A model generated the notes under the pieces. It was not told the DNA's origin. It saw only the letters and a program-made list of their open reading frames with translations, and ran no database searches. A stretch of DNA of 36,758 nucleotides, taken from IMG/VR virus record IMGVR_UViG_3300023109_000057, positions 1 through 36,758 of that record; one strand, given 5' to 3'. How positions within the stretch are numbered: the first letter of the stretch is position 1; each line of letters starts with the position of its first letter. The position numbers and the translations under genes were made by a program. Below, one piece after another: positions 1 to 36,758 of this stretch. Source of the stretch: a virus.

Positions 1-2
1 TC

Positions 3-275
3 TATAAAGTTTTAGCAGGCTGGAGCGGAGGATATTTATCTAGTGATAGTTGGAGAATTAGTAGTGGTATTCAAAAGGTAGAAGACGATAAAGATCATTG
101 GTTATTCATCGGTCATAGCGGAAGCATTTATAAGTGTTATAAAAAGGGATACGAGGTGAGAATGAATATTGGTGATATACTAAATCAGCTTACTAATAGT
201 AATTCCATATCTGTCGAATTGATGGATGAAAAAACAGATTGGATAAATAAAATAACTCATGCAGCGCAATTATAA
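3..275 (+). CDS. conserved phage hypothetical protein, 5' end cut by window
   Basis: An open frame enters from the left edge and ends at TAA 273-275, leaving the last 91 residues; the start lies outside the window. The visible part contains SSDSWRISSGI and HSGSIYKCYKKGY, followed by a helical C-terminal tail. The pairing of a DSW(K/R)xSSGI segment with HSGS(I/V)YxC is, from memory, common in small proteins of many tailed phages, but I know of no function. No signal peptide or membrane segment is visible. The next gene starts 1 bp after its stop, so the two are probably co-transcribed. It is real coding sequence by its uninterrupted frame and amino-acid composition; its role is unknown. Confidence 0.6.
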   Translation, partial: YKVLAGWSGGYLSSDSWRISSGIQKVEDDKDHWLFIGHSGSIYKCYKKGYEVRMNIGDILNQLTNSNSISVELMDEKTDWINKITHAAQL

Positions 276-276
276 T

Positions 277-825
277 ATGATAGCCATATCTGGTAATGCC
301 AGAAGTGGAAAGGACACATTAGCGCAACTCATAATGTTGTATGCTACTGGAAAAAAGAAAAGGTTAAGGAGAGTAGCATTTGCAGATTCTCTTAAGAAGG
401 AAACTGATGACTTTTTAATGAGCGCAGTTGGAATTAGTAGCTTCACTAAAAATGATGAAGAAAAGGCTAAGATAAGGCCTTTCCTTGTTTTTTACGGAAC
501 CGATTTTATTAGAAGTTTTGATGACAACCATTGGATCACAGAGACTGAAAAATCTATGACACTTGGTGATGATTATGTTATTACTGATATGAGATTTAGG
601 AACGAGTTTGATTGGGTGAAAAGTCACGCTGGTTATACCATCCACCTTGAACGTGTCTTGGCTGATGGTACAATGGTCCCTCCAGCAAATGAGCACGAAA
701 AAAGGAATAATGAAGAACTTAAACAGATTTCTGATCACATTATTACGTGGCCCGATTTTAGTAACCCAGCAGACCAATTCCAATTCCTTAACGAAATAGA
801 TTTATTCAACAAATTACCGATATAA
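277..825 (+). CDS. 1: deoxynucleoside monophosphate kinase (T4 gene 1-like)
   Basis: Phosphorylates dNMPs to dNDPs in the cytoplasm; in T4 the gene 1 enzyme accepts dTMP, dGMP and hydroxymethyl-dCMP. The protein begins MIAISGNARSGKD, a P-loop (GNARSGKDT) at the very N-terminus, followed by a basic segment, then VITDMRF and FRNEFDWVK, which match the acidic and Arg-rich part of the dNMP kinase fold. The ATG at 277 was chosen over an in-frame ATG at 259 because it puts the P-loop strand at the start and follows the previous stop by 1 bp. At 182 aa it is shorter than T4 gp1 (241 aa), as in many marine relatives. With the dCMP hydroxymethylase downstream, a role in the hydroxymethyl-dCTP pathway is a reasonable inference. 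Confidence 0.85.
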   Translation: MIAISGNARSGKDTLAQLIMLYATGKKKRLRRVAFADSLKKETDDFLMSAVGISSFTKNDEEKAKIRPFLVFYGTDFIRSFDDNHWITETEKSMTLGDDYVITDMRFRNEFDWVKSHAGYTIHLERVLADGTMVPPANEHEKRNNEELKQISDHIITWPDFSNPADQFQFLNEIDLFNKLPI

Positions 826-832
826 CAACAAT

Positions 833-1123
833 ATGACAGATAAACAAGTAAAATCAATAGCTAAAGACTATATCAAAAAGGCCACAGAACTTAGCTCAAT
901 AAGCAGATTCTTGTCTGAGAAAAGGTATGATCAATCACAGGAAATTCTAATTAAAGAATACACGACTAAGATGGATCCATTAACTGATGAGGCTATTCAA
1001 ATGGTGAGAGATGCTTATGATGAAATTGGTCTTGATTGCAATATTGATAAAGACGGCCGCGGTATAATGAGTAACGCTCTTTATGAAAAATTGAAGACAA
1101 CAGTAAAATTAAGTGAAATTTAA
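833..1123 (+). CDS. small hypothetical protein, 96 aa
   Basis: I do not recognise this protein. It is soluble, charged and predicted mostly helical, with a DAYDEIGLDCNIDKDGRG stretch that looks like an acidic loop. It starts 7 bp after the dNMP kinase stop and is probably co-transcribed with it. There is no Shine-Dalgarno sequence in front of the ATG (aacaacaat), which is typical of this genome. In T4 the clamp gene 45 lies just before 44; this protein is much shorter than the T4 clamp (228 aa) and is not a clamp, so the sliding clamp must be encoded elsewhere. Confidence 0.6.
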   Translation: MTDKQVKSIAKDYIKKATELSSISRFLSEKRYDQSQEILIKEYTTKMDPLTDEAIQMVRDAYDEIGLDCNIDKDGRGIMSNALYEKLKTTVKLSEI

Positions 1124-1144
1124 GTTATTGTCGATCAATATGTT

Positions 1145-1157
1145 ATGGCAAAGCCAT
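1145..1157 (+). terminator. weak hairpin, possible terminator
   Basis: ATGGC, loop AAA, GCCAT forms a 5-bp stem followed by caatttta. It lies between the small gene ending at 1123 and the promoter of gene 44. The stem is short and the T-run is poor, so termination would be weak. Confidence 0.25.
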
Positions 1158-1200
1158 CAATTTTATGGTGTACAAACCGCTTAAATTAGTAATTTTAATA

Positions 1201-1229
1201 TGTACAAAGGTACGTTAATTTGATATAAT
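1201..1229 (+). promoter_or_regulatory. sigma70-like promoter of gene 44
   Basis: TGTACA at 1201-1206, a 17-bp spacer and TATAAT at 1224-1229. The predicted start (7 nt after the last T of the -10 box) is base 1236, the A of the gene 44 ATG, so the mRNA would be leaderless. The same -35 variant, spacer length and -10 recur in front of genes 43, 42, uvsX, rnh and others in this window. Confidence 0.75.
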
Positions 1230-1235
1230 ACTTAT

Positions 1236-2186
1236 ATGGATAGAAAAGATAAAGAATTCTTATGGTGCGAAAGGTATAGACCAAAGAACATTAAAGACTG
1301 CATTCTGCCAGTCAATTTGAAAAAAACATTTCAACAAATCGTAGATTCGGGTGAAATGCCTAATATGCTTCTTAGCGGTTCTTCTGGTTTAGGTAAAACG
1401 ACAGTTGCTCGTGCATTGTGTAATCAGCTTGGATTAGATAGTATACTCATCAACTCTTCAGAAGAAAACGGTATTGACGTTCTTCGATCAAAGATTAAGC
1501 AGTTTGCGTCAACTGTTTCGCTTAATGGTGGAAAATACAAAGTTGTCATTTTGGATGAAGCAGATTATTTGAACGCTCAATCCACTCAGCCTGCTCTTCG
1601 TGGATTCATTGAAGAATTTAGTTCAAATTGTAGATTCATTTTTACATGTAACTTTAAAAATAGAATCATTGAGCCATTGCATTCAAGGTGCACAGTGATT
1701 GAATTTAACACCACTAAAAAACAACTTGCGGAACTCGCTGCAGGGTTTATGGATCGTCTTCAAGAAATTCTTAAGATCGAAGGTGTAGATTACAACAACA
1801 AAATTTTAGCTGAACTCATCATGCGCTATGCACCTGATTGGCGACGAGTAATTAACGAATGTCAAAGATATTCCTCATCTGGTGAAATTACATCAGATAT
1901 TCTTATTGGTCTATCTGATCAAAACATAACGGCGTTGGTTGGCTTTCTAAAGAATAGGGATTTTAAGAGTATGCGCTCGTGGGTTACGAATAATAGTGAT
2001 ATTGATTCATCTGTGATTTTTCGCAGAATTTATGACACACTTTACGATTTTGCTGAATCGCAGTCTATACCAGCGATCATTCTTATACTCGCAGATTATC
2101 AATTCAAATCAGCCTTTAGTGCAGATAAAGAACTAAACACGGTCGCGTGTTTAACTGAAATCATGGCTTCAGCCCAGTGGAAATGA
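1236..2186 (+). CDS. 44: sliding clamp loader large subunit gp44 (AAA+)
   Basis: ATPase subunit that, with gp62, opens the sliding clamp and places it on primer-template DNA for the phage polymerase. AAA+ motifs are in order: the RYRPKNIKDCILP N-terminal signature, Walker A GSSGLGKTT at residues 48-56, Walker B VVILDEAD ending at D110, a sensor-1 Asn in FTCNFKNR, and the HSRC (SRC) arginine-finger motif shared by RFC and gp44 proteins. At 316 aa it is nearly the T4 length (319 aa). Its stop overlaps the gene 62 start by ATGA, implying translational coupling, as in T4, where a 4:1 gp44:gp62 complex forms. A sigma70-like promoter ends directly before the ATG, so the mRNA is predicted to have no leader. 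Confidence 0.95.
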   Translation: MDRKDKEFLWCERYRPKNIKDCILPVNLKKTFQQIVDSGEMPNMLLSGSSGLGKTTVARALCNQLGLDSILINSSEENGIDVLRSKIKQFASTVSLNGGKYKVVILDEADYLNAQSTQPALRGFIEEFSSNCRFIFTCNFKNRIIEPLHSRCTVIEFNTTKKQLAELAAGFMDRLQEILKIEGVDYNNKILAELIMRYAPDWRRVINECQRYSSSGEITSDILIGLSDQNITALVGFLKNRDFKSMRSWVTNNSDIDSSVIFRRIYDTLYDFAESQSIPAIILILADYQFKSAFSADKELNTVACLTEIMASAQWK

Positions 2187-2626
2187 GTAAAAGCAATAAG
2201 AAAATAAATGTTTTTTCGTTCATCAATTCGATCAATAACGGAAAAGGTGGCAAACATCTCCTTATTGATTCTAAGGCTGATGACACATTAGAAACATCTA
2301 ATCCAGATGCAATTGAAAAACAATACGTGCCATTTATCATCAACCGTTCTTTTTCAAACTTTAAAGATACAGTTTTATTTGCTAACGAAATGAATTTTCA
2401 TCCTACTCTTCCAGCAAGAATGCAGTATGATTTTTACCGAAATATCGTAACGGTTAAACGTAGATTTTCTAAATGGGGTAAGAAAAAGGATAAGTCTGCA
2501 GACGTTGCTATTATTCAAAAGGAGTACAATTATTCACGTGAAAAAGCTGAAACTGTATATCCTATTTTTAGTGATGATGCCATTAAGGCGCTTAGGAAAA
2601 AGCACGACTTAGGAGGTAAAGAGTAA
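2183..2626 (+). CDS. 62: clamp loader small subunit gp62
   Basis: Partner of gp44 in the clamp loader; it has no ATPase site of its own. The assignment rests on position between 44 and regA, the length of 147 aa, and motifs typical of marine T4-like gp62: an N-terminal NVFSFINSINNGKGG, a central KQYVPFIINRSFSNF, then NEMNFHP and KRRFSKW, with a basic C-terminus. Similarity to T4 gp62 itself (187 aa) is weak by eye. The ATG at 2183 overlaps the gene 44 stop (ATGA) and is preferred to a GTG two codons upstream at 2177. No separate promoter is seen, so it depends on the gene 44 transcript. Confidence 0.85.
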   Translation: MSKSNKKINVFSFINSINNGKGGKHLLIDSKADDTLETSNPDAIEKQYVPFIINRSFSNFKDTVLFANEMNFHPTLPARMQYDFYRNIVTVKRRFSKWGKKKDKSADVAIIQKEYNYSREKAETVYPIFSDDAIKALRKKHDLGGKE

Positions 2627-2660
2627 CTGTTAATTTTAAGTATGTTTAAGTTTGAGTTTG

Positions 2661-2668
2661 TATAAATA
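2661..2668 (+). promoter_or_regulatory. T4-type late promoter box upstream of regA
   Basis: TATAAATA, an exact match to the T4 late promoter box recognised by gp55 sigma with gp33 and the clamp. The predicted start is about base 2674. This is unusual in front of regA, an early/middle gene in T4; it may serve regA late, or the late-type genes at 3101-5013 behind it. Confidence 0.55.
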
Positions 2669-2712
2669 GATATAACATGATTGAGAAGTTTATAGAATGG
2701 ACACCCGCAGAC

Positions 2713-3093
2713 ATGCTTGAAGTTCGCATCGATGAACCAGATGATTTCTTAAAAATAAAGGAGACACTCACACGTATAGGAGTCTCTTCTAAAAAAGATA
2801 AAAATACACTTTATCAGAGTTGCCACATCTTGCACAAACAGGGTCGATATTTTATTGTACATTTCAAAGAGTTATTTTTACTTGATGGAAAGCCTTCAAA
2901 TTTTACTGAAGATGATCTTTCTCGTAGAAATACTATATCCACACTTCTCTCTGACTGGGGTTTACTTGAAATTGTTATTCCAGAAATGGCTAATCCAAAA
3001 ACAACACTTAGAGCAATTAAAATAATTTCACATAAAGACAAAAGCCAATGGTGTCTTGAATCCAAATACACCATTGGAAACGTAAAAAAATAA
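2713..3093 (+). CDS. regA: RegA translational repressor
   Basis: RNA-binding protein that blocks ribosome binding on early phage mRNAs such as 44, 62 and its own. Similarity to T4 RegA runs through the whole protein: PDDFLKIKETLTRIG, YQSCHILHKQGRYFIVHFKE, LLSDWGLLEIV and the C-terminal KYTIGN. An in-frame ATG at 2677 would add 12 residues, but the ATG at 2713 aligns residue for residue with the T4 N-terminus (MLEVRIDEPDDF against MIEITLKKPEDF) and gives 126 aa against 122 in T4, so I use 2713. A late-type TATAAATA box at 2661 would give a leader of about 40 nt for this start. No strong Shine-Dalgarno sequence precedes either ATG. Confidence 0.93.
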   Translation: MLEVRIDEPDDFLKIKETLTRIGVSSKKDKNTLYQSCHILHKQGRYFIVHFKELFLLDGKPSNFTEDDLSRRNTISTLLSDWGLLEIVIPEMANPKTTLRAIKIISHKDKSQWCLESKYTIGNVKK

Positions 3094-3100
3094 TTAAAAA

Positions 3101-4195
3101 ATGAGCACACATAAAAACACTTCACTCGTAGAATCTATAAAAGATATAACAGAGCGTAGCACAATTGAAGAAGCATTTTCACGCCTGCCAGGGCATGTTA
3201 TTGGAAACGAATTGTATTCTATTAATAGAAAACTTGACATATTTCTCTCTGGACAAATGAATGGCGATGACGTAAACGAAAAGGAGCTTAATCAAATTAT
3301 TAAATCTTTGACTAATATTAAGAAAGAAGTAAAAAGATTTAATAAAAAGGAAGATGTTCCTGTTTCCTACATGTATAAAAAGGAATCTGTTAGTGAAATG
3401 ACCAAATATTTCAAACCTCATTGGATGTACAACCCAAAAGACGGAGAAAAAGAATGGGCTGAAAAACCAGAAGACCACGAGAGATTAAACGCTAAAGGAT
3501 GGGTTCATGAAGATCCATTGGATGAAAGTAAAAGCGAAAATAAGAAAGACATCGCGGATCTCGAAAAGTTAATTAAGAACCCAGATCCATCTAAGGTAAA
3601 GGAATACGGAGGCACCAAGTATGTCGATATGCTTAAAGCGAAAGTACGTAAACTAAAAGAAAACACATCAGTTGAAGAAGCGAGTTCCCGAGGTCATGAT
3701 TGGCTTGTTTTCAACCTAGATACTAAAAAGGTCAAGTACTTTAAAACGTATGATGCCGCTAGTAAATTTGCTATGAGCAAAGGAGGAGTCATTGCCACGT
3801 CAGCATATTTCCACGACAACAAAGATAAATTTTTTGAAGGTGCTGACAGTAAGAATGAACAATCTGTACGAAAAGATTCGATAAAAGAACTTGATGAGGC
3901 AAAAGCACCCGAAGAATATTTAGATTTTCAAAGCGATGATAAGAGTTTTAGAGTCTATCAAGTAAACAACAAATACGGTGAATCTTCAGTAAAACCTGCT
4001 GAAAAGGCAAACGAAAATTGGGCAGGAGGAGCCCCAATAGTTAAAACCTTTAAAAAAGTTTCAAAGGCGCCAATTCCGAAAGGCAAGTTTTGGGTTTTAG
4101 ACTCTGAGGATTATTACTATTGGTTCGTAAAAGCAGATGATTCTTGGTATGCGCTTAATAAAAAATATTCTTGGAAAACATCTACTTTCGCTTAA
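3101..4195 (+). CDS. hypothetical protein with several prohead-protease-like sites
   Basis: I do not recognise a named family for this 364-aa protein. It is hydrophilic and looks modular. An N-terminal helical part (1-90) is followed by a lysine-rich linker with a HWMYNPKDGEKEW patch, a middle domain around GHDWLVFNLDTKKVKYF (about 195-250), and an aromatic C-terminal domain with KFWVLDSEDYYYWFVKADD. Linkers between the parts contain I22-E-E|A, V191-E-E|A and L264-D-E|A, which fit the hydrophobic-x-E|A cleavage rule of the T4 prohead protease gp21. With the tagged genes that follow, this suggests a head-packaged precursor cut into several pieces, but that is inference. It starts 7 bp after regA and may be read from the late box at 2661. 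Confidence 0.7.
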   Translation: MSTHKNTSLVESIKDITERSTIEEAFSRLPGHVIGNELYSINRKLDIFLSGQMNGDDVNEKELNQIIKSLTNIKKEVKRFNKKEDVPVSYMYKKESVSEMTKYFKPHWMYNPKDGEKEWAEKPEDHERLNAKGWVHEDPLDESKSENKKDIADLEKLIKNPDPSKVKEYGGTKYVDMLKAKVRKLKENTSVEEASSRGHDWLVFNLDTKKVKYFKTYDAASKFAMSKGGVIATSAYFHDNKDKFFEGADSKNEQSVRKDSIKELDEAKAPEEYLDFQSDDKSFRVYQVNNKYGESSVKPAEKANENWAGGAPIVKTFKKVSKAPIPKGKFWVLDSEDYYYWFVKADDSWYALNKKYSWKTSTFA

Positions 4196-4212
4196 TGTTA
4201 ACAAATAACACT

Positions 4213-4500
4213 ATGAGCGACACTGAAAAATATTTACTACCACACGAAAAGAAACGTTTAGCTGAAGCTTATAAAATTGCTTGGACGCCAGACCAATTAA
4301 AGTCTATAGACAATGCCTCATCTAAGTTAAATGCTTTCTTAAAGAAAAAGTTTTCTGCCGGTAAGATAAGGATTAAATGGTCTCAAGGCCGTGGCGGTAT
4401 TGCCATTTTTGTAAAAGGTAGAATGGAAGGCCCCACTTTTGATAGCGAAGAAGACGCTAAAGAATATTTGAAAAAGCTCGGAATTAAAGTATCTGAGTAA
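4213..4500 (+). CDS. small hypothetical protein with LLPHEKK...LAEA N-terminal tag
   Basis: This 95-aa protein begins MSDTEKYLLPHEKKRLAEA, nearly identical to the N-terminus of the gene at 4561, then diverges completely. The remainder contains a lysine-rich helix and IKWSQGRGGIAIFVKGRMEGP, followed by DSEEDAKEYLKKLGI, a small alpha/beta domain of unknown function. The start at 4213 was chosen over in-frame ATGs at 4171 and 4195 because it matches the start of its tagged neighbour. The tag ends in L-A-E|A, a good match to the T4 gp21 cleavage rule, so it may be a capsid-targeting peptide removed in the prohead. No promoter lies directly upstream; it probably shares a transcript with 3101. Confidence 0.7.
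   Translation: MSDTEKYLLPHEKKRLAEAYKIAWTPDQLKSIDNASSKLNAFLKKKFSAGKIRIKWSQGRGGIAIFVKGRMEGPTFDSEEDAKEYLKKLGIKVSE
4222..4269 (+). repeat. 48-bp direct repeat, copy 1 (tag-coding)
   Basis: Bases 4222-4269 match 4567-4614 at 47 of 48 positions, the only difference being cgt against ctt near the end. Both copies encode the TEKYLLPHEKK tag up to LAEA. Similarity stops right after the tag in both genes. Confidence 0.9.
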
Positions 4501-4509
4501 AACTAATAC

Positions 4510-4554
4510 AACACAAACAACACAAATAACACAAACAACACAAACAACACAAAT
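4510..4554 (+). repeat. five tandem 9-bp repeats, AACACAAA(C/T)
   Basis: Five perfect-length units (AACACAAAC, AACACAAAT, AACACAAAC, AACACAAAC, AACACAAAT) fill the gap between the two tagged genes. The unit has no G, lacks base-pairing potential and lies just in front of the ATG at 4561. It may act as an unstructured CA-rich leader or be simple slippage expansion. Confidence 0.9.
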
Positions 4555-4560
4555 AAACCA

Positions 4561-5013
4561 ATGAGTACTGAAAAATATTTACTACCACACGAAAAGAAAC
4601 TTTTAGCTGAAGCTAAAATTACAGGTCAAGATAGAGAACGCCTTGATAGCTTAATCTCTTTATATATCGGAGCAACAGGTCCTGAGGCGCATTATTATTA
4701 TGACGGAAATGTTCCTGATGATGAAAAGATTTTAAAGGATATTGAAAAAGAGTTTGGATCAAAAATTGCTAAAGATGTTAGTAATGGAGAGAATGTTTTT
4801 CATTATGGTAGAGATAATAATCAAGGAGGCCGCTTAACATATGGGGATGCAACACAACATCGTGGTGCAAGACGCATCACAAAAGGTGGCAAACTTAATA
4901 AGCAGGACGCGAAAAAACTTAAAAAGGATATTAAAGATATTTTAAAGAATACAAAAACAAATAGAGGTTTTCGGGCACACAATTTAAAAGGAAAATTACC
5001 AGAGAGTAACTAA
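4561..5013 (+). CDS. hypothetical protein with LLPHEKK...LAEA N-terminal tag
   Basis: A 150-aa protein that begins MSTEKYLLPHEKKLLAEA, the same tag as the gene at 4213, followed by an unrelated body. The body starts with an acidic helix, then has GPEAHYYYDGNVPDDEKIL, HYGRDNNQGGRLTYGD and a strongly basic C-terminus (KKLKKDIKDILKNTKTNRG). The tag ends L15-A-E|A, matching the T4 gp21 cleavage rule. The basic body would suit a DNA-associated internal head protein, but that is inference. A C-rich/A-rich 9-bp tandem repeat lies immediately upstream and a strong rho-independent terminator follows 22 bp downstream, so this is the last gene of its transcription unit. Confidence 0.7.
   Translation: MSTEKYLLPHEKKLLAEAKITGQDRERLDSLISLYIGATGPEAHYYYDGNVPDDEKILKDIEKEFGSKIAKDVSNGENVFHYGRDNNQGGRLTYGDATQHRGARRITKGGKLNKQDAKKLKKDIKDILKNTKTNRGFRAHNLKGKLPESN
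4567..4614 (+). repeat. 48-bp direct repeat, copy 2 (tag-coding)
   Basis: Partner of the repeat at 4222-4269, with one mismatch in 48 bp. It marks a recent copying of the tag-coding segment rather than of a whole gene. Confidence 0.9.
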
Positions 5014-5035
5014 TCTAAAGTATAGTACCAAAAAC

Positions 5036-5067
5036 AAGGCCCTTCAGAATTCTGAAGGGCCTTTTTT
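5036..5067 (+). terminator. strong rho-independent terminator
   Basis: A perfect palindrome, AAGGCCCTTCAGAA with its complement, runs from 5036 to 5063 (14-bp arms, centre GAATTC) and is followed by TTTT. An A-run precedes it, so it could also work on the other strand, but no genes face it from the right. It separates the tagged genes at 3101-5013 from the DNA polymerase promoter. Confidence 0.92.
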
Positions 5068-5080
5068 ATCCACTTTGTTA

Positions 5081-5109
5081 TGTACAAATAGCCAAAAATA
5101 TGGTATAAT
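5081..5109 (+). promoter_or_regulatory. sigma70-like promoter of gene 43
   Basis: TGTACA at 5081-5086, a 17-bp spacer and an extended -10 TGGTATAAT with the hexamer at 5104-5109. The predicted start falls on base 5116, the A of the polymerase ATG. Confidence 0.78.
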
Positions 5110-5115
5110 TCTTTT

Positions 5116-7596
5116 ATGATTCTAGGTGGTTTTTATACAAGTGTCGAAAGGTTTGCTAACAATCTTCTTTATCGAGGTTATGACGATGATGGCAAAAAAA
5201 TATCTCATCGCATCAAGTACAAACCTACGCTTTATCTAAAGTCTAAAAAGCGTTCAACAACATGGGAATCTTTAGATGGCCATCCGGTAGAGCCTCTACA
5301 ATTTTCGTCAATGTCTGAATTCAGGGATTTTCAAAAAACATATCGTGATGTTCCTGAATTTAAAATTTACGGCAACGATAGACATATTCCAGCGTTTATA
5401 CAAAAACAATTCCCAAACGAAATTCCCTATGATCGTAGATCTGTCGACATCGCATCATTAGATATTGAAACCTCTTTTGGCGATGGGTTTCCAGAAGTTG
5501 ACAATCCTGTTAATGAGATTTTGACAATCGCGTATAAAAGTTCAAAGGATGACACGTATCGTGTATGGGGACTTAAACCGTATGATGAAACAAAAACATC
5601 ATTGCCAAAACAAATGAAAATCGAGTATCGCCAATTCACTAATGAGAGTTCAATGTTAGAAGCTTTCATTGAGTTTTGGTCTGATCCCGATAATACACCA
5701 GACATAATTACAGGTTGGAATACTCGTTTTTTCGATATTCCATACATGATTTCCCGAATGGCTTTCCTCCTCGGTGAAGAAATCGTTCGCAATCTATCGC
5801 CATGGCGTAAAATTGAAAGAAGGGATATTCACATCAAAGGTAGCTCTCGCACTACATTTGATATTTCTGGTATTCAACACTTAGATTACATGGAATTGTT
5901 TAAGAAATTCGCTTATACGTATGGTGAGCAGGAATCATATTCACTCAATCATATCGCAAGTGTTGTTTTGTCTGAAAAGAAATTAGACTATTCTGAAATC
6001 GGAACTCTGCGAGATCTATACGACATCGACTATCAAATGTTTGTTGACTATAACATTAAGGATGTCGAGCTTATTGAAAGAATGGAAGAAAAGCTTGGTC
6101 TTATTACGTTGGTTATGACTATGGCTTATCTTGGTGGTGTGAATTATCAGGACACGCTTGGGACTACAGCTATATGGGATTCAATTATTTTCCGCCGCTT
6201 GGCTAGAAAGAAGATTGCTGTACTTCCTTCAGAAAACAAAACAACAGAAGCATTCCCTGGTGGGTATGTGAAGGAACCACAAGTAGGAATGCATGATTGG
6301 GTGATGTCTTTTGATCTCAACTCACTTTATCCAAGTTTAATTGTGCAATACAATATGTCGCCAGAGACACGACTTACGATGAATGGTGCGGAAGGTGCAA
6401 TTGCTGCAAATGGTGCGATATTTAGTAAAGCTAAAAAGGGAATTATTCCAGAAATTGTCGAAGAACTTTACGCTAAACGTGTTGAAGTAAAAGGTGAAAT
6501 GCTTGAGGCTAAAAGTAAACTTGAAACAATTTCTAAACACAAAAGAGGTGAGTATTTAGCAACATCATCGCAAGTAGCTCGTCTTGAAACACTTCAAATG
6601 TCGATTAAGATTCTTTTGAATTCGCTTTATGGAGCAATGGGTAATAAGTATTTCCGTTATTTTGATTTACCGACCGCTTCAGGTATTACACTTACTGGGC
6701 AAGCTGTAATTAAACATGCAGAAAACCATGTAAACAATTTTTTAAACAACTTTCTTGGTGGCCCTGAAAAAGATCGTATCATTGCAATGGACACTGACTC
6801 ACTTTATGTTGGTGTATCTGATGTGATTGATAAGTTCAAACCAAAAAAGCCAGTAGCATTCCTTGACGAATTCGCTAGTAAAGCAATTGAGCCTATGTTA
6901 GAAAAGGCTTTCGATACTTTTGCTAAAGATACTAAAGCTTACGTAAATAGGATGGTGATGAAACGTGAAGCTATCGCTGATCGTGGTATTTGGACAGCGA
7001 AAAAAAGATATATTCTCAATGTACACAATAACGAAGGTGTACAATATGCCACACCCAAGATTAAGATGAAAGGTATTGAGGCAGTAAAATCTTCAACACC
7101 GCAGGTTTGTCGAACAGCCATGCGGGAAATGTTTAAAATCATTGTTACAGGCGACGAGGAAGAAACACAAAAAGCTATTAGTATTTTTAAAACACACTTT
7201 AAGAGTCTTCCTGCAGATGAGGTCGCATTTCCACGAGGCATATCAGACGTACGAAATTCTTATAACAAATCTACGATATACAGCAAAGGTACCGCAATTC
7301 ATGTTCGAGGAGCGCTTTTATACAATCACCACCTTAAAGCTCAAGGCTTAGAAAAGAAATACGAACTTATTCAGAATGGTGACAAGATCAAATTTGTTTA
7401 TCTTATGGTGCCTAACACAATTCAAGAAAATGTCATATCGTTTCCATCACATCTTCCGGCTGAATTATCTCTAGATAAATATATTAACTATGATCTACAA
7501 TTTGAAAAGACATTCCTCAGTCCAATCAATATTATTCTTAATGCGATTGGTTGGACAGCTGAACCTCAAGCCGATTTACAAGAATTCTTTTTTTAA
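5116..7596 (+). CDS. 43: family B DNA polymerase gp43
   Basis: Replicative DNA polymerase with 3'-5' proofreading, acting with the 44/62 loader, gp41 helicase and UvsX. The exonuclease motif SLDIETSF contains D116 and E118. Polymerase motif A is DLNSLYPSLI (D400), motif B is KILLNSLYGAMGN (K498 to G506), and motif C is MDTDSLYV (D559 and D561). A KKRYILNV-type segment follows, as in T4. The last residues, LQEFFF, look like the clamp-binding tail at the C-terminus of T4 gp43. At 826 aa it is shorter than T4 gp43 (898 aa), and no intein, intron or frameshift interrupts it. It has its own promoter directly before the ATG, with no room for a leader or for a RegA-type operator upstream of the start. 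Confidence 0.97.
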   Translation: MILGGFYTSVERFANNLLYRGYDDDGKKISHRIKYKPTLYLKSKKRSTTWESLDGHPVEPLQFSSMSEFRDFQKTYRDVPEFKIYGNDRHIPAFIQKQFPNEIPYDRRSVDIASLDIETSFGDGFPEVDNPVNEILTIAYKSSKDDTYRVWGLKPYDETKTSLPKQMKIEYRQFTNESSMLEAFIEFWSDPDNTPDIITGWNTRFFDIPYMISRMAFLLGEEIVRNLSPWRKIERRDIHIKGSSRTTFDISGIQHLDYMELFKKFAYTYGEQESYSLNHIASVVLSEKKLDYSEIGTLRDLYDIDYQMFVDYNIKDVELIERMEEKLGLITLVMTMAYLGGVNYQDTLGTTAIWDSIIFRRLARKKIAVLPSENKTTEAFPGGYVKEPQVGMHDWVMSFDLNSLYPSLIVQYNMSPETRLTMNGAEGAIAANGAIFSKAKKGIIPEIVEELYAKRVEVKGEMLEAKSKLETISKHKRGEYLATSSQVARLETLQMSIKILLNSLYGAMGNKYFRYFDLPTASGITLTGQAVIKHAENHVNNFLNNFLGGPEKDRIIAMDTDSLYVGVSDVIDKFKPKKPVAFLDEFASKAIEPMLEKAFDTFAKDTKAYVNRMVMKREAIADRGIWTAKKRYILNVHNNEGVQYATPKIKMKGIEAVKSSTPQVCRTAMREMFKIIVTGDEEETQKAISIFKTHFKSLPADEVAFPRGISDVRNSYNKSTIYSKGTAIHVRGALLYNHHLKAQGLEKKYELIQNGDKIKFVYLMVPNTIQENVISFPSHLPAELSLDKYINYDLQFEKTFLSPINIILNAIGWTAEPQADLQEFFF

Positions 7597-7617
7597 ACAC
7601 TAAATAATAAAAACAAA

Positions 7618-8031
7618 ATGAACCACTGGGTAAAAGACATTTATGATATGCACACAAAATACGGTGTAAAAGAGGCGATAGAAAAATTAACACACGAGCA
7701 ACTCCGTGAATTTTTAGAATTTAGAATTCGGTTTCTAGAAGAAGAGCTCAACGAAACAAAAAAAGCTGTTGATGAAAATGACGCTGAAGAAGTTGTTGAT
7801 GGTTTGATTGATATGTGTGTTGTCGCTATTGGTACCTTAGATGCATTTGGAATAAATCCATATAAGGCTTGGAACGAAGTCAAAATCGCAAACATGTCAA
7901 AGAAAGTTGGTGTTAAAGAGTCTCGGCCTAATAAGATGGGACTTCCAGATTTGATTAAACCAGCAGACTGGAAACCGCCATGTCATAAAGGTAACCACGG
8001 AAAACTTGATGATCTATTAGAAAACAAATGA
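7618..8031 (+). CDS. MazG/HisE-like NTP pyrophosphohydrolase
   Basis: An all-alpha nucleotide pyrophosphohydrolase of 137 aa, expected to cut an NTP or dNTP to NMP and PPi using Mg2+. The metal-binding signature is visible as EEELNE (E42, E43, E46) followed by EEVVD (E57, E58, D61) with D65 on the same helix. The C-terminal part, ending ADWKPPCHKGNHGK, is typical of phage homologues. Substrate cannot be read from sequence. In a hydroxymethylcytosine phage, dCTP removal (the role of T4 gp56) is an attractive possibility because no gp56 is seen here; this is inference. It is placed 21 bp after gene 43, and its stop overlaps the next start by ATGA. Confidence 0.8.
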   Translation: MNHWVKDIYDMHTKYGVKEAIEKLTHEQLREFLEFRIRFLEEELNETKKAVDENDAEEVVDGLIDMCVVAIGTLDAFGINPYKAWNEVKIANMSKKVGVKESRPNKMGLPDLIKPADWKPPCHKGNHGKLDDLLENK

Positions 8032-8969
8032 ATTATAGTCTAACAATATTTAATTCGATATTCGATAATAAGACACATCGTACGATGAGCTTTCCTACGT
8101 GGGAAAAGTTCGAAAAATTATTATACGAATTAAGTAAGAGACCAGGATATAAACCAAAACGGGGTGAAAGAAAAAATGGTTCACCTCTTATAACGCCTGC
8201 GTCATTTACTGAAAACACCACACGCGCTAATAAGAACGTTATTTCTTGGTGTGGTTGGGTGGCTTTAGATATTGATGATTACGAAGAAACATTTGAAGAC
8301 GTGATTCAAACCTTTAAAGGCCATCATTTTGTGTGCTATAGTTCAGCATCATCCACGAAAGAAAAGCCAAAGTTCAGAATAGTTTTTCCACTATCACGAC
8401 ACGTCAAGTCTGATCAAATAAAACATCTTTGGTTTGCTCTTAATCAGGAATATAACCATTTAGGCGATCCTCAAACGAAGGATTTGTCTAGAATGTACTA
8501 TGTTCCAGCGCAATATCCTAACTCATATAATTTTATTTTTACTCACCACGGCCCACATCTCGATCCTGATAAATTGATGGAGAAACACGACTTTGTCAAT
8601 AAAGGCACCAATAGCTTATCGTCTAATCTCCCACCTGCGATTCAGGAAGAACTTAAGAAGCATTTTGCGAATAAGCTCACAAATAAAAACTATACATGGT
8701 CTTCGTATCGTGATTGCCCATTTATCAATAAACAACTCGTAGCGGAATATTCAACGATTAACGAATCGGGTTGGTATCATCATATGTATAGGATTATGTT
8801 GAGTATTGCGGCAAATGCCGTTAGAAGAGGATTTCCAATCACACCAGAAATAGTAGAGTCGCTTGTTCGAGAAATAGATATGGACAATGGAGGATGGTAT
8901 AAGAGCCGTCCTGTGAAGGTTGAAGCGACTAGAGCAATAGAATTTGCCATAATGAATGGTGCTCTATAG
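8028..8969 (+). CDS. PrimPol-like (archaeo-eukaryotic primase fold) protein
   Basis: A 313-aa protein with the layout of small primase-polymerases of plasmids and phages. WVALDIDDYE (D81, D83) fits the catalytic DxD motif of the archaeo-eukaryotic primase (AEP) fold. CYSSASSTKEKPKFRIVFPL fits the second motif region, where Ser/His and Arg residues bind the nucleotide, and LGDPQTKDLSRMYYVP fits the third (conserved Asp and the DxSRxxYxP segment). The C-terminal 90 residues (WYHHMYRIMLSIAANAVRRG onward) are helical, like a PriCT-type domain. No zinc finger or TOPRIM motif of the T4 gp61 type is seen. It is translationally coupled to the pyrophosphohydrolase (ATGA overlap). A role in priming is inferred; a relaxed, non-priming relative is possible. 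Confidence 0.65.
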   Translation: MNYSLTIFNSIFDNKTHRTMSFPTWEKFEKLLYELSKRPGYKPKRGERKNGSPLITPASFTENTTRANKNVISWCGWVALDIDDYEETFEDVIQTFKGHHFVCYSSASSTKEKPKFRIVFPLSRHVKSDQIKHLWFALNQEYNHLGDPQTKDLSRMYYVPAQYPNSYNFIFTHHGPHLDPDKLMEKHDFVNKGTNSLSSNLPPAIQEELKKHFANKLTNKNYTWSSYRDCPFINKQLVAEYSTINESGWYHHMYRIMLSIAANAVRRGFPITPEIVESLVREIDMDNGGWYKSRPVKVEATRAIEFAIMNGAL

Positions 8970-8993
8970 CAGTTTGGCGAAAAAAAGTGCAAT

Positions 8994-9022
8994 CATAAGT
9001 GGTTGGTTTACAATAAGTTATG
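8994..9022 (+). repeat. 29-bp palindrome-ended element, reversed copy
   Basis: CATAA at 8994-8998 and TTATG at 9018-9022 bracket a 19-bp core. The core is the reverse complement (17 of 19 positions) of the core in the element at 36088-36116, although the flanking sequence on both sides is in the same orientation in the two places. Single related copies lie at 35886, 35928, 35998 and 36025. Confidence 0.85.
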
Positions 9023-9050
9023 AAAAAAGTGCATTTTTATGCATTTTTTT
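9023..9050 (+). terminator. A/T-rich stem-loop upstream of early promoter
   Basis: AAAAAAGTGCAT, loop TTTT, ATGCATTTTTTT: a 12-bp stem containing one G-T pair. It ends the unit carrying genes 43 to the PrimPol-like gene and sits directly in front of an early promoter. A second copy lies at 36117-36142 in the same arrangement. Confidence 0.65.
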
Positions 9051-9052
9051 TG

Positions 9053-9081
9053 TTTACAAACCGCTGTTTTTGTGGTATAAT
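9053..9081 (+). promoter_or_regulatory. early sigma70-like promoter with conserved leader
   Basis: TTTACA at 9053-9058, a 17-bp spacer and an extended -10 TGGTATAAT (9076-9081). The leader from about 9088 contains AGAAAGGTAAGGAAACC with a Shine-Dalgarno-like AAGGTAAGGA, and is identical through the ATG to the leader in front of the gene at 36208. Confidence 0.8.
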
Positions 9082-9113
9082 ATATATAGAAAGGTAAGGA
9101 AACCAACTATATT

Positions 9114-9374
9114 ATGAAAAACACTAACACAAAAACCACCACAAACTACATGCACCGCATGCGCGAACAGCACACGTACGAATGGCACGGGGTAGAACGC
9201 ACAATCGATGTTGGAGAAGAGATCACTAACAAGACCAAAACACCATACAAGAATGACAAATACTTCTATGTCTTAGGTCATGGAATTAAGATAATCATCC
9301 CTAACGAAAAAGTAGAAGTCGTCAAATTAACTAAGGTGGTCACCACCGAATTGACAGAGGAAGTTGTAGGATAA
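9114..9374 (+). CDS. small hypothetical early protein, 86 aa
   Basis: I do not recognise this protein. It starts with a Thr/Asn/Lys-rich tail (MKNTNTKTTTNYMHRM), then has a compact part with YEWHGVERTIDVGEEI, a tyrosine-rich turn (KNDKYFYVLGHGIKIII) and a valine/threonine-rich C-terminus. The pattern suggests a small beta-barrel-like domain, but no family is claimed. It is the first gene behind the early promoter cassette at 9053 and has one of the few convincing Shine-Dalgarno regions in the window. As in T4 early regions, such small genes often act on the host, but nothing in the sequence shows which process. Confidence 0.6.
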   Translation: MKNTNTKTTTNYMHRMREQHTYEWHGVERTIDVGEEITNKTKTPYKNDKYFYVLGHGIKIIIPNEKVEVVKLTKVVTTELTEEVVG

Positions 9375-9376
9375 TT

Positions 9377-9392
9377 GAAACACTAATATAAT
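9377..9392 (+). promoter_or_regulatory. GAAACACTaATATAAT motif, copy 1
   Basis: One of five copies of a G(G/A)AACxCxxATATAAT element just in front of small-gene starts (others at 9838, 22153, 36379 and 36638). The -10-like TATAAT (9387-9392) lies 3 nt before the ATG at 9396. There is no good -35 box. Function unknown. Confidence 0.4.
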
Positions 9393-9395
9393 ATT

Positions 9396-9593
9396 ATGGA
9401 AATTAGAACGGATTGGAATTATGTTGCCACGCTTTGCTGTATCGGCTTATTTGGTATTTTAATATGTGGAATGGCCAAATGGATTGATGAACAATCGCAG
9501 CGTATTGATACTCTAGAATTAGAGATGATATCACTAAAGGGGCCCGTAAAAGTAAATAAACCGAAAGTTTACTGGCACGGTAAAGTATATTAA
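9396..9593 (+). CDS. small membrane protein, 65 aa
   Basis: A short N-terminal segment (MEIRTDWN) is followed by one predicted transmembrane helix, YVATLCCIGLFGILICGMA (residues 9-27), then a soluble tail with a short coiled-coil-like helix (DEQSQRIDTLELEMISLKG) and a basic end. The topology is probably N-out or N-in with a single pass; charges do not decide it clearly. No family is recognised. It lies in the early small-gene cluster, between two other unknown genes, preceded by the recurrent G(G/A)AACxCxxATATAAT motif. A role at the host membrane is possible but not shown. Confidence 0.6.
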   Translation: MEIRTDWNYVATLCCIGLFGILICGMAKWIDEQSQRIDTLELEMISLKGPVKVNKPKVYWHGKVY

Positions 9594-9625
9594 TATGGAA
9601 GGATATAACGCTCAAATATATACTC

Positions 9626-9838
9626 ATGAATAATAACACGCATAAGAGAGAGGTACTAGAAGCTCTGGATGCACTACTGAAGAGTGTAGGTGATCAGCTA
9701 AATATCTTAGAGGCTCTAGATAAGGATGAATCAGATAGTGGGTCATATGATCTACATGATCAGTTGGATAATTTGTTCACAGCACACCACTCACTAGCTA
9801 GATGTGTTAAGAGGTCAATGTTAGTAGTACCACAATAG
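9626..9838 (+). CDS. small acidic helical protein, 70 aa
   Basis: Not recognised. The protein is predicted to be almost entirely helical, with two amphipathic stretches, EVLEALDALLKSVGDQLNIL and LHDQLDNLFTAHHSLARCVK, separated by an acidic loop rich in Asp and Ser. This looks like a helical hairpin. The coding sequence has more GC-rich codons (ctggatgcactactgaag) than the core genes. Its stop lies within the GGAACACTGATATAAT motif that precedes the next gene, so transcription signals and coding sequence overlap here. Confidence 0.55.
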   Translation: MNNNTHKREVLEALDALLKSVGDQLNILEALDKDESDSGSYDLHDQLDNLFTAHHSLARCVKRSMLVVPQ

Positions 9839-9853
9839 GAACACTGATATAAT
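9838..9853 (+). promoter_or_regulatory. GGAACACTgATATAAT motif, copy 2
   Basis: Identical over 16 bp to the motif at 36638-36653. TATAAT at 9848-9853 places a predicted start exactly on the ATG at 9860. No TGTACA or TTGACA box lies 17 bp upstream (TAGTAC is present), so if this is a promoter it relies on the GGAAC element or on a phage factor. Confidence 0.45.
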
Positions 9854-9859
9854 AATAAT

Positions 9860-10237
9860 ATGCAAGAATACACAGTAAAAGTAGAAGACAATGGTGATAA
9901 GTCTTGGTATCAAAATGGTAAGCGCCATCGTGAAGACGGTCCTGCTATTGAATATGCTGATGGTGATAAGTATTGGTATCAAAATGGTAAACGTCACCGT
10001 CTAGACGGTCCTGCTTGTGAATGGGCTAATGCATATAAGTTTTGGTATCAAAATGGTAAACGTCACCGTCTAGACGGTCCTGCTGTTGAATATGCTGATG
10101 GATATAAGGCTTGGTATATTGAAGGTAAAAAACTTACCGAAGAAGAGTTTAATAATCGTAATAAAGTCGAAGTAACTCTCGAAGATATCGCCGAAGCAAT
10201 GAACATCGATGTTGACAAACTTCGTATTAAGGAATAA
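9860..10237 (+). CDS. repeat protein with WYQNGKRHRxDGPA units, copy A
   Basis: A 125-aa protein made of about three and a half repeats of roughly 23 residues with consensus D(G/A)xKxWYQNGKRHRxDGPAxE(Y/W)A, ending in WYIEGKKLTEEEF and a conserved C-terminal helix region (EVTLEDIAEAMNIDVDKLRIKE). The repeat resembles MORN-like/YwqK-type repeats found in phages and bacteria, which form curved beta-hairpin arrays; the biochemical role is unknown. The next gene is a paralogue with the same N- and C-termini and one more repeat. The start is fixed by a GGAACACTGATATAAT motif ending 6 nt before the ATG. Its repeats probably expand and shrink by recombination. Confidence 0.75.
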   Translation: MQEYTVKVEDNGDKSWYQNGKRHREDGPAIEYADGDKYWYQNGKRHRLDGPACEWANAYKFWYQNGKRHRLDGPAVEYADGYKAWYIEGKKLTEEEFNNRNKVEVTLEDIAEAMNIDVDKLRIKE

Positions 10238-10241
10238 TATT

Positions 10242-10691
10242 GTGCAAGAACAAAACGGAATGGTAGATGACAACGGTGATAAGTTTTGGTATCAAAACGG
10301 TAAGCGTCATCGGTTAGATGGACCTGCTATTGAATATGCTAATGGCACTAAGGGTTGGTATCAAAATGATAAGCTTCATCGCGAGGATGGGCACGCCATT
10401 GAGTATGCTAATGGCGCTAAGGGTTGGTATCAAAATGATAAGCTTCACAGGCTAGATGGACCTGCTGTTGAACATGGCGATGGCTTTAAGGCCTGGTATC
10501 AAAATGACAAGCGTCATCGTGAGGATGGACCTGCTTGTGAATATGCTGATGGTGATAGGTATTGGTTTATTGAAGGTAAAGAGCTTACCGAAAAAGAATT
10601 TAACGATAGAAACAACAAAGTCGAAGTTACTCTTGAGGACATTGCTAAAGCTATGAATATCGATGTTGATAAGCTTCGTATTAAGGAATAA
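10242..10691 (+). CDS. repeat protein with WYQN(G/D)KxHRxDGPA units, copy B
   Basis: Tandem paralogue of the preceding gene, 149 aa from a GTG start. That GTG lies 4 bp after the upstream stop and gives VQEQNGMVDDNGDKFWY, aligning with MQEYTVKVEDNGDKSWY of copy A; an in-frame ATG at 10209 inside copy A is less likely. It has about four and a half repeats, some with WYQNDK in place of WYQNGK and one DGHA in place of DGPA, followed by WFIEGKELTEKEF and the same C-terminus, ending in MNIDVDKLRIKE. The near-identical C-terminal segments and divergent middle repeats point to duplication followed by repeat turnover. Function unknown. Confidence 0.75.
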   Translation: MQEQNGMVDDNGDKFWYQNGKRHRLDGPAIEYANGTKGWYQNDKLHREDGHAIEYANGAKGWYQNDKLHRLDGPAVEHGDGFKAWYQNDKRHREDGPACEYADGDRYWFIEGKELTEKEFNDRNNKVEVTLEDIAKAMNIDVDKLRIKE

Positions 10692-10695
10692 GATC

Positions 10696-10932
10696 ATGGA
10701 AGAATATAAAGCAAAAGCGATGAAGCCAAGAAAATACGCGTATTTACAAAAGGTAGAAAATAGCGAAAGACGCACAAACGCAAATTCCGAATACACACAA
10801 ATCGTAACCGAAGATATGGAAGTCTATTTCTTCACCAATGACGAATTAGAAAATGCAAAATTAAGAGCTACTAAAAATTCGGAAGATCAGAAACTTATTG
10901 AAATTACGTACGTCGGAAAAGAATTATTGTAA
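10696..10932 (+). CDS. small hypothetical protein, 78 aa
   Basis: Begins MEEYKAKAMKPRKYAYLQKV; an earlier in-frame ATG at 10663 lies inside the preceding gene and is disfavoured. The protein is lysine- and glutamate-rich, with a central segment QIVTEDMEVYFFTNDELENA and a C-terminal beta-like KLIEITYVGKELL. I do not recognise a family. It is the last gene of the accessory cluster, ending 17 bp before the promoter region of gene 42. Spacing of 4 bp from the preceding stop suggests it is on the same transcript as the repeat proteins. Confidence 0.5.
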   Translation: MEEYKAKAMKPRKYAYLQKVENSERRTNANSEYTQIVTEDMEVYFFTNDELENAKLRATKNSEDQKLIEITYVGKELL

Positions 10933-10949
10933 AATGGTGGATTTTAATA

Positions 10950-10978
10950 TGTACAAATGGTTAAATATAGTATAGAAT
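10950..10978 (+). promoter_or_regulatory. sigma70-like promoter of gene 42
   Basis: TGTACA at 10950-10955, a 17-bp spacer and TAGAAT at 10973-10978. The predicted start is base 10985, the A of the gene 42 ATG. Confidence 0.7.
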
Positions 10979-10984
10979 ATAGAT

Positions 10985-11725
10985 ATGGACAATGTTAGCG
11001 ATATAAGAAACGAGTTTATTAGGCTCTACAATAACAAAGAATTTGTTATAGATAAAAGTGGTGTAAAAACACTTGAATACATAGGTTCATCCTTCAATGC
11101 AGATGAGTCTGCTATCTTTGGAAAACCGAATAAAGACTACATCAAACGTGAAATTGATTGGTACACTTCCCAATCTTTGGACGTCGATGATATTGAAGGC
11201 AAAACACCGAAAATTTGGCAAGATATTTCATCCCGTTCTGGCCTCATACATTCTAATTATGGTTATCTTATCTACTCAGATGAAAACGAAAACCAATATG
11301 CGAGTTGTTTAAATGCGCTATTGGATAATAAGAATACACGCCGTGCAATTATGATCTATACTCGGCCTCAAATTCAAAGACAGTATGACAGAAATGGTAT
11401 GTCTGATTTCATATGCACTAACAGTGTACAATACGTTATTCGCAACAATAAGCTCCATGCTATCGTCAATATGCGTAGTAATGATGTTATTTTTGGTTAT
11501 CGAAACGATTGGGCATGGCAAAAGCATGTATTATCTAAACTCGTTAAAGAGTATAACGACACAGCACGCCGGCACAACAATTATGTAGACGTCTCTGTTG
11601 GAGATATCACATGGCAGATAGGATCTTTACATGTCTATGAACGACACTTCAAATACATTGAAGATGAAATTTCTAAGCGTATTAGAATGTCACACAATAA
11701 TTCACTTGCTGACAAAATACTATAA
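10985..11725 (+). CDS. 42: dCMP hydroxymethylase gp42
   Basis: Converts dCMP to 5-hydroxymethyl-dCMP with methylene-tetrahydrofolate, the first step in replacing cytosine in phage DNA. It belongs to the thymidylate synthase fold and follows T4 gp42 closely at the same length (246 aa): FVIDKSGVKTLEYIGSSF, GKTPKIWQDI, RRAIMIYTRP, the nucleophile C144 in CTNSVQY (C148 in T4), RSNDVIFGYRNDWAW and GSLHVYERHF. D175 in RND corresponds to T4 D179, which replaces the thymidylate synthase Asn and sets dCMP over dUMP. This is strong evidence that the phage makes hydroxymethylcytosine DNA. The promoter ends 6 nt before the ATG. An exonuclease gene follows after 4 bp. Confidence 0.96.
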   Translation: MDNVSDIRNEFIRLYNNKEFVIDKSGVKTLEYIGSSFNADESAIFGKPNKDYIKREIDWYTSQSLDVDDIEGKTPKIWQDISSRSGLIHSNYGYLIYSDENENQYASCLNALLDNKNTRRAIMIYTRPQIQRQYDRNGMSDFICTNSVQYVIRNNKLHAIVNMRSNDVIFGYRNDWAWQKHVLSKLVKEYNDTARRHNNYVDVSVGDITWQIGSLHVYERHFKYIEDEISKRIRMSHNNSLADKIL

Positions 11726-11729
11726 CATT

Positions 11730-12326
11730 ATGAATGATAATTATAAACACAAACTATGTTTCGTTGATCTTGAAACAACAGGTTTAGACCGAAAGAAAAA
11801 CGACATTTTTCAACTTTCTGCGATTATTACAGATCCTTCTGGTGATAATGTGTTGGATAAAATCACACTGAGTTTTAAACCATACCAACTCAACGATTAT
11901 GAAGAAGCTGCATTTGAGAAAACCGGAGTCACCCTTGAATATTTAAATTCACTTGAACTTGATTCTCTGACAGCAAGGGATATATTTATAGATTTTCTTA
12001 AAAAACATGTAGACCCATTTAATAAAAGCGATAAGCTTCAGTTTATTGCTTATAACGCACCATTTGATTCTGAATTTTTAAGAGAGTGGTGGAATAAGGC
12101 AAACGATCCTTATTTTGGAAGCTTATTTTGGAATCCGCCTATCTGTGTTATGCAAGCTGCAGCGTGGTTTGTACGACGCGTCAGAGGAGCTTTATTTAAT
12201 TTCAAATTGGGAACAATTTGTGAAGCTGCTGAACTAGGGTGGGATGACTCTAAAGCGCATGACGCAGAATACGATATCACAAAGACTCTCGAGCTTTATC
12301 GATATTTGTCTAAAACGATGCACTAA
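11730..12326 (+). CDS. DnaQ-like (DEDDh) 3'-5' exonuclease
   Basis: A stand-alone proofreading-type exonuclease of 198 aa. ExoI is FVDLETTG (D13, E15), ExoII is FIAYNAPFDSEFL (the Asp in PFD), and ExoIII is AHDAEYDITKTLELY (His and Asp), giving the DEDDh set. This matches the DNA polymerase III epsilon and RNase T branch; it does not resemble T4 DexA beyond the fold. The ATG at 11730 lies 4 bp after gene 42, and upstream in-frame starts would lie inside gene 42. Placement between 42 and the modification genes suggests a role in degrading host DNA or trimming phage DNA ends; the substrate is not known. No helicase or polymerase domain is attached. Confidence 0.88.
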   Translation: MNDNYKHKLCFVDLETTGLDRKKNDIFQLSAIITDPSGDNVLDKITLSFKPYQLNDYEEAAFEKTGVTLEYLNSLELDSLTARDIFIDFLKKHVDPFNKSDKLQFIAYNAPFDSEFLREWWNKANDPYFGSLFWNPPICVMQAAAWFVRRVRGALFNFKLGTICEAAELGWDDSKAHDAEYDITKTLELYRYLSKTMH

Positions 12327-12353
12327 ATAGCATTAAGTGTTTAACTAATATTG

Positions 12354-12382
12354 TGTACAAGACTACAAAACTATGGTATAAT
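12354..12382 (+). promoter_or_regulatory. sigma70-like promoter of the modification operon
   Basis: TGTACA at 12354-12359, a 17-bp spacer and an extended -10 TGGTATAAT (12377-12382). The predicted start is base 12389, the A of the ATG of the 42-aa basic gene. Confidence 0.78.
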
Positions 12383-12388
12383 TAACTT

Positions 12389-12517
12389 ATGAAAAACAAC
12401 GCCAAAGACTACAAAACTAAAGTAAAAAAACGTAAGCGAATCCACGCTAAAAGTAAAACATCTCACTTAAAACAAAGTAAACTCTATAAAAAGAAATATA
12501 GAGGACAAGGAAAATAA
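12389..12517 (+). CDS. 42-residue very basic protein
   Basis: A tiny gene encoding MKNNAKDYKTKVKKRKRIHA and ending KKKYRGQGK; 18 of 42 residues are Lys or Arg. The KRKRIHAKSKTSHLKQSKLY core followed by KYRGQG is, from memory, a recurring small protein in T4-like marine phages. Its position directly behind a strong promoter, with the ATG at the predicted transcription start, and its clean stop argue that it is real. A positively charged unstructured protein of this size could bind RNA, DNA or ribosomes; no function is known to me. It precedes the Nmad1-type gene by 12 bp. Confidence 0.7.
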   Translation: MKNNAKDYKTKVKKRKRIHAKSKTSHLKQSKLYKKKYRGQGK

Positions 12518-12529
12518 ACGTAAACAAAT

Positions 12530-12982
12530 ATGGGAAAAACAATATTATCACAAATGTACGATGAAGAATCTTCCGATCAACACGCAAACAGCGCAGACAC
12601 GTTTGCAAATTACGCAGGACTTAATAGCACAGTCTCGACTAAACCCGTAACTCCTGCTGACGTTCTTAAAATGTGCTCAGATCTTCAAATTAAAAAATCA
12701 AACGACTATCAAAACCCTCATTCGATTATACGCCAAGCTGATTATTATCCTCGTGGTGTATCTTCTATTCTCGATATCATCCACGCAAAAACTCTGCGGA
12801 TGCGTTCTGTGATCGAAGCAATTGAAAGTGACGATGCGTATAAAGAAAACTTCGAATCGATTGAAGATTCAGCTATGGATTTAATCAATTACGCTTCTTT
12901 TCTTGTATCATATATGAATGGAGGTATCGATGGTCAAGAAGTCGACCGTGATTTTCTTAATAGAAAGATAAGTATAAAATAG
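12530..12982 (+). CDS. Nmad1-type protein (DUF1599, nucleotide modification associated)
   Basis: A 150-aa protein containing the features of nucleotide modification associated domain 1: KKSNDYQNPHSIIRQADYYP, RGVSSILDIIHAKTLRM and ESIEDSAMDLINYASFLVSY. The family was defined computationally from its association with phage DNA hypermodification genes; its activity is not established as far as I know. Context here agrees, since it lies between dCMP hydroxymethylase and the glucosyltransferase. The first 40 residues (SQMYDEESSDQHANSADTFA) are low-complexity and likely disordered. The next gene starts directly after its stop (TAGATG), so the two are tightly coupled. Confidence 0.8.
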   Translation: MGKTILSQMYDEESSDQHANSADTFANYAGLNSTVSTKPVTPADVLKMCSDLQIKKSNDYQNPHSIIRQADYYPRGVSSILDIIHAKTLRMRSVIEAIESDDAYKENFESIEDSAMDLINYASFLVSYMNGGIDGQEVDRDFLNRKISIK

Positions 12983-14197
12983 ATGAAAAACATATCAATC
13001 ATTTTAGGTAGAGGCATTGAAGGTTGTGGCGTAACGAAATTTACTATCGAACAATGTAAATACTTTGAAAAAAGCTCGGCATATAAATATAAGGTGTTTG
13101 CGTCTAAGGATAAATCTTGGACTCGTAAAGACGCGCATTCGACAAATCATATTCAACAGCTTAAGTTCGCTAATGATGATGATGTTGACGAAATGATTAA
13201 AGAGATTAACGAAAGTGACATCGCAATAATAAATTCTTTACCAGCTTCAAGTTTAAAGGAAAAGCCAATTGAAAATTTTAAAAGAATGCTCGATCAAATC
13301 GATGTGCCAGTTGTTCTCATCCAACACGATCATTCAATGCAATCTATTCGACGTAATGCAGCACTAGACGAAGCGATTAGAAAGGCAGATATTATATTTG
13401 TGCATTCAACCTCGAATGATTTTGCTAAATACGCCCGCGAAAAAGTTGGTGGTGGAGTAACACTTTTTGGTACAGAACCTGGCACGTCAATTATTGCATT
13501 TCAGCCAGGAATGTATTTTGACGATGTTAGAAATAAGTATTGGAAATCTGAATGTCTTAATCCTAAACATCACAAATGGATTGGGCGAACTACATCTTGG
13601 AAAGGCTATCAAGAAATGTTTAAATACCACAATGCGCACCTTGCACCAAGTGGTATGTTAACTACATTTGAAGGAATTGAACGTTCTCCTGCGTATCTTG
13701 GTTTTAGGGAATTATCTGTCTTCAAAGGATTACTCGGAGAAAATATTGACACCTACGACTTTAGCGATGGGTATGGAAGCGACGTACATGTTTTCGGCCC
13801 ATATATTCAAGAAGAAATGCTTGAAAGAATGTCTAACGTTGGATTTGGTTATCAGCTTTCAAGAATGAAAGAACATTTTATTCAGCGGTCAATCGAGTAT
13901 ACACATTGTGAAGTTGTTTGTACTGGCACTATTCCAGTTTTCAATAAAAGGTACGGCGATGCATGTACACATAGGCTATATAATAAAAAACTTACTGCGT
14001 GTGAAAACAGTGGAACCATTTGGCTCGACGAAAACAACCTTGAAGAAAATCTAAATCAGATGCTTGAAATTGATAACGATACGGCTCTCCGTGAAAAAAT
14101 GAGAAATGAAGCTTACAGTTTTTATAAATCTCACCAAGACGCATCTTACACGTTTAATGATATGATGGTTTCAATAGCTGAAAACATAGACGTTTAG
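12983..14197 (+). CDS. agt: DNA alpha-glucosyltransferase (T4 AGT-like)
   Basis: Transfers glucose from UDP-glucose to hydroxymethylcytosine in finished phage DNA in alpha linkage, protecting it against restriction. The match to T4 AGT is end to end at 404 aa (T4: 400): GRGIEGCGVTKFTIEQ at the N-terminus, DIAIINSLPASSLKE, VVLIQHDHSMQSIRRNAALD, IGRTTSWKGYQEMFKYH, FEGIERSPAY, MLERMSNVGFGYQLS, HCEVVCTGTIPVF and SGTIWLDENNLEEN. It is a GT-B fold enzyme; the GFGYQLS and CTGTIPVF parts lie in the nucleotide-sugar domain. Together with gp42 it predicts glucosyl-hydroxymethylcytosine DNA. No beta-glucosyltransferase is seen in this window. A C5-methyltransferase-like gene follows after 20 bp. Confidence 0.94.
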   Translation: MKNISIILGRGIEGCGVTKFTIEQCKYFEKSSAYKYKVFASKDKSWTRKDAHSTNHIQQLKFANDDDVDEMIKEINESDIAIINSLPASSLKEKPIENFKRMLDQIDVPVVLIQHDHSMQSIRRNAALDEAIRKADIIFVHSTSNDFAKYAREKVGGGVTLFGTEPGTSIIAFQPGMYFDDVRNKYWKSECLNPKHHKWIGRTTSWKGYQEMFKYHNAHLAPSGMLTTFEGIERSPAYLGFRELSVFKGLLGENIDTYDFSDGYGSDVHVFGPYIQEEMLERMSNVGFGYQLSRMKEHFIQRSIEYTHCEVVCTGTIPVFNKRYGDACTHRLYNKKLTACENSGTIWLDENNLEENLNQMLEIDNDTALREKMRNEAYSFYKSHQDASYTFNDMMVSIAENIDV

Positions 14198-14217
14198 AAT
14201 CGATAAATAAAAAAAAC

Positions 14218-15426
14218 ATGAATAACAATATTACCCACGCAGCGATTGTACCACTTATTGGTGGACTCCCCTTAGCTATGGAAAGCGTATTCGGCAAAAA
14301 GCCGGAGTATGTTTTATCGTATACGCCATTTGAGGCAAATGATTCTCAATACCTCGCACACCACTCAAACACATTACCGTATTATCAGATAGACAAAATG
14401 ACTCATGAAAATTGGATTCCTAAAAAGTCGATTGATGTTGTTGGTGCTACGTGCCCTTGCGCTGGTCTATCTTCTCTAAGTCCATCAGCATCCACAGATA
14501 ATAAAGCAAATGATTGGATGGTGGAATCAGCCAAGTTTGTGCTAGGCAAAGTTAAGCCAAAGGTGTTTTGGGGAGAAAACGCACCTCGACTTGCTTCTAA
14601 AATGGGAGAACCAATTGTAAAAAAACTACGCCTTATTGCTAAGAAACACGGTTATACGTTATCTCTATATAAGACTAAATCTAAAATGCATGGCCTTAGC
14701 CAAACCCGCGATAGAGCGTTCTATTTCTTTTGGCGCGGAGAAGAAATCCCTTATCACCATTTCTTTTTTAGAAACTATGAAAAGGTTGAAGATACAATCG
14801 CTAATACAGCATTCCGCGAAGATGATTGCATGAATCAATTGACAAATTCCCGTAAACCTTCTGAAAACCCTTTTTATCGATATGTTCTTGAAGAAATTGA
14901 AGGAGGCATTAGTCATGAAGAATTTCAGAAAAAGATTGAAAGAAGCATTAATCCTCTCGACTATTTAGAAAATCACGGCGTTAAATATGGGACTGTTTCT
15001 AAGTGGATGGACAAAAACGGTTATAGTAAAGAAGCTAATAGGTGTTTAGAAATTCACAAAAAGCTTGAGTCTGGAGGAAATATTATGAGAAAAACCACAG
15101 AAATTCCAAAGGATTACATTGGTGCATTCGTTGGGCATATGCCAATGTGGCTTACTCATCCAACTGAAGATCGCTATCTCACCATCCGCGAGTGTTTAAC
15201 GATTATGAAAATGCCTAACGACTTTCAATTACAGGGAGGCAAAAAAAACCTTAACATGATTTGTCAAAACGTTCCAGTGACAACTGCTATGGATATGTCA
15301 CAAATTATTTATGATTGGCTAAATGGAGAATTGGATTCTAAAAAGGCTGAATTTGCTGTTTTTGATAATAGAAATCAAACTTACGAATTTGAAGAAATCC
15401 CACAAACGTTAGAAAAATTCATATAA
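14218..15426 (+). CDS. divergent cytosine-C5 methyltransferase-like protein
   Basis: Member of the C5-methyltransferase fold with altered motifs. A motif I-like IGGLPLAME is near the N-terminus. Motif IV is CPCAGLSSLSPS with the catalytic Cys kept (P80-C81) but Gln of the usual PCQ replaced by Ala. Motif VI is GENAPRL (E120, N121) in place of ENV, and motif VIII is QTRDR (162-166). Motif IX-X regions are RYLTIRECLTIMKMPNDFQL and the C-terminal NVPVTTAM. The region between VIII and IX (about 200-290), the usual target-recognition part, is unlike any I know. In DNA whose cytosines are already hydroxymethylated, plain C5 methylation makes little sense, so the substrate is an open question. It sits directly behind the glucosyltransferase. 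Confidence 0.8.
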   Translation: MNNNITHAAIVPLIGGLPLAMESVFGKKPEYVLSYTPFEANDSQYLAHHSNTLPYYQIDKMTHENWIPKKSIDVVGATCPCAGLSSLSPSASTDNKANDWMVESAKFVLGKVKPKVFWGENAPRLASKMGEPIVKKLRLIAKKHGYTLSLYKTKSKMHGLSQTRDRAFYFFWRGEEIPYHHFFFRNYEKVEDTIANTAFREDDCMNQLTNSRKPSENPFYRYVLEEIEGGISHEEFQKKIERSINPLDYLENHGVKYGTVSKWMDKNGYSKEANRCLEIHKKLESGGNIMRKTTEIPKDYIGAFVGHMPMWLTHPTEDRYLTIRECLTIMKMPNDFQLQGGKKNLNMICQNVPVTTAMDMSQIIYDWLNGELDSKKAEFAVFDNRNQTYEFEEIPQTLEKFI

Positions 15427-15439
15427 GGTAATTATGTTA

Positions 15440-15468
15440 TGTACAAATAGTAAAATTTATTATATAAT
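15440..15468 (+). promoter_or_regulatory. sigma70-like promoter of uvsX
   Basis: TGTACA at 15440-15445, a 17-bp spacer and TATAAT at 15463-15468. The predicted start is about 15475, leaving an 18-nt leader (AGAAAGTAAAGAAACAAT) with purine-rich Shine-Dalgarno-like sequence before the ATG at 15493. Confidence 0.78.
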
Positions 15469-15492
15469 AGAAGTAGAAAGTAAAGAAACAAT

Positions 15493-16554
15493 ATGTCATT
15501 ATTAGAAAAACTAAAAAAATCGTCACGATCTAAAGAAGTAGCAATTCTTTCAGAATCAAAACTTTTCTCTGAAAAGGAACTCACACAAACACCAGTGCCA
15601 ATGATCAACGTAGCGTTATCAGGCACAATTGATGGAGGATTAGCGTCTGGCCTAACAGTTTTGGCTGGCCCGTCAAAGCACTTTAAAACATCCTTTGCGT
15701 TGTTAATGGCTGCGTCCTATCTTAAAGAACATAAAGATTCTGTTTTACTCTTTTATGATTCAGAATTTGGTTCTCCTCAAGCGTATTTCGAATCTTTTGG
15801 AATTGATACTAATCGGGTATTGCATACGCCAGTTACAAATATTGAAGAATTAAAATTTGATCTTGTACATCAGCTAAATGAAATTTCTAGGAAAGACAAG
15901 GTGATTGTTGTTATTGATTCTGTAGGAAATATCGCATCAAAGAAAGAAGTAGAGGACGCAGAAAATATGAAATCAGTTGCAGATATGACAAGAGCTAAGG
16001 CACTTAAAGGTCTATTTCGTATGATTACACCTATGCTAACACTGAATGATATCCCATTGCTTGCTATTAATCACACTTATATGGAGCAAGGATTATTTCC
16101 AAAGGCAGTTGTAAGCGGCGGAACTGGTGTAATGTATTCTGCTGATAACGTTTGGATTATTGGACGTAGACAAGATAAAGATGGTAGTGAAGTAAAAGGA
16201 TATCACTTTGTAGTTAACGTCGAAAAATCACGATTCGTAAAAGAAAAATCAAAAATTCCTATCTCAGTTTCTTGGGAAGGAGGTATTCAAAAATGGTCTG
16301 GTTTATTAGATGTTGCTCTAATAGGCGGATATGTTATTAAACCTAAAAATGGTTGGTATCAAGCCAGAAACCCTAACACAAACGAAGAGCTTTCTACAAA
16401 TGTTAGAGCTAAACAAACCCTTAAAAAGGAATTCTGGACGCCAGTGTTTGAAAATACAGATTTTGCGGCGTATATTGAATCTCGCTTTAAGATCGGAAAT
16501 GTTGAAATGGTAATAGAAGAAGAAGAAGGAGAAGAAGACAATGGCGGCGAATAA
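15493..16554 (+). CDS. uvsX: UvsX RecA-like recombinase
   Basis: Phage strand-exchange protein needed for recombination-dependent replication and repair; it forms filaments on single-stranded DNA. RecA core motifs are visible: Walker A GPSKHFKTS (59-67), then YDSEFGSP, Walker B VIVVIDSVGNI, AINHTYMEQG in the L2 region and SGGTGVMYSADNVWIIGRR. The C-terminus is strongly acidic (VIEEEEGEEDNGG), as in T4 UvsX, where the tail modulates DNA binding. It has 353 aa against 391 in T4. It is first in an operon with a small gene and helicase 41, each overlapping the next, matching the T4 order uvsX-40-41 except that the small gene does not look like T4 gp40. Confidence 0.95.
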   Translation: MSLLEKLKKSSRSKEVAILSESKLFSEKELTQTPVPMINVALSGTIDGGLASGLTVLAGPSKHFKTSFALLMAASYLKEHKDSVLLFYDSEFGSPQAYFESFGIDTNRVLHTPVTNIEELKFDLVHQLNEISRKDKVIVVIDSVGNIASKKEVEDAENMKSVADMTRAKALKGLFRMITPMLTLNDIPLLAINHTYMEQGLFPKAVVSGGTGVMYSADNVWIIGRRQDKDGSEVKGYHFVVNVEKSRFVKEKSKIPISVSWEGGIQKWSGLLDVALIGGYVIKPKNGWYQARNPNTNEELSTNVRAKQTLKKEFWTPVFENTDFAAYIESRFKIGNVEMVIEEEEGEEDNGGE

Positions 16555-16849
16555 AATTGATATAGACAAATATGTACAATTTGTTGAGAAGGGTGATAGC
16601 GAACTTTATGCATTGAAAATCATAAAAGGTACTTACACCGATGTAATATACACATATGGGAAAGTAGAGATAAAAGGTTCAGTTGATCAGCCAGTTTTAA
16701 AATTTGATTTTATTATCAACGAACCATCGAAGGGCAAAAGAAAAAAGAAGTTAGAAAAGTCCAAAGCATTTAAAACACTTATAGGTGATATTCTTGTCAA
16801 CCTTATTGAAGAAAAAATTGATGACAAACCTGCAACAACTGATAATTAA
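16541..16849 (+). CDS. conserved small protein between uvsX and 41
   Basis: A 102-aa protein overlapping the uvsX end by 14 bp and the gene 41 start by 29 bp, so it is translated within the same operon. It contains SELYALKIIKGTYTDVIYTYGKVEI and a beta-rich LKFDFIINEP, then a lysine cluster (KGKRKKKLEKSK) and IGDILVNLIEE. The DVIYTYGKV plus IGDIL layout is, from memory, shared by small genes next to helicase 41 in marine T4-like phages. I know of no assigned function; association with recombination or helicase loading is suggested only by position. Confidence 0.65.
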   Translation: MAANKIDIDKYVQFVEKGDSELYALKIIKGTYTDVIYTYGKVEIKGSVDQPVLKFDFIINEPSKGKRKKKLEKSKAFKTLIGDILVNLIEEKIDDKPATTDN

Positions 16850-18182
16850 AACAATAACGGCCGATGAAATATATTGTCGAAAAGCACTACCTCATATTAA
16901 AGCTGAATATTTTGAAAACGAATATAAGCCCGTTTATGAGCTTATCTTAAGTTTCTTATCAAAATTTAATAAATTGCCAACATCCTCTGCCCTAAGTGTG
17001 GAGTTTCAAAAGAGTGATTTTATAAATAGATCTAATAGTAATGATATACACAATTTAATACTTGATCTGGAAAATAATGAGAAAGTTGACAGAGAATGGC
17101 TACTGAACTCTACCGAGGAATGGTGCAAAAATAGGGCAGTCTATCTTGCAATCATTAAATCAATCGGCATCATCGATGGAAAGGAAAAAGAACTAACTGA
17201 TGGTGCTATCCCCGGAATCCTATCCAAGGCGCTACAAGTGTCTTTTGATACGAATGTTGGTCACGATTATTTTGAAAACGCAGATAACAGATACGAATTC
17301 TATCATACGCAAGAAGATAAAATCCCCTTCGACATATCGCTACTTAACACCATTACAAAAGGAGGTGTTTCGAATAAAACTCTCAATATTATTCTGGCGG
17401 GCACTGGTGTGGGAAAAAGTTTGGCGATGTGCCACTTTGCTTCTGCCAATATCTCCGCTGGACGCAATGTTTTATACATTACTCTTGAAATGGCAGAAGA
17501 AAGGATTGCTGAGCGAATCGATGCCAATTTACTTGACGTCCCGATTGATCAACTTGAGACGTTGCCTAAACAACTTTTTAATTCCAAAGTTGATCAGATC
17601 AAAGAGAAGTCTCGAGGAAAGCTTATCGTTAAGGAATATCCAACAGCAACAGCACATGTAGGTCACTTCCGCGCCCTTTTAGATGAACTAAAACTTAAAA
17701 AGGATTTTAAACCCGATGTGATATTTGTTGACTATCTTAACATTATGGCATCAGCGCGTATCAAAGGTCTAGGTGGTTCGGTGAACACCTATTCGTTAAT
17801 TAAGGCGATTGCTGAAGAGCTACGAGGTCTTGCTGTAGAAACTAATGTTCCTGTTTGGTCTGCAACACAGGTAACGAGAACAGGTTTTGGCAATACTGAT
17901 GTTGAGTTAACTGATACTTCAGAATCATTTGGTTTGCCTGCAACTGCTGACTTAATGTTAGCACTTATTTCGACAGAACAGCTTGAAGAAATGAATCAGC
18001 TCATGGTTAAACAATTGAAAAACCGATATAACGATCCTACACAAAATAAAAGATTTGTTGTTGGAATTGATAGGTCAAAAATGCGACTATACGATGTAGA
18101 GGATTCTGCTCAGACACTTTCAAGTGATGAAATTACTCATACTCCAGTTTCCAATAAAGATTTTTCAGCCTTTAAAATATAA
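16821..18182 (+). CDS. 41: replicative DNA helicase gp41 (DnaB-like)
   Basis: Hexameric 5'-3' helicase that unwinds ahead of the polymerase and works with the primase. Clear alignment to T4 gp41 throughout: the N-terminal ALPHIKAEYFENEY, GAIPGILSKALQVSFDTNVGHD, FDISLLNTITKGG, Walker A AGTGVGKS (193-200), LEMAEERIAERIDANLLDV, VIFVDYLNIMASAR (Walker B region), IAEELRGLAVE and ESFGLPATADLMLA. The ATG at 16821 is preferred to 16785 because it starts just before the conserved region and fits T4 in length (453 against 475 aa). It ends in TAATG shared with the next gene. The primase partner is not a T4 gp61 in this window; the AEP-like protein at 8028 is a candidate. Confidence 0.95.
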   Translation: MTNLQQLIIKTITADEIYCRKALPHIKAEYFENEYKPVYELILSFLSKFNKLPTSSALSVEFQKSDFINRSNSNDIHNLILDLENNEKVDREWLLNSTEEWCKNRAVYLAIIKSIGIIDGKEKELTDGAIPGILSKALQVSFDTNVGHDYFENADNRYEFYHTQEDKIPFDISLLNTITKGGVSNKTLNIILAGTGVGKSLAMCHFASANISAGRNVLYITLEMAEERIAERIDANLLDVPIDQLETLPKQLFNSKVDQIKEKSRGKLIVKEYPTATAHVGHFRALLDELKLKKDFKPDVIFVDYLNIMASARIKGLGGSVNTYSLIKAIAEELRGLAVETNVPVWSATQVTRTGFGNTDVELTDTSESFGLPATADLMLALISTEQLEEMNQLMVKQLKNRYNDPTQNKRFVVGIDRSKMRLYDVEDSAQTLSSDEITHTPVSNKDFSAFKI

Positions 18183-18655
18183 TGATTGCTGTATATGGAT
18201 TAGATAAAGATCGAAAAGCTATGGTAAAGTCCATTTGTGATTATACCATCCAGTTGTTAATGCCAAGAATGAAAAATAAATTGAACATCAAATTTAAATT
18301 TATTGATGATTTGGTTTCAAGCGATGGGGTTTATGGCGATTGCGAATGGTTAGGAGAAACGTGTAGACGCCCTAGAAACTTTTTTATTCGAATCGATTCA
18401 TCACAGGAAAACCAGCTAATGTTAGAAACTGTGGCTCATGAACTTGTACACGTAAAACAGTATGCTCGCGGAGAAATGAAAGAGCTTGTTAGATCATCTA
18501 AATACACAAGATGGAAAGGTAAGGATATCAATCACCGCAAATTAAACTATTACGATCAGCCGTGGGAAATAGAAGCACATGGCAGAGAGACGGGTATATT
18601 CATTAGATGGCTAAGCGAAAGCAAATGGAAAAAGTGTAAATGGTGCAAATATTAA
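18182..18655 (+). CDS. small HExxH zinc metallopeptidase-like protein
   Basis: A 157-aa protein with a zincin signature HELVH (86-90) in TVAHELVHVKQYARGEM and a downstream WEIEAHGRE that can supply the third ligand. This HExxH...WExEA layout is seen in SprT-like and related small phage metallopeptidases. Four cysteines occur, two in the C-terminal WKKCKWCKY, which could bind a second metal. There is no signal peptide, so it would act in the cytoplasm or in the particle. It shares TAATG with the helicase gene and so is the last member of the uvsX operon. Substrate unknown. Confidence 0.72.
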   Translation: MIAVYGLDKDRKAMVKSICDYTIQLLMPRMKNKLNIKFKFIDDLVSSDGVYGDCEWLGETCRRPRNFFIRIDSSQENQLMLETVAHELVHVKQYARGEMKELVRSSKYTRWKGKDINHRKLNYYDQPWEIEAHGRETGIFIRWLSESKWKKCKWCKY

Positions 18656-18667
18656 AAGCTCATTTAT

Positions 18668-18675
18668 TATAAATA
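18668..18675 (+). promoter_or_regulatory. T4-type late promoter of the tagged-protein block
   Basis: TATAAATA, an exact late box, with predicted start near 18681 and a short leader before the ATG at 18695. It is the only late box seen in an intergenic position before 25902, so it may drive the whole run of genes from 18695 to 25894. Confidence 0.7.
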
Positions 18676-18694
18676 GAATTGAATACTACACACG

Positions 18695-20248
18695 ATGGGA
18701 AAAATGCTAGAATTTAAAGATTATATAACAGAAGACATATCAACCGGATCTCTAGAAAAAGCCAAAACATTAATATTAAGATACCTTCGCAAAAAGACAG
18801 GTACTTCAAAAATGTTTGCAACTTTAGGATTAGAGAAATATAAAAATACGAATGGCGCAGGTTACGGATTACGTTTTTATGCACCAGGAAAAAAGATAGA
18901 ATCTTGGAGATTTAACTGGGTAAACGTTGGAGGTGCTAATAGTAGCAACTTAGCTTCAATAGATTTTTGGAATGGTTCTACTCAAGGACCGACATACCAC
19001 CTATCCTTTGACCGTGATGTTTCTTTAGTTAAAATTCTTCCACAAGTAGCGGATATGCTTAAATCCGGAAAGATCACAACTGGTAGATTTTCTACATATC
19101 CATCAGACATCCCACTTAACGAAGATGTAGAATTAGAATCAAGTGAAGTTTTATGCGAAGCAGTTGATCCTGATGATGCGTATGATAATGTTATATCATT
19201 AGTATCAAGTCCTGGATTCACTAAACAAAAGGTTTTTAAAGTTTGGAAAAGCGTAGGTATTAAAATATTTGATGAGCTAGAGTCTCAGAATCCTGCACTA
19301 ATTAAAAAAGTTGGTCGTCAATATATTTGGAAAGGTAAGAAAGCGGACATTAAAAAACTTTTATTACAGAAACAAACAATCCTTGATTCAATTGGTGTAG
19401 TTACTGGTAAAGTTAAAAGTGGTTCCTCGACTGAAAGATACGCTAAAGACGCGCAACTTGACGAACTAGATTCACAACGCGAAAAACTTACATATGAAAA
19501 CCAATTAAATGATCTAGAAAATCTTATTAAGATGACCGCGTCAGGTGCCTCAAATGCGTTGTTTATTGCAGGTCGAGGAGGTATAGGTAAAACATATACT
19601 GTAGAAAAAGTGTTAGGCGAAATTGGTCTTTCTGATGGACAAGGTTACTTTAAAAACACTGGTACTGCATCAGCTGCAGGTATATATTCTCTACTGTTTA
19701 AATACAAAGACGAAATCGTACTATTCGATGATTCCGACGATGCTTTAAAAGACCAAGAAGCACGAAACATGTTTAAAGCTGCAACCGATACGAAAAAGGT
19801 AAGAAAGCTAGTGTGGAATAAAATGGGTAAGAATGTCGTTGATCCAGATGAAGATATGACTGATGAGGAAATCCTTGATCAAGGGAAAATCCCACGTTAT
19901 TTTGAATTTACGGGTAAAGTCATATTCATCTCCAACTTGAAAATAGATAAGCTCGATCCTGATGGTGCAATTCGTACAAGGGCCTTTATGATTGAAATAG
20001 ATCCAACCGATGTTGAAATCTATGACTTCATGGAAACAATCGTAGACAAAATTAAATTGGATGGTGATTTGGAATTAGATTCCGCAACACGTAAAAAGAC
20101 AGTTGACTTACTTCGTAAAGGAACGTCTAAACAAACCGCTAACTTACGTAAACTGTCGCGAGCTTTGAATATGCAGGCAGGTACTATCAAATCTGGTGTT
20201 AATATTTCAGACAACGATCTATCACGAATGATTGAAACTTATGCTTAA
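18695..20248 (+). CDS. AAA+ ATPase with N-terminal capsid-targeting-like sequence
   Basis: A 517-aa protein. It begins MGKMLEFKDYITED, similar to the T4 capsid-targeting sequence (MKTYQEFIAE|A), with a fitting gp21 site after I11-T-E13. Residues 20-230 are a two-part region of unknown fold, split by L-C-E|A in SSEVLCEAVD, another possible cleavage site. The C-terminal half is an AAA+ ATPase: Walker A GRGGIGKT (293-300), Walker B VLFDDSDD (D345-D349), sensor-1 Asn in KVIFISNLK and an AIRTRA arginine-finger candidate. It is read from a late promoter and overlaps the next tagged gene. Inference: an ATPase packaged in the head and delivered with the DNA, or working in head assembly. Confidence 0.75.
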   Translation: MGKMLEFKDYITEDISTGSLEKAKTLILRYLRKKTGTSKMFATLGLEKYKNTNGAGYGLRFYAPGKKIESWRFNWVNVGGANSSNLASIDFWNGSTQGPTYHLSFDRDVSLVKILPQVADMLKSGKITTGRFSTYPSDIPLNEDVELESSEVLCEAVDPDDAYDNVISLVSSPGFTKQKVFKVWKSVGIKIFDELESQNPALIKKVGRQYIWKGKKADIKKLLLQKQTILDSIGVVTGKVKSGSSTERYAKDAQLDELDSQREKLTYENQLNDLENLIKMTASGASNALFIAGRGGIGKTYTVEKVLGEIGLSDGQGYFKNTGTASAAGIYSLLFKYKDEIVLFDDSDDALKDQEARNMFKAATDTKKVRKLVWNKMGKNVVDPDEDMTDEEILDQGKIPRYFEFTGKVIFISNLKIDKLDPDGAIRTRAFMIEIDPTDVEIYDFMETIVDKIKLDGDLELDSATRKKTVDLLRKGTSKQTANLRKLSRALNMQAGTIKSGVNISDNDLSRMIETYA

Positions 20249-21632
20249 TATTAAAACATTTCAAGCGTTTCTTACCGAAGGAACTAAACTAGCTCCAGGA
20301 GAATTGAAAAAGACTGCCACTGGAGGTCCTAATGCAGGAAAAGAACGTACGGAAATCTTATCAAATAAGATACGTAAACAAGAACCTCTTACACTCGCGA
20401 AAGGAGGAGAGTTTCAAGTTGTAGACGTACAAGGTGCATTAGCATCAATTGAACAGTTCAAAAAAGATGGCAAAAGTTTTAATTTAATCGGTAAGGATGA
20501 AACTAAAATATCTTCGTCAGATTTACTTAAAACAAAAGAATTTGGTGGAGGAGCAGGAGCTGGTGGAGGTACTGCAAGTACAGCAATTGGTGAATCAGCC
20601 CAGTGTGTTTGGATGGCAGCAATGCTCGATATTGGTCACGCAATGCCAATTGAAAGTTTTACAGATGAAGTTCTTACAAAGGCTTTTAAAAAAGTAAGTG
20701 TTGGAAAAACTCAACTTGAAGAAATTTTAGGAATTGACGAGAGTTGGAAAGTTTCATCCTATCTTACTGCACAGTATGTTATAGCGAATAGTATAATCGA
20801 AAAAGGCATGACTTTCCATCGCGATGATAACTTAATGAAAGCAATCTATTCTGCTAAAAACACAGCATTCAAGAATAACGACTTTCAACCACTCCCGGAT
20901 GATAAGTGGAATCCCGGCGATATTTGGGTTGTAGACACCGACTTTAAATTTAACGAACTCAACACTACAACAGTTGAAGATTTGAACGACGATATTCTTG
21001 ACTTATATCTCCAAAAGCGTCTGGTTGGTATTTCTCTAAAGAAAGTGTCAAAAGCTGTTAAAGGTGTTGAAAAGAATGTTCAGCGCCCGCCTGAAACTGA
21101 AGATTACATATACTCAGCAGGACACATCAAAGCGATTGTGCGCGGCGAGTGGTATACAACTAAAGCGAATTACATTACTCATAAGTATGGTCAACTTGAT
21201 ATTCGTCCTAATTCTGCGTTTGGGTCTCATAAAGTTGAGATTAAAGGTAAAGGCGCTCGAGGTGGGGGTGCATCTTGGGGTGTTATGTCCGATGCTGCAA
21301 AAAGAATCTATAGAAGACAACTCCCTAAGAATTCAGTAATCAAAAAGGAAGCTCAACTAATTGCTAAGGGAGATAAAAAGGCTATTAGTAATTTCACACA
21401 AATGCTTCAGGGTGTTGATAAAAGAATAACAGAAGACGAAGTGATAGAAAAGCTTAATGGCTTAGGTAAAAATTCTGCAGTGTGGATTCATGGTAAACTA
21501 GGTGGCTTATACGTAATTAATCTTATTTCAAAGGGCGGCATTAAAGCTAATAAGTTTATCACACAACTTATTAATTACGCTGGCAGTTCAACATCGGACT
21601 CAAGCGCATATATAATTTTAAAAGAAAAATAA
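20241..21632 (+). CDS. tagged protein, possible PD-(D/E)xK-like nuclease fold
   Basis: A 463-aa protein starting MLNIKTFQAFLTEG, the closest match here to the T4 capsid-targeting sequence, with a gp21-type site after L11-T-E13. The ATG at 20241 is used because it places this motif as in the other tagged genes; an ATG lies 9 bp upstream. A glycine-rich linker (EFGGGAGAGGGTAST) follows near residue 110, and I-G-E|S just after it is another possible cut site. WNPGDIWVVD (D227) followed by VGISLKK (S265, K267) resembles the D...(E/S)xK pattern of restriction-type nucleases, but the match is weak. The C-terminal part is alpha/beta and unrecognised. It overlaps the AAA+ gene by 8 bp and shares TAATG with the next gene. 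Confidence 0.65.
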   Translation: MLNIKTFQAFLTEGTKLAPGELKKTATGGPNAGKERTEILSNKIRKQEPLTLAKGGEFQVVDVQGALASIEQFKKDGKSFNLIGKDETKISSSDLLKTKEFGGGAGAGGGTASTAIGESAQCVWMAAMLDIGHAMPIESFTDEVLTKAFKKVSVGKTQLEEILGIDESWKVSSYLTAQYVIANSIIEKGMTFHRDDNLMKAIYSAKNTAFKNNDFQPLPDDKWNPGDIWVVDTDFKFNELNTTTVEDLNDDILDLYLQKRLVGISLKKVSKAVKGVEKNVQRPPETEDYIYSAGHIKAIVRGEWYTTKANYITHKYGQLDIRPNSAFGSHKVEIKGKGARGGGASWGVMSDAAKRIYRRQLPKNSVIKKEAQLIAKGDKKAISNFTQMLQGVDKRITEDEVIEKLNGLGKNSAVWIHGKLGGLYVINLISKGGIKANKFITQLINYAGSSTSDSSAYIILKEK

Positions 21633-22150
21633 TGAGTATACTTGAAGCAGCATTAACATTTCACAGGGATAACGATATACCGTTAGCCCAGAATATATTT
21701 CGCCCACACACTGAAAACTATTACAAACTATTTTGTAAAGCCCGCGTACTGAAAGAGTCGTTACAACTTTGCAAGTTTGATGAGTACCTTATGTCAACAG
21801 ACATTGGTGAACTTGCAATGCACGAAGGTGAAGAGGTACCCTTAGATCATCCCTTGATTGAAGCAGAATATAAAGGTAGGGAAGTTGAATTAAACGAACC
21901 AAAACGTGGTGGTAAAAAGAAATATTTTGTTTACGTTAAAAACGATAAAGGTAATATTATTAAAGTTCAGTTTGGAGATACTTCAGGTCTTAAAGCAAAA
22001 ATTGATGACCCTGCTGCTCGTAAATCATTTGCAGCTCGACACAACTGTGCAGCGAAAAAAGATAAAACAAAACCCGGATATTGGTCTTGCAATCTTCCAC
22101 GGTATGCAGATCAGCTTGGTTTAAAAGGTGGTGGAAACTTTTTTTGGTAA
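21632..22150 (+). CDS. phage protein with SFAARHNC...PRYAxxLGL domain
   Basis: A 172-aa protein in two parts. The N-terminal half includes IFRPHTENYYKLFCKARVL and STDIGELAMHEGEEVPLDHP. The C-terminal half starts EVELNEPKRGGKKKYFVYVK and runs through ARKSFAARHNCAAKKDKTKP to SCNLPRYADQLGL. The second half (two Cys, one His and many basic residues) is a domain I recall from many marine phage structural-type genes; no function is known to me. Unlike its neighbours it has no obvious capsid tag at the N-terminus. It is coupled to the upstream tagged gene by TAATG, so it is part of the same late unit. Confidence 0.7.
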   Translation: MSILEAALTFHRDNDIPLAQNIFRPHTENYYKLFCKARVLKESLQLCKFDEYLMSTDIGELAMHEGEEVPLDHPLIEAEYKGREVELNEPKRGGKKKYFVYVKNDKGNIIKVQFGDTSGLKAKIDDPAARKSFAARHNCAAKKDKTKPGYWSCNLPRYADQLGLKGGGNFFW

Positions 22151-22152
22151 TG

Positions 22153-22167
22153 GGAACGCAATATAAT
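22153..22167 (+). promoter_or_regulatory. GGAACgCATATAAT-like motif, copy 3
   Basis: GGAACGCAATATAAT, one base shorter than the other copies, with TATAAT at 22162-22167, 7 nt before the ATG at 22175. No -35 box is found (the -35 position is a T-run within the preceding gene). Confidence 0.35.
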
Positions 22168-22174
22168 ATATAAT

Positions 22175-23683
22175 ATGAATAAGCCATATACAGATAAAAT
22201 ACAAGGTAGATATAAAGTTAGAACATTCGAGTCGACTACAAATTCAGATGAACTCGTTTGGCATAGAGATAAGACCGACCGTGTTGTAACTGTTCTTGAA
22301 GGAAAGGGCTGGATGTTTCAGATGGATAATGGTGTACCTTATGAATTAGAAGAAGGTGACGTTTTGAATATTCCTAAAATGGAATACCATAGGATTTACA
22401 AAGCTGGATCTAATAATTTGGTGATAGAAATAGAAGAACCTAAATTCAAAACCTTTAAGACATATATTAGTGAAGCGTCAAAAGATGGTAAGAATACTCA
22501 TATGACACATATTGAAGATAGAGTTATCTATGGTGGTGTTAAAGGGGCGAGAGAAGCTATCCTTGCATTACGATCTTTGAGAGATATGTTATCAGGAAAC
22601 ACTAATTCTGCGACAAACGTTACGGTTAAATGGGATGGTGCACCTGCTGTTTTTGCGGGTATTGATCCATTAGATGGTAAATTCTTTGTTGCTAAAAAAG
22701 GTATTTTCAATAAAGAGCCTAAAGTGTACAAATCAGAAGCTGATGTAAGGGCTGATACATCTGGCGATTTAGCAGAGAAATTAGTTATTGCTTTTAACGA
22801 GTTAAAAGATCTAGGTATTAAAGATGTTATTCAAGGCGATATCATGTTTACTAAAGGTGACCTTAACGCTGAGACGATTGATGGTGAGAAATACATCACT
22901 TTTCAACCTAACACAATTGTTTATGCAGTACCAGCCAATTCTAAATTAGCAAAGAGTATCACATCCGCAAATCTTGGAGTAGTATGGCATACGACATATA
23001 AAGGTAAAAGCTTTGAAACAATGAAAGCATCTTTTGGTGTAAACATAAAAGGATTGAAGAAAAAACCAAGTGTATGGTATCAAGACGCTGATTTACAAGA
23101 CTTATCAGGTACAGCAACATTTACAAAATCTGATAGTGATGAGGTGACTGAGCAACTTTCGAAAGCTGGTAAAATATTTCAGAAAATTAAGTCAACAACA
23201 CTCGTTGAACTTGAAAAAACACCCGCCCTTGCTATAAAGATCGAAACCTTTAATAACACATTAGTTCGTAAAGGTGCACGAATTCAAAGCACGGCAAAAC
23301 ATGTTAACGATTTGATAGCATGGTTTAATGAAAAGTACAAAAAAGAATATGATAAGCGCAAAAGTGAAAAAGGCAAACTAAATGTTCTTCAACGTCAGGA
23401 AGAGGAAATGCGGTTTTTCTCAAAAGAAAATCGCAAGAATCTAGATATGATGTTTCAACTTATGAACGCGATCGTTGATGCTAAATTAATCATTATAAAT
23501 AAACTTGATAGATTAAAGGAAATTGATACTTTCGTAAGAACTCGTAACGGTTTTAAAGTGACTGGTTCAGAAGGATTTGTAGCAATAGACAAGAGTAAAT
23601 CTGGCGCCGTTAAATTGGTTGATAGATTAGAGTTTTCTACGAATAACTTTTCGCCTGATGTAATCAAAGGTTGGCAAAGATAA
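22175..23683 (+). CDS. cupin fused through a capsid tag to a ligase-like phage protein
   Basis: A 502-aa fusion. Residues 1-88 form a cupin: VWHRDKTDRVVTVLEG, a hydrophobic strand, ELEEGDVLNIPKMEYHRI. Then comes KTFKTYISE|AS (92-102), a nearly ideal capsid-targeting and gp21 cleavage sequence that is normally at a protein start. The remainder matches a common marine phage family (DUF6267 as I recall): NTHMTHIEDRVIYGGVKGAR, VKWDGAPAVFAG (K152, D154), FFVAKKGIFN and VIQGDIMFTKGDL (Q220-D222). The KWDG and QGDIMF pair is like motifs I and IV of ATP-dependent nucleic acid ligases, suggesting a nucleotidyltransferase fold. No internal start codon lies at the tag, so the fusion looks genuine. The C-terminal 200 residues are helical and basic. 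Confidence 0.78.
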   Translation: MNKPYTDKIQGRYKVRTFESTTNSDELVWHRDKTDRVVTVLEGKGWMFQMDNGVPYELEEGDVLNIPKMEYHRIYKAGSNNLVIEIEEPKFKTFKTYISEASKDGKNTHMTHIEDRVIYGGVKGAREAILALRSLRDMLSGNTNSATNVTVKWDGAPAVFAGIDPLDGKFFVAKKGIFNKEPKVYKSEADVRADTSGDLAEKLVIAFNELKDLGIKDVIQGDIMFTKGDLNAETIDGEKYITFQPNTIVYAVPANSKLAKSITSANLGVVWHTTYKGKSFETMKASFGVNIKGLKKKPSVWYQDADLQDLSGTATFTKSDSDEVTEQLSKAGKIFQKIKSTTLVELEKTPALAIKIETFNNTLVRKGARIQSTAKHVNDLIAWFNEKYKKEYDKRKSEKGKLNVLQRQEEEMRFFSKENRKNLDMMFQLMNAIVDAKLIIINKLDRLKEIDTFVRTRNGFKVTGSEGFVAIDKSKSGAVKLVDRLEFSTNNFSPDVIKGWQR

Positions 23684-23693
23684 AACATAAAAA

Positions 23694-25205
23694 ATGATTA
23701 AGTCGTTTAAGAAATTTAATGAAGAAAAGACGAAAGAGGTAACTTTTACCTTTGGTCGTTTCAATCCGCCTACTGTGGGTCATGGTAAGTTAATAGCAAA
23801 GGTTGCGGCTGAGGCTACCGGTAATCAATATTTTATTTATGCGTCACAATCGCAGGATGCAAAAAAGAATCCTCTTCAGTATAAAGAAAAGATTGGTGTA
23901 ATGCGTAAAATGTTTCCTAAACATGGAAGAAACATTATTGAAGATTCATCAGCAAAGACTGTTTTGCATATAGCATCGAAACTTCATGATAAAGGATTCA
24001 CTCTTTTAAAGATGATTGTCGGTTCAGATAGAATTTCTGAATTCAACAAACTACTCAAACAATACAATGGTGTTAAAGGCCGTCATGGATATTATAACTT
24101 TAAAGATGGTATAGAAATTATTTCTGCCGGGGAAAGAGATCCAGACGCAACTGGTGTAAGTGGTATGAGTGCATCAAAAATGCGTGCAGCAGTAGTTGAA
24201 GGAGATTTTAAATCGTTTACTGAAGGATTGCCAAAAGAATATGGCGAAGACATGACACTGTTTAATCTTCTCCGTAAAAGAATGGGTCTAAAAGAAGCTA
24301 CCTCGTTCCGCAAGCACATCCAATTACCAACGCTGTCACAAAAAAGAGAAAAGTATGTTTCAGGCGAAATATTCAATATTGGAGAATCTGCTATCATTGA
24401 GTCAGGCGAAACAATTATTATTTCTTCTCGTAAATCGAACTATGTTATCGACACAAATGGTAAAAAACATTTTGTTGAAAAGATAAACCCAACTTATGGC
24501 AAAGGTCTTGCTAAATCAACGAAGGACAAAAGACAAGCTCAGTTTAATAAACAAGCGAAAATGTCTGATGATAATCCAAAAGCTTATAAGCCTGCACCAG
24601 GTGATGCGAGAGCTAAAACAAAGCTTTCTAAACACACCCTCGCGTACCATAAAAAGTTTAGTAAAGACGAAGAACTAGAACAAGGAACCGATAAACTCGT
24701 TAAAGCGTATAAGAAAGATACTCCATTAGAGGAAAAAAGTATAAAGGGTCTTGAGAAAAAGTCAAAAGAGTCCGGTATTGCTTATGGTATTTTGAAAAAG
24801 GTTTTTGATAGAGGAATGGCTGCATGGAAAACCGGTCACCGTCCTGGTGCAACTCCACACCAATGGGCTTTTGCACGTGTTAATTCATTTATCACCGGTG
24901 GTAAGACTCGTACTACAGCAGATAAAGATTTATGGGCAAAACATAAAGGTAAAAAGGAATCTATTAATAGAACAACTTCAATTGATGAAGGAGAGGGTAA
25001 ATATAAAGGTGAAACGTGGGAAGATGGATTTAAACGACGTGTGGTTAAAACATCAGATCCTAAACACTTAGAAAAAGGTTATAAGTGGAGAATAAAAGGT
25101 AAGGAACGTGATGAGATTTCAATTAAACTTTACAAAGAAAAACCAGACTTTAAAGAGTATAGTAAACAGATGAAACGTGTAGCTGGCCACGAGTTTGGTG
25201 CTTAA
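23694..25205 (+). CDS. nucleotidyltransferase (NMNAT-like) with phage C-terminal modules
   Basis: A 503-aa multidomain protein. It begins MIKSFKKFNEEKTKE, a weaker capsid-tag-like start. Residues 16-190 are a HIGH-type nucleotidyltransferase: FTFGRFNPPTVGHGKLI (T27, H30), YKEKIGVMRKMFPKH, IVGSDRISEF and GMSASKMRAAVVEGD, the layout of nicotinamide-nucleotide and pantetheine-phosphate adenylyltransferases. L-K-E|A at 'MGLKEATSF' could be a gp21 cut between domains. Three small modules follow that recur in marine phage proteins: AKSTKDKRQAQFNKQAKM (about 273), LEKKSKESGIAYGILKKVFD with WKTGHRPGATPHQWAFARVN (345-425), and GETWEDGFKRRVVKTSDPKH (438-503). The substrate cannot be told; NMN adenylylation (NAD+ synthesis) is the leading option. 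Confidence 0.75.
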   Translation: MIKSFKKFNEEKTKEVTFTFGRFNPPTVGHGKLIAKVAAEATGNQYFIYASQSQDAKKNPLQYKEKIGVMRKMFPKHGRNIIEDSSAKTVLHIASKLHDKGFTLLKMIVGSDRISEFNKLLKQYNGVKGRHGYYNFKDGIEIISAGERDPDATGVSGMSASKMRAAVVEGDFKSFTEGLPKEYGEDMTLFNLLRKRMGLKEATSFRKHIQLPTLSQKREKYVSGEIFNIGESAIIESGETIIISSRKSNYVIDTNGKKHFVEKINPTYGKGLAKSTKDKRQAQFNKQAKMSDDNPKAYKPAPGDARAKTKLSKHTLAYHKKFSKDEELEQGTDKLVKAYKKDTPLEEKSIKGLEKKSKESGIAYGILKKVFDRGMAAWKTGHRPGATPHQWAFARVNSFITGGKTRTTADKDLWAKHKGKKESINRTTSIDEGEGKYKGETWEDGFKRRVVKTSDPKHLEKGYKWRIKGKERDEISIKLYKEKPDFKEYSKQMKRVAGHEFGA

Positions 25206-25225
25206 AAATTAATGCGTGCAAAAAA

Positions 25226-25516
25226 ATGAATAATTCTGAAAAAACAAGATTAGATCGAATTGAAGAGAAGATTGACAAAATGGCAGAAGCAGTCATTGCG
25301 TTAGCCCGCGCAGAAGAGAAGATAAGTAATCTCGATGAAACTACACGAATCACTTTAAAAAGAATGGTGCAATATGATGAAAGAATCCGCAATCTTGAAC
25401 AAGTGCAAGCAGATAACACAACGACAATAAGAACCATAAGATCAATTGTGTGGACATTCGTTTCAGGTATAATTACTGCGATATGTGGCATTCTTGCATG
25501 GATAATAAAGGAGTAA
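25226..25516 (+). CDS. coiled-coil protein with C-terminal membrane anchor (XhlA-like layout)
   Basis: A 96-aa protein. The first 60 residues are a heptad-rich coiled coil (RLDRIEEKIDKMAEAVIALA and beyond), followed by a predicted membrane helix WTFVSGIITAICGILAWII at the C-terminus with a short KE end. This layout matches the XhlA/haemolysin-like proteins of phage lysis modules and other small tail-anchored phage proteins; sequence alone does not fix the role. It lies in the late block between the tagged nucleotidyltransferase and a tagged basic protein, so late expression is likely. It could be a holin-associated or spanin-type factor, or a virion membrane-contact protein. Confidence 0.6.
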   Translation: MNNSEKTRLDRIEEKIDKMAEAVIALARAEEKISNLDETTRITLKRMVQYDERIRNLEQVQADNTTTIRTIRSIVWTFVSGIITAICGILAWIIKE

Positions 25517-25519
25517 AAA

Positions 25520-25894
25520 ATGAAAAATAAAACATTTAAAGAATTTTACCTAACAGAGAAACCATTAACGCCTTCTCAGAGAATAGCTAGAAGTAGGTTA
25601 ATGAAAAGGTTAGCACCCAAGCTCAAATTAAAACGTAAGCTTGCGATGAAGAAAAAGGCTTCGTCTGAAACAATAAAAAAACGCGCTGAAAAGAAAGCAA
25701 AGGATGTACTCCGTAAAAAGTTTACACCAGACGGAATGAATTACGCCAATTTGTCCTTTTCACAAAAGGCTGTAATAGAGAAAAAACTTGAAAAGAAAAA
25801 GGGCGCAATTAAAAAAATAGCAAGAAAACTTATTAAACAACTTAAGCAGGCGGAAGCCGATAGATTAAAGCAACTAAAAAACACGCAAAAATAA
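25520..25894 (+). CDS. very basic, capsid-tagged internal-protein candidate
   Basis: A 124-aa protein beginning MKNKTFKEFYLTEK, with a capsid-targeting-like motif and L11-T-E13 as the likely gp21 site. About one third of residues are Lys or Arg (42 of 124), in long helical runs such as LKLKRKLAMKKK and IEKKLEKKKGAIKKIARKL. The family, with its LSFSQKAVIEKKLEKKKGA segment, is to my recollection widespread in marine T4-like phages. The combination of tag and charge fits T4 internal proteins, which are packed with DNA in the head and injected. It starts 3 bp after the coiled-coil gene and ends just before a late box. Confidence 0.7.
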   Translation: MKNKTFKEFYLTEKPLTPSQRIARSRLMKRLAPKLKLKRKLAMKKKASSETIKKRAEKKAKDVLRKKFTPDGMNYANLSFSQKAVIEKKLEKKKGAIKKIARKLIKQLKQAEADRLKQLKNTQK

Positions 25895-25901
25895 CAAAAA
25901 C

Positions 25902-25909
25902 TATAAATA
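25902..25909 (+). promoter_or_regulatory. T4-type late promoter on a start codon
   Basis: TATAAATA with only 5 nt to the ATG at 25915. With the T4 geometry the transcript would begin on that A, giving a leaderless late mRNA. Confidence 0.7.
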
Positions 25910-25914
25910 GAAAT

Positions 25915-26577
25915 ATGAAATCACATGACAAAATCACAATGTCCATAGCACAAGCTGTGGAACAGGTATTCGAAAACAATTCAGACTTCGTTGATCTGCA
26001 TTCTATAGACGCAAATAAACGAAGAGGCTCTGAACCTCTTACAGAAAAAGACATTGATGAAGCTAATGAATTTACGAAGGCGGCGGCAAAGGCTGCAGTG
26101 GCTGGTGATAAAGACTTTGAATTTGATGGTAAATCATATCCAACTGAAATGGATGTAGATGTAGCTAAGAAAATCCTCGGTGAATCTGTTTCTGTTAATG
26201 AAGCAATTGATTTTAGCAAAGTTAATGACGATCAGCTTAAGGGTTGGCTTAAAGTGTTTAAAACCCACACAGGTAACCCATGGAGTGGATTTAAGGATGA
26301 TGTTAAGCGAGCTGAAAAGGAAGCTAAAAAACGTGGTCTTGAAGAATCAGTTGATCTTGAAGAGTCGCTAGCAATAAAAAAGATTGATAAAATCACCAAC
26401 ATGCTCGACTCTCTTGAAATTGCACTGCGACCTAAAGGCAACGTAAACAAACTAGTCAACAAAGAGCTTGAAGGCAATTACGATAATGACTTTAAGATCG
26501 TGTTTGATTATATAACTGCTGCTTCAGCAAAATGGGAAGATGAAGTAGTGTTTGATCTGCATAATCAGCAGATCTAA
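25915..26577 (+). CDS. hypothetical late protein, 220 aa, with internal cleavage-like sites
   Basis: I do not recognise a named function. The N-terminal part is helical (SIAQAVEQVFENNSDFVDL), followed by an alanine-rich helix (EANEFTKAAAKAAVAGDKD) and FEFDGKSYPTEMDVDVAKKI, a motif I associate with small phage head-related proteins. V-N-E|A in SVNEAIDF and L-E-E|S in DLEESLAI fit the prohead protease rule and separate the protein into three segments. The second segment has a helical KVNDDQLKGWLKVFKTHTGN. The start at 25915 sits at the predicted start of the late promoter at 25902; an ATG at 25939 is the alternative if leaderless translation does not occur. Confidence 0.65.
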   Translation: MKSHDKITMSIAQAVEQVFENNSDFVDLHSIDANKRRGSEPLTEKDIDEANEFTKAAAKAAVAGDKDFEFDGKSYPTEMDVDVAKKILGESVSVNEAIDFSKVNDDQLKGWLKVFKTHTGNPWSGFKDDVKRAEKEAKKRGLEESVDLEESLAIKKIDKITNMLDSLEIALRPKGNVNKLVNKELEGNYDNDFKIVFDYITAASAKWEDEVVFDLHNQQI

Positions 26578-26630
26578 CAAGACGGTTAACACGATTAAGA
26601 ATCGCCCAGACAATTATATCAAATTCTTTA

Positions 26631-26638
26631 TATAAATA
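26631..26638 (+). promoter_or_regulatory. T4-type late promoter on a start codon
   Basis: TATAAATA followed by 5 nt and then the ATG at 26644, the same spacing as at 25902. The T4 rule predicts initiation on the A of the ATG. Confidence 0.7.
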
Positions 26639-26643
26639 ACTTT

Positions 26644-27012
26644 ATGAAGTTATTTGATGAATTGAACAGTGAAAACTTTGAATTGTTTGCAGCTAAATAT
26701 TACGAAAACCCTTCGTGTATAGATGCAGAAGATTTTTATGATGACATCGCTAAGTTCAAATACATAATAAGATTATTAAGACGTTATAGAGATTCTGGTA
26801 AAATACAAGAAAGACTTGTGTTAAACCACATCATTACTATATACAATGTTTTCCAATTACAGGCCGCAACTCGTATGTTATTCTATAGAATAGATGAAGA
26901 CCTTTGGCCAGTTCTTAAAACATTCTTAGTTTTCTTAAACTATATACCACAAACACAATATAAAGATATAAACGTTGACTTGAATATTGCAAAAATACTT
27001 AACAAAATTTAA
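26644..27012 (+). CDS. conserved late phage protein, 122 aa
   Basis: A helical protein with FAAKYYENPSCIDAEDFYDD, IAKFKYIIRLLRRYRDSGK, RLVLNHIITIYNVFQLQAAT and LWPVLKTFLVFLNYIPQ. I recall this set, followed by the type of gene at 27015, as a conserved pair in marine T4-like phages, but no function is established to my knowledge. There is no signal peptide; the hydrophobic stretches look like buried helices. It is the first gene behind a late box whose predicted start is its own ATG. Two further unknown genes follow with 2-bp spacing and a 4-bp overlap. Confidence 0.68.
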   Translation: MKLFDELNSENFELFAAKYYENPSCIDAEDFYDDIAKFKYIIRLLRRYRDSGKIQERLVLNHIITIYNVFQLQAATRMLFYRIDEDLWPVLKTFLVFLNYIPQTQYKDINVDLNIAKILNKI

Positions 27013-27014
27013 AC

Positions 27015-27593
27015 ATGGGATTACTTAGAGGACCAGACTTTTTTTATGCATTGCGCTTTTTGCGCCTATTGACAATGCCATGGGAAAAAACAGACGCTTA
27101 CAAACAAGGAATTCTAGGTGATGATGGTGTAAAATTAAAAAAACCAGAAACATCTAAAGAAAAGTCATCCTACACAGTTTTTCACAGATTGGTATTTAAC
27201 ATCCGAAAATTGTTAGGAAAAATACCACTCGGAAAAACCACAGTTGCGAAATACGCCGCAGCACTCTATCTTATCAAAGAACATACAGGAATTAGTGATA
27301 AAAAACTAATAAAGATTCTTGATAAAGCGTATGATATAAATCTATCGTCTTATAAACCAGAAATTAACGAATGGTATATAAACGAAGATCGAGAAATAGA
27401 AAAAGGAAAATATGCACTTGTCCGCGACATTGCATTACCAAAAACCGGAGAAATATTAGCATTAAAAGGTTCTATGGTTAACATCACGGAAAGCGCACCA
27501 CATGGTTCAATATTGGGCCACGTGGTGTTTGAAGCAAAGCATGTTAAAACACAGCAAATTATTTTTATCACCCAAGAAGATATTTCTCGATGA
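27015..27593 (+). CDS. conserved late phage protein, 192 aa
   Basis: N-terminal region LLRGPDFFYALRFLRLLTMPWEKTDAYKQG, then HRLVFNIRKLLGKIPLGKTTVAKYAAALYLIKEHTG, and a C-terminal beta-rich domain (ALVRDIALPKTGEILALKGS, then VFEAKHVKTQQIIFITQEDI). The IPLGKTTVAKYAAALY stretch could be mistaken for a P-loop, but it lacks the GxxxxGK spacing and lies within a helix pattern, so ATP binding is not claimed. The two-part design suggests a structural or assembly protein of the virion; this is inference from late context. The gene follows the 122-aa gene after 2 bp and overlaps the next start by ATGA. Confidence 0.68.
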   Translation: MGLLRGPDFFYALRFLRLLTMPWEKTDAYKQGILGDDGVKLKKPETSKEKSSYTVFHRLVFNIRKLLGKIPLGKTTVAKYAAALYLIKEHTGISDKKLIKILDKAYDINLSSYKPEINEWYINEDREIEKGKYALVRDIALPKTGEILALKGSMVNITESAPHGSILGHVVFEAKHVKTQQIIFITQEDISR

Positions 27594-27859
27594 AAAAAGA
27601 AACTACGACTACATCTGCAGTTGCAATTGCAGATAAACCATTAGGATCCACTGAGAAGCGCAAATATAGAATTTTCGATGTTTCACCAGAAACATTCGCG
27701 CGATTTCAGCCCGGCCGCACAAAATATGAGCGCTGGTCTAAATACATTAATGAGGATGAAAAAAATATAGTTAGCTATTATAATCGTTGTAAGGAAGCGG
27801 TGATTGTTCTCCGCAATTCCGAAAACGGTGCTTTACGTGCTTTGTATAAAGCAAAATAA
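27590..27859 (+). CDS. small late protein, 89 aa
   Basis: Starts within the stop of the upstream gene (ATGA) and ends shortly before the nrdB promoter. After a Thr/Ala-rich tail (MKKETTTTSAVAIADKPLGS) comes a compact part: KYRIFDVSPETFARFQPGRT, KYERWSKYINEDEKN and VIVLRNSENGALRALYKAK. The DVSPETFARFQPGRTKYERW string is similar to small genes I remember beside the same two genes in other marine T4-like phages, so the three probably form a conserved unit. Function unknown. Confidence 0.62.
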   Translation: MKKETTTTSAVAIADKPLGSTEKRKYRIFDVSPETFARFQPGRTKYERWSKYINEDEKNIVSYYNRCKEAVIVLRNSENGALRALYKAK

Positions 27860-27871
27860 GTAATTTTATAA

Positions 27872-27899
27872 TTTACTTATTCGATATTTGTGGTATAAT
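27872..27899 (+). promoter_or_regulatory. sigma70-like promoter of the nrdB-nrdA unit
   Basis: TTTACT at 27872-27877, a 16-bp spacer and an extended -10 TGTGGTATAAT with the hexamer at 27894-27899. The -35 is the poorest of the set, balanced by the extended -10. The predicted start is at 27906-27907. Confidence 0.68.
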
Positions 27900-27906
27900 T
27901 AATACC

Positions 27907-27942
27907 ATGAAGAGCAAATCCGCACCCATCATAACACTATAA
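27907..27942 (+). CDS. possible 11-codon leader peptide ahead of nrdB
   Basis: ATG at the predicted transcription start opens a short frame encoding MKSKSAPIITL and ending 15 bp before the nrdB start. It could be a leaderless upstream peptide coupled to nrdB translation or simply the untranslated leader. There is no hairpin or run of a regulatory codon, so attenuation is not supported. Confidence 0.25.
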   Translation: MKSKSAPIITL

Positions 27943-27957
27943 AAAAATTAAAGCTAA

Positions 27958-28932
27958 ATGTCTATATTTACAGAACAAGTATCACGCAAACCTAACAACT
28001 ACCCATGGACCGACGAATTTATTGAAGCTATATATAATGGTTTCTGGACCGATAAGGAATTTTCCTTTTCGTCTGACGTTCATGATTTTTCAGTTAACCT
28101 CACAGATCAGGAAAAAGAAATTATCGTAAGAACACTATCAGCCATTGGACAAATTGAAGTGGCTGTTAAAACATTTTGGGTTAAGCTTGGTGACAATTTG
28201 CCACATCCATCGCTAAATGATTTAGGTATTGCGATGGGAAATGTGGAAGTTATTCACAATAACGCTTATGAAAGATTGCTTGAAGTGTTAGGTCTTGAAG
28301 ATGTTTTTGAAAAAAACCTTGAACTCGATTTTATTCAAGGTCGTGTAAATTATCTTAAAAAATACACGCACAAATTCTACAAGAATAGCCAAAAGCAATA
28401 CGTTTATGCACTTATTCTATTCACTCTTTTCGTTGAAAACGTGAGTCTTTTCTCGCAGTTCTATACCATAAATTGGTTTGCTCGTTATAGAAACGTCTTA
28501 AAGGACACAGATCAACAAGTCAAATATACTCGGAACGAAGAAATGCTCCACGCCCTTGCAGGGATGAAAATCATTAACACTATCCGTGAAGAGCACCCAG
28601 AGTTATTTGATAAAGAACTCGAAGATCGCATTCTTCATGAAGCTGAGCAAGCGTTTAAAGCTGAATCTAAACTTGTTGATTGGATGGTTAACGGTATTAA
28701 TGTTGAAGGATTAAGCGCTGACATTCTTAAAGAATTTATTAAGAATAGAATTAACGAATCTTTACAAGGAATTGGATTTCCTGTACTCTTTGAGGTTGAT
28801 GCGGATTTACTTGAATCTACAACATGGTTTGAAGAAGAGTTGTTAGGTAATAATGCTACAGATTTCTTTCACTCTCGACCTGTTGAATATAGTAAAAAAT
28901 CACAGACGTTCAACGCAGACTCACTCTTTTAA
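27958..28932 (+). CDS. nrdB: ribonucleotide reductase class Ia beta subunit NrdB
   Basis: Provides the diiron-tyrosyl radical for reduction of ribonucleotides by NrdA. Metal ligand motifs are in order: E in IGQIEVAVKTFW (where E. coli has D84), E97 and H100 in NVEVIHNNAY, E in FVENVSLFSQF, and NEEMLHA with the last Glu/His pair. The radical tyrosine is Y104, four residues after H100 as in E. coli Y122, so this is a normal Tyr-type subunit. At 324 aa it is shorter than T4 NrdB (388 aa). The C-terminal KSQTFNADSLF is the short tail that docks in NrdA. Promoter at 27872; nrdA follows after 4 bp, the reverse of the E. coli order. Confidence 0.95.
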   Translation: MSIFTEQVSRKPNNYPWTDEFIEAIYNGFWTDKEFSFSSDVHDFSVNLTDQEKEIIVRTLSAIGQIEVAVKTFWVKLGDNLPHPSLNDLGIAMGNVEVIHNNAYERLLEVLGLEDVFEKNLELDFIQGRVNYLKKYTHKFYKNSQKQYVYALILFTLFVENVSLFSQFYTINWFARYRNVLKDTDQQVKYTRNEEMLHALAGMKIINTIREEHPELFDKELEDRILHEAEQAFKAESKLVDWMVNGINVEGLSADILKEFIKNRINESLQGIGFPVLFEVDADLLESTTWFEEELLGNNATDFFHSRPVEYSKKSQTFNADSLF

Positions 28933-28936
28933 AATT

Positions 28937-30580
28937 ATGAATTATTATTGGCTAAACGAAGACTCACAAAAATTCCTGAAAAAGGACTACTTACTCCCAA
29001 ATGAAACACCTATTCAACGCATTAAAGATATTTCCACTGCTGCAGAAAAATATTTAAAAATCGATGGATTTGCCGAAAAGTTTGAGCATTACATGGCAAA
29101 AGGTTTTTACTCCTTAGCAAGTCCAGTTTGGGCAAACTTTGGCCGGAAACGTGGCCTTCCTATATCATGCAATGGTGTTTACATTGATGATACGATGGAA
29201 TCTATATTGCATAAGAATGCTGAAGTAGGAATGCAGTGTAAAAATGCAGCAGGCACCTCTGGCTTTTTCGGTGACGTTAGAGGAAGAGGTTCTAAAATTA
29301 GTGATGGGAATACATCATTCGGCCCAGTACATTTTATGGAAATGTACGATAAAACAGCATCCATTGTTTCACAAGGAGGAGTAAGAAGAGGTAGCTTCGC
29401 TGCGTACTTACCGGTTGATCACCCAGACATTTTGGAATTCTTAAGAATACGAGGCGAAGGCCATGCTATTCAAGAAATGTCTTTTGGTATTACTGTTTCG
29501 AACGATTGGATGCAAGGAATGATTGATGGTGATAGTGATAAGCGTAATGTTTGGGCACACGTTCTTAAAAAACGATCAGAAAGTGGGTATCCATACATTT
29601 TCTTTTCTGATAACGCAAACGAAAAAGCACCTGAAGTCTATAAAGACAAGAATAAGAGAATACACTGCTCGAATTTATGTGCTGAAATTGCTCTTTCATC
29701 TGATAATGATGAATCATTTGTGTGTTGTCTTTCTTCTTTAAACCTAATCCATTGGGATAAAATAAAAGATACTGATGCGATTGAAGTGCTAACACACTTT
29801 TTAGATGCTGTCATGGAAGAATATATTCAGAAAACAAAAGATATGCCTTTCATGAAGAGCTCTCGCAATTTTGCTAAAAGACAACGTGCTATTGGTGTTG
29901 GAGTTTTAGGATGGCACTCGCTTCTACAACAAAGTATGATACCATTTGAAAGTATGGAAGCAAAATTTCTAAATAATGAAATATTTAAAACTATACAAGA
30001 ACGCACACATTCAGCGAGTAAAGAATTAAGTCTAAGTTTAGGTGAGCCAGAGCTACTTAAAGGTTATGGGCGTAGAAATGCCACAACAATGGCTATTGCT
30101 CCAACAACAAGTAGTTCATTCATATTAGGCCAAGTATCTCCTTCAGTCGAACCTTTAAATAGCAACTATTTTGTTAAAAATCTAGCAAAAGGTAAATTTA
30201 CGTACAAAAACCCGTATCTTCAAGAAGTATTACACAAGTGCAAAAAGAACACAGCAAGTGTGTGGAAATCAATTCTTATTAAAGGTGGATCAGTTCAACA
30301 TTTAGATTTTTTAACATTAGAAGAAAAGGAAATATTTAAGACATTTGGTGAAATTTCACAAAAAGAAATCGTAATTCAGGCAGCTCAAAGGCAAAGGTAT
30401 ATTGACCAAGGACAGTCTTTAAATTTAATGATTCCACCAAAAACATCAGTAAAAGAAATAAACTCATTGCTAATTTTTGGTTGGGAACAAGGTCTTAAAA
30501 GTTTCTACTATCAACGTAGTGCAAACCCAAGCCAAGAGTTAGCAAGAACAATTTTAACATGCAGCTCATGTGAATCATAA
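28937..30580 (+). CDS. nrdA: ribonucleotide reductase class Ia alpha subunit NrdA (short form)
   Basis: Catalytic subunit reducing NDPs to dNDPs. Active-site features are all present: C78 in PISCNG (E. coli C225), N246-L-C248-A-E250 in HCSNLCAEI (N437, C439, E441), C263/C264 in FVCCLSSLNL (C462 region), the radical-transfer pair Y524-Y525 in SFYYQ, and the C-terminal CSSCES redox pair. At 547 aa it is far shorter than T4 (754) and E. coli (761) because the N-terminal ATP cone is missing, so dATP feedback through that domain cannot occur. ATG 28937 is 4 bp after nrdB; an upstream ATG at 28853 lies inside nrdB. A zinc-ribbon gene overlaps its stop by 1 bp. Confidence 0.94.
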   Translation: MNYYWLNEDSQKFLKKDYLLPNETPIQRIKDISTAAEKYLKIDGFAEKFEHYMAKGFYSLASPVWANFGRKRGLPISCNGVYIDDTMESILHKNAEVGMQCKNAAGTSGFFGDVRGRGSKISDGNTSFGPVHFMEMYDKTASIVSQGGVRRGSFAAYLPVDHPDILEFLRIRGEGHAIQEMSFGITVSNDWMQGMIDGDSDKRNVWAHVLKKRSESGYPYIFFSDNANEKAPEVYKDKNKRIHCSNLCAEIALSSDNDESFVCCLSSLNLIHWDKIKDTDAIEVLTHFLDAVMEEYIQKTKDMPFMKSSRNFAKRQRAIGVGVLGWHSLLQQSMIPFESMEAKFLNNEIFKTIQERTHSASKELSLSLGEPELLKGYGRRNATTMAIAPTTSSSFILGQVSPSVEPLNSNYFVKNLAKGKFTYKNPYLQEVLHKCKKNTASVWKSILIKGGSVQHLDFLTLEEKEIFKTFGEISQKEIVIQAAQRQRYIDQGQSLNLMIPPKTSVKEINSLLIFGWEQGLKSFYYQRSANPSQELARTILTCSSCES

Positions 30581-30738
30581 TGAAAGAAAGCATAACATGC
30601 CAAACTTGTAAAACCAACTACACTGTAGAATGGATTGAATATGAAGACGACATTTATAGCGATAACTATTTCGTTCCTGACTATTGTCCATTCTGTGGCT
30701 CACGCCACGTGGAAGTTGATGATGATAATTTCGATTAA
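30580..30738 (+). CDS. 52-residue zinc-ribbon protein
   Basis: Starts on the last base of the nrdA stop (TAATG). Sequence MKESITCQTCKTNYTVEWIE carries the first CxxC knuckle, and DYCPFCGSRHVEV the second; the ends are acidic (YEDDIYSD and DDDNFD). This is a two-knuckle zinc ribbon of the rubredoxin/TFIIS type, with a very acidic surface. Its coupling to nrdA might suggest a thioredoxin/glutaredoxin-like partner, but the knuckles look structural, so DNA, RNA or protein binding is equally likely. It is too short for most gene callers yet the frame, overlap and paired CxxC make it convincing. Confidence 0.75.
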   Translation: MKESITCQTCKTNYTVEWIEYEDDIYSDNYFVPDYCPFCGSRHVEVDDDNFD

Positions 30739-30750
30739 ATATTGTAATTA

Positions 30751-30758
30751 TATAAATA
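30751..30758 (+). promoter_or_regulatory. T4-type late promoter of the Ntn-hydrolase gene
   Basis: Exact TATAAATA with predicted start near 30764 and a 15-nt leader before the ATG at 30779. Confidence 0.7.
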
Positions 30759-30778
30759 GATACTACTAATATTGATAT

Positions 30779-31693
30779 ATGTGTGTAGTTGCAGTAAAAT
30801 ATACAAAAGACTATGGTTGGGTAGGCGCTAAAAATCGCGATCGTAATTATAAGACTGATGTTGAAGTTGTTCAATCGAACCGCAATGGTGTTCAGCGATT
30901 GTATATTGATGATAAGCTTAGTCGATGGAGCGAAGGTATTAATGAGTATGGTGTTTCTATTATTTCTGCTTCTTTTTCTGTAAAAAGTGATGAAAAAGAA
31001 GGTGATAAAATTATTAATGTTAGAAATAAAAAAAGGAATAGTAGTGGCTATTATTCGCCTGATGGAAAGGCGATCCGTGCAGCGCTTTTATGCAAGACGC
31101 CTAAAGAGGCTTTAAACGTTCTTATTAGTAAAAATTTAGCAGGAGCCACATACGTTTTTAACGATAAAGATTGTTTTATTTTAGAAGGTGGGTTTACTGT
31201 TAGAAAGGATAACGCAGACTCAAAAACACCCCGTGATTACTATCATAAAATAAAGAAACTTTCTCCTACAGAAAACGAGTATTCATGCAGAACCAACCAT
31301 GGAATCTTAATGCCGCAACTAGGTTATCATAAAAACCCAACGGATGAAAGATTAATAAAATCCCGCAAAAGTAGCGAAAAACGCTTACAGTACACTCAAG
31401 ACGTGATATCAGGCAACTTCGATGATCCTGGGGAATTACTCGATCTCTTAGCAAAGACACCAGACGATGATGTTTTCATGAATCCTATGCGAGTTGGTAA
31501 TGTTAAGAAAGGTGACATGGTGACGACAGGTCAATTGCTTATTGTTCCAAAAGAGAAAACTCTTCATTATCGCCCGATCTATTCATCAGTCAAATTTGAT
31601 TATAACCGATTAAGTGGTCCAGAATCAAAAACATTCTTTGAAATTATCTCATCGAGAAAGCTCATTTCGTTTAAAGAGTGGATAGATAAATAA
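30779..31693 (+). CDS. N-terminal nucleophile (Ntn) hydrolase, TANGO2/acyltransferase-like
   Basis: A 304-aa protein starting MCVVAVKYTKDYGWVGAKNRDR. After removal of Met, Cys2 would be the N-terminal nucleophile, and KNRDR resembles the NRDE/R-D motif next to the active site in TANGO2 and choloylglycine-type hydrolases. INEYGVSIIS and CRTNHGILMP (the TNH oxyanion motif) complete the family pattern. Such enzymes cleave linear amides or transfer acyl groups; the substrate here is unknown. It is expressed from a late promoter, so it may act on the cell envelope or on virion proteins near lysis. No signal peptide is visible, and none would fit a Cys2 enzyme. The next gene starts 4 bp after its stop. 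Confidence 0.75.
   Translation: MCVVAVKYTKDYGWVGAKNRDRNYKTDVEVVQSNRNGVQRLYIDDKLSRWSEGINEYGVSIISASFSVKSDEKEGDKIINVRNKKRNSSGYYSPDGKAIRAALLCKTPKEALNVLISKNLAGATYVFNDKDCFILEGGFTVRKDNADSKTPRDYYHKIKKLSPTENEYSCRTNHGILMPQLGYHKNPTDERLIKSRKSSEKRLQYTQDVISGNFDDPGELLDLLAKTPDDDVFMNPMRVGNVKKGDMVTTGQLLIVPKEKTLHYRPIYSSVKFDYNRLSGPESKTFFEIISSRKLISFKEWIDK
31685..31692 (+). promoter_or_regulatory. variant late box (GATAAATA) on a start codon
   Basis: GATAAATA followed by 5 nt and the ATG at 31698, the same spacing as the exact late boxes at 25902 and 26631. It overlaps the end of the Ntn-hydrolase gene and has one mismatch to the consensus, so it is a weaker call. Confidence 0.35.
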
Positions 31694-31697
31694 CTCT

Positions 31698-32141
31698 ATG
31701 TGGAGTTATAAAAATTCAGTTTTCACCAGCGATCAAATACAAGACCACGTAGGTTTTGTTTATGAAATTTACGATGTAGAAACAGATATGATTTATATCG
31801 GAAAAAAGCGCTTTTGGAAAACTATTAGAAAACCGCCGCTAAAAGGTAAAAAGCGGAAAAGAAAAGAAATTAAAGAATCTGACTGGAAAGATTATTATGG
31901 TTCTAGTCAAAAGGTAAAAGATCTTCTCGAAGCATCTACACCAAAAAGATTTGAAAGAAAGATTATACGATTGTGTCAATCTCTTGGCGAAATGAGTTAC
32001 TTTGAAATGCACGAACAAATGTCTCGTCACGTTCTTCTGCAACCAGACAAATTCTATAATCGTTTCGTTGGTGGAAAAATCCATGGAAGTCATTTAAAAA
32101 ACATTTCTTATCCTAGTCTAAAGTCTAATAAGAAAAAATAA
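31698..32141 (+). CDS. GIY-YIG family endonuclease
   Basis: A 147-aa protein with a GIY-YIG catalytic domain: GFVYEIYDVETDMIYIGKKRFW gives G19-F-V-Y22 and Y33-I-G35 in the first two strands; the spacing and a following basic stretch (KGKKRKRKE) are typical. DWKDYYGSSQ, RFERKIIRLC and YFEMHEQ supply the conserved Arg and the metal-binding Glu. Homing endonucleases of the Seg and I-TevI type share this domain, but no DNA-binding C-terminal modules are seen, so it may be a free-standing mobile nuclease or a phage repair nuclease. It is placed just after the Ntn-hydrolase gene, with a promoter for rnh following. Confidence 0.8.
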   Translation: MWSYKNSVFTSDQIQDHVGFVYEIYDVETDMIYIGKKRFWKTIRKPPLKGKKRKRKEIKESDWKDYYGSSQKVKDLLEASTPKRFERKIIRLCQSLGEMSYFEMHEQMSRHVLLQPDKFYNRFVGGKIHGSHLKNISYPSLKSNKKK

Positions 32142-32154
32142 TAGTATTTTGTTA

Positions 32155-32183
32155 TGTACAAACGGTGCATTATAGTGTATAAT
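32155..32183 (+). promoter_or_regulatory. sigma70-like promoter of rnh
   Basis: TGTACA at 32155-32160, a 17-bp spacer and TATAAT at 32178-32183. The predicted start is near 32190, leaving about 26 nt of leader, so this one is not leaderless. Confidence 0.78.
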
Positions 32184-32215
32184 CTACTTAGATTAAACAA
32201 TAGCACTACTAAATT

Positions 32216-33124
32216 ATGATAATTATCGACTACTCAGGAATTGCCATCGCTGCAATATTTTCGCAAGACAGGCCAGACGAAATAGAAGAAAGCCTTATTA
32301 GGCACATGATTCTCAACACGCTCCGCCGTTACAACACAAAATTCCGTGATGAATACGGTGAATTAGTAATTGCCTGTGATAGCTCTTCTTGGCGTAAAGA
32401 GGTATTCTCTAATTATAAAGCTAAACGAAAAACAGCTAGAAAAGAATCAGATTTAGATTGGAATCGTCTTTTCACTTTAATAAATACTGTGCGAGATGAA
32501 TTGCACGAATTTACCCATTACCCAGTCATTTACTCAGATCGTGCTGAGGCTGACGATATTATTGCGACTCTTACCGAAAGTACTCAAGAGTTCGGTAAAC
32601 ACGAACCAGTTATGATTGTTTCATCTGATAAAGATTTTCTACAGCTTCAGCGCTATTCAAATGTTAAGCAGTTTAGTCCAATGAAGAAGTCTTTTGCTAA
32701 GGTTGAAGATCCTCACTTCTACAAATTTGAACACGTTTGCCGTGGTGATGTTAGTGATGGTGTACCTAACATTTTGAGTGGTGATGAAACATTCGTCGAC
32801 GGTAGCCGTCAAAAACCAATGCGTGCTAAAAAAATCACAGAATGGTATGACACTTGCTTGTCTAATAGTCATAATGATTCAGATTTAGTAGAATCTAAAT
32901 TGCGAAAATCTATGGGAGAAGACACATATAGAAACTACTGTAGAAATAAAACAGTGATTGATTTAGATTACATTCCTAAAGATATTGTAGAATCTATTCA
33001 AAACAATTACGATTCTCAAATTAAAACTAAAGAAATTCACAAATCAGGATTTCTCAATTATCTCATTGAAAAGCGTTGCAATTTGCTTATCAATTCAGTA
33101 AGGGATTTCTTTCCAAATAAATAA
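32216..33124 (+). CDS. rnh: T4-type RNase H (FEN-family 5' nuclease)
   Basis: Removes RNA primers from lagging-strand fragments and has 5'-3' exonuclease activity. The metal site of FEN-type nucleases is visible: IIIDYSG at the N-terminus, VIACDSSSWRKEVFSNYKAKR, DRAEADDIIATL and IVSSDKDFLQLQ. HVCRGDVSDGVPNILSGDE is the helix-hairpin-helix-like DNA-binding part. At 302 aa it is the same size as T4 RNase H (305). T4 has rnh upstream of dsbA, 33, 59 and 32; none of these is recognised in the following genes. It carries its own early-type promoter. Confidence 0.93.
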   Translation: MIIIDYSGIAIAAIFSQDRPDEIEESLIRHMILNTLRRYNTKFRDEYGELVIACDSSSWRKEVFSNYKAKRKTARKESDLDWNRLFTLINTVRDELHEFTHYPVIYSDRAEADDIIATLTESTQEFGKHEPVMIVSSDKDFLQLQRYSNVKQFSPMKKSFAKVEDPHFYKFEHVCRGDVSDGVPNILSGDETFVDGSRQKPMRAKKITEWYDTCLSNSHNDSDLVESKLRKSMGEDTYRNYCRNKTVIDLDYIPKDIVESIQNNYDSQIKTKEIHKSGFLNYLIEKRCNLLINSVRDFFPNK

Positions 33125-33132
33125 ACAATATA

Positions 33133-33552
33133 ATGAAATACATACACGAAGTACTAGAAGAAACATGTAAACTTAAGGAGCGCAGTGACCGTATTAAGTA
33201 TCTTAAGGATAACGCATTTAAACAACTGAAAAGTGTTTTGCAATTGTGCTATAACGATAGCATTGAATTAGATTTGCCTTATGGTAAACCACCCTTCGAA
33301 TCTTGTCCAGAAGGACGTGAACCTGCAGCTCTTTCAAATGCGTTTAAACCCATTGGAGCTTGTATCAAAAATAACAATATTCCTCGGGTCAAAAAGGAAA
33401 AGATATTTATTGGCATCCTTGAACAACTTACGAAAGATGATGCTCTTATATTGTGCGCTGCAAAGGATGGAACTATAACGACTGTAAAGAATAAAAAATA
33501 TTCTAAAATCACAAAAAGTCTTGTAGAAGCATGTTTTCCTGAAATTTTGTAG
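33133..33552 (+). CDS. conserved phage protein, 139 aa (DUF6433-like)
   Basis: A helical protein with IHEVLEETCKLKERSDRIKYL, IELDLPYGKPPFESCPEGRE, ALSNAFKPIGACIKNNNIPR and KEKIFIGILEQLTKDDALIL, ending CAAKDGTITTVKN and SLVEACFPEIL. The pattern (a helical N-terminus, LPxGxPPF, then a helix followed by a short AKD hairpin) matches a family I recall from T4-like marine phages as DUF6433. No catalytic motif is seen. Its position 8 bp after rnh suggests co-transcription. In T4 the same region holds dsbA and gene 33, transcription factors, but nothing here shows that role. Confidence 0.65.
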   Translation: MKYIHEVLEETCKLKERSDRIKYLKDNAFKQLKSVLQLCYNDSIELDLPYGKPPFESCPEGREPAALSNAFKPIGACIKNNNIPRVKKEKIFIGILEQLTKDDALILCAAKDGTITTVKNKKYSKITKSLVEACFPEIL

Positions 33553-33581
33553 TGTACAACTACACGTAAGTATGGTATAAT
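33553..33581 (+). promoter_or_regulatory. sigma70-like promoter overlapping a stop codon
   Basis: TGTACA at 33553-33558, directly after the stop of the preceding gene, a 17-bp spacer and an extended -10 TGGTATAAT (33576-33581). The predicted start is base 33588, the A of the ATG. Confidence 0.76.
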
Positions 33582-33587
33582 ATAGCT

Positions 33588-34136
33588 ATGAATATATTTG
33601 TTCTAGATAAAAGCGCTAAAACTTCTGCTGAATTGCATTGCGATAAGCACGTAGTAAAAATGATTATTGAATCAGGTCAAATGCTTTCAACTGCTCACCG
33701 TATGCTCGATGGTGACGAAACTCGCCGTCCATCATCAACAGGTAAAACCATGTCTAAGTATTGGGAACTGCCCGATAGCCGCGAAGATGTTTTGTATAAA
33801 GCAGTTCACATGGGTCACCCATGTACTGTGTGGACAATGGAGTCTGATTCGAATTACAAATGGCACTATGATCTTTTCAAAAATCTTTGTGCAGAATATA
33901 CTCATCGTTATGGTAAAATCCATGCAACACAGAAAAAGCTTTTAGCTGCTTTAAAAGAACTGCCAAACAATATCGAAAAGAAAATCATGACACCGTTTGC
34001 TTTGGCAATGGGTTCAAATCCAGAATGTATCAATCACGACGATATCGTGGGTTCTTATCGAAAGTTTTATAAAACAAAACAAAAGCGTTTTTCAATGGTA
34101 TGGTCAAAACGTGAAACTCCGAACTGGTTTAAATAA
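33588..34136 (+). CDS. conserved phage protein, 182 aa, Cys/His-rich
   Basis: Features: MNIFVLDKSAKTSAELHCDK, HVVKMIIESGQMLSTAHRML, an insertion rich in Ser and Thr, MGHPCTVWTMES, CAEYTHRYGKIHATQKKL, PFALAMGSNPECINHDDIVG and KRETPNWFK. This family is, in my memory, common in cyanophages and other tailed phages, and its Cys/His pattern (HCDKHVVK, HPCTVW, CINHDD) might bind a metal, but no activity is known to me. It reads like a small nucleic-acid-modifying enzyme; that is a guess. The promoter ends 6 nt before the ATG, and the next gene begins directly after its stop (TAAATG). Confidence 0.65.
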   Translation: MNIFVLDKSAKTSAELHCDKHVVKMIIESGQMLSTAHRMLDGDETRRPSSTGKTMSKYWELPDSREDVLYKAVHMGHPCTVWTMESDSNYKWHYDLFKNLCAEYTHRYGKIHATQKKLLAALKELPNNIEKKIMTPFALAMGSNPECINHDDIVGSYRKFYKTKQKRFSMVWSKRETPNWFK

Positions 34137-34388
34137 ATGATCTACGAATATTATTGCACTAAATGCAGCGAAAAGTGGGAAGCAACAAATACGATTAACA
34201 ATCGCGATGAGCCTACTGAAATGCCATGTCCACATTGTAAAGAGTTGGGTGTAAAACGACAAGTAAGTTCTCCAGCATTGTCATACCAGGGTGCTCATTC
34301 AACATTACGTAGAGCTGGTTCTGAGTGGGCAGACGTTCTCAAAGGTATTAAAAAGGCATCAGGTAAAGAAAACACCATTGATATTTAG
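34137..34388 (+). CDS. FmdB-like zinc-ribbon protein
   Basis: An 83-aa protein with a single zinc ribbon: IYEYYCTKCSEKWEATNTIN gives the first CxxC, and MPCPHCKELGVKRQVSSPAL the second. Tyr/Phe and the (K/R)QVSSPA strand are as in FmdB family proteins. The C-terminal 40 residues (HSTLRRAGSEWADVLKGIKK) are basic and helical, suitable for nucleic-acid binding. FmdB-type proteins are often called regulators, but their role in phages is not established. It is adjacent, without a gap, to the preceding gene, and probably on the same transcript. Confidence 0.78.
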   Translation: MIYEYYCTKCSEKWEATNTINNRDEPTEMPCPHCKELGVKRQVSSPALSYQGAHSTLRRAGSEWADVLKGIKKASGKENTIDI

Positions 34389-34402
34389 CACAGATTTATA
34401 TT

Positions 34403-34657
34403 ATGTTAGTAAAAGTAAAAGTTGAAAAGGAAATTGAAATTGATTTAAAAGAGCAAAAGAGGATAACCAGAAAGTTATTAGAAAAAGCATTATCTTGGAA
34501 TAAGGATTATTACATTGAAGATGATAAAGTCTACATTGATAAGATCTGCCGTGGATCCCATACATTTACTGTTAAAGATGTTGTCTTCGAAAACGCAACA
34601 GATGAACACAAATTGCTAGAAAAAGCATTTAAAAAAATACAAAATTATGAAGTTTGA
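34403..34657 (+). CDS. small hypothetical protein, 84 aa
   Basis: Acidic and basic residues alternate through the N-terminus (MLVKVKVEKEIEIDLKEQKR), followed by a helix (ITRKLLEKALSWNKDYYIED) and a short beta-rich C-terminus with ICRGSHTFTVKDVVFENA and a terminal lysine-rich helix. I do not recognise a family. The end overlaps the next gene by 11 bp, consistent with translational coupling to the exonuclease. A role as an accessory subunit of that nuclease is possible but is only inferred from the overlap. Confidence 0.55.
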   Translation: MLVKVKVEKEIEIDLKEQKRITRKLLEKALSWNKDYYIEDDKVYIDKICRGSHTFTVKDVVFENATDEHKLLEKAFKKIQNYEV

Positions 34658-35336
34658 ACATATGGATATTGAATTGGGCTATGAAGATCTTACTGATGAA
34701 ACTGTAAAGAGTGGACGTAAGTACATCACACCAAAAGGTAAAAAGTATCCTTCTGTCACGACAGTTTTAGGATATCGTGATCGATGGAAATGGGCAGAGT
34801 GGAGAAAATCAATTGGAGAAGATGAGGCAAATAGGATTACTCGTCATGCTCTTACGCGTGGAACTGCAATACACAATATATCAGAAAGATATATCAATAA
34901 CGAAAAGGATTTTATTCGCACAGAAAATGACAAAATGCCGCACATACGATTCGGCTGGAAAACACTTAAAAATGTTATCGATACACGCATCAATAAAATC
35001 TATATGCAAGAGTGTAAGCTTTATTCAGACGATCTTAAAATCGCTGGAAGGGTTGATTGCATTGCTGAATTTGATAATAAACCTGCGATTATTGATTTCA
35101 AAACCTCAAACAGAGTAAAGGACGCAAGCGAGATTAGTTCTTATTTTATGCAAGAGTGTGCCTATGCCATAATGTTCAAAGAACACACCGGCATAGAAAT
35201 TGACGATCTAATCACAATCATGGTTGTTGATAATGATCCAACACCTATTATCTTTAGGGAATCTATTGTAGAAGGTAATTGGGAAAAACGTTTAAGAGAC
35301 GAAATTGATTACTACTATGATCAAATCAATAAATAA
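34647..35336 (+). CDS. PD-(D/E)xK exonuclease (RecB/Cas4-like)
   Basis: A 229-aa nuclease. The RecB-family core is visible: an N-terminal helical part with KKYPSVTTVLGYRDRWKW and ITRHALTRGTAIHNISERYI, then LKIAGRVDCIAE (D137) and AIIDFKTSNRVKD (D150-F-K152), the PD-(D/E)xK active site, followed by QECAYAIMF, the QxxxY motif typical of RecB-type exonucleases. Proteins of this size and layout in phages are usually single-strand or double-strand DNA exonucleases used in recombination or host DNA breakdown. It starts inside the upstream gene. No helicase or iron-sulphur cysteine set of the Cas4 type is present. Confidence 0.85.
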   Translation: MKFEHMDIELGYEDLTDETVKSGRKYITPKGKKYPSVTTVLGYRDRWKWAEWRKSIGEDEANRITRHALTRGTAIHNISERYINNEKDFIRTENDKMPHIRFGWKTLKNVIDTRINKIYMQECKLYSDDLKIAGRVDCIAEFDNKPAIIDFKTSNRVKDASEISSYFMQECAYAIMFKEHTGIEIDDLITIMVVDNDPTPIIFRESIVEGNWEKRLRDEIDYYYDQINK

Positions 35337-35337
35337 G

Positions 35338-35874
35338 ATGAATATACTAAGAAAAACTAAAACTTATTTAGTAGGTCCAATGGAATATGCCGATGGGCGT
35401 GGTTGGAGAGAAACCATGACACCTTTTCTCAAAGATAAAGGAATAACCGTTTTTGATCCATATAAAAAACCATTCATTAATGCACCAGAAGAAGATGAAT
35501 CTACACATTCTCGCTTAGGCGCATTAATGAAAAAAGGAGAATATTCACAAGTCGCTGATCACTTTAAAAAGGTTCGCGCATTTGATTTAAGTATGGTTGA
35601 TCGTTCAGATTTTATTATCGCGCACATTGATCCAAATGTTCCTACGTTTGGCACAATTGAAGAATTGGTTGTAGCAGTAAAAATGAAACGTCCAACGTTC
35701 ATTGTGGTTGAAGGAGGTAAACAAAACACTCCTCTATGGATCATGGGAATGATCCCGCACAAGTACATCTATAATAGTTTTGAAGAAGTTCAAGATATGC
35801 TTACAGAAATTGATAATGGTAAAAAAACCATTGATAGTGATCGATGGAGGTTATTTAAAGAAGAACTTAGATAA
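35338..35874 (+). CDS. nucleoside 2-deoxyribosyltransferase-like protein
   Basis: A 178-aa Rossmann-like protein. Motifs are TYLVGPMEYADGRGWRETMT, FLKDKGITVFDPYKKPFI, FDLSMVDRSDFIIAHIDP and PTFGTIEELVVAVKMKRPTF, matching nucleoside 2-deoxyribosyltransferases (catalytic Glu in GTIEEL; MVDRSDFIIAHID is the D-R-(S/A)-D strand). Such enzymes exchange bases between deoxynucleosides or hydrolyse dNMPs; in phages they may salvage host nucleotides. The ATG at 35338 directly follows the previous stop, and an earlier ATG at 35305 lies inside the exonuclease gene. The gene is the last before a 333-bp non-coding region. Confidence 0.8.
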   Translation: MNILRKTKTYLVGPMEYADGRGWRETMTPFLKDKGITVFDPYKKPFINAPEEDESTHSRLGALMKKGEYSQVADHFKKVRAFDLSMVDRSDFIIAHIDPNVPTFGTIEELVVAVKMKRPTFIVVEGGKQNTPLWIMGMIPHKYIYNSFEEVQDMLTEIDNGKKTIDSDRWRLFKEELR

Positions 35875-35885
35875 TGGTGTTAGGT

Positions 35886-36116
35886 CATAAGTACCTTAAA
35901 ACCAACCACTTACACATATTCAAATTTCATAAGTCCCTTAAAACCAATTAGTTACACACGGAAAATGCATTTCAAAAATTAGCTTTTTCAAAAAACACAT
36001 AAGTGATTGAAGACCAATAGGTTACATAAGTCCCTTAGAACCAACCACTTATGAAAAAAGGTGAAAAAAGATGAAAAAAAGTGCAATCATAACCTATTGT
36101 AAACCAACAACTTATG
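35886..36116 (+). repeat. five 29-bp iteron-like repeats
   Basis: Repeats start at 35886, 35928, 35998, 36025 and 36088. Shared parts are CATAAGT, a TTAAAACCAA-like core and a TTAC or TTATG end; the copy at 36025 has perfect CATAAGT and ACTTATG arms. Spacing is irregular (42, 70, 27 and 63 bp), and copies three and four overlap by 2 bp. The reversed-core relative is at 8994. Confidence 0.85.
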
Positions 36117-36142
36117 AAAAAAGTGCATTTTTTATGCATTTT
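36117..36142 (+). terminator. A/T-rich stem-loop upstream of early promoter, copy 2
   Basis: AAAAAAGTGCAT, a 5-T loop, ATGCATTTT. It is equivalent to the stem-loop at 9023-9050 and is placed identically between the palindrome element and the promoter. It would end read-through from the gene at 35338. Confidence 0.6.
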
Positions 36143-36146
36143 GTTG

Positions 36147-36175
36147 TTTACAAACCCCGGTTTTTATTATATAAT
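36147..36175 (+). promoter_or_regulatory. early sigma70-like promoter with conserved leader, copy 2
   Basis: TTTACA at 36147-36152, a 17-bp spacer and TATAAT at 36170-36175. The leader from about 36182 (AGAAAGGTAAGGAAACC and onward) is identical to that at 9088-9113 up to the ATG. Confidence 0.8.
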
Positions 36176-36207
36176 ATATTCAGAAAGGTAAGGAAACCAA
36201 CTATATT

Positions 36208-36378
36208 ATGAAAGAAAAACTACTACACGAACGAATGCATCAGATTAAACGAAGTCCTCAAGATGAGGATGTTCGTATGGGCGAGATAGACATCGCCATG
36301 AATGTTCTAGAGCGACTTAAGAACAATGCCCCAGAGCTGTTTAAGAGTGTGCTGAGTATGATTGACGATATCAAGTAA
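36208..36378 (+). CDS. small early protein, 56 aa, duplicated downstream
   Basis: Encodes MKEKLLHERMHQIKRSPQDE and ends NAPELFKSVLSMIDDIK; a charged helical protein with no recognised family. It is the first gene behind the early cassette and has the same leader with an AAGGTAAGGA Shine-Dalgarno region. The first 99 bases are repeated at 36660-36758 with a single difference (GAGATA to GAGGTA, Ile to Val), showing a very recent duplication. As a short early gene it may affect host functions; nothing in the sequence indicates which one. Confidence 0.6.
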   Translation: MKEKLLHERMHQIKRSPQDEDVRMGEIDIAMNVLERLKNNAPELFKSVLSMIDDIK

Positions 36379-36394
36379 GGAACTCTAATATAAT
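36379..36394 (+). promoter_or_regulatory. GGAACtCTaATATAAT motif, copy 4
   Basis: Placed directly after the stop of the 56-aa gene; its TATAAT (36389-36394) ends 7 nt before the ATG at 36402. It belongs to the five-copy motif family described at 9377. Confidence 0.4.
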
Positions 36395-36401
36395 AATAGT
36401 G

Positions 36402-36599
36402 ATGAAAACAATAGACCTACAAAACGTAGACCATGCATGGGATTTTCTCCTAAAGCATGACATAGCCACCGACAAGGAGCTACAGCTTGTCACACACATC
36501 AACGGATACAGCTGGGAGTCTCTCATGGCTGTCCTTGAGGTTCGCACGAGCTACCATGATCTAGAGCAGTATATCATAATGGAGGGAGGTGCAGAATGA
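36402..36599 (+). CDS. small early protein, 65 aa
   Basis: Begins MKTIDLQNVDHAWDFLLKHD, then IATDKELQLVTHINGYSWES and a C-terminal LEVRTSYHDLEQYIIMEGG. The ATxxELxLVTxINGY...VRT(S/G)YxDLEQY pattern is shared, to my memory, by small proteins in many phages and some bacteria, without a known function. A GTG directly before the ATG (36399) is a less likely start. It lies between the two copies of the 56-aa gene, so the duplication is not a simple back-to-back one. It is preceded by the GGAACTCTAATATAAT motif. Confidence 0.6.
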   Translation: MKTIDLQNVDHAWDFLLKHDIATDKELQLVTHINGYSWESLMAVLEVRTSYHDLEQYIIMEGGAE

Positions 36600-36637
36600 T
36601 TGAGTTCTGGCATCGACATTAATAAGCTGTCAAGTAA

Positions 36638-36653
36638 GGAACACTGATATAAT
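36638..36653 (+). promoter_or_regulatory. GGAACACTgATATAAT motif, copy 5
   Basis: Identical to the motif at 9838-9853. TATAAT (36648-36653) predicts a start on the ATG at 36660. The preceding bases, CAAGTAAG, also precede the motif at 36379, so the duplication boundary lies near here. Confidence 0.45.
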
Positions 36654-36659
36654 ATAAGT

Positions 36660-36758
36660 ATGAAAGAAAAACTACTACACGAACGAATGCATCAGATTAA
36701 ACGAAGTCCTCAAGATGAGGATGTTCGTATGGGCGAGGTAGACATCGCCATGAATGTT
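36660..36758 (+). CDS. second copy of the 56-aa early gene, 3' end cut by window
   Basis: The first 33 codons of a near-identical copy of the gene at 36208, with one base difference in 99 (Ile to Val). It has a different upstream region from copy one: no hairpin, no TTTACA promoter and no AAGGTAAGGA leader, but a GGAACACTGATATAAT motif. The right end of the gene is outside the window. Confidence 0.65.
   Translation, partial: MKEKLLHERMHQIKRSPQDEDVRMGEVDIAMNV

Follow-up and report, generated by a model that had tools for sequence, protein, structure and literature searches.

A 48-base repeat opening two neighboring genes of a marine T4-like phage probably encodes an N-terminal propeptide that targets its protein to the capsid and is cleaved off; in sequence class it is unrelated to the internal-protein signal of T4. 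Sequence comparison gives good support to reading the tag as a copied signal module; it is probably removable and most likely loads small proteins into the head. A second class of capsid-targeting signal had been proposed in the preliminary description of this DNA: the copied module stands, and the targeting role we infer as likely.

The window, i.e., the whole stretch of DNA analyzed, is a 36,758-base virus record, a fragment of a marine T4-like phage. Its genes run in the order clamp loader, RegA, a composite ORF (3101-4195), gene A (4213), gene B (4561) and DNA polymerase gp43; the names clamp loader and RegA follow the equivalent annotated order in Phage C48C1. This marine T4-like phage is also the closest annotated relative by gp43. 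Homologues of many window genes, in largely the same order, lie on the IMG/VR contig G001 (170,716 bases), whose major capsid protein is closest, among annotated phages, to those of Methylophilales phage Melnitz and others (marine T4-like). Further IMG/VR contigs of the clade collapse to four haplotypes: window/L003, L016/L005, the L021 (G001) type and the L019 type. The tag encoded by the repeat is called class-2 below, and tags of the classical T4 type class-1. The features are as follows (↓ marks a predicted cut).

3101-4195, + strand: composite ORF of 364 aa, carrying IEE↓A, VEE↓A and LDE↓A sites
3890-4192, + strand: body C behind an L-D-E↓A site at 3890-3901; in L019/L021 body C is a separate class-2-tagged gene
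4213-4266, + strand: MSDTEKYLLPHEKKRLAE, the N-terminal tag heading gene A; gp21 is predicted to cut L-A-E↓A after 4266
4267-4500, + strand: body A with stop; small, basic, 8.6 kDa, pI 9.8
4501-4560, + strand: spacer between genes A and B, consisting of a 9-nt microsatellite and an A-rich leader
4561-4611, + strand: MSTEKYLLPHEKKLLAE, the N-terminal tag heading gene B; gp21 is predicted to cut L-A-E↓A after 4611
4612-5013, + strand: body B with stop; 14.9 kDa, pI 9.6
18695-18736, + strand: class-1 tag MGKMLEFKDYITE↓D of another window gene
20241-20279, + strand: class-1 tag MLNIKTFQAFLTE↓G of another window gene; the G001 orthologue has MKSFQTFLIE↓G
Peptide form of the class-2 tag: MSTEKYLLPHEKKLLAEA

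Two further repeats lie elsewhere in the window. Two adjacent genes (9860-10691) are built of 69-bp repeats encoding a WYQNGKRHREDGPAIEYADG-like unit, and a 100-bp direct repeat (36207-36306 and 36659-36758; 99% identical), whose second copy ends at the record end, reflects a short gene duplication or, alternatively, an end effect of assembly.

Genes A and B are neighbors on the same strand, and both carry the repeat at the N-terminus. Positions 4222-4269 and 4567-4614 are identical at 47/48 bases in the same reading frame, far above chance, with CGT/CTT (R/L) as the sole mismatch; they correspond to codons 4-19 of gene A and codons 3-18 of gene B. The near-identical tag reported earlier in these two genes is thus confirmed, as are the gene starts given for them: since the L016 orthologue of gene A opens right at MSTEK, we place the start at 4213 and not at the in-frame ATG at 4195. 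Similarity had also been said to stop exactly after the tag, which does not hold in L016, where the two copies also agree over about 11 nt of leader ahead of the ATG and, past the tag, over 7 nt (AAAATTG, residues K-I). Because this shared stretch is longer, the end of the copied tract does not coincide exactly with the predicted cut; window gene A carries one more codon, TAT, just after the tag, where the L016 copies share AAAATTG. The gap between A and B (4501-4560) is filled by a 9-nt microsatellite (AACACAAAC/AACACAAAT) and is shorter in L016.

Beyond the tag, the two genes had been described as unrelated, and at the sequence level they appear to be: a profile comparison of bodies A and B returned a probability of 0.2%. 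The predicted structure of body A is of moderate quality (pLDDT 70) and has no PDB fold match at E<=0.001, and that of body B is too poor (pLDDT 51), so homology is neither claimed nor denied from structure.

The preliminary description had suggested looking for the tag and its fusion partners in related phages. There, MSTEKYLLPxEKKxLxE↓ precedes four non-homologous small bodies, A, B, C and D, between regA and gp43. The form MSTEKYLLPNEKKxLxE is found on bodies D, C and B in L021 and on D and C in L019, where the body C tag is the variant NQRQALTE. G001 has the class-2 tag three times, all inside the regA-gp43 island, and its body B orthologue is 81% identical and carries the same tag. The same tag-gene arrangement recurs in several contigs, which makes an assembly artifact unlikely as its source. 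The tag is 17-18 residues long, and every distinct version keeps L-x-E, with A, Y, D or T as x and A, S, E or V at P1'. Degenerate tag patterns matched only this clade in IMG/VR, apart from chance matches lacking the rest of the tag; the patterns found nothing beyond this clade and chance matches in 84,980 prokaryote genomes. A tblastn search of the tag against 50,697 phage records likewise returned nothing beyond this clade and chance matches, a result that proves little alone given the weak 21-aa query. Judged by these searches of IMG/VR, prokaryote genomes and phage records, the class-2 tag is known from one clade only. The equivalent island of Phage C48C1 contains other genes and no class-2 tag. 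Between the tag island and gp43, L021 (8877-9308) and L019 (8346-8771) have a gene for a small heat-shock protein (Hsp20-like), as does Phage C48C1 in the same place; the window lacks it.

Body A occurs in all four haplotypes. It carries the class-2 tag in the window and L016 and MKSFKQYLEG in L019/L021, so one cargo bears either tag: the protein starts MKSFKQYLEG↓LRIAYTP in L019 and L021 vs M..TEKYLLPHEKKRLAEA↓YKIAWTP, and body A is about 65% identical to the orthologue bearing the different N-terminus. In the T4 capsid-targeting sequence (CTS), residues 4 and 7 direct targeting, and residues 8 and 10 direct processing (PMC9026906). MKSFKQYLEG shares with the T4 CTS the aromatic residues 4 and 7 as well as L8; its Glu stands at position 9, not 10, making an irregular processing site. 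Further classical-type tags are present elsewhere in G001 (MKSFQTFLIE↓G, MKSFKEYIGE↓A, MISFKHFISE↓A and RFKDFVLTE↓G), and Melnitz has one too (MQGFKTFLSEA). The same phages appear to use the classical T4 tag beside the class-2 tag.

Body C also occurs as a fusion partner. It makes up the final 100 aa of the composite ORF 3101-4195, with 64% identity to G001 98580-98933, whereas aa 12-264 of this ORF match the G001 gene 123813-125687. Body C therefore stands directly behind an L-x-E site both as a tagged gene and as a fusion partner. The motif [LI]xE[AGS] occurs 4 times in ORF 3101-4195 vs 0.6 expected from shuffles (P = 0.002), 8 times in the protein of G001 123813-125687 vs 1.3, and 9 times in the gp22-position protein vs 2.4; these motif-rich proteins were chosen after inspection, making the P values indicative, and the remaining G001 genes, pooled, show a mild excess (114 vs 91 expected). 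Multiply processed composite internal proteins are plausible on this evidence. Large proteins whose apparent modules are separated by many L/I-x-E↓A/G/S sites are encoded by the G001 genes 123813-125687 and 17388-18818; they are candidates for such composite internal head proteins. The window gene 25915-26577 contains 4 L/I-x-E sites vs 0.5 expected and has a 75-aa segment (40% identity) in common with the G001 gene 79946-80611, located just before gp21; it is possibly a second prohead-core-like protein.

A candidate protease for the predicted cut is encoded in the clade. Peptidase_S77 (the gp21 family) was found in 4/5 relative contigs searched, and in G001 the gp21-family gene directly precedes the gp22- and gp23-position genes; the window fragment stops short of the head genes. 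T4 gp23 is cut after F-L-T-E in its N-terminal part. G001 gp23 has QYLNE↓AGEP in its N-terminal part, near that position. The specificity of T4 gp21 is L/I-x-E (PMC9026906). This motif is short and single sites weigh little (one per tag, P 0.02-0.27 per protein); the earlier claim of a gp21-type site gains support from the invariance of L-x-E across the distinct tags together with gp21 and gp23 in a relative.

Might the tag instead be a docking peptide for another partner (a chaperone, the replisome or a host protein), kept on the protein, with L-x-E incidental? The island does sit among replication genes, between regA and gp43. However, L-x-E is invariant though adjacent residues vary, it precedes body C even without the rest of the tag, and body A exchanges the class-2 tag for a classical-type one, all of which leaves docking an unlikely explanation. 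A cleavable targeting module is favored because body A orthologues carry the T4-CTS-like MKSFKQYLEG, because body C is also fused behind L-D-E↓A in the window, and because L-x-E is invariant while x varies and a relative has gp21 and gp23 LNE↓A.

Between clades, tags differ with pS of 0.50-0.93 and pN mostly of 0.08-0.13 (up to 0.28 for the divergent L019 C tag copy). Since silent sites diverge while pN stays low, it is the peptide, not the nucleotides, that is conserved. The same values speak against a regulatory role of the repeat, as DNA or RNA, around the start codon, e.g., as a RegA-type translational operator, with the peptide as a by-product; the L016 repeat does span the start region plus about 11 nt of leader and adjoins regA, but with silent sites diverging and L-x-E kept while x varies, an operator was rejected as very improbable.

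Within genomes, tag pS is 0.00 for the window A/B pair, 0.17, 0.35 and 0.56 for the L021 pairs and 0.43 for L019 D/C, vs 0.75 (D), 0.59 (C) and 0.93 (B) for orthologous tags. Because a tag offers 9-10 silent sites, the evidence that tags are re-copied within genomes is suggestive rather than strong, the window pair being the clearest case. Ordinary tandem duplication, in which the bodies of A and B would have diverged past recognition with the N-terminus kept, would suit two adjacent same-strand genes with the same tag, but it was rejected as highly unlikely given that body A occurs with either tag (it is about 65% identical to an orthologue bearing another N-terminus), that the bodies lack profile similarity and that the two tags have identical silent sites, unlike an old duplication. 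The earlier reading of recent module copying rather than gene duplication is in line with both the body A orthologues bearing another tag and the tendency of paralogous tags to share silent codons.

One contig shows cassette loss at the tag. L014 equals L021 minus exactly 344 bp, one tag-to-tag unit (gene D), with 800/800 bases matching upstream of D and 1994/2000 from C onward; the junction falls inside the identical tag (L014 5838 vs L021 7291-7635). A crossover within the tag may have removed the cassette, misassembly at the repeat being the other possibility. T4 is well known to recombine at short repeats (PMC9391042).

From sequence we infer the following course of events. The peptide MSTEKYLLPxEKKxLx would bind the prohead core and carry small basic proteins into the prohead, gp21 would cleave after L-x-E of the tag, and the freed bodies would remain with the DNA and be injected; they might have an anti-defense role. 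The tag would act as a portable module, copied from gene to gene and replaceable by the classical F-x-x-[FY]-[LI]-x-E tag, its DNA being a recombination seam in the cassette island between regA and gp43. A broader reading, to which we give about an even chance, is that T4-like phages can use, side by side, two capsid-targeting tags of unrelated sequence that are interchangeable on one cargo, that the seam gains, loses and re-tags cassettes, and that some cargoes reside in gp21-processed composite proteins.

The bodies are small and basic, of 8.5-14.9 kDa and pI 8.8-10.1 vs a genome median pI of 5.9. Homologues of the bodies were found in no phage records and, in IMG/VR, in this clade only; no significant Pfam, PHROG or PADLOC family was assigned to them. 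An anti-restriction role for the bodies may be raised purely by analogy with T4 IP1-3, for which such a role has been shown (PMC12373910). Some of the tagged genes may be expressed late. In G001, 33 genes have TATAAATA, the T4-type late promoter, within 80 nt upstream. It lies 5-9 nt from the start codon in 21/33, including D, B (5 nt in both) and classical-tag genes, and within 26 nt in 29/33. This suggests nearly leaderless late mRNAs starting from TATAAATA 5-9 nt before the start codon. No exact TATAAATA precedes window genes A and B. The pattern was noted at G001 loci L053-L061 and at window genes 25915 and 26644, and upstream regions are A-rich with little G.

A single targeting tag carried by internal proteins with unrelated bodies is known from T4 already, where the IPII and IPIII tags are identical, propeptides have 10-19 residues and the internal proteins are reported to be small and basic (PMC9026906); many internal-protein genes of T-even phages were recognized by their shared signal (PMC12373910). 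The clade resembles IPI/IPII/IPIII in its small basic non-homologous bodies behind one short N-terminal tag with a gp21-type end, so that a shared tag on non-homologous bodies, L/I-x-E↓, a gp21-family protease and small basic proteins are all present. Unlike the T4 CTS, the class-2 tag is longer (17-18 residues, still inside the 10-19 of T4 internal-protein propeptides), is unrelated in sequence to MKTYQEFIAE, has a helix-Pro-helix character according to low-confidence models and is found in phages that also carry classical-type tags. It has E4, L7 and L8, with cut-site L/E at 15/17, and lacks the classical pattern M-K-x-[FY]-x-x-[FY]-[LI]-x-E (aromatic 4/7, L/I 8, E 10), and we keep it out of the classical CTS sequence family because this residue pattern fails. 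In every feature testable here except that pattern, the predicted tag resembles the T4 CTS. A non-T4-like N-terminal sequence of <30 residues of phage P1 DarB suffices to bring a reporter into the capsid (PMC9024508); it is likewise a short N-terminal packaging signal, differing in that it is known from one large protein. In the giant phages SPN3US/phiKZ, a gp21-family protease cleaves off head propeptides behind Glu, in some of them at several sites; most of these propeptides are long, and the parts of the source consulted describe no short tag common to a gene series (PMC10052503).

The new sequence class, the natural swap with a classical tag and the recombination-seam role appear to be new. 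If the reading is true, the head-loading signal of T4-like phages would comprise more than one sequence family, and searches with the T4 tag would miss cargo genes. The class-2 tag would provide a handle for finding injected, possibly anti-defense, proteins of marine phages. With either tag occurring naturally on one body, the targeting code would be open to direct testing. Recombination at the tag is further suggested as a way in which phages shuffle injected cargo.

Follow-up and report, generated by a model that had tools for sequence, protein, structure and literature searches.

Results

Gene content of the locus

The stretch analysed, referred to below as the window, comes from a marine T4-like virus and is a fragment of 36,758 nucleotides (36.8 kb), in which the genes for a family B DNA polymerase, MazG and a primase are followed, in this order, by gp42, an exonuclease, a DUF1599 protein, a DNA alpha-glucosyltransferase (AGT), a C5-methyltransferase-like (C5-MTase-like) protein, UvsX (15493-16554) and a DnaB-like helicase. 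The product of the gp42-type gene (10985..11725, + strand) matched T4 gp42 (1b49) with an E value of 3e-78 in phmmer, and alignment to the T4 dCMP hydroxymethylase placed its D175 and its catalytic C144 at T4 D179 and C148, which puts it among the T4 gp42-type dCMP 5-hydroxymethylases. An aspartate occupied the D175 position in 63 of the 65 gp42 homologues scored, the other two giving no match to the pattern. The AGT of the T4 type (12983..14197, + strand) matched PF11440 (E=1e-85) over the full length of the profile, positions 1-355, and its residues 4-395 aligned to T4 AGT 1y6f with an E value of 1e-95.

Two smaller genes lie between these, both on the + strand: one for a DnaQ-type 3'-5' exonuclease (11730..12326; PF00929, E=3e-8; phrog_192, E=9e-29) and one for a MazG-like protein with a DUF1599 / nucleotide modification associated domain 1 (12530..12982; PF07659, E=1e-4, under the Pfam cut-off), a conserved member of the island that was found in most sister contigs. 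No RNA features were found.

The initial annotation had read a dCMP-specific gp42 (D175), an end-to-end alpha-glucosyltransferase and thus a pathway to glucosyl-hydroxymethylcytosine (glucosyl-hmC) from this stretch, and the alignments agree on each count. Since a gp42 with its key residues and an AGT matched from end to end both correspond to T4, a glucosyl-hmC genome is well predicted for the window phage; complete replacement of cytosine is an assumption. The likeness to T4 covers both enzymes, whereas no T4 record was present among the relatives of the C5-MTase-like gene, and T4's own methylase, Dam, modifies adenine.

Fold and catalytic residues of the C5-MTase-like protein

The third gene of interest (14218..15426, + strand) encodes 402 amino acids and matched PF00145 (E=9e-20) with just 71.7 bits, starting past motifs I-II, while the carboxymethyltransferase CmoX of phage S-B43 (8yf3) reached 181 bits with the same model. 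The AlphaFold2 model, for which 38 relatives were used (pLDDT 84.8, pTM 0.84, loop 82-95 disordered), matched M.HhaI, M.HaeIII, DNMT1, CmoX and 3g7u over residues 1-371, with VIA Z scores of 21-22, and CmoX 8yf3 was the top Foldseek match. As modelled, the protein has the full C5-MTase fold.

Residues C81, E120, N121, Q162, R164 and R166 were invariant in 103 of 103 homologues, the last three lying in motif VIII, QTRDR (14701..14715, + strand), and the catalytic Cys81, Glu120, Arg164 and Arg166 were still kept at 30-35% identity. This invariance and a dN/dS of about 0.05-0.13 argue for a working enzyme or, at the least, for purifying selection. Judged from these alignments, the gene belongs to a divergent, widespread and distinct subfamily with the C5-MTase fold. 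The protein shares with M.HhaI and M.HaeIII the fold, the Cys/Glu/QxRxR catalytic residues and motif IX, and differs from them at FxGxG, PCQ, ENV and GNxV and by a 5-residue insert in motif II. The C81 nucleophile, PCA at 80-82 and ENA at 120-122 had been noticed earlier and were confirmed; the notion of an extra, altered C5-MTase also held, and the alteration turned out to extend to motif I, the motif II insert and motif X.

The cofactor site and the pocket facing position 5

Motifs were aligned to an M.HhaI sequence checked against the PDB. In motif I, VPLIGG (residues 11-16; 14248..14265, + strand) replaces FxGxG, with [VI]PL[IV]GG in 103/103 homologues; FxGxG itself was present in 0/103 subfamily members versus 75/80 HhaI-like viral controls, a set picked by similarity to M.HhaI, which inflates its motif frequencies. 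The tip of beta2 (residues 34-37) carries no conserved acid. Past the motif II insert there is a conserved pair, N41-D42 (14338..14343, + strand; N in 103/103, D in 101 and E in 2 of 103), whose acid sits in a helix of the AlphaFold2 model, and D59 was kept in 93 of the 103 homologues. The acid at the beta2 tip, which binds ribose, is conserved in known DNA methyltransferases, and its replacements in M.HaeIII abolished activity or cut it up to 450-fold (PMC4777477). D/E42, with N41, is a possible displaced ribose-binding acid, and the conservation of N41, D42 and D59 suggests that a nucleoside cofactor may still bind. We withdrew the simpler view that the SAM site had been lost, in light of D/E at residue 42 in 103/103 and D59 in 93/103. 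On these alignments the cofactor site is remodelled.

Both M.HhaI positions that lie where the group being transferred comes up against the target base, Q82 and N304, were changed. Motif IV reads CPCAGLSS (14452..14475, + strand; CPCAGLSSL in 103/103), with the nucleophile C81 followed by A82 in place of Q82. Motif X reads CQNVP (15262..15276, + strand; GNxV elsewhere), with Q350 in place of M.HhaI N304 and CmoX R350; this Gln was found in 103/103 and also in Pseudoalteromonas phage XG4, cyanophage S-TIM5 and Bacillus phage G. Motif VI, ENAP (residues 120-123; 14575..14586, + strand), replaces ENV and was invariant in the subfamily and in the same three phages. M.HhaI accepts bulky donors once it carries Q82A/N304A, and engineered C5-MTases have been widened at Q82 and N304 (PMC10666283). 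CmoX, a natural carboxymethyltransferase, has at the N304 position an Arg by which the carboxylate of the donor is held (PMC12783734).

Comparison with CmoX

These changes raise the prospect of a transferase like CmoX, which would take a group other than methyl from a SAM derivative and place it on cytosine C5, creating a second handle beside hmC. Both proteins have the C5-MTase fold in a phage, both are altered at the HhaI Q82 and N304 positions, CmoX was the best structural match, and CmoX itself feeds hypermodification, a trait shared with the island setting of the window gene. The two differ in that CmoX has SPPC, Arg350 and a CmoA partner, whereas the window protein has CPCA, Gln, and hydroxymethylase and glycosylation neighbours, and falls in a separate clade, CmoX being placed outside that of the subfamily. 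CmoA was absent from the complete genomes of XG4 and S-TIM5 and from 10 partial IMG/VR records, in a search whose S-B43 control was positive and which left out the window, a fragment. Among the annotated neighbours of the gene, no CmoY-type amide ligase was noted. Such a transferase is improbable here, and identity with CmoX was rejected, with SPPC missing (CPCA runs through the whole marine family), Gln standing for Arg350, and no CmoA.

A CmoX-like protein of Methylophilales phage Melnitz (L210, 4010-5227) keeps SPPC and has Leu for Arg350 (RIGLMVAP); judging by this substitution, it may be a C5-transferase that works with a further kind of donor group.

Distribution of the subfamily

In IMG/VR, at least 583 stretches have a gene for a relative of the C5-MTase-like protein. 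In subfamily contigs with an upstream stretch of 8 kb or more a gp42-type gene was present in 31/31, and in 36/37 at 6 kb, and UvsX was the next gene downstream in 69/71. Among the 80 HhaI-like viral control loci, a gp42-like sequence was found in 1/80 and AGT in 0/80. The subfamily contigs are related, so that the gp42 and UvsX counts are not independent, and the recurrence of the association in distant phages is the stronger point. The sole exception at 6 kb, L084 (7780-9730), had no detected gp42 and no adjoining UvsX, and a glycosyltransferase-like ORF came after its subfamily gene.

D-type hydroxymethylases were found in all four lineages examined, namely the marine far-T4 group, XG4, S-TIM5 and Bacillus phage G. 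In XG4 the subfamily gene comes after gp42, a nucleotidyltransferase-kinase gene and two glycosyltransferase-like genes, in that order, and S-TIM5 has a D-type ThyA homologue beside ThyX, together with AGT and a subfamily gene. In phage G, two AGT genes lie no more than 11 kb from gp301 and a D-type homologue of thymidylate synthase lies at a distance of 13 kb; a second, stronger thymidylate synthase match is at 72 kb. In the tree, gp301 grouped with the subfamily at 99/98, a placement that carries a long-branch warning. It shares CPCSGLS, ENAP and the Gln at the N304 position, as well as a place close to the two AGT genes and the D-type thymidylate synthase homologue. It differs in that its motif I is Gly-rich and has Phe, its motif II has a Glu, and the identity is only about 25-27%. 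The clustering of gp301, this homologue and the two AGT-type genes at 219-234 kb of phage G (L208, L214, L215, L217) predicts, from gene content, that the DNA of this phage is of the glucosylated hmC type.

Within the marine group the sugar genes varied (AGT, T4-type BGT, TAGT, UDP-galactopyranose mutase, or inositol-phosphate synthase with an hmdU-kinase-like gene) while the subfamily gene was constant. With regard to TET/JBP dioxygenases, the one match noted was a weak 2OG-FeII_Oxy_5 match, in the L027 island. Phage islands that combine TET, a C5-MTase and glycosyltransferases exist, and the islands described here resemble them in having a C5-MTase beside glycosyltransferases, TAGT included in some relatives; unlike TET islands, they would have no need of a 5mC precursor, because gp42 supplies hmC at the nucleotide level.

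Several islands stood apart by their gene content. In L068 (6161-8919) a myo-inositol-1-phosphate synthase gene lies by the gp42-type gene, together with a gene for a 5-hmdU DNA kinase helical domain protein (PF18723), and L084 (5056-6514) has an island of the same kind, with an ORF similar to that protein; these genes possibly specify an inositol-phosphate type of base modification. In L109 (7133-10013) a UDP-galactopyranose mutase, an epimerase-like gene and a glycosyltransferase-like gene of unknown type lie between the hydroxymethylase and the C5-MTase-like gene, which suggests a galactofuranose-like decoration of the DNA.

The search for cellular homologues found eight MAG contigs, five of them close (48-60%) and the others remote; we tentatively read the five close ones as virus-like contigs binned in MAGs. 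No paper on this subfamily was found in the literature searched, which was thin in subscription journals, so that an earlier notice is possible. The subfamily is frequent in marine viromes and, judging by that literature, no one has studied it.

Covariation of the target-recognition domain with the glucosyltransferases

The predicted target-recognition domain (TRD; residues ~179-300; 14752..15117, + strand) showed a mean subfamily identity of 57%, versus 75% for the catalytic core. The avoidance of 4-mer palindromes gave no usable signal for a recognition site, CTAG and CATG being mildly low.

Contig L008 is about 99% identical in DNA to positions 10985-18179 of the window apart from two changes. 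A 1.09-kb beta-glucosyltransferase (BGT) gene is inserted ahead of AGT, and a divergent allele takes the place of the inner part of the C5-MTase-like gene (window positions about 14320-15380, + strand), with 57-87% identity in the nucleotide profile; AGT, between the two changes, is unchanged. The TRD of L008 was 92% identical to that of L034, another contig with BGT, whereas their N-terminal parts were just 71% identical. Among the 36 contigs that cover this region, the L008 type of TRD occurred with BGT in 3/3 and the other types in 0/33, with an exact chance of 1.4e-4 if the contigs are independent; the grouping (type B) had been noticed before the count, which was therefore not blind.

TRD distance also tracked AGT distance over 34 loci once N-terminal and UvsX distance had been removed (partial r 0.46, permutation p 0.0005). 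The correlation with AGT distance was higher for the TRD (r 0.55) than for the N-terminus (r 0.34), although the N-terminus is nearer to AGT on the DNA. This pattern is not expected from plain linkage; co-adaptation predicts it, and a DNA-reading domain would need to co-adapt to the sugar pattern if its target DNA is glucosylated. The C5-MTase-like gene thus appears, from these comparisons, to change in step with the glucosyltransferases. For L008 itself, with three BGT contigs found, chance mosaic recombination with a donor that had both BGT and this allele is a possible explanation.

Across the loci compared, we have shown that the subfamily travels with predicted phage hydroxymethyl-pyrimidine hypermodification islands and co-varies with their glucosyltransferases.

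Covariation of this kind would also be expected of a catalytically idle reader that binds and flips hmC or glucosyl-hmC sites and steers the glucosyltransferases or marks the DNA, and the remodelled cofactor loop would suit such a protein. The four catalytic residues (Cys81, Glu120, Arg164 and Arg166), invariant in 103 homologues and kept even at 30-35% identity, speak against idleness, and we regard a pure reader as very unlikely.

Ordinary methylation or action on modified DNA

A divergent but ordinary SAM-dependent 5mC MTase would have as its substrate host DNA or the cytosines that hydroxymethylation misses, and its role would be protection or the takeover of the host; the initial annotation had allowed for such substrates with its option of unmodified cytosines or host DNA. 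The C5-MTase fold with all its catalytic residues is retained, D42 and D59 could bind SAM, and gp301 of phage G combines a Gly-rich motif I and a motif II Glu with PCS, ENAP and Q; 5mC on residual unmodified cytosine would also be compatible with the C5-MTase fold. On the other side, FxGxG and the motif X Asn are gone in 103/103, and replacement of the beta2 acid crippled M.HaeIII (PMC4777477), an acid that here may be displaced rather than lost. Ordinary methylation also leaves unexplained both the linkage to hydroxymethylases in four lineages and the co-change with glucosyltransferases. This co-inheritance and co-change make that option less likely than it had seemed, and we consider an ordinary MTase rather unlikely.

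The same island linkage and TRD/BGT co-change favour the hmC or glucosyl-hmC DNA of the phage itself as the substrate. We tentatively propose, at a little short of even confidence, that the window protein acts on this DNA through a rebuilt pocket and exchanges or derivatises the position-5 group at chosen sites. The target base would be flipped out, C81 would add at C6, and Glu120 and the arginines of QxRDR would hold the base. The wall facing position 5 (A82 and Q350, with ENA behind) appears rebuilt in a way that would fit a 5-hydroxymethyl group or a non-methyl donor group; since the changes fall on this very wall in phages whose position 5 is predicted to carry CH2OH, chemistry of the hmC type is a reasonable prediction. 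In its most likely net form, the reaction would replace the position-5 substituent at defined sites or derivatise it further, for instance through loss of CH2OH and a subsequent transfer from a SAM-like donor, and such sites would be unable to carry sugar or would bear a different mark.

The known reactions of C5-MTases with hmC are slow side reactions in vitro, which counts against hmC editing. C5-MTases are reported to release the CH2OH of hmC as formaldehyde (PMC11347137), to add formaldehyde to C and, in an engineered form, to couple thiols to hmC (PMC7176277). A bolder version of the proposal, in which a descendant of C5-MTases has given up ordinary cytosine methylation to become an editing enzyme for DNA hmC, or its glucoside, that patterns phage glycosylation, is possible but doubtful.

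Should hmC DNA prove to be its substrate, the protein would parallel in nature the removal or replacement of the hydroxymethyl group achieved with C5-MTases in the laboratory, phages would pattern their sugar-coated DNA rather than coat it uniformly, and the enzyme could become a tool for 5hmC. The question can be answered with the isolated phages XG4, S-TIM5 and G.

Repeat array upstream of gp42

Two adjoining ORFs at 9860-10691 of the window are built of repeated WYQNGKRHR(L/E)DGPAxEYADG units. Comparison of these ORFs with L008 gave many shifted aligned pieces of lower identity, as in a fast-changing array.

Follow-up and report, generated by a model that had tools for sequence, protein, structure and literature searches.

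The closest described system is the set of internal head proteins of phage T4. The T4 record gives the leader of IPII and IPIII as MKTYQEFIAE/A, as the preliminary description of this DNA had stated, and that of IPI as MKTFKEF...ITE/A (the slash marks a known or predicted cleavage position). The cleavage motif of the prohead protease gp21 is L/I-x-E. Residues 4 and 7 of the T4 leader function in targeting, and residues 8 and 10 in processing (PMC9026906). Among the T4 proteins IPI, IPII, IPIII and Alt, which share leader chemistry and spacing (MKTYQEFIAE/A, MKTFKEF) with the locus described here, as well as the placement of the leader on unrelated proteins, a late promoter, basic cargo and a gp21-type site, Alt is the one known enzyme. 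The ejection proteins of the giant phages phiKZ and SPN3US are similar in that many are packaged and their propeptides are cut after Glu by prohead proteases; by their description, a diverged protease and different propeptides and cargo set them apart. The polyvalent proteins of phages and conjugative elements (PMC5512222) combine disparate domains in one polypeptide that is predicted to be packaged and injected.

Enzymes have also been reported from cyanophage virions, comprising an NMNAT, a kinase, a SAM hydrolase and a Cas9-like protein (S-SM1, S-SZBM1, S-SCSM1, S-CREM2 and S-CRM01). The enzymes bear the same leaders as those found here and the NMNAT family is homologous, as is the NUC family in S-SCSM1. 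The studies consulted report detection only, leave contamination open and describe no targeting signal; the authors, who had no means to separate the presence of the enzymes from contamination, considered possible carry-over in CsCl preparations. We found no published link of such tags to marine T4-like phages.

The window analyzed here, a DNA stretch of 36,758 nucleotides, originates from a marine T4-like bacteriophage of the Kyanoviridae type. It contains a block of enzymes at 18695-25894 that forms one gene run set among replication and recombination genes (Table 1), and head genes are absent from the window, as the contig stops short of them. The block is probably a late run whose products bear T4-style capsid-targeting leaders, for loading into the head with the DNA, and we interpret it as capsid targeting of the T4 type that takes in a wide range of enzymes. 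The capsid-targeting interpretation, proposed in the preliminary description, is supported by four independent lines: the leaders match those of T4 position for position, gp21 and gp23 of relatives share the cleavage half-site, late promoters of the T4 type lie ahead of tagged genes, and mass spectrometry of cyanophage virions detects tagged homologues.

Table 1. Features of the enzyme block and its flanks, in window coordinates.
Feature	Position	Strand	Remarks
T4-type late promoter element TATAAATA	18668..18675	+	27 bp ahead of the first gene of the block
AAA+ ATPase-like protein (AAA)	18695..20248	+	517 aa, phrog_1250
AAA leader MGKMLEFKDYITE/D	18695..18733	+	capsid-targeting-like
NUC protein	20241..21632	+	463 aa, phrog_1462
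NUC leader MLNIKTFQAFLTE/G	20241..20279	+	
172-aa protein	21632..22150	+	C-terminal module stand-alone and tagged in relatives
LIE/A site	21854..21862	+	module junction of the 21632 protein; E is residue 77
Cupin-DUF6267 ligase-like nucleotidyltransferase fusion	22175..23683	+	502 aa
Internal leader FKTYISE/AS	22454..22474	+	cupin/ligase junction; E is residue 100
Ligase-like internal leader EEPKFKTFKTYISE/AS			residues 87-100 of the 22175 protein
Ligase motif I KWDG (KxDG)	22628..22639	+	all 26 homologues keep K, D and G
NMNAT/cytidylyltransferase-like protein	23694..25205	+	503 aa; C-terminal part DUF5824
NMNAT-like leader MIKSFKKFNEE/K	23694..23726	+	weaker, shorter; without I/L at P3
IDE/G site, NMNAT-like protein	24981..24989	+	junction with the C-terminal module
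Coiled-coil/holin-like protein	25226..25516	+	96 aa, same gene run
Very basic protein (BAS)	25520..25894	+	124 aa, pI 10.8
Basic-protein leader MKNKTFKEFYLTE/K	25520..25558	+	one residue inserted ahead of Leu, after the aromatic
Late promoter element, TATAAATA type	25902..25909	+	ahead of the 25915 gene

The block differs from the T4 system in its cargo, which consists of larger proteins (AAA+, ligase-like, NMNAT-like and others) unrelated in sequence to the T4 internal proteins, in the clustering of its genes in the replication region, and in the cleavage-type sites kept between fused modules. In S-SM1, S-SZBM1 and S-SCSM1 the homologues occupy the same position, between gp41/mazG and gp61. 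Compared with the cyanophages, the AAA and basic families are unreported in the virion studies consulted, and DUF6267 lacks a leader in S-SM1, S-SZBM1, S-SCSM1, S-CREM2 and S-CRM01. Unlike polyvalent proteins, the modules of the block are mostly separate genes, and for fused modules separation by the prohead protease is proposed. Assignment of the block to the polyvalent proteins was rejected: it contains cupin-ligase and NMNAT-DUF5824 fusions, but the Pfam scans revealed no MPTase, MuF or portal domain.

The AAA, NUC and basic proteins carry leaders of the form [F/Y]xx[F/Y](x)[I/L]xE, which agree with those of IPII and IPIII at the residues acting in targeting and cleavage. Aromatic residues at P7 and P4, I/L at P3 and Glu at P1 are present in the AAA and NUC leaders, in the basic protein with one inserted residue, at the junction of the ligase-like protein and, in the window, in shortened form only in the NMNAT-like protein. 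The leader is common to five otherwise unrelated families in the block, and is found on unrelated proteins in Melnitz, C48C1, S-CRM01, Syn9 and DLP_6; the sets of tagged proteins differ among Melnitz (DUF6267 leader MLTLINFSKYITE), C48C1, S-CREM2 and S-CRM01. All five leaders lie where the preliminary description had placed them, including the internal one and the weaker NMNAT-like form. Its emphasis on a Glu at residue 13 in the AAA, NUC and basic proteins did not hold: the coincidence is fortuitous, the position of the Glu in relatives ranges over about residues 9-14, and it is the internal spacing that is conserved.

A T4-type gp21 protease with matching gp21 and gp23 sites was found in the relatives G001, G002 and Melnitz, and the gp21/gp23 sites of relatives read EYITE/A, AFLSE/A, NYLTE/T, QYLNE/A, RYISE/A and AYLAE/G. 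The leader would attach to the prohead core by its P7 and P4 aromatics, and through this binding the AAA+, NUC, ligase-like, NMNAT-like and basic proteins would be co-assembled within the prohead. Cleavage by gp21 is anticipated after the Glu of [I/L]xE, and the released, mostly basic proteins would remain with the packaged DNA and exit with it at infection. At P1', most basic-protein leaders have Lys with Pro after it, and the AAA leader of the window has Asp, compared with Ala in T4; cleavage at leaders with Lys-Pro or Asp at P1' might fail.

Published detection in virions covers NMNAT homologues of several phages and a NUC homologue of one; we found no report of it for the AAA, ligase-like or basic families in any phage. 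Virions of S-SM1 (leader MKKFSAFLNEA), S-SZBM1 (MRFRQFIIEA), S-SCSM1 (MKSFLQFLKEA) and S-CREM2 contain tagged NMNAT homologues. The NUC homologue in S-SCSM1 virions lacks a clear leader and was detected together with several untagged neighbours; the leader is, therefore, not the sole route. In S-CREM2, leaders are found on 5 of 28 non-structural virion proteins versus 1 of 167 undetected proteins (p=2.4e-4) with a motif revised after an initial look, the first regular expression having given 4/26 versus 3/127 (p=0.016) on part of the genome. The tagged virion enzymes of S-CREM2 include a SAM hydrolase, a kinase, an NMNAT and a Cas9-like protein, the last with its leader at residues 19-25. On the capsid-targeting reading, virions would also contain the AAA protein, the ligase-like protein and the basic protein, the leaders would be cut, and the proteins would enter the host.

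The leaders, which fit the features of core binding, could alternatively mark assembly or scaffold factors, recruited to the prohead core, that act, or are destroyed, in maturation with no delivery to the host, as T4 core proteins share these signals for cleavage and the majority of the resulting fragments exit the head. This is unlikely, given that tagged homologues have been recovered from purified virions and resemble folded enzymes with intact motifs, including the KxDG ligase motif. If capsid targeting is correct, the tag would explain why enzymes recur in purified particles of related viruses, and the scattered cyanophage reports become a testable rule whereby a protein with a leader is expected in the head. 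A leader scan of abundant marine phages could then predict which proteins they deliver as infection begins, within its first minutes. The leader would also constitute a natural tag with which cargo proteins could be loaded into non-T4 phage heads.

Fusion proteins in which a tagged module follows another domain keep an [ILV]xE site at the junction. Although the counts are not phylogenetically independent, the site is kept at the AEYxG-module junction (LIE/A) in 12/12 distinct fusions versus 0.15 of control windows, at the junction of the C-terminal module at IDE/G, which is stand-alone and tagged in relatives, in 16/17 versus 0.11, and at the ligase-like junction in 20/20 versus 0.30. The window contains no clear internal start for the ligase, only TTG/GTG codons at residues 82-83 with an unconvincing ribosome site, and, judged from the sequence, proteolytic cleavage at the cupin/ligase junction is preferred over an internal start. 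In the fused proteins, gp21 may also cleave at the cupin/ligase, LIE/A and IDE/G sites. More broadly, we consider it possible, at slightly below an even chance, that the T4-type leader serves Kyanoviridae-type phages as a general signal for loading a broad set of interchangeable enzymes (ligase-like, NMNAT-like, AAA+, kinase, SAM hydrolase, Cas9-like), with gp21 acting in addition as a polyprotein processor separating fused enzyme modules in the prohead before delivery.

The late promoter element lies upstream of 10 of 14 AAA homologues (0.38 expected) and 19 of 40 NUC homologues, and of none of the uvsX, gp41 and metalloprotease homologues; it also precedes portal, gp21, neck and tail genes. 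The ATAAATA count of the whole window is not above chance; the signal resides in its placement before tagged genes. A sigma-70 promoter scan gave nothing above shuffles. On its promoter sequence the block is predicted to be expressed late, with transcription by a late sigma factor acting at TATAAATA (18668). The location of the block would also suit an N-terminal peptide that serves docking or localisation without a packaging role, for example by binding the replisome encoded around it, as short aromatic peptides commonly dock partners. We regard this as improbable, even more so than an assembly role, as the replication proteins themselves lack the leader, the block has its own late promoter, the S-CREM2 leader associates with virion proteins, and the invariant Glu together with the [ILV]xE retained at fusion junctions is what a protease site predicts.

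Capsid targeting also agrees with the distribution of the motif. The strict motif occurs twice among the 52 called genes of the window, with 0.15 expected. It is found in 11/14 members of the AAA family, 22/40 of the NUC family and 18/28 of the BAS family (counts not phylogenetically independent), compared with 0.04-0.17 expected when the same residues are shuffled. The search by family that the preliminary description called for places these three families well above expectation, and the general lack of the motif that would have spoken against it is not observed. In the NMN (NMNAT-like) family the strict motif is present in 13/53 members and the loose one in 46/53, versus 6.1 expected. No strict motif was found in the control families uvsX, gp41, nrdB, the 18182 metalloprotease-like protein, 21632, 25226, 25915, 26644 and 27015. 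Among 64 motif-picked leaders, 63 have F at P7 and 58 have L or I at P3, a preference tighter than the motif itself demanded. Chance convergence was considered, as the motif is short, its loose form arises by chance in a few percent of N-termini, and these AT-rich phage proteins abound in Lys, Phe, Leu and Glu; it is rejected as practically negligible in view of the window count, the shuffles, the control families and the persistence of the NUC-family motif to about 27% identity.

The names given to the block proteins from the sequence were largely supported. The AAA+ protein is a distant relative of T4 NrdC.10, whose N-terminus has no leader, and NrdC.10 was rejected as its tagged ancestor. 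For NUC, the mechanical reading frame begins with TTG at 20232, while relatives favour the ATG at 20241; F7 of the leader is invariant (36/36), E13 is kept in at least 90%, and the leader region has low pLDDT in the structure model. The label of possible nuclease was not sustained: NUC gave no Pfam, PDB-sequence or PDB-fold match, including to the PD-(D/E)xK family or fold. Its invariant residues are W-x-P-x-D and S-L-K, and in structure it is related to uncharacterised phage proteins, most of them from cyanophages. The 22175 family retains K57-x-D59-G60 (motif I), E371-G372 (EG motif) and K385 (Lys motif), and the top Foldseek matches, though weak (best E 0.11), are mostly ATP-dependent DNA ligases; the protein belongs by these features to the covalent nucleotidyltransferase (DNA/RNA ligase) superfamily, with a predicted activity. 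PADLOC gives no match to defence or counter-defence families, and the 25226 protein has no leader in any relative. The NMNAT-like and very basic labels also stand, and other members of the NMNAT-like family carry full-length leaders (FGQFITE, FSQYLTE).

The tagged genes at 18695-25894 probably show T4 capsid targeting, an established principle, at work on a wide and modular range of enzymes of marine T4-like phages; cleavage and ejection of the encoded proteins are putative. All five leaders named in the preliminary description, among them an internal and a weaker one, were found as described. The placement of Glu exactly at residue 13, which it pointed out, is a coincidence; Glu lies at about residues 9-14 in relatives. 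A strict motif ([FY]xx[FYH][LIVMF]xE within residues 2-22) occurs twice in the 52 called window genes, versus 0.15 expected from shuffles.

Features of the window and of fetched relative loci (L-numbers); a slash marks the putative cut point
Record	Feature	Position	Sequence or remark
Window	Adjoining repeat proteins	9860-10691	Two; unit type KxWYQNGKRHRxDGPAxEYADG
Window	T4-type late promoter element (by sequence)	18668-18675	TATAAATA; 27 bp ahead of first tagged gene
Window	Leader, AAA+ protein	18695	MGKMLEFKDYITE/D
Window	Leader, NUC	20241	MLNIKTFQAFLTE/G
Window	Internal leader, ligase-like protein	22175	FKTFKTYISE/AS; inside the protein that starts at 22175, the leader ending at residue 100
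Window	Weaker leader, NMNAT-like protein	23694	MIKSFKKFNEE
Window	Leader, basic protein	25520	MKNKTFKEFYLTE/K
Window	Junction sites		cupin-YISE/AS; PLIE/AEY; SIDE/GEG
Window	Second-class leader	25915-26577	MKSHDKITMSIAQAVEQVFEN
G001, L241-L242	Second-class genes	131855-133080	Four
G002, L244	Second-class genes	12920-16962	Several
Melnitz, L002	Gene 2	82-1131	KFSQFITEE
S-SCSM1, L257	Gene 93	5627-5836	RTFKEFLEYIE
S-CREM2, L009	Genes 6, 12, 14	3837-12846, minus strand

The T4 record contains the leaders MKTYQEFIAE/A (IPII and IPIII) and MKTFKEF...ITE/A (IPI). According to a review of T4 head assembly (PMC9026906), IPIII is targeted through residues 4 and 7 and processed through residues 8 and 10, and gp21 cleavage follows L/I-x-E. 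These residues correspond to P7, P4, P3 and P1, counted back from the cut, which are conserved in the block leaders, in agreement with the earlier comparison with MKTYQEFIAE/A and its gp21 cut. The following residue (P1') is Ala in T4, whereas it is Asp in the window AAA+ protein and Lys-Pro in the basic family. The same half-site, with putative cut points read off the sequence, is found in gp21 and gp23, respectively, of the relatives Melnitz (EYITE/A, AFLSE/A), G001 (NYLTE/T, QYLNE/A) and G002 (RYISE/A, AYLAE/G). A profile search located both genes in the related genomes G001-G003.

The window is an entire viral contig of 36,758 bases without head genes. It holds a T4-type replication region encoding, in order, clamp loader, RegA, DNA polymerase, UvsX, gp41 helicase, the tagged block, NrdA/NrdB, exonucleases and others; two repeat proteins also lie amid the replication genes. 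Kyanoviridae predominate among the closest named phages, which are Methylophilales phage Melnitz, phage C48C1, Pelagibacter phage HTVC008M and cyanophages. Most of the proposed identities stood, namely an AAA+-like protein, a ligase-like protein, an NMNAT/cytidylyltransferase-like protein with a DUF5824 part, and a very basic protein (pI 10.8). The ligase-like protein is a cupin fused to DUF6267 with invariant KxDG and EG, and ATP-dependent DNA ligases predominate among the best PDB matches of its model, which are weak (E about 0.1). The nuclease assignment of NUC is a guess: no PDB fold match was found, and the phage proteins that it resembles in structure are uncharacterised.

The preliminary description had called for a motif search across related families. 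Among IMG/VR relatives, made non-redundant via shared 4-mers, the strict motif is present in 11/14 AAA+ proteins (0.04 expected from shuffles), 22/40 NUC (0.17), 18/28 basic proteins (0.07) and 13/53 NMNAT-like proteins (0.89), and in none of the control families of the same loci; a loose form occurs in 46/53 NMNAT-like proteins, versus 6.1 expected. Phe7 is invariant in the 36 aligned NUC sequences, some only 27% identical to the window protein, and Glu13 is present in at least 90%. In the AlphaFold2 model of NUC, residues 1-13 have pLDDT below 50 and the remainder is confident, which matches the expectation for a detachable leader.

The leader is a discrete module: leaders of the same kind precede differing proteins in different phages. 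Examples are MQGFKTFLSEA and MLTLINFSKYITED in Melnitz, MMLDFKNFITEQ, MLSFKQFVSEV and MITFKKYLEEK in C48C1, and MISFDQFLSEK (a kinase) and MKKLDQFLTEK in S-CRM01. Homologues that lack it begin at the domain start: in S-SZBM1 and S-PM2 the ligase-like protein opens with MAKNTHLEHLED or MATQNKHLEHLED, and Syn9 gp182 (NUC) begins MAKLSKTDLTK directly after a stop codon. Melnitz gene 2, a RimK-like ATP-grasp protein with the motif at its N-terminus, is possibly a further packaged enzyme.

Several modules that some phages encode as separate, tagged proteins lie behind another domain in fusion proteins of other phages, and the fusions keep a [FYLIVM]xE site just ahead of the module. The site is present at 20/20 distinct ligase-like junctions (30% of control windows), 12/12 junctions of the AEYxG module, the C-terminal part of the 21632 protein (15%), and 16/17 of the GFKRR module behind the NMNAT-like protein (11%); the junctions share descent, so the counts are not independent. 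The middle NMNAT module (16/16) is uninformative, with 60% of control windows positive. The ligase-like module has two distinct partners, the cupin or another upstream protein, and the site is present in both. Plausibly, gp21 also serves to separate fused modules.

The promoter sequences suggest late expression of the tagged genes. TATAAATA, known as the T4 late promoter element, stands ahead of AAA+ genes in 10/14 non-redundant relatives (0.38 expected) and of NUC in 19/40 (0.60), and never ahead of uvsX, gp41 or the metalloprotease-like gene. G001 and G002 have it ahead of portal, gp21, neck and tail genes; in G001 there is also a separate copy for each of four tagged genes.

Virion data come from relatives, through homologues of the block proteins. 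Sullivan et al. 2010 (PMC3037559) detected the cytidylyltransferase family T4-GC190 in virions of S-SM1; by its record position it is the counterpart of the NMNAT-like gene in the window, and its N-terminus is MKKFSAFLNEA. NMNAT (MRFRQFIIEA) is present in S-SZBM1 virions (PMC9146016), and its untagged ligase-like neighbour _141 is absent among the virion table rows listed there. Genes 89-93, 95 and 97 of S-SCSM1, equivalent in position to the block, are annotated in its record as virion proteins, including NUC homologue 90 (E 8e-5 to the window protein) and NMNAT 91 (MKSFLQFLKEA). Gene 93 encodes a 69-aa virion protein with a leader-like C-terminal end. For S-CREM2 (virion list from Table 3 of PMC10665884), a motif adjusted after a first look is present in 5/28 virion proteins assigned to neither capsid nor tail versus 1/167 undetected proteins (Fisher p = 2.4e-4); the first regex, applied to part of the genome, gave 4/26 versus 3/127 (p = 0.016). 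The adjusted motif is N-terminal in the SAM hydrolase, kinase and NMNAT, and at residues 19-25 in the Cas9-like protein. The authors of these virion papers considered carry-over possible. Because some virion-detected neighbours have no leader, the leader is not the sole route into the virion. The S-CREM2 genes 6, 12 and 14, which lie close together, encode tagged virion proteins (SAM hydrolase, Cas9-like, APH/ChoK-like kinase), a trio that points to packaged anti-restriction or host-modifying enzymes. In the open-access text covered, capsid targeting and cyanophages appeared together in a single paper, within the title of a reference.

A second class of leaders was also found. Four neighbouring G001 genes, adjoining two with first-class leaders, begin MNLSNKSxxLEDAARGILEG or a near-form and then diverge, and several G002 genes begin MNNFxYxxDPLxxAAxxIL; the window 25915 protein fits this class. 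The second-class motif occurs once in the window, four times in L241-L242 and five times in L244, versus 0.02, 0.09 and 0.33 expected.
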